Source: Candidatus Pacearchaeota archaeon (GTDB lineage Archaea > Nanoarchaeota > Nanoarchaeia > Pacearchaeales > GW2011-AR1). From it: 11,786 nucleotides of DNA. Positions 1-11,786 of the stretch are shown piece by piece. The stretch lies in NCBI GenBank assembly GCA_002690445.1, contig NZER01000405.1, forward strand, positions 1 through 11,786. The letters run 5' to 3'. The notes under the pieces are model-generated. The model was not told where the DNA came from and searched no databases. It saw only the letters and a list, made by a program, of their open reading frames with translations. The position numbers were made by a program, and so were the translations under genes. Positions within the stretch are counted from its first letter, which is position 1. Every line of letters starts with the position of its first letter.

Positions 1-207
1 GCCATCTCGTTCATCTACCACCACCCTATCACTTCTTATTAACGCATTAAGATACTCTACCATAGTTCTTCTAGAAACACCCCATTCAAACATACAATCT
101 GCAATAAGAAACTCCTCTCTAATCCCTAAACCTCCAGCAGAAGTATCTTTAATACGTTGATAAATCCATTGTATTCTCCTCATCCTCTCTACTTGATTTC
201 TACCCAT
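1..207 (-). CDS. Winged helix-turn-helix transcriptional regulator (3' end cut by window edge)
   Basis: The first 69 codons are visible from an ATG at 207 and the frame is still open at base 1. After a basic N-terminus (MGRNQVERMRR), an amphipathic helix (IQWIYQRIK) leads to a helix-turn-helix-like stretch, residues about 29-60. There the pattern EFLIADCMFEWGVSRRTMVEYLNALIRS matches an HTH whose recognition helix starts at GVSRRT, followed by the start of a wing (DRVVVDERDG). Proteins of this shape bind DNA in archaeal viruses and their hosts. No Shine-Dalgarno sequence precedes the ATG, but a TATA element lies about 30 bases upstream, so the mRNA is probably nearly leaderless. This differs from the SD-led structural genes and suggests an independent, perhaps early, transcription unit. 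The target is unknown; the adjacent inverted repeat or the divergent promoter are candidates (inference). Confidence 0.75.
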   Translation of the reverse strand, partial: MGRNQVERMRRIQWIYQRIKDTSAGGLGIREEFLIADCMFEWGVSRRTMVEYLNALIRSDRVVVDERDG

Positions 208-235
208 TTTTCTTAATACTTAGAAACACCACTAC

Positions 236-243
236 TATATAAA
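236..243 (-). promoter_or_regulatory. Archaeal TATA box for the winged-helix gene
   Basis: Read on the minus strand this is TTTATATA, a good match to the archaeal TATA consensus. Its centre is about 32 bases upstream of the ATG at 207. Since archaeal transcription starts about 25-27 bases from the TATA centre, the transcript would begin within a few bases of the start codon, which fits the absence of a Shine-Dalgarno site. Confidence 0.55.
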
Positions 244-247
244 TGTT

Positions 248-360
248 GCGGACGCGAGAGGGAGTGTCTTATTCTAAAGAGAAAGAAAGTAACCAAAGAA
301 AGAGGAAAAAGTTAACTAGTGTGACGGATCCCAGAATAAGACACTCCCTCGCTCCTACGC
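248..360. repeat. Long imperfect inverted repeat in a gene-free spacer
   Basis: Positions 258-275 and 333-350 are perfect 18-base inverted copies (GAGGGAGTGTCTTATTCT and its complement). The stem extends outward with small bulges: 254-255 pairs with 351-352, 250-252 with 353-355, and 248-249 with 359-360. The 57-base loop holds a purine-rich tract (276-310) and a short palindrome AGTTAACT (310-317). The stretch is clearly richer in G+C than its surroundings and lies in the spacer 208-500, where I find no convincing gene. Possible roles are a structured RNA, a replication origin or terminus element, or a binding site for the neighbouring winged-helix protein. No T-run follows on either strand, which argues against a simple terminator. 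Confidence 0.7.
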
Positions 361-473
361 TTTTGTTAATGGAGAGGCATACTCCGGAAGCGGGTAAATT
401 CCCCTTTTCATCATTCCGCACAGGTTATTACTGATTAAAGGAGAGGGTACATTTTACCTCTTATCTTAGTAAT

Positions 474-501
474 GAAAAACGTTATTTTATATAAGTTTTT
501 C
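474..501 (-). terminator. Hairpin/T-rich terminator at the end of the minus operon
   Basis: GAAAAAC (474-480) and GTTTTTC (495-501) form a 7-base inverted repeat with a 14-base AT-rich loop. On the minus strand the second arm supplies a T-run. It begins exactly at the stop codon of the last gene of the minus operon. A second weak hairpin (about 442-449 with 455-461) lies just beyond. Archaeal termination depends mainly on T-runs, so the call is plausible but the stem is weak. Confidence 0.4.
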
Positions 502-797
502 TATCGTTCTTTCCTTACTCTAATAACTATTCTTTTAGTAGGGACAAGGTATTTTCTATATTTTTTTAATCTAGGTAATGGAATCCTTCTCTTTAAAACT
601 TGTTTTACTGTTCTCTGTTTAGAAACTTTAGAAACTCGCTTCTTCTTCTTCCCCTTCTTCACCTTTATCTTTCCTACTTGTTTTTTAAGTTTAGCTTCTG
701 CTCTCCATTGTGCAAGAGCATCTCTTAACTTTTCTCCATCATGCTTCTCTCTCTGCTTTTTAACAAGCTCTGTTGGGTCGGGAAATATATTAACCAT
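501..797 (-). CDS. Small, very basic protein of unknown function (possible nucleic-acid binding virion protein)
   Basis: This gene encodes 98 residues. The first 30 or so form a charged helix (ELVKKQREKHDGEKLRDALAQW), and the rest is dominated by Lys and Arg, with runs such as KKGKKKKR near residue 55 and a basic tail ending in RVRKER. No membrane segment or Cys is present. A protein this basic at the end of a virion operon could coat the genome or sit inside the particle (inference only). The ATG at 797 is preferred because it follows the stop of the upstream gene by one base (TAA A ATG), the tight coupling seen through this operon. An in-frame TTG at 821 would add eight residues inside the upstream gene but has no well-spaced ribosome site. 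This is the last gene of the minus operon. Confidence 0.7.
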   Translation of the reverse strand: MVNIFPDPTELVKKQREKHDGEKLRDALAQWRAEAKLKKQVGKIKVKKGKKKKRVSKVSKQRTVKQVLKRRIPLPRLKKYRKYLVPTKRIVIRVRKER

Positions 798-798
798 T

Positions 799-939
799 TT
801 AATATACCCAAGGGTGCTCAACCTTCTTCACGTGTACGTCAGACCAATGAAAGCCCTTCTTTTTCTTCTTACGGGCTCTCCTAGCTGCCTCTATCCCTAT
901 TGTTGTATAGGGATAATGTTTTCCGTTTACTATTGGCAT
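799..939 (-). CDS. 46-residue basic protein with a H-Y-P-Y-T motif, unknown function
   Basis: A short gene with a strong ribosome site (AGGAGGGG, about 946-957 on the minus strand) ahead of an ATG at 939. The product starts MPIVNGKHYPYTTIGIEAARRARKKKKKG and ends in HPWVY. The form 'K-H-Y-P-Y-T-x-x-G-x-x-A-A' followed by a Lys/Arg run recalls a small basic protein type I have seen near structural genes of archaeal and bacterial viruses; this is recall, not a database result. It follows the 44-residue membrane protein by 16 bases and its stop is one base from the next ATG, so it sits firmly in the operon. It could be mistaken for non-coding DNA because of its length, but the ribosome site, coupling and protein-like composition all support it. 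Confidence 0.72.
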   Translation of the reverse strand: MPIVNGKHYPYTTIGIEAARRARKKKKKGFHWSDVHVKKVEHPWVY

Positions 940-955
940 CTTTCTTTCTCCCCTC

Positions 956-1090
956 CTATTTCTTTAATAAATTTATAGCTTGAACCCCGATAGCTAGACC
1001 AACCATGCCACCTGCTAATGCAAGTGGTGCACTAACCCAATCTACCTTTCTAGGACACCTATAAATTTTCTTAACTTTTCTTTTGGCCAT
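956..1090 (-). CDS. 44-residue single-span membrane protein with basic head
   Basis: The product begins MAKRKVKKIYRCPRK, a strongly basic N-terminus with one Cys, followed by one hydrophobic segment (about residues 19-42, containing ALAGGMVGLAIG) and a KK end. By the positive-inside rule both ends look basic, so orientation is unclear. The ATG at 1090 overlaps the upstream stop in a TAATG junction, the arrangement used by four genes in a row here. The stop TAG at 956-958 lies directly before the ribosome site of the next gene. Function is unknown; a minor membrane component of a virion is an inference from context. It is below the length that many gene callers accept. Confidence 0.68.
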   Translation of the reverse strand: MAKRKVKKIYRCPRKVDWVSAPLALAGGMVGLAIGVQAINLLKK

Positions 1091-1320
1091 TATTTATGTA
1101 ACCTTTTTAATGTTCTTGCGAGTATTGCTCTTCTTTCTAATTTCCTTGTAACTTTAATTCTTTTCTTACCTACCTTATAAGGATTAGTTATTGTATCTCC
1201 TGCCTGTGCTTTAATAATCTTATTCAATAATCCTATTGGTATATTCTTTTCAATAGGAATATCTAATTGTCTTGAAAGTGCTCCTTTCTTAATACCTGCC
1301 TTTTGTATCCATTTTGCCAT
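1090..1320 (-). CDS. 76-residue basic protein with a K-G-A-L / I-P-x-x-L-L motif
   Basis: The product carries the pattern GIKKGALSRQLDIP (residues about 9-22) followed by KNIPIGLLNKIIKA and a basic C-terminal half rich in Arg and Lys (KVTRKLERRAILARTLKRLHK). A segment of the form 'KGAL-x-x-QL-x-x-P...IP...L' recurs, as far as I recall, in small proteins of many dsDNA viruses and phages, usually near head or structural genes; its role is not established to my knowledge. Here it is soluble, with no signal or membrane segment. The ATG at 1320 overlaps the upstream stop (TAATG), and the ribosome site is a G-run (1329-1335) inside the last codons of the preceding gene. The stop likewise overlaps the next start. 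Confidence 0.75.
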   Translation of the reverse strand: MAKWIQKAGIKKGALSRQLDIPIEKNIPIGLLNKIIKAQAGDTITNPYKVGKKRIKVTRKLERRAILARTLKRLHK

Positions 1321-1709
1321 TATCTCTTCCCCCCCATTTTAAATAATTTCTTATGATTATGAAAGAAATTTTTTTGACCATTAAAAACATTCTTTTGTTT
1401 TGCAAACATATTCCCGCTATTAAATATCTTCTTATGATTCAGAAATACATTAGGAGCATAAGCAAGATTATGTTCCTTACCACTCCAAAACTTTCTATTA
1501 TCTCGTTTTCTTATTCCCTTAACTATTTCCTTAATCCTTTTCTGTCTTAACTCTTCCTTATGTCTCATTAATTCTCTTTCATAATGACTGATTCGTTTCT
1601 GTTCGTAGTCTTCTTCGACATATTTCTGCCGGAGATAATGGTTTTTCATCTCTTTCTCTTCAGCTTTTTTATTCCTAAACTCTGCTATTTTGTCTTGTAT
1701 CCATCCCAT
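1320..1709 (-). CDS. Charged helical protein with a C-terminal Phe heptad repeat
   Basis: From the ATG at 1709 this is 129 residues. Residues about 1-72 are a highly charged, probably coiled-coil helix (rich in Glu, Lys, Arg; segments such as HYERELMRHKEELRQKR). The C-terminal third is different: aromatic, Asn- and Lys-rich, with six phenylalanines spaced almost exactly every seven residues and linkers of the type NHKKxF, KQKNVF, GQKNFF. It ends in MGGKR, whose Gly codons double as the G-rich ribosome site of the next gene. The start is uncertain. A GTG at 1727 lies immediately after AGGA, too close for normal initiation, while the ATG at 1709 is 14-17 bases from it. I prefer the ATG. I do not recognise the family. 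Confidence 0.68.
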   Translation of the reverse strand: MGWIQDKIAEFRNKKAEEKEMKNHYLRQKYVEEDYEQKRISHYERELMRHKEELRQKRIKEIVKGIRKRDNRKFWSGKEHNLAYAPNVFLNHKKIFNSGNMFAKQKNVFNGQKNFFHNHKKLFKMGGKR

Positions 1710-1744
1710 GTTATTTGTAAGTTCCACTCCTATTTAGCTTTTTC

Positions 1745-2008
1745 CTAATACTTTATTACTTTACTTAATATCCAGTAAACGCCTAGTACCATTACAACGA
1801 TTAAAGGTATTAAAAACATATCAAAGTTAAACCCCGCTAGTAATATAATGAATAAAGCCATAAACATTCCAAATACTCCGGCAGGCATTCTAAATCTTGC
1901 TCCTAAATATGCAAAGAATATCATAGCTACAACTACAAATATTTCTGCACTTCCTGCGAAGTAATTTATGAATATTTTTTCAAAGTCTAAAGGTTTAACT
2001 AATGCCAT
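1745..2008 (-). CDS. 87-residue membrane protein, three predicted spans
   Basis: Beginning MALVKPLDFEKIF, the protein has hydrophobic segments at about residues 19-37, 43-61 and 64-83, separated by a short loop with Arg residues (GARFRMPAG) and ending in a basic tail (SKVIKY). A longer frame opens at 2104, but its extra part lies wholly inside the upstream gene. The ATG at 2008 has both a good ribosome site (GGAGGAG) and the TAATG overlap with the upstream stop, so that start is chosen. It follows the 138-residue membrane protein and precedes the charged protein by 35 bases. Runs of small membrane proteins beside a spike gene are typical of membrane-containing archaeal virions, but no specific function can be given. 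Confidence 0.78.
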   Translation of the reverse strand: MALVKPLDFEKIFINYFAGSAEIFVVVAMIFFAYLGARFRMPAGVFGMFMALFIILLAGFNFDMFLIPLIVVMVLGVYWILSKVIKY

Positions 2009-2424
2009 TATGTATCTCCTCCACTCCTTACCCAATCCCATAGGGCAAACATATATGAAGCAATAAAAGGAGCTAATATTAAACTTACCAACCAGCCCTG
2101 CCAAGCACCACTTGAGTTATTAGCATATTGGACAACTCTTATCCAATCCCCTAACAATGCAACTAAACTTCCTGCGGCGATTGAGGCAGTTATTCCTACT
2201 GTTATGGCTTGTCTTCCAAATATACCTATCAATACAATCGCTCCTGTGGTAATACCTGCAATCGTAGTTACAATTTTTAAAAACATAGAATCAGAATACC
2301 AGTCTATAATTGTATTTGGATTAATTACATCCATAAAACTTCCAAAGGTACTGCTTATTCCTAGTAAGCCCAATAAGGCACTGAATCCAATTGCTAAAAA
2401 GATGTAAGTATATATTTTTGCCAT
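2008..2424 (-). CDS. 138-residue membrane protein, four predicted spans
   Basis: Hydrophobic segments lie at about residues 7-26, 48-69, 72-92 and 110-131. The loop between the first two holds a D-x-I-N-P-N-T-I motif (about 32-39), and the loop before the last contains the sequon NNSS followed by W-x-x-W (GAWQGWL). The last span contains a Pro (ILAPFIASY) and the tail is short and polar. The gene starts inside the stop of the LamG gene (TAATG at 2424), with a GGGAG ribosome site about 11 bases upstream, so its translation is probably coupled to that of the spike. A partner or anchor for the LamG protein in the virion membrane is a reasonable inference; I know of no named homologue. Confidence 0.8.
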   Translation of the reverse strand: MAKIYTYIFLAIGFSALLGLLGISSTFGSFMDVINPNTIIDWYSDSMFLKIVTTIAGITTGAIVLIGIFGRQAITVGITASIAAGSLVALLGDWIRVVQYANNSSGAWQGWLVSLILAPFIASYMFALWDWVRSGGDT

Positions 2425-5400
2425 TATCTCATATTCTCCCGCAGATAAATTGCTACTGCTATTATTCCAACTATAATTGTAGGAACTCCTCTAGACATTA
2501 TGTCAGGATTAGGATTAGGGAATACTCCAAACACTACATCAAACAAGAATACTAATAACCATGTCTGAACAACTAAAGCCATAGGGGAGTATAGTCCTGT
2601 AGTCATAGCTAGACCTCCTACCATTAAAAATATAAGGGTAAATATTATTAAAAATAATCCTATATTCGATAGACCGAATATACCAGTCCCATCATCCGCC
2701 GTATAACTTTTTAAATCATCAAAGAAGGTTTTTAATCCAAAGCCAAAATTTTCATCATTAATAACCATCCAACTTCTTGTAGAGTTAGAATAATTCCCAG
2801 CTCCTACCGCCCAGAAATATTCCATTAATATGGAACTATTAGACCCAGTGTTTATTACTAAAGTTAAATTCCCACCATTCACAGTAGACCTATTACCTGC
2901 AATAGTTGAACTTGTACCATTCTTAATAGTAAATCCAAATTCTGAAACTTCCCAATATGCAGAAGTTAAATTAAATCCAAAGGTATATTGTGTATTATTA
3001 TTTAATGCGTTTAATGTAGGGGTTATATGGAAATTAACCCCTCTAGCAAAATCATAAGTTTCATTCCCTCCTAATTCTCCCATAGTAATAGTATAGGTAG
3101 TTTGAGTTGGTTGAAATGTAGTAACTAATGTTGGAAATCCAGATTTAACAAAAGTAAAAGTATGGTCTTCATCTCCATTCAAAAAGAAAGTAATGCCCCC
3201 ATCAGACCCAGTATTCCCGCTTCCAACTAATGTTTTTACTCCCCCAATCCCTCTTGTTACATTAACATATACATTTTCTAAAGGGCTGCCTGATGCACTC
3301 TGAACTTGTAGAGTTACATCACCTCCATCTGCAGTGCTTAATAAATATAATGTTTGATTTAATGTTATTATGTCTACTCCATTAAATCCAATAGGAGTGG
3401 CTGTTGCAAATGTTCTTTGTGGATAATCTGTTGCAGAGTATCGAATAGTAAAATCTTGTTTTATTTCTCCAAAATCTTTAGGTGTTGCACAGAAATCATA
3501 GAAAGAAACATTTGCTGTTGTATTTGTATAGCCACTTATAGTTTTATTAATTGCTCCAGTTCCTAAATAAAATGTCCCATCAAAATTTGCTAAAGACCAA
3601 TTTATTGGGTTATCACTTACTTCATCTCTTGCGGTAAAATGAATCATCTTAGGTGAGGTAGAAACAGGATTAGAACACTGAGACACATTAAACAAACTAA
3701 TTGATTGACTTGTGGAATTTGTTGCTATATAAGTTCCACCATAACTTATATTCCAAAAGAAAGTATTAGAGGTAACTCCTATTGGAGTATCAAAACTTGC
3801 AGTAAATTGTGCATTACTATCTGTTCCATTCTTAGCCCCTACATATTCTGTTCCAGCATAATCTAATACTGCTGTAATGGTTTGACTCCCATCAGTTGAA
3901 ATATTAATTTGAAAACTATTATTTGCAGTTTCATACATAGGCGTAGTAAAATTTCTACTATTTTCAAATACTCTATAACTCCAATTTCTAAACGCAGAAT
4001 TTTCATTCCCATGAGTATCATTTGCATAAAGAGTTAGTTCGTATACACCTGAAGCTATAGCAAATGTTGTATGATTTGCCGAACAAGTTAAAGTTGTATT
4101 AGAGCCATTATATTCAAACCAACAACTTTCTAGATTAGTATCATTAATAGTCCAGTTCAAATTAACAGATTTACCAGTCCATATAAAATCGTTAACCTTA
4201 TCTTCAGGAGCAGTTATAGTAATAAGTGGAAGTGTAGTATCAACTGTAAAATCTCTTGCAACCGCTATTGTTTGTGCAGTACTATCAGAAGATTTACAAG
4301 TCCAGTTATGACTTCCCTCTGTAAATCCTGTTCTTAAACTTTCTAAACTTAAATTTGAGGCAGCCGAACTATTTGTAATAGTAATATTAACAACATCATC
4401 TAGTAATAATGTTAGGTTCAAAATTCCGGGGTTTGCACTTGCATCAGTTGCTGAACAATTAAAAGTAATATTTCCAGTTCTACTTTTATGATTATCTGCT
4501 GGAGCATTTAATGTAACTGTAGGTGCTTCTCCAAATTCATTTGTATAAGTAATCCCATCCCCTCCATTATATAACTGAGTTATTTCTGCTTGTGTTATAG
4601 TTCTATTCCATATACCCATCTCATCTAAATAACCATGCCAATCATTCCCTCCATTTTCTTCCTCCCCCATACTGAAACCCATACTCCCTCCATTTTCCAT
4701 ATAACACTCTAAATCCCAAGCTCCACTATTTGAGAAAGTTCCATGTCTTGAACCATCAATATAAAGTGTCTTATTACTTCCTCCTGCGGAAACTACTGCC
4801 ACATGATACCACTGCCCCAATGTTGGAGTAAATACTGAACTTGGGAAATCATATTCTCCTGCATAAGCTATTTGGAATTTATTTGCACTCCAATAATTAT
4901 ATTGGTCTCCACCACAAGCACCAATAGTTCCAACAGTCATAGCTCCGCTTGTGGTATTTGCACTAAACCAGTAAGCTGTTGAGAATGTTGAACCTAAATT
5001 AAAATCACTTGGGATATTACTTAAACCATCAAATAATATTTTATCATTAGCTCCATCAAAATAAACACTCTGCCCTATCTTTGCATAATCTTGATTTCTC
5101 GCACCTGTATAAGTTCCATTAGCTAAACCTCTCACCGCATCAATGGCAGTCGTACTTGCATCAGCACTATCAAACCTATAATAATCTATCAACCCTATAT
5201 TTAAATCCGCAGTCCATTCCGCCCATTCATCTACTTTTTCCCCTAAAATATTTGGTATCCATTCAACTCTATCTCCAACTTTAACCTGTGTAAATAATCC
5301 CAATTCAATTTCTTCTCCTTCTCCTAATGTAAATTCTTTATCAAGAGTAACCCATTTGTCAATCTCTTTAGTTCCATCTTTTACTCTTTCACATTCAGTT

Positions 5401-5795
5401 TTTATACTATTATTAGCTAAAGTTGTTTGTGAGCATTCTGTTTTATATTTATCAACTACTTCTATTTCTTTTCTTTTATATTCAAAATTTCTACTAAACG
5501 CATCTAAATTTGGTAAGTGATAAAAACTCATTTCTTCAAAAATATCATCACCATGATCATCAAAATTTTTAATTGTCATTTTTGCAACTTTTATATCTTG
5601 TCCTGCAATTACATGATTATTCAAAGGAGTATCCAAAGTTATATTTGCTAAATCTTTTCCTAAACAGAAAGCATTTTTTATAGTAACTGTTTGTGTTGCT
5701 TCATTATAGACTTTACAATTATCCCAAGTGTCCGCGCTAACTAAAGGTATTAAAAATACCATTGCCAACATTATTACCATAATTTTCAATTTCAT
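2424..5795 (-). CDS. LamG/Ig-like surface adhesin with C-terminal membrane anchor (candidate virion spike)
   Basis: This 1123-residue protein is exported: a Sec signal (residues 1-21, cleavage likely at VSA-DTW) precedes an extracellular body with many N-x-S/T sequons. Domains, approximately: 22-195, N-terminal region with paired Cys and a W-A-E-W motif near 191; 200-415, concanavalin-type jelly roll of the LamG class (YRFD, then VYFDG, then WYHVAVV, LYIDG and GYLDEMGIWNR, the usual last strand motif); 424-520 and 522-612, Ig-like domains each starting 'P-x-x-T/I-x-x-x-A-P' with matched Cys; 615-820, further beta-rich modules; 824-906, a carboxypeptidase-regulatory-like fold; then 1042-1117, three hydrophobic spans. 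LamG folds bind sugars or proteins, so a host-attachment role is likely. Ig modules of this style are common in DPANN surface proteins. The gene starts one base after the upstream stop. A host cell-surface adhesin is the main alternative. Confidence 0.85.
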   Translation of the reverse strand: MKLKIMVIMLAMVFLIPLVSADTWDNCKVYNEATQTVTIKNAFCLGKDLANITLDTPLNNHVIAGQDIKVAKMTIKNFDDHGDDIFEEMSFYHLPNLDAFSRNFEYKRKEIEVVDKYKTECSQTTLANNSIKTECERVKDGTKEIDKWVTLDKEFTLGEGEEIELGLFTQVKVGDRVEWIPNILGEKVDEWAEWTADLNIGLIDYYRFDSADASTTAIDAVRGLANGTYTGARNQDYAKIGQSVYFDGANDKILFDGLSNIPSDFNLGSTFSTAYWFSANTTSGAMTVGTIGACGGDQYNYWSANKFQIAYAGEYDFPSSVFTPTLGQWYHVAVVSAGGSNKTLYIDGSRHGTFSNSGAWDLECYMENGGSMGFSMGEEENGGNDWHGYLDEMGIWNRTITQAEITQLYNGGDGITYTNEFGEAPTVTLNAPADNHKSRTGNITFNCSATDASANPGILNLTLLLDDVVNITITNSSAASNLSLESLRTGFTEGSHNWTCKSSDSTAQTIAVARDFTVDTTLPLITITAPEDKVNDFIWTGKSVNLNWTINDTNLESCWFEYNGSNTTLTCSANHTTFAIASGVYELTLYANDTHGNENSAFRNWSYRVFENSRNFTTPMYETANNSFQINISTDGSQTITAVLDYAGTEYVGAKNGTDSNAQFTASFDTPIGVTSNTFFWNISYGGTYIATNSTSQSISLFNVSQCSNPVSTSPKMIHFTARDEVSDNPINWSLANFDGTFYLGTGAINKTISGYTNTTANVSFYDFCATPKDFGEIKQDFTIRYSATDYPQRTFATATPIGFNGVDIITLNQTLYLLSTADGGDVTLQVQSASGSPLENVYVNVTRGIGGVKTLVGSGNTGSDGGITFFLNGDEDHTFTFVKSGFPTLVTTFQPTQTTYTITMGELGGNETYDFARGVNFHITPTLNALNNNTQYTFGFNLTSAYWEVSEFGFTIKNGTSSTIAGNRSTVNGGNLTLVINTGSNSSILMEYFWAVGAGNYSNSTRSWMVINDENFGFGLKTFFDDLKSYTADDGTGIFGLSNIGLFLIIFTLIFLMVGGLAMTTGLYSPMALVVQTWLLVFLFDVVFGVFPNPNPDIMSRGVPTIIVGIIAVAIYLRENMR

Positions 5796-5796
5796 T

Positions 5797-6066
5797 CTAT
5801 GTCAAAAATCTTGCTGAGATTAAGGCTCCTGCTATTGCTATTATTACTGCAATAAAATATGGTAATATTAAATCAACTATCAGACACGTTGCTTTTTGTC
5901 CATCGGAAATTGTTCCGTTAAGTTGACTACAATCTAATTGCGTTTCATTTCTAGTTTCACTAATCACATCAGAAATTGGTGCGATGAAAATCATAGCCAT
6001 CATAAAAACCATAATTCCAACCATTAACGCAATCAGAGCAGTTTGCCCTTTTCTATTCATAACCAT
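5797..6066 (-). CDS. 89-residue two-span membrane protein with Cys-bounded loop
   Basis: A short basic start (MVMNRKGQ) is followed by a hydrophobic segment (about 9-30), an exposed loop (31-61) and a second span (about 62-86). The loop contains the motif P-I-S-D-V-I-S-E-T-R, two sequon-like sites and two Cys (46 and 61) well placed for one disulfide. The second span opens with DLILPYF. The RKGQ plus hydrophobic start resembles class III (pilin-like) signal sequences, but the Glu usually found soon after the cleavage site is absent and a second span is present, so I do not call it a pilin. The ATG at 6066 is 11 bases after GGAGGT; an ATG at 6060 would give an ATGA overlap instead. It is directly upstream of the LamG gene, so it may be a partner of the spike. 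Confidence 0.78.
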   Translation of the reverse strand: MVMNRKGQTALIALMVGIMVFMMAMIFIAPISDVISETRNETQLDCSQLNGTISDGQKATCLIVDLILPYFIAVIIAIAGALISARFLT

Positions 6067-8495
6067 CTCGTTCTTTTACCTCCTTTTCTTTTTTTAGCGG
6101 TAATTATTTCTCTTACTTCTCCTTTGGCAGATAATCTGTATGGAGCTTTCTGTATCCAAACATCTTTTAATGGAACTCTTTTCCCCTTAACAATTCTATA
6201 AGTTCTAAATACTTCAGGTGATGGTGTAAAAGCTGGTGCTCTTCTCCCTCTTATTACTCCTGCCTCTACAACTCCAAATGTTGCTCTTAAAGTTCTTCTT
6301 GCTTCTCTTGCTCCAATCCTTATTGCCTCTCCTCTTGGAAATCTTCCTGTAAAGAAAACTCTTTTACCTTTTCTTTTTACAAATACTCTAAATCCTTTAA
6401 CTCCTTCGGGAATTCTTCCCGCTCCAAAAGGAGTTATCTCAGTAGCACTAACTTTTGGAATGAGGGGAGGAACTACAAGTCTTGTTGGACGAATAAAAGG
6501 TTGCGGAACTCTAAACTCTTGACGAACTCCTAATCTAAAAGAAGGAACTATTAATTGTCTTGTAACTATTTTTTGAGTGGGAAGTTGCAATAATGTAGTT
6601 TCTTGTTCTAATAATTGTCTTTGTCTTAATTGTTGTTTTTGTGTTAATCCGAATGCTTGTTCAATAGCTTGACCAACTTTGGGAATTGTTGCAACGATTG
6701 GAACTTGAGGCTGTATTTGTAGTGGAAAATATGTTGGAGGTTGAACAGCAGGAAATTGTCTTACTGCTGGTTGTGTTCGAATCATAGACCTTACTGCACC
6801 AAAACCAGTTGGCAGAACTCCTGCAACAACAGCTCCTTTTGTCGCTTCTTTAGTTACAATTTGTGTTGCAGCTGCTCCTAATCCTGTTGCTTGTCCAAAT
6901 GCAGTTTGTGTAATTTGTTTTTGAACTTGAGGGGTAACTGTTTTAATTAATGGTTTTCCTGCTTTTGCAAATGTAGTTATTTTTCTACCAGTATCTGGTG
7001 CTTTACCAACATAAGCTAAAATTCCTTTTATTTCTGCGTCAGAAATAACTCCTTTCCCTCTAGTGAATAGAGGTTGTGCCGTTCCTCTTAATTTAAATAC
7101 TCCCTCTCTTAGTCTTTGACTTACTCCTAAAAACGGCTGTTCTGTTATTTTTCCTAGCCTTGTTGTTATTACTCTTGGAGCATATAATTCTTTCCTAACT
7201 ACTTCTTTAATTCCTACGATTCCCCTAAAACCTCTTCCCGCTTCTTTTGTTACTTGATATGTTGGACGCACGAAAATTTCTTTTGCTTTTCCTAATCTTT
7301 CAACAACTCCTGCCACTTCAATTTGAGTTAGGTCCATTCTTGGAGGTTGTCTAACCCAACCTCTTCCTGCACTTATTTGTAATTTTTTTCCCACACTAAT
7401 TAATTTTGCATCTGTTCTTCCTACAAATCTTGCTCCTCCAATGTCTGTTCTTGCTGCCGTTTTAATTTCAAATCCTTTAGGTATTTTTTTAACCTTTGAT
7501 ACAAAAATAGTTTCTCCCACAGGTTTTGCTCCTCTTGATATTATTTGTTGAAGTGCTGCCGGAGTTGTAGCCATCAGTGGAGTAAAAGCTATCCATTTAG
7601 AAACATCTGGTATTATTCTCCCTGTTGTTTCTATAACTCCTCTTGCTTTTGGAGAAATTTGAAATATAGGTGGTTTGCCTACACGAGGCTCATCTCTGTA
7701 ACCCACTACCTTTCCAACTGCTTGACTATATTTACCCCAAACATATTGACCTAAACTAATTTTACCGGGAATATCCACTCGTTTTCCTGCAGGTGTTGTT
7801 TTTCCAAATGTTTCTTGCCAACTTATATCTTTAAAGGTTGGAGGTTTTTTTGGGATTCTCATTTCTCTTTGAGGATAAAAAGTAACATCTTGTATGGCTC
7901 TCATTAATCTTTCTTTTGCTGTCCCCGCACTTTCTATTCTAGGCATAGCTTCAGTTGTTGGAGCAATAGTTGAAGGAGAAAATGCTATGGGAGCAGGTTT
8001 ATAGAATACTACTTCACCCGAAGGTCTTCGATATTGAATCTCTCCAGTAATAGTTTGAAATCCTCCTAACCCTTTTAATGCCGCTCTTTGTTCAATAAGT
8101 GCTGTACCATATTCAATCCTTGATAATTCACCTCTATATCCCCTTTGCATCATTTTAGTGAAATCTGGGTCTACAACTCCTCTTCGTGCCATTTTTCTTC
8201 CGTATTCATACTCTTGCTGAAGTCGAAGTCCTGCCTTTGCAGTTTCAAGTTGAGATTGAACAGGAGCAATTTCTTTTTGAAATGCTTGTTCTTGTTTTCT
8301 TAATGCTTGTAAGGATTGTTGTTTTTGTTGTTTAAATCTTGATTGCAGTAATCTCCTTTGTTGTCTTGGTAGTTGTCTTTGTTGTCTAGTAAATTGAAGT
8401 TTTTGTGCTTGTAATTGTTTTTTTGCTTGTGTAAATTGTTTTTGTTGAGAAGTAAGTTGTTGTTCGACTTGAATAACTTGTTGTTGAGTTACCAT
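6057..8495 (-). CDS. 812-residue Gln-rich coiled-coil and basic protein (candidate major internal or structural virion protein)
   Basis: Residues 1-95 are extraordinarily rich in Gln, Lys and Arg (QQ every few residues) and should form a long coiled coil. Residues 100-170 look globular. The centre (about 210-560) is basic and beta-rich, with repeated Gly-Arg and Lys-Ile turns. Residues 580-680 are Pro/Gln-rich with a second Gln-rich helix (617-640). The C-terminal 115 residues form a distinct Arg/Lys domain: GFRVFVKRKGKRV, then RGEAIRIGAREA and LRATFG, and end in a very basic tail (KKRKGGKRTRWL). There is no signal peptide and no clear membrane helix. The start is firm: GGAGGT lies 10 bases before ATG 8495. 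Length, charge and position next to the spike gene suggest a structural protein contacting the genome or acting as scaffold (inference). It has no enzyme motif I can recognise. Confidence 0.82.
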   Translation of the reverse strand: MVTQQQVIQVEQQLTSQQKQFTQAKKQLQAQKLQFTRQQRQLPRQQRRLLQSRFKQQKQQSLQALRKQEQAFQKEIAPVQSQLETAKAGLRLQQEYEYGRKMARRGVVDPDFTKMMQRGYRGELSRIEYGTALIEQRAALKGLGGFQTITGEIQYRRPSGEVVFYKPAPIAFSPSTIAPTTEAMPRIESAGTAKERLMRAIQDVTFYPQREMRIPKKPPTFKDISWQETFGKTTPAGKRVDIPGKISLGQYVWGKYSQAVGKVVGYRDEPRVGKPPIFQISPKARGVIETTGRIIPDVSKWIAFTPLMATTPAALQQIISRGAKPVGETIFVSKVKKIPKGFEIKTAARTDIGGARFVGRTDAKLISVGKKLQISAGRGWVRQPPRMDLTQIEVAGVVERLGKAKEIFVRPTYQVTKEAGRGFRGIVGIKEVVRKELYAPRVITTRLGKITEQPFLGVSQRLREGVFKLRGTAQPLFTRGKGVISDAEIKGILAYVGKAPDTGRKITTFAKAGKPLIKTVTPQVQKQITQTAFGQATGLGAAATQIVTKEATKGAVVAGVLPTGFGAVRSMIRTQPAVRQFPAVQPPTYFPLQIQPQVPIVATIPKVGQAIEQAFGLTQKQQLRQRQLLEQETTLLQLPTQKIVTRQLIVPSFRLGVRQEFRVPQPFIRPTRLVVPPLIPKVSATEITPFGAGRIPEGVKGFRVFVKRKGKRVFFTGRFPRGEAIRIGAREARRTLRATFGVVEAGVIRGRRAPAFTPSPEVFRTYRIVKGKRVPLKDVWIQKAPYRLSAKGEVREIITAKKRKGGKRTRWL

Positions 8496-8623
8496 TTAAT
8501 TTTTACCTCCAAGAAATTTGGAACTTTTTTAAACTTCACAAGTTTTTTTGGAATAGAAATAGAAACCTGTTTAGTTTTTTTATTTACAAATACTTTAGCA
8601 TTAAACTCTCTTTCTTTTTTCAA
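8489..8623 (-). CDS. 44-residue basic beta-type protein, first gene of the minus operon
   Basis: Translation from a TTG at 8623 gives MKKEREFNAKVFVNKKTKQVSISIPKKL and so on, ending LEVKIKW. The alternation F-N-A-K-V-F-V-N-x-K-x-K-Q-V-S-I-S-I-P-K-K-L looks like a beta hairpin followed by a helix, a layout shared with small archaeal DNA-binding or transposon-associated proteins (recalled, not searched). An AAAGGA ribosome site precedes the TTG by about 10 bases, and an in-frame stop lies upstream, so no ATG start is available. The stop overlaps the start of the 812-residue gene by 7 bases, in another frame, and the ribosome site of that gene lies inside this one. Being first after the promoter, it might be regulatory. 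It is too short for most callers. Confidence 0.65.
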   Translation of the reverse strand: MKKEREFNAKVFVNKKTKQVSISIPKKLVKFKKVPNFLEVKIKW

Positions 8624-8655
8624 ATTTATTAATTCCTTTTTTTACTAGTAAAATG

Positions 8656-8689
8656 AACTTTATAAGTTTTATTAAGAACATTTATAAAG
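8656..8689. promoter_or_regulatory. Divergent promoter with two TATA elements, one inside a palindrome
   Basis: The 103-base gap between the divergent operons holds two TATA-like cores: CTTTATAAG (8658-8666), inside the 13-base palindrome AACTT-TAT-AAGTT (8656-8668), and TTTATAAAG (8681-8689). Both cores can be read on either strand. For the minus operon the 8658-8666 site would start transcription near 8636. For the coat operon the same site would start near 8689 and the second near 8711, which would fall in the GGGAGG ribosome site (8710-8715). The palindrome over a TATA core could also be a repressor or activator site. Direction assignments are inference. Confidence 0.55.
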
Positions 8690-8726
8690 ATAAACGCCTT
8701 TCCAAATTTGGGAGGATTGAATATAA

Positions 8727-8945
8727 ATGTTAGGAAATTTAATCGGTGGTTTTATCGTGATTCTTGTTGGAGCAACTCTTGCACCTACAGTAGCTGACGA
8801 AGTAAAGGCAGCACAGAATAATGGAAACATATCTGGAGCGTCAGATACAATTATCGGATTAACAACTCTATTTTACTGTTTAAGTGTTGCGAGTGCCGGT
8901 ATAGGAATTGCAACAGTTGGTTTAAGACAATCAGGTTTAATGTAA
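8727..8945 (+). CDS. Major coat protein candidate, copy 1 (spindle-shaped-virus type)
   Basis: This 72-residue protein has two hydrophobic helices, about 3-22 (starting MLGNLIGGFI) and 41-63 (with LTTLFYCLSVASAGIG), joined by a short polar loop (ADEVKAAQNNGNISGAS), and ends in GLRQSGLM. Size, helix-turn-helix layout, tandem duplication and a small Arg-containing tail fit the major coat proteins of spindle-shaped archaeal viruses (VP1/VP3 class), which lie in the virion shell with lipid. Small hydrophobic coat proteins of rod-shaped viruses, or a membrane pore component, are alternatives. The ATG follows GGGAGG by 11 bases, a strong ribosome site for an abundant product. There is no signal peptide. 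The closely related copy follows after 19 bases and both precede a terminator. Confidence 0.75.
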   Translation: MLGNLIGGFIVILVGATLAPTVADEVKAAQNNGNISGASDTIIGLTTLFYCLSVASAGIGIATVGLRQSGLM

Positions 8946-8964
8946 GATTTCCTCGTAAATTAAA

Positions 8965-9204
8965 ATGTTAGGCAATTTAATTGGAGGATTTATTGTAATA
9001 TTAATCGGAGTAACTCTTGCTCCCACTGTAGCCGACCAAATCGAATTAGCACGAGACCCAGATGGAAATGCAAGTACACCAAATAATGTAACTGGTTCTG
9101 CATCAACAATATTGGGATTGACTACACTATTTTACTGTTTATCAGTAGCTAGTGCTGGAATAGGTCTTGCTGTTACTGGTTTGAGACGAGGCGGTTTAAT
9201 GTAA
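8965..9204 (+). CDS. Major coat protein candidate, copy 2 (paralogue)
   Basis: This 79-residue protein matches copy 1 at 22 of the first 24 residues and about 27 of the last 37. The main difference is about seven extra residues in the central loop (DPDGNASTPNNVTG), which also gains sequons (NAS, NVT). Hydrophobic helices lie at about 3-22 and 48-70, and the C-terminus is GLRRGGLM. Half of the first 24 codons differ silently from copy 1, so the duplication is old and the protein is under strong constraint. Unlike copy 1 there is no clear ribosome site in the 19-base spacer (the nearest bases are AT-rich), so it may rely on coupling from copy 1 or be made at a different level. Role as for copy 1. 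Confidence 0.75.
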   Translation: MLGNLIGGFIVILIGVTLAPTVADQIELARDPDGNASTPNNVTGSASTILGLTTLFYCLSVASAGIGLAVTGLRRGGLM

Positions 9205-9241
9205 ATAGACAAAACAAATACAAATGATTTTTAATTTAAAA

Positions 9242-9279
9242 CGGGGAAAAACCTTAGGGGTTTTCCCTCTTTATTTTTT
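9242..9279 (+). terminator. Hairpin plus T-run after the coat genes (probable leaky terminator)
   Basis: GGGAAAAACC (from 9244) pairs with GGGGTTTTCCC (9257-9267) across a TTAG-type loop, followed by TCTTTATTTTTT (9268-9279). This resembles an intrinsic terminator and includes the T-run that archaeal polymerases use to stop. Genes continue in the same direction only 16 bases later, with no distinct promoter, so partial read-through is likely and would give high coat and low accessory expression. Confidence 0.65.
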
Positions 9280-9294
9280 GGGGGGTGCTAATTA

Positions 9295-9558
9295 ATGGTA
9301 GTATATGATATACCAGCGGTAATGTTTATCTCTGCGGTAGCTTATTTTTTTCTTGCTTGGGGTTATAGAATAAAAGATTTTCTCGTAATATGGATGGGTT
9401 CTTTATTGTGTTTAGGACTTGGAATATTTATTTCAACACAAGGGATTCAAGAATTAAATAATTTTTTAACAGTATTATTATCTTCTGCAAACTTTGCTCT
9501 AGGAGCTTATTTTGGAATAAGAAGTGTTTATGAGTTATTAATAAATAAATATTATTAG
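9295..9558 (+). CDS. 87-residue membrane protein, three predicted spans
   Basis: Hydrophobic segments fall at about residues 7-24, 29-48 and 56-76, with a short basic turn (YRIKD) between the first two and a tail with a few charges (RSVYELLINKYY). The ATG at 9295 is preceded by GGGGGGTG (9280-9286) with a suitable gap. It is the first gene after the terminator and is followed ten bases later by the next ATG, with AGGAGG between. The topology would suit a holin-like or minor virion membrane protein, but there is no motif to decide. It is comparable in size and span number to the 87-residue protein of the left arm, though I see no clear sequence similarity between them. Confidence 0.75.
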   Translation: MVVYDIPAVMFISAVAYFFLAWGYRIKDFLVIWMGSLLCLGLGIFISTQGIQELNNFLTVLLSSANFALGAYFGIRSVYELLINKYY

Positions 9559-9567
9559 GAGGATAAA

Positions 9568-9738
9568 ATGGCAAAAGAAAAAACTGACAAATATGAATTA
9601 GTACAAATTCCAACACAAACTGAAATTGCATTCAGAGATACTGAAGATGAAGGCGAAGAGAATGTTTTACAAGAAAAGGAAGTATTGAGAAGAATTGCAA
9701 ATGATATTGCGGAAATAAAAAACGTATTGGTAAAATGA
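9568..9738 (+). CDS. 56-residue acidic protein with Y-E-L-V-x-x-P-T-Q-T motif
   Basis: AGGAGG (9557-9562) precedes this ATG by about five bases. The product starts MAKEKTDKYELVQIPTQTEIAF, continues with an acidic turn (RDTEDEGEEN) and ends in an amphipathic helix (VLRRIANDIAEIKNVLVK). I recall small archaeal viral and plasmid proteins with the same plan: 'Y-x-L-V-x-V-P-T-x', a D-x-E-x-G turn, then a Leu-Ile helix with N-D-I-x-E-I-K. Their function is unknown to me. There is no membrane segment, so it is probably cytosolic or internal to the particle. Its stop overlaps the next start (ATGA). It falls below usual length cut-offs but is well supported by the ribosome site and coupling. Confidence 0.72.
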   Translation: MAKEKTDKYELVQIPTQTEIAFRDTEDEGEENVLQEKEVLRRIANDIAEIKNVLVK

Positions 9739-10016
9739 TTATAGTAATATTTGAAATAATGGGCAATGCCATTAGAGTAACTATTAAAGGTAAGGAAGTT
9801 TCTTGTAGCGGTAGTGCTGATAATTTTGAAAAAAATTATCCTTTAGATTATTTAATTAAGAATTCTCACAACAAAGATTCAGCAAATTATCTAAAAGATT
9901 TGGAGAATCATTATGCCGCTATGGAAAAAATGGACGGTGAAGAAGATATTTATGATTATATTACACTCGAATTTCAAAAACAAGGTTTTAGAATTATAGG
10001 AGAACAAAGGAGTTGA
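9735..10016 (+). CDS. 93-residue soluble protein of unknown function
   Basis: The first 25 residues look like two beta strands (IIVIFEI, AIRVTIKGKEVSCSG), and the remainder is helical and acidic (LIKNSHNKDSANYLKDLENHYAAMEKMDGEEDIYDYITLEFQKQGF). One Cys is present near residue 24. There is no signal or membrane span. The start ATG shares four bases with the preceding stop (ATGA), so translation is coupled; no strong ribosome site is seen, and an ATG eight codons in is a possible alternative. The five bases before the next ATG follow the stop, with AGGAG at about 10009. I do not recognise the family and assign no function. Confidence 0.68.
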   Translation: MIIVIFEIMGNAIRVTIKGKEVSCSGSADNFEKNYPLDYLIKNSHNKDSANYLKDLENHYAAMEKMDGEEDIYDYITLEFQKQGFRIIGEQRS

Positions 10017-10020
10017 TGCG

Positions 10021-10206
10021 ATGGATTGGAAATGGCTTAATATATTTATGAGAGATATTTGTTTGATGGTGGTGATATTCATTGTAAATTATAAATCACA
10101 TTATCAAAGTTGGTGGGCTGCATTTCTTACGGGGGCGATGGTGGTTTTAACTTCATGGCATTTTGAAGAATGTAAAAAACAATATGAGGAGGTTCGCTTA
10201 AAATGA
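10021..10206 (+). CDS. 61-residue small membrane protein, two predicted spans
   Basis: The sequence shows two hydrophobic stretches, about residues 8-24 (with DICLMVVIFIVNY) and 31-48 (WWAAFLTGAMVVLTSW), then a charged tail (HFEECKKQYEEVRLK). Tryptophans cluster at the start (DWKWLN) and at the second span (SWW, TSW), as expected for membrane-interface positions. AGGAG lies eight to nine bases before the ATG at 10021. The stop overlaps the next start in ATGA. It might be a holin-like or virion membrane protein, but nothing distinguishes these. Confidence 0.7.
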   Translation: MDWKWLNIFMRDICLMVVIFIVNYKSHYQSWWAAFLTGAMVVLTSWHFEECKKQYEEVRLK

Positions 10207-10334
10207 ACTGGGATGGTCTAATTTCTATGACCATTCTAATAACTTTATGTTTATTTGTATGGAGTAAATTCAAACAACAAACATTAAGAGAAACAATAGA
10301 GGGAATAAAAGAACAGGTAGAAAATAATGGATGA
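10203..10334 (+). CDS. 43-residue single-span membrane protein
   Basis: Starting at the ATG that overlaps the previous stop (ATGA) and preceded by GAGGAGG (10187-10193), this short frame encodes MNWDGLISMTILITLCLFVW followed by a charged helix (SKFKQQTLRETIEGIKEQVENNG). One hydrophobic span (about 5-20) plus a soluble amphipathic tail is the whole protein. The layout resembles a small spanin-like or membrane-tethered accessory protein, but there is no family evidence. Its stop lies eight bases inside the next gene. The ribosome site is among the best in this arm, which supports it as real despite its size. Confidence 0.68.
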   Translation: MNWDGLISMTILITLCLFVWSKFKQQTLRETIEGIKEQVENNG

Positions 10335-10770
10335 TTATATGACAGACGAAATGACATCAAGTGAATTGATTAGAAGACATTTACAAGATGCAGACATTGT
10401 AGATGAAAATAGATATGGGGGGCTAGAAGCAGAAGAAAAACTTAACCATTTTAAATTTTTTAAAGATGTAGTTGAACAAACAAATGTTAAAACTGCAAAT
10501 TTAACTGAAGATGAGCTGGGACAAGTTAAGATTCCTGTAAGAACTCATTTAGAAATATCAGAATACTGTAAAGCTATGAATATGAATGCTTTTTCTAACT
10601 ACTTTCAAGCTAAAAGTCAGGTAGTCCAAGCAACTTCATTAAGTAGAGGCGGGTTCTTACCACAATTAGTTGTAACAACTAAGAGGGAAGCAGCAACTAC
10701 CCTGACTAAGACAGGACAACCACAAGTAAACAAGGGATGGTTCAAACCTAAAGAACCAGCACCCTACTGA
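10327..10770 (+). CDS. 147-residue soluble protein of unknown function with L-S-R-x-G-F-L motif
   Basis: The N-terminal half is acidic and helical (MTDEMTSSELIRRHLQDADIVDENRYGG, then EEKLNHFKFFKDVVEQ). The centre has a V-K-I-P-V-R-T-H-L segment followed by two helices (ISEYCKAMNMNAFSNYFQAKSQVV), and then SLSRGGFLPQLVVTTKREAATT. The tail is Pro/Lys-rich (NKGWFKPKEPAPY). The L-S-R-x-G-F/W-L pattern after a dimer-like helical region recalls small archaeal viral proteins I have seen without assigned function. A short AGGT site lies eight bases upstream and the start overlaps the preceding gene by eight bases. No membrane segment is present. A DNA-binding or virion-internal role is possible but unproven. 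Confidence 0.75.
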   Translation: MDDYMTDEMTSSELIRRHLQDADIVDENRYGGLEAEEKLNHFKFFKDVVEQTNVKTANLTEDELGQVKIPVRTHLEISEYCKAMNMNAFSNYFQAKSQVVQATSLSRGGFLPQLVVTTKREAATTLTKTGQPQVNKGWFKPKEPAPY

Positions 10771-10781
10771 AAGGAGGTAAA

Positions 10782-11324
10782 ATGAAGAAAGAATTATCTC
10801 TAACTGAACAAATTGATAAAATCGAAGGGATGATAACAGATATTTCTTCTGGAAAGAAGAAAAAAAAGGGATTTAAACTTCCATTAGGTATAAGAATGAA
10901 TAAAGGGAAGTTTAGAAAAGACCATGTTCTTGTATTAATAATAAGTTCTAACAAAGAAGCTCAATTTAAGGTCTGTAAGATTGAAGATGATACAATTATG
11001 ATTGATAAAGCAATTTATGATGCCAGAAGTGGAAATATTTTAAGATATAAGAACTTCCCACTACTTATTTTAACGGAATGGAACACTCAACCTGTTACTT
11101 CAAAGGGAGAAATGGAGAAACATAGGGAATTTAACTCCGAAAATGATTACAAGGTGGCGGAAACCAACGGAAATCTGACATCACCTCAAAGGTTAATATT
11201 AACTAAAATGGAAATGGAGGCCGTAAAACCAAAGATGGCATTTAATGTAAAAACATTAGTTGCTATTCTTGTATTATTAGGTGGAATATATTTTATTTTA
11301 GACTATTTCAAGATATTAGCTTAA
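10782..11324 (+). CDS. 180-residue tail-anchored membrane protein with K-G-F-K-L-P domain
   Basis: A strong ribosome site (AAAGGAGGT, 10771-10778) precedes the ATG. Residues 1-23 form a helix; then a Lys run (GKKKKKGFKLPLGIRM) opens a beta-rich domain (about 29-105) with NKGKFRKDHVLVLIIS, IEDDTIMID, and ILRYKNFPLLILTEWNTQP. A flexible polar stretch (105-135) and a short helix (LILTKMEMEAV) follow. A single hydrophobic span (about 156-176) ends the protein, so the large domain faces the cytosol or virion interior. I recall an unannotated archaeal and viral family with the same order (K-F-K-L-P, K-x-x-x-K-x-x-V-x-V-L, I-D-x-x-x-x-A, L-x-Y-K-N-x-P-x-x-I-x-P/T-x-W); this is memory, not a search. 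A membrane adaptor for the genome or coat is a guess. Confidence 0.78.
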   Translation: MKKELSLTEQIDKIEGMITDISSGKKKKKGFKLPLGIRMNKGKFRKDHVLVLIISSNKEAQFKVCKIEDDTIMIDKAIYDARSGNILRYKNFPLLILTEWNTQPVTSKGEMEKHREFNSENDYKVAETNGNLTSPQRLILTKMEMEAVKPKMAFNVKTLVAILVLLGGIYFILDYFKILA

Positions 11325-11328
11325 AAGA

Positions 11329-11562
11329 ATGAAATCAAGAAAGAGAAAGATAAGAATTATTAAACATTCCAGCAATCCTGAGGGGTTTACTGCTAAGTTA
11401 GACATCTGGGATGAGACTTATGCCAAGATTTACAACTATAAGTTCTCTCTGAGAGATGAAAAGGCTGTTTACAACGTTTTAAAGGCTATAGAGGGCATAA
11501 TAGGCACCTCCATAGTGGGAATAATAAAGAAATTCAATAAGACGGGGGATAAATTCTGGTAG
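11329..11562 (+). CDS. 77-residue basic protein of unknown function
   Basis: The N-terminus is strongly basic (MKSRKRKIRIIKHSS). Two beta-like stretches follow (GFTAKLDIWDE, AKIYNYKFSLRDE), then a helix (AVYNVLKAIEGIIGTSIVGIIKKF) and a basic end (NKTGDKFW). There is no clear membrane span, although the Gly/Ile-rich helix is moderately hydrophobic. It starts four bases after the stop of the tail-anchored protein, with only a weak ribosome site, and is the last gene of the plus operon before a 74-base gap with a hairpin. Composition suggests nucleic-acid contact, but this is inference only. Confidence 0.68.
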   Translation: MKSRKRKIRIIKHSSNPEGFTAKLDIWDETYAKIYNYKFSLRDEKAVYNVLKAIEGIIGTSIVGIIKKFNKTGDKFW

Positions 11563-11572
11563 TTCTACGAGA

Positions 11573-11610
11573 AAGAGGGGTTATGTAGGTAAAAGTCCTA
11601 TTTCCCCCTT
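11573..11610 (+). other. Imperfect hairpin between the plus operon and the last gene
   Basis: AAGAGGGG (11573-11580) can pair with CCCCCTT (11604-11610) and TAGG (11586-11589) with CCTA (11597-11600), giving an interrupted stem. No T-run follows on the plus strand, so it is not a typical archaeal terminator. It may be a weak terminator, a processing site or a chance structure. Confidence 0.35.
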
Positions 11611-11636
11611 CTAAACTAATATAATTACTTATTACA

Positions 11637-11786
11637 ATGGATGATGCAAAGAAAGTTGCCTTTAACTTAAGTCAATTGATGATGATGGAACTACATAGAT
11701 TGCTCCAGAGAACTCATAACCACTATTTAAATTGCGAGTGGACAAAATGTTTTCATACTTTGAGGTGTATTAAATTTAATGTCATA
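11637..11786 (+). CDS. Partial small helical protein (3' end cut by window edge)
   Basis: From an ATG at 11637 the frame stays open for 50 codons to the last base. The product (MDDAKKVAFNLSQLMMMELHRLL, then QRTHNHYLNCEWTKCFHTLRCIKFNVI) looks like two amphipathic helices with a Y-L-x-C-E-W-x-K-C turn. There is no convincing ribosome site. A TATA-like TAATATAAT (11617-11625) lies only about 16 bases upstream of the ATG, closer than the usual TATA-to-start distance, so either an ATG further in (11679-11685) is the true start or the promoter call is wrong. Function is unknown. It follows the hairpin at 11573-11610 and is probably a separate transcription unit. Confidence 0.5.
   Translation, partial: MDDAKKVAFNLSQLMMMELHRLLQRTHNHYLNCEWTKCFHTLRCIKFNVI

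Follow-up and report, generated by a model that had tools for sequence, protein, structure and literature searches.

The 11,786-nt stretch of DNA analysed here (the window; all coordinates are positions within it) very probably comes from the genome, probably a dsDNA circle, of an uncultivated archaeal virus that is kin to spindle-shaped viruses, and carries its virion-building genes. The original prediction of such a module is borne out by matches of the coat proteins and by a gene order shared with relatives. To judge from sequence, the lineage is probably new and of family level, being set apart from Nipumfusiviridae by description only. The particle, unseen and known here only through its genes, would be spindle-like in shape, and the roles assigned below to the spike and the small proteins are predicted ones.

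The two coat proteins are encoded in tandem on the plus strand, coat protein 1 (72 aa, 8727..8945) being of the VP1/VP3-type alpha-hairpin kind and coat protein 2 having 79 residues (8965..9204), with two hydrophobic stretches in each. Both match PHROG 11172, annotated as 'virion structural protein', coat protein 1 at E 9.5e-5 and coat protein 2 at E 6.8e-7; coat protein 2 also matches PHROG 5402 (E 2.3e-4) and aligns with its family at 99.7% in hhalign. When the family profile was searched against the PDB with HMMER, SSV19 VP1 (7xdi_A) was found at E 1.4e-7, the sole other match having E 2.3, and profile-profile comparison gave 97% with fusellovirus VP1/VP3 and 41% over 26 columns with His1 ORF21. 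The twins thus show sequence kinship with the coat protein of Sulfolobus spindle-shaped viruses (SSVs), as expected from the predicted pair of two-helix coat-type proteins and from the profile search proposed with it, and the window has an alpha-hairpin coat related to VP1/VP3, a feature of spindle-shaped archaeal viruses as a broad group. No Pfam model scores above cut-off for either coat, the sub-cut-off matches of the 72-aa protein being DUF7521, XM1 gp53, and DUF7525 (E 0.016–0.3). A cellular membrane family was considered for the coats and rejected, since the better matches are virion families and SSV19 VP1. In tblastn searches of 50,697 phage records, the 72-aa protein weakly matches four fusellovirus records (E 0.03–0.2), and the 79-aa protein has no match at E<=10. 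The 79-aa coat has 739 homologues at E<=0.01, and the exact 72-aa coat occurs on at least 69 contigs among the matches listed. An N-glycosylation site within residues 23–60 is found in 120 of 120 coats among the matches listed (of the 739), where 60.6 would be expected from shuffles. Over the 72 codons compared, the two genes differ 20, 11, and 38 times at codon positions 1, 2, and 3, and both therefore behave as maintained genes. By analogy with VP1/VP3 of SSVs, the paralogous hairpins would build a flexible shell.

Single-protein scans of IMG/VR with the 79-, 812-, and 138-aa proteins returned nothing, whereas the profile from the coat alignment yielded seven contigs. The six long ones (27–42 kb) carry the gene set of the window in one order, which is kept by 11 gene families in all six and joined by five more in some. 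The virion block lies on one strand in each of the six (in G006 only once the end of the contig is linked to its start), and likewise in L054, a contig from a metagenome-assembled genome (MAG). Direct end repeats of 123–144 bp make four of these relatives apparently circular; one has a 21-bp repeat and one has none, and an exact inverted end repeat was found in none of the six, which suggests that the genomes of the long relatives are circular. A fixed chromosomal operon was rejected as an explanation of the window, the long relatives being stand-alone records, four of them with end repeats.

Two divergent operons are present as predicted, with opposed gene runs that meet at 8623/8727. In a comparison of gene order with archaeal viral contigs, another proposed check, the gene set is the same in the six IMG/VR contigs, but there it lies on one strand. 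The divergent layout looks like one inversion of the segment from the coat to the 77-aa gene relative to the relatives. An assembly artefact, with the true genome in the one-strand order of the six long relatives (G006 if joined) and L054, would account for the same difference, but we consider it quite unlikely: the genes flanking the junction are intact and separated by 103 bases, a single inversion explains the whole order, and an ORF cut off by the window edge (first 50 codons, 11637..11786, plus strand) is weakly similar to p136, the partner gene of the ATPase in relatives. Furthermore, the ATPase block of L010 is oriented differently, and such orientation changes therefore occur. The ORF at 11637 scores 3.9 bits against p136, the best of 74 window ORFs, but the next-best reaches 3.5 bits, 40 of 5000 shuffles reach 3.9 bits, and hhalign gives no support, so that a claim of p136 identity is too weak.

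The remaining genes of the module were assigned by hhalign against 27 family profiles, and membrane proteins by a Kyte-Doolittle scan. At least six further small membrane proteins had been predicted, and eight were found besides the coats and spike: one at 956–1090 and seven described below (1745–2041, 2008–2424, 5797–6066, 9295–9558, 10021–10206, 10203–10334, and 10782–11324). Four short reading frames in the region 501–1320 score no higher than 6% against any profile. On the minus strand, a basic 129-aa protein of the p130 family (1320..1709; 96.7% to the relatives' family) follows the spike block; the same strand encodes the p98 membrane protein (98 aa, 1745..2041; 99.1%, present in all six long IMG/VR contigs) and, directly after the spike, the p138 membrane protein with four hydrophobic stretches (138 aa, 2008..2424; 97.0%). 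The 89-aa, two-helix protein of the twin90 family (5797..6066, minus; 99.5%) has an archaeal pilin-like (class III) N-terminus, and its family reaches 70% with SSV VP1/VP3 in profile-profile comparison; it may be a second, minor hairpin protein that is probably cleaved by a pilin-type peptidase of the host. A basic, glutamine-rich protein of 812 residues with a net charge of +92 (6057..8495, minus) is the counterpart of proteins of 922–1247 residues at the same gene position in the relatives, the hhalign match (89.7%) covering only 95 columns, and is probably internal and DNA-binding. The last gene before the junction encodes a basic 44-aa protein (8489..8623, minus), a possible p54 counterpart by position and an hhalign score of only 37.7%.

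Downstream of the coats on the plus strand, an 87-aa membrane protein (9295..9558) corresponds to part of the p199 family of about 200 residues (the C-terminal part, by eye; 95.5% over 73 columns), and is followed by an acidic 56-aa p59a protein (9568..9738; 96.6%), a 93-aa p107 protein (9735..10016; 69.6%), a 61-aa protein with one hydrophobic stretch and no family match (10021..10206; best score 5.9%), and a single-span, 43-aa p59b protein (10203..10334; 97.4%). The helical p147 protein (147 aa, 10327..10770; 99.5%) is a core gene product with 295 homologues; its AF2 model has pLDDT 69, a fold search gave nothing below E 1.7, and none of the 50,697 phage records was matched in tblastn at E<=1. 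The p147 alignment was too diverse to serve a locus scan. The plus-strand run ends with p180 (180 aa, with a C-terminal membrane span, 10782..11324; 99.1%) and a basic 77-aa protein (11329..11562) placed at p77 by position only (4.6%). We regard p138, p98, p147, and p180 as candidate end-cap, adaptor, or assembly factors.

The spike (1123 aa, 2424..5795, minus strand; hhalign 100% to its family) is made up of a signal, an N-terminal beta domain, LamG, Ig-like domains, a conserved C-terminal stalk, and three C-terminal helices. The predicted signal-bearing LamG/Ig protein with three C-terminal spans is recovered: a hydrophobic signal at residues 3–21, LamG_3 at 264–405 (Pfam, E 1.1e-16), an Ig match below threshold (Big_7, scoring 19.9 bits where the cut-off is 24.1), and three hydrophobic stretches within 1045–1117 that are modelled as helices (AF2, mean pLDDT 75.9). 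It carries 42 N-glycosylation sequons, as compared with a shuffled mean of 18. Its position is identical in the six long IMG/VR contigs, and two of these, G001 and G003, have a second LamG protein between the coat and p199. Residues 600–1123 have 28 homologues, and some spike relatives are labelled Staphylothermus or Nitrososphaerales. In tblastn searches of the phage records, the window spike has no match at E<=0.1, and the G004 spike matches two records of one cyanophage in the LamG part only. Searching by fold returned 564 matches at E<=0.001. The best 50 of the 564 all come from viruses, several of them bearing LamG, Ig, or concanavalin-like names, and have query TM-scores of at most 0.19 throughout; these model-based matches are uninformative on kinship. 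We predict that the three C-terminal helices anchor the spike in the membrane, probably at the particle end, and that the LamG/Ig ectodomain would bind host surface glycans.

According to PMC12934983, each of the four families of Thermococcales spindle viruses has a pair of core genes for lectin-domain proteins with membrane helices, and a lectin spike is on that account an already known kind of feature. Together with the constant place of the spike in the relatives, this speaks against the suggestion that a spindle-virus spike was replaced by an unusual architecture. The accompanying description of the spike as DPANN-style is circumstantial. The four homologues whose surroundings were examined (L052, L053, L054, and L056), from MAGs in the same phylum as Archaeon BMS3Abin17, share contigs with other genes of the virus group and are therefore viral rather than host proteins; in other genomes of this phylum (L043, L045, L047, and L048), the matches are limited to LamG/Ig stretches, and if these are cellular, as they may be, the DPANN-style wording would gain support.

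No ATPase, recombinase, or replication gene is recognised within the window, and those links with known viruses therefore rest on the relatives; the window yielded no hit in Rfam or tRNA scans. Like Fuselloviridae (SSV1, SSV19, and ASV1), the present group has tandem VP1/VP3-type coat paralogues, apparently circular genomes, and, in the relatives, a DnaA-like ATPase gene with an adjoining gene of about 135–155 aa. The relatives' ATPase family aligns with SSV B251 (hhalign, 83% over 77 columns) and His1 ORF16 (72% over 253 columns), and matches PHROG 5484 at E 0.0013 and Pfam NTPases below threshold only; in tblastn, one relative's ATPase had no match among the 50,697 phage records at E<=10. 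In all 10 contigs in which the three genes were seen together, ATPase and p136 are found close to the coat, divergent from it in nine (G001, G003–G007, L002, L008, and L009) and on its strand in L010, and the ATPase of the distant L040 is also divergent. A DnaA-like ATPase gene would be located just beyond the window edge. Unlike Fuselloviridae, the relatives are 27–42 kb in size, compared with 13–24 kb in five SSV-type records, and the tyrosine integrase feature (PF00589) occurs in one of seven, the other six having a serine resolvase. SSV VP4 (end filament), the C166/C131 family, and VP2 have no hhalign match above 4% among 20 family profiles (a set without p1037, p59a, p59b, and the SSV19 adaptor B210), and a pairing of p136 with the SSV A153 partner family is absent among the best 45 pairs listed. 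His1 (Halspiviridae) shares a small two-span coat-type gene and a nearby DnaA-like ATPase gene on the opposite strand, but has a linear genome and a type B DNA polymerase. The protein-primed polymerase (PF03175) that characterises Halspiviridae and Thaspiviridae is found in the positive control His1 (1/1) and in none of the seven relatives, the genome ends lying outside the window. Thermococcales spindle viruses (PAV1, TPV1; 'Osirisviridae', 'Sethviridae') are described as having two conserved lectin membrane proteins per genome, to which the second LamG protein of G001 and G003 is likened by description only.

The host is probably a DPANN archaeon, to judge from metagenome bins and labels. 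The only three confirmed coat loci in a scan of species genomes belong to MAGs under the names Candidatus ainarchaeum and Archaeon BMS3Abin17, both of which we take to be DPANN, and one coat homologue is labelled Pacearchaeota. Against this host, a coat gene is present in only two of 371 and one of 87 genomes of the two phyla searched. NCBI places BMS3Abin17 under unclassified Archaea only, and the name ainarchaeum was not found there. Such bins may contain stray viral contigs, and the Staphylothermus and Nitrososphaerales labels among spike relatives point to other archaea. A DNA search with the whole window matched 365 of the 371 genomes at E<=1, chance matches of AT-rich DNA; this general rather than spacer-specific search showed no convincing spacer-like match among the matches listed, and the seven loci inspected of at least 10 were related spikes, N-terminal parts of spikes, or other LamG/Ig stretches, without spacers. 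The literature searched, which left out the main DPANN virome paper, held no description of DPANN spindle viruses, and the element described in PMC12324425 is a different marine element. Tentatively, the window would belong to a widespread, unnamed spindle-type virus family of DPANN archaea, with circular 27–42-kb genomes and recombinases, a VP1/VP3-type hairpin shell with a second hairpin family matured by the host pilin peptidase, and a lectin spike with a variable ectodomain, fixed stalk, and membrane anchor.

A somewhat unlikely alternative places the window within or sister to Nipumfusiviridae, a lineage already described, whose host is not DPANN. As outlined in PMC10866085, this group (NYMAG-47 and 10 relatives, 27–38 kb, with putative ammonia-oxidising archaeal hosts) shares the size range, an MCP remotely similar to SSV19 VP1, and the ATPase, and is reported to have neither PolB nor SSV19-type tail proteins; its core also includes a zinc-binding protein and three unknown proteins, and in G003 and G004 the stretch from the large basic gene to twin90 includes small CxxC-motif proteins. 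One spike homologue is, in addition, labelled Nitrososphaerales archaeon. By the same description, however, the Nipumfusiviridae MCP has 89 residues, a hairpin turn 10–20 residues longer than in earlier spindle viruses, and an HHpred match of 75.4% to VP1, whereas the coats of the window have 72–79 residues and their family reaches VP1 at the HMMER E-value given above; the proposed host differs as well, the coat loci of the species-genome scan being in other archaeal MAGs. It is highly improbable that the window stems from a virus-derived or plasmid-like element without an infectious particle, such as a vesicle-spreading plasmid or a domesticated surface apparatus. Many window genes encode membrane proteins and no packaging enzyme is recognised within it, as such an element would have it, but the coat is a VP1 relative, gene order is conserved across the six long contigs, and the number of contigs with an identical coat fits a spreading virus.

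For a virus of spindle-type kinship, the combination of a lectin spike with a VP1-type shell, published for other spindle viruses, bears on host choice, and the module offers 16 candidate virion genes to seek in the particle, 11 of them present in all six long relatives. Because the coat profile reaches SSV19 VP1 by sequence alone, it can detect viruses of this type with no need for predicted structures. Should the host indeed be a DPANN archaeon, the 739 coat homologues and the exact coat shared by at least 69 contigs would mean that the spindle-type coat module is common among the viruses of an archaeal group that ranks with the least known, and viruses of nanosized, host-attached cells would need lectins that tell the small cell from its larger partner.

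The two coat proteins of the window, of 72 aa (8727–8945, plus strand) and 79 aa (8965–9204, plus strand), have no Pfam model above the cut-off; both are matched by PHROG 11172, a virion structural protein (E 9.5e-5 and 6.8e-7). When a profile of 35 coat-family members was compared with the PDB, VP1 of the Sulfolobus spindle-shaped virus SSV19 (7xdi_A) was found at E 1.4e-7, the sole other match being at E 2.3. In a profile-profile comparison, twenty profiles (19 gene families of the virus group, with the coat included twice) were also set against 25 reference sets, which were drawn from the records of six viruses (SSV1, SSVK1, ASV1, SSV19, SMF1, and His1), and the top two scores, 97.2% and 96.5%, were those of the coat against VP1/VP3. 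Coat scores against His1 ORF21 were 41% and 32%, the ATPase of the relatives reached 83% with B251 and 72% with His1 ORF16, and all remaining pairs fell below 25%, except for families p172 (82%) and twin90 (70%) against VP1/VP3. Because short hydrophobic hairpins can resemble each other by chance, these last two links are weaker than that of the coat. At the level of sequence profiles, the window coat is a spindle-virus coat, in line with the original prediction. Differences between the two coat genes (20, 11, and 38 at codon positions 1, 2, and 3; 72 codons) fall mostly at third positions, which argues that both are maintained. An N-glycosylation sequon occupies the hairpin turn in 120 of 120 coats, the best 120 of 739 matches and mutually related, against 60.6 expected from shuffles of the segment. 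Given this homology, the shell would be built of paralogous hairpin coats; two MCP genes are described for ANME-1 spindle viruses in PMC9894754.

All features named in the prediction were found: the tandem hairpin proteins, a 1123-aa spike (2424–5795, minus strand) with a signal, LamG and three C-terminal hydrophobic stretches, and, besides these, eight small proteins with a hydrophobic span, where at least six had been claimed. The genes form two runs, on the minus strand from 8623 downward and on the plus strand from 8727 upward. GC content is 27–38% (500-base windows over 11,786 bases), and tRNA and Rfam scans of the window found none. At the left end, an open ORF of 69+ aa (1–207, minus strand) resembles by eye a small winged-helix DNA-binding protein, and four small basic frames occupy 501–1320 (minus strand), that at 501–773 having 90 aa and a net charge of +30; neither the ORF nor the frames matched profiles of the relatives' gene families. 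Between this ORF and the left operon lies an imperfect inverted repeat (248–275/333–360; 28-nt arms, 86% complementary, 57 nt apart).

The coat alignment retrieved 7 contigs from IMG/VR; in the species-genome collection it identified 3 loci, distributed over two MAGs (Candidatus ainarchaeum sp. STF1_257 and Archaeon BMS3Abin17). Four of the six long IMG/VR contigs have direct end repeats of 123–144 bp, one has 21 bp and one none, and the longer repeats suggest complete circular genomes of 27.3–36.4 kb for at least four of them. In 6/6 the virion block is on one strand and follows one order: coat, variable genes, p199, p59a, p107, p59b, p147, p180, p77, p54, then a large basic protein (922–1247 aa), twin90 in two copies, spike, p138, p98, p130, and p172. 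The contig without an end repeat (G006) conforms to this order only when its end is connected to its start. Eleven members (coat, p199, p107, p147, p180, large basic protein, twin90, spike, p138, p98, and p172) are recognised in all six, and p59a, p59b, p77, p54, and p130 in only some.

Gene-by-gene matching gives, for the window plus strand, coat, coat, p199 (87 aa), p59a, p107, a 61-aa protein, p59b, p147, p180, and a 77-aa protein, and for the minus strand a questionable p54, an 812-aa protein, one copy of twin90, spike, p138, p98, and p130; the large variable protein that follows the coat in several relatives is absent. One inversion of the coat-to-77-aa segment would turn the order of the six long contigs into the one in the window. 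Such an inversion would place p136 and the ATPase directly right of the window. The top p136 match among 74 window ORFs, though a weak one, is the truncated ORF at 11637 (3.9 bits, next 3.5; score reached by 40 of 5000 shuffles); hhalign did not support this assignment.

The relatives' ATPase (306–343 aa) has a DGxEGxGKS motif and a DEA box, and matches PHROG 5484 'DnaA-like' at E 0.0013. ATPase and p136 are divergent from the coat in nine contigs (G001, G003–G007, L002, L008, and L009). In L010, by contrast, ATPase block and coat share a strand, and the ATPase gene is split by an intein-like Hint/LAGLIDADG stretch (L010:6377–9206). The ATPase alignment also led to a more distant relative at 28% identity, the 36.9-kb record L040. 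PHROG 11172 matches the L040 coat (E 1.2e-5), the ATPase of L040 is divergent, and coat, p199-like, p147, p180-like, and large basic genes follow the same order, with p199 and p180 assigned by eye. A serine resolvase occurs in 6/7 relative records and a tyrosine-type recombinase in the seventh; the PF03175 polymerase was found in 0/7 (positive control His1, 1/1). G007 also encodes a restriction-modification-like protein (HSDR_N and N6_Mtase; L025:5606–7858), a Y1 transposase (L025:1415–2896), and a Prim-Pol (L026:12687–13934).

The 812-aa protein and six measured counterparts carry net charges of +65 to +98, and a DNA-binding or DNA-condensing role may be envisaged. Small CxxC (zinc-ribbon-like) proteins lie between the large basic gene and twin90 in G003 (6920–7045) and G004 (7643–7798); a zinc-binding protein is on the core list of the Nipumfusiviridae. 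The 89-aa protein and its kin have MNKKG-like N-termini, and the archaeal prepilin-peptidase motif fits 11/17 twin90 and p172 sequences (6/11 and 5/6, respectively).

LamG in the spike is matched by Pfam at E 1.1e-16. The domain is present in 6/7 relative records. Five of the six long contigs have it in the spike, G007 being the exception, and G001 and G003 carry it a second time, in a large protein between coat and p199. Of 7992 database candidates scored, 28 share the C-terminal half of the spike, and the N-terminal part varies among relatives, which fits a receptor-binding head that can be exchanged while stalk and anchor stay constant. An AF2 model has a chain of beta domains followed by three helices (mean pLDDT 75.9, pTM 0.35), the placement of the domains relative to each other not being given. 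The 42 N-glycosylation sequons (shuffled mean 18, maximum 31; 500 shuffles) suggest a glycosylated surface protein.

Coat loci in the two named MAGs, one coat homologue labelled Pacearchaeota, and related viral contigs in three MAGs (G353, G335, and G189) of the phylum of BMS3Abin17, with genomes of 0.4–2.1 Mb, point to a DPANN archaeon as host. We refrain from a firm claim, since BMS3Abin17 and ainarchaeum are DPANN by our assumption (NCBI places the former in unclassified Archaea, and the latter name was not found there), the MAGs are bins, coat genes occur in only 2/371 and 1/87 genomes of the two phyla searched, and spike kin are also labelled Staphylothermus and Nitrososphaerales. Four long spike homologues in MAGs of the BMS3Abin17 phylum are viral, as p199 homologues, and in one case an ATPase homologue, lie on the same contigs; LamG/Ig stretches in four further genomes of this phylum may be cellular. 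Three MAG contigs from G189 and G335 (L053, L052, and L056) have spike and p199 homologues, with no coat recognised within the stretch examined. L053 carries two tandem 107–109-aa proteins with KKAQTSG near the start, perhaps an alternative pair of coats; a PHROG search with one of the two had no match.

The proposal that the spike had been replaced by a DPANN-style architecture is not supported in that form, since lectin proteins are core genes of Thermococcales spindle viruses according to PMC12934983, and a lectin spike is thus common to known viruses. As described in PMC10866085, the Nipumfusiviridae resemble the relatives in genome size and partly in gene content. No description of a DPANN spindle virus was found in the literature searched, a search without the text of the DPANN virome paper. 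Overall, the window is a real, well-supported virion-building module, as predicted, of a known kind and likely from a new lineage.
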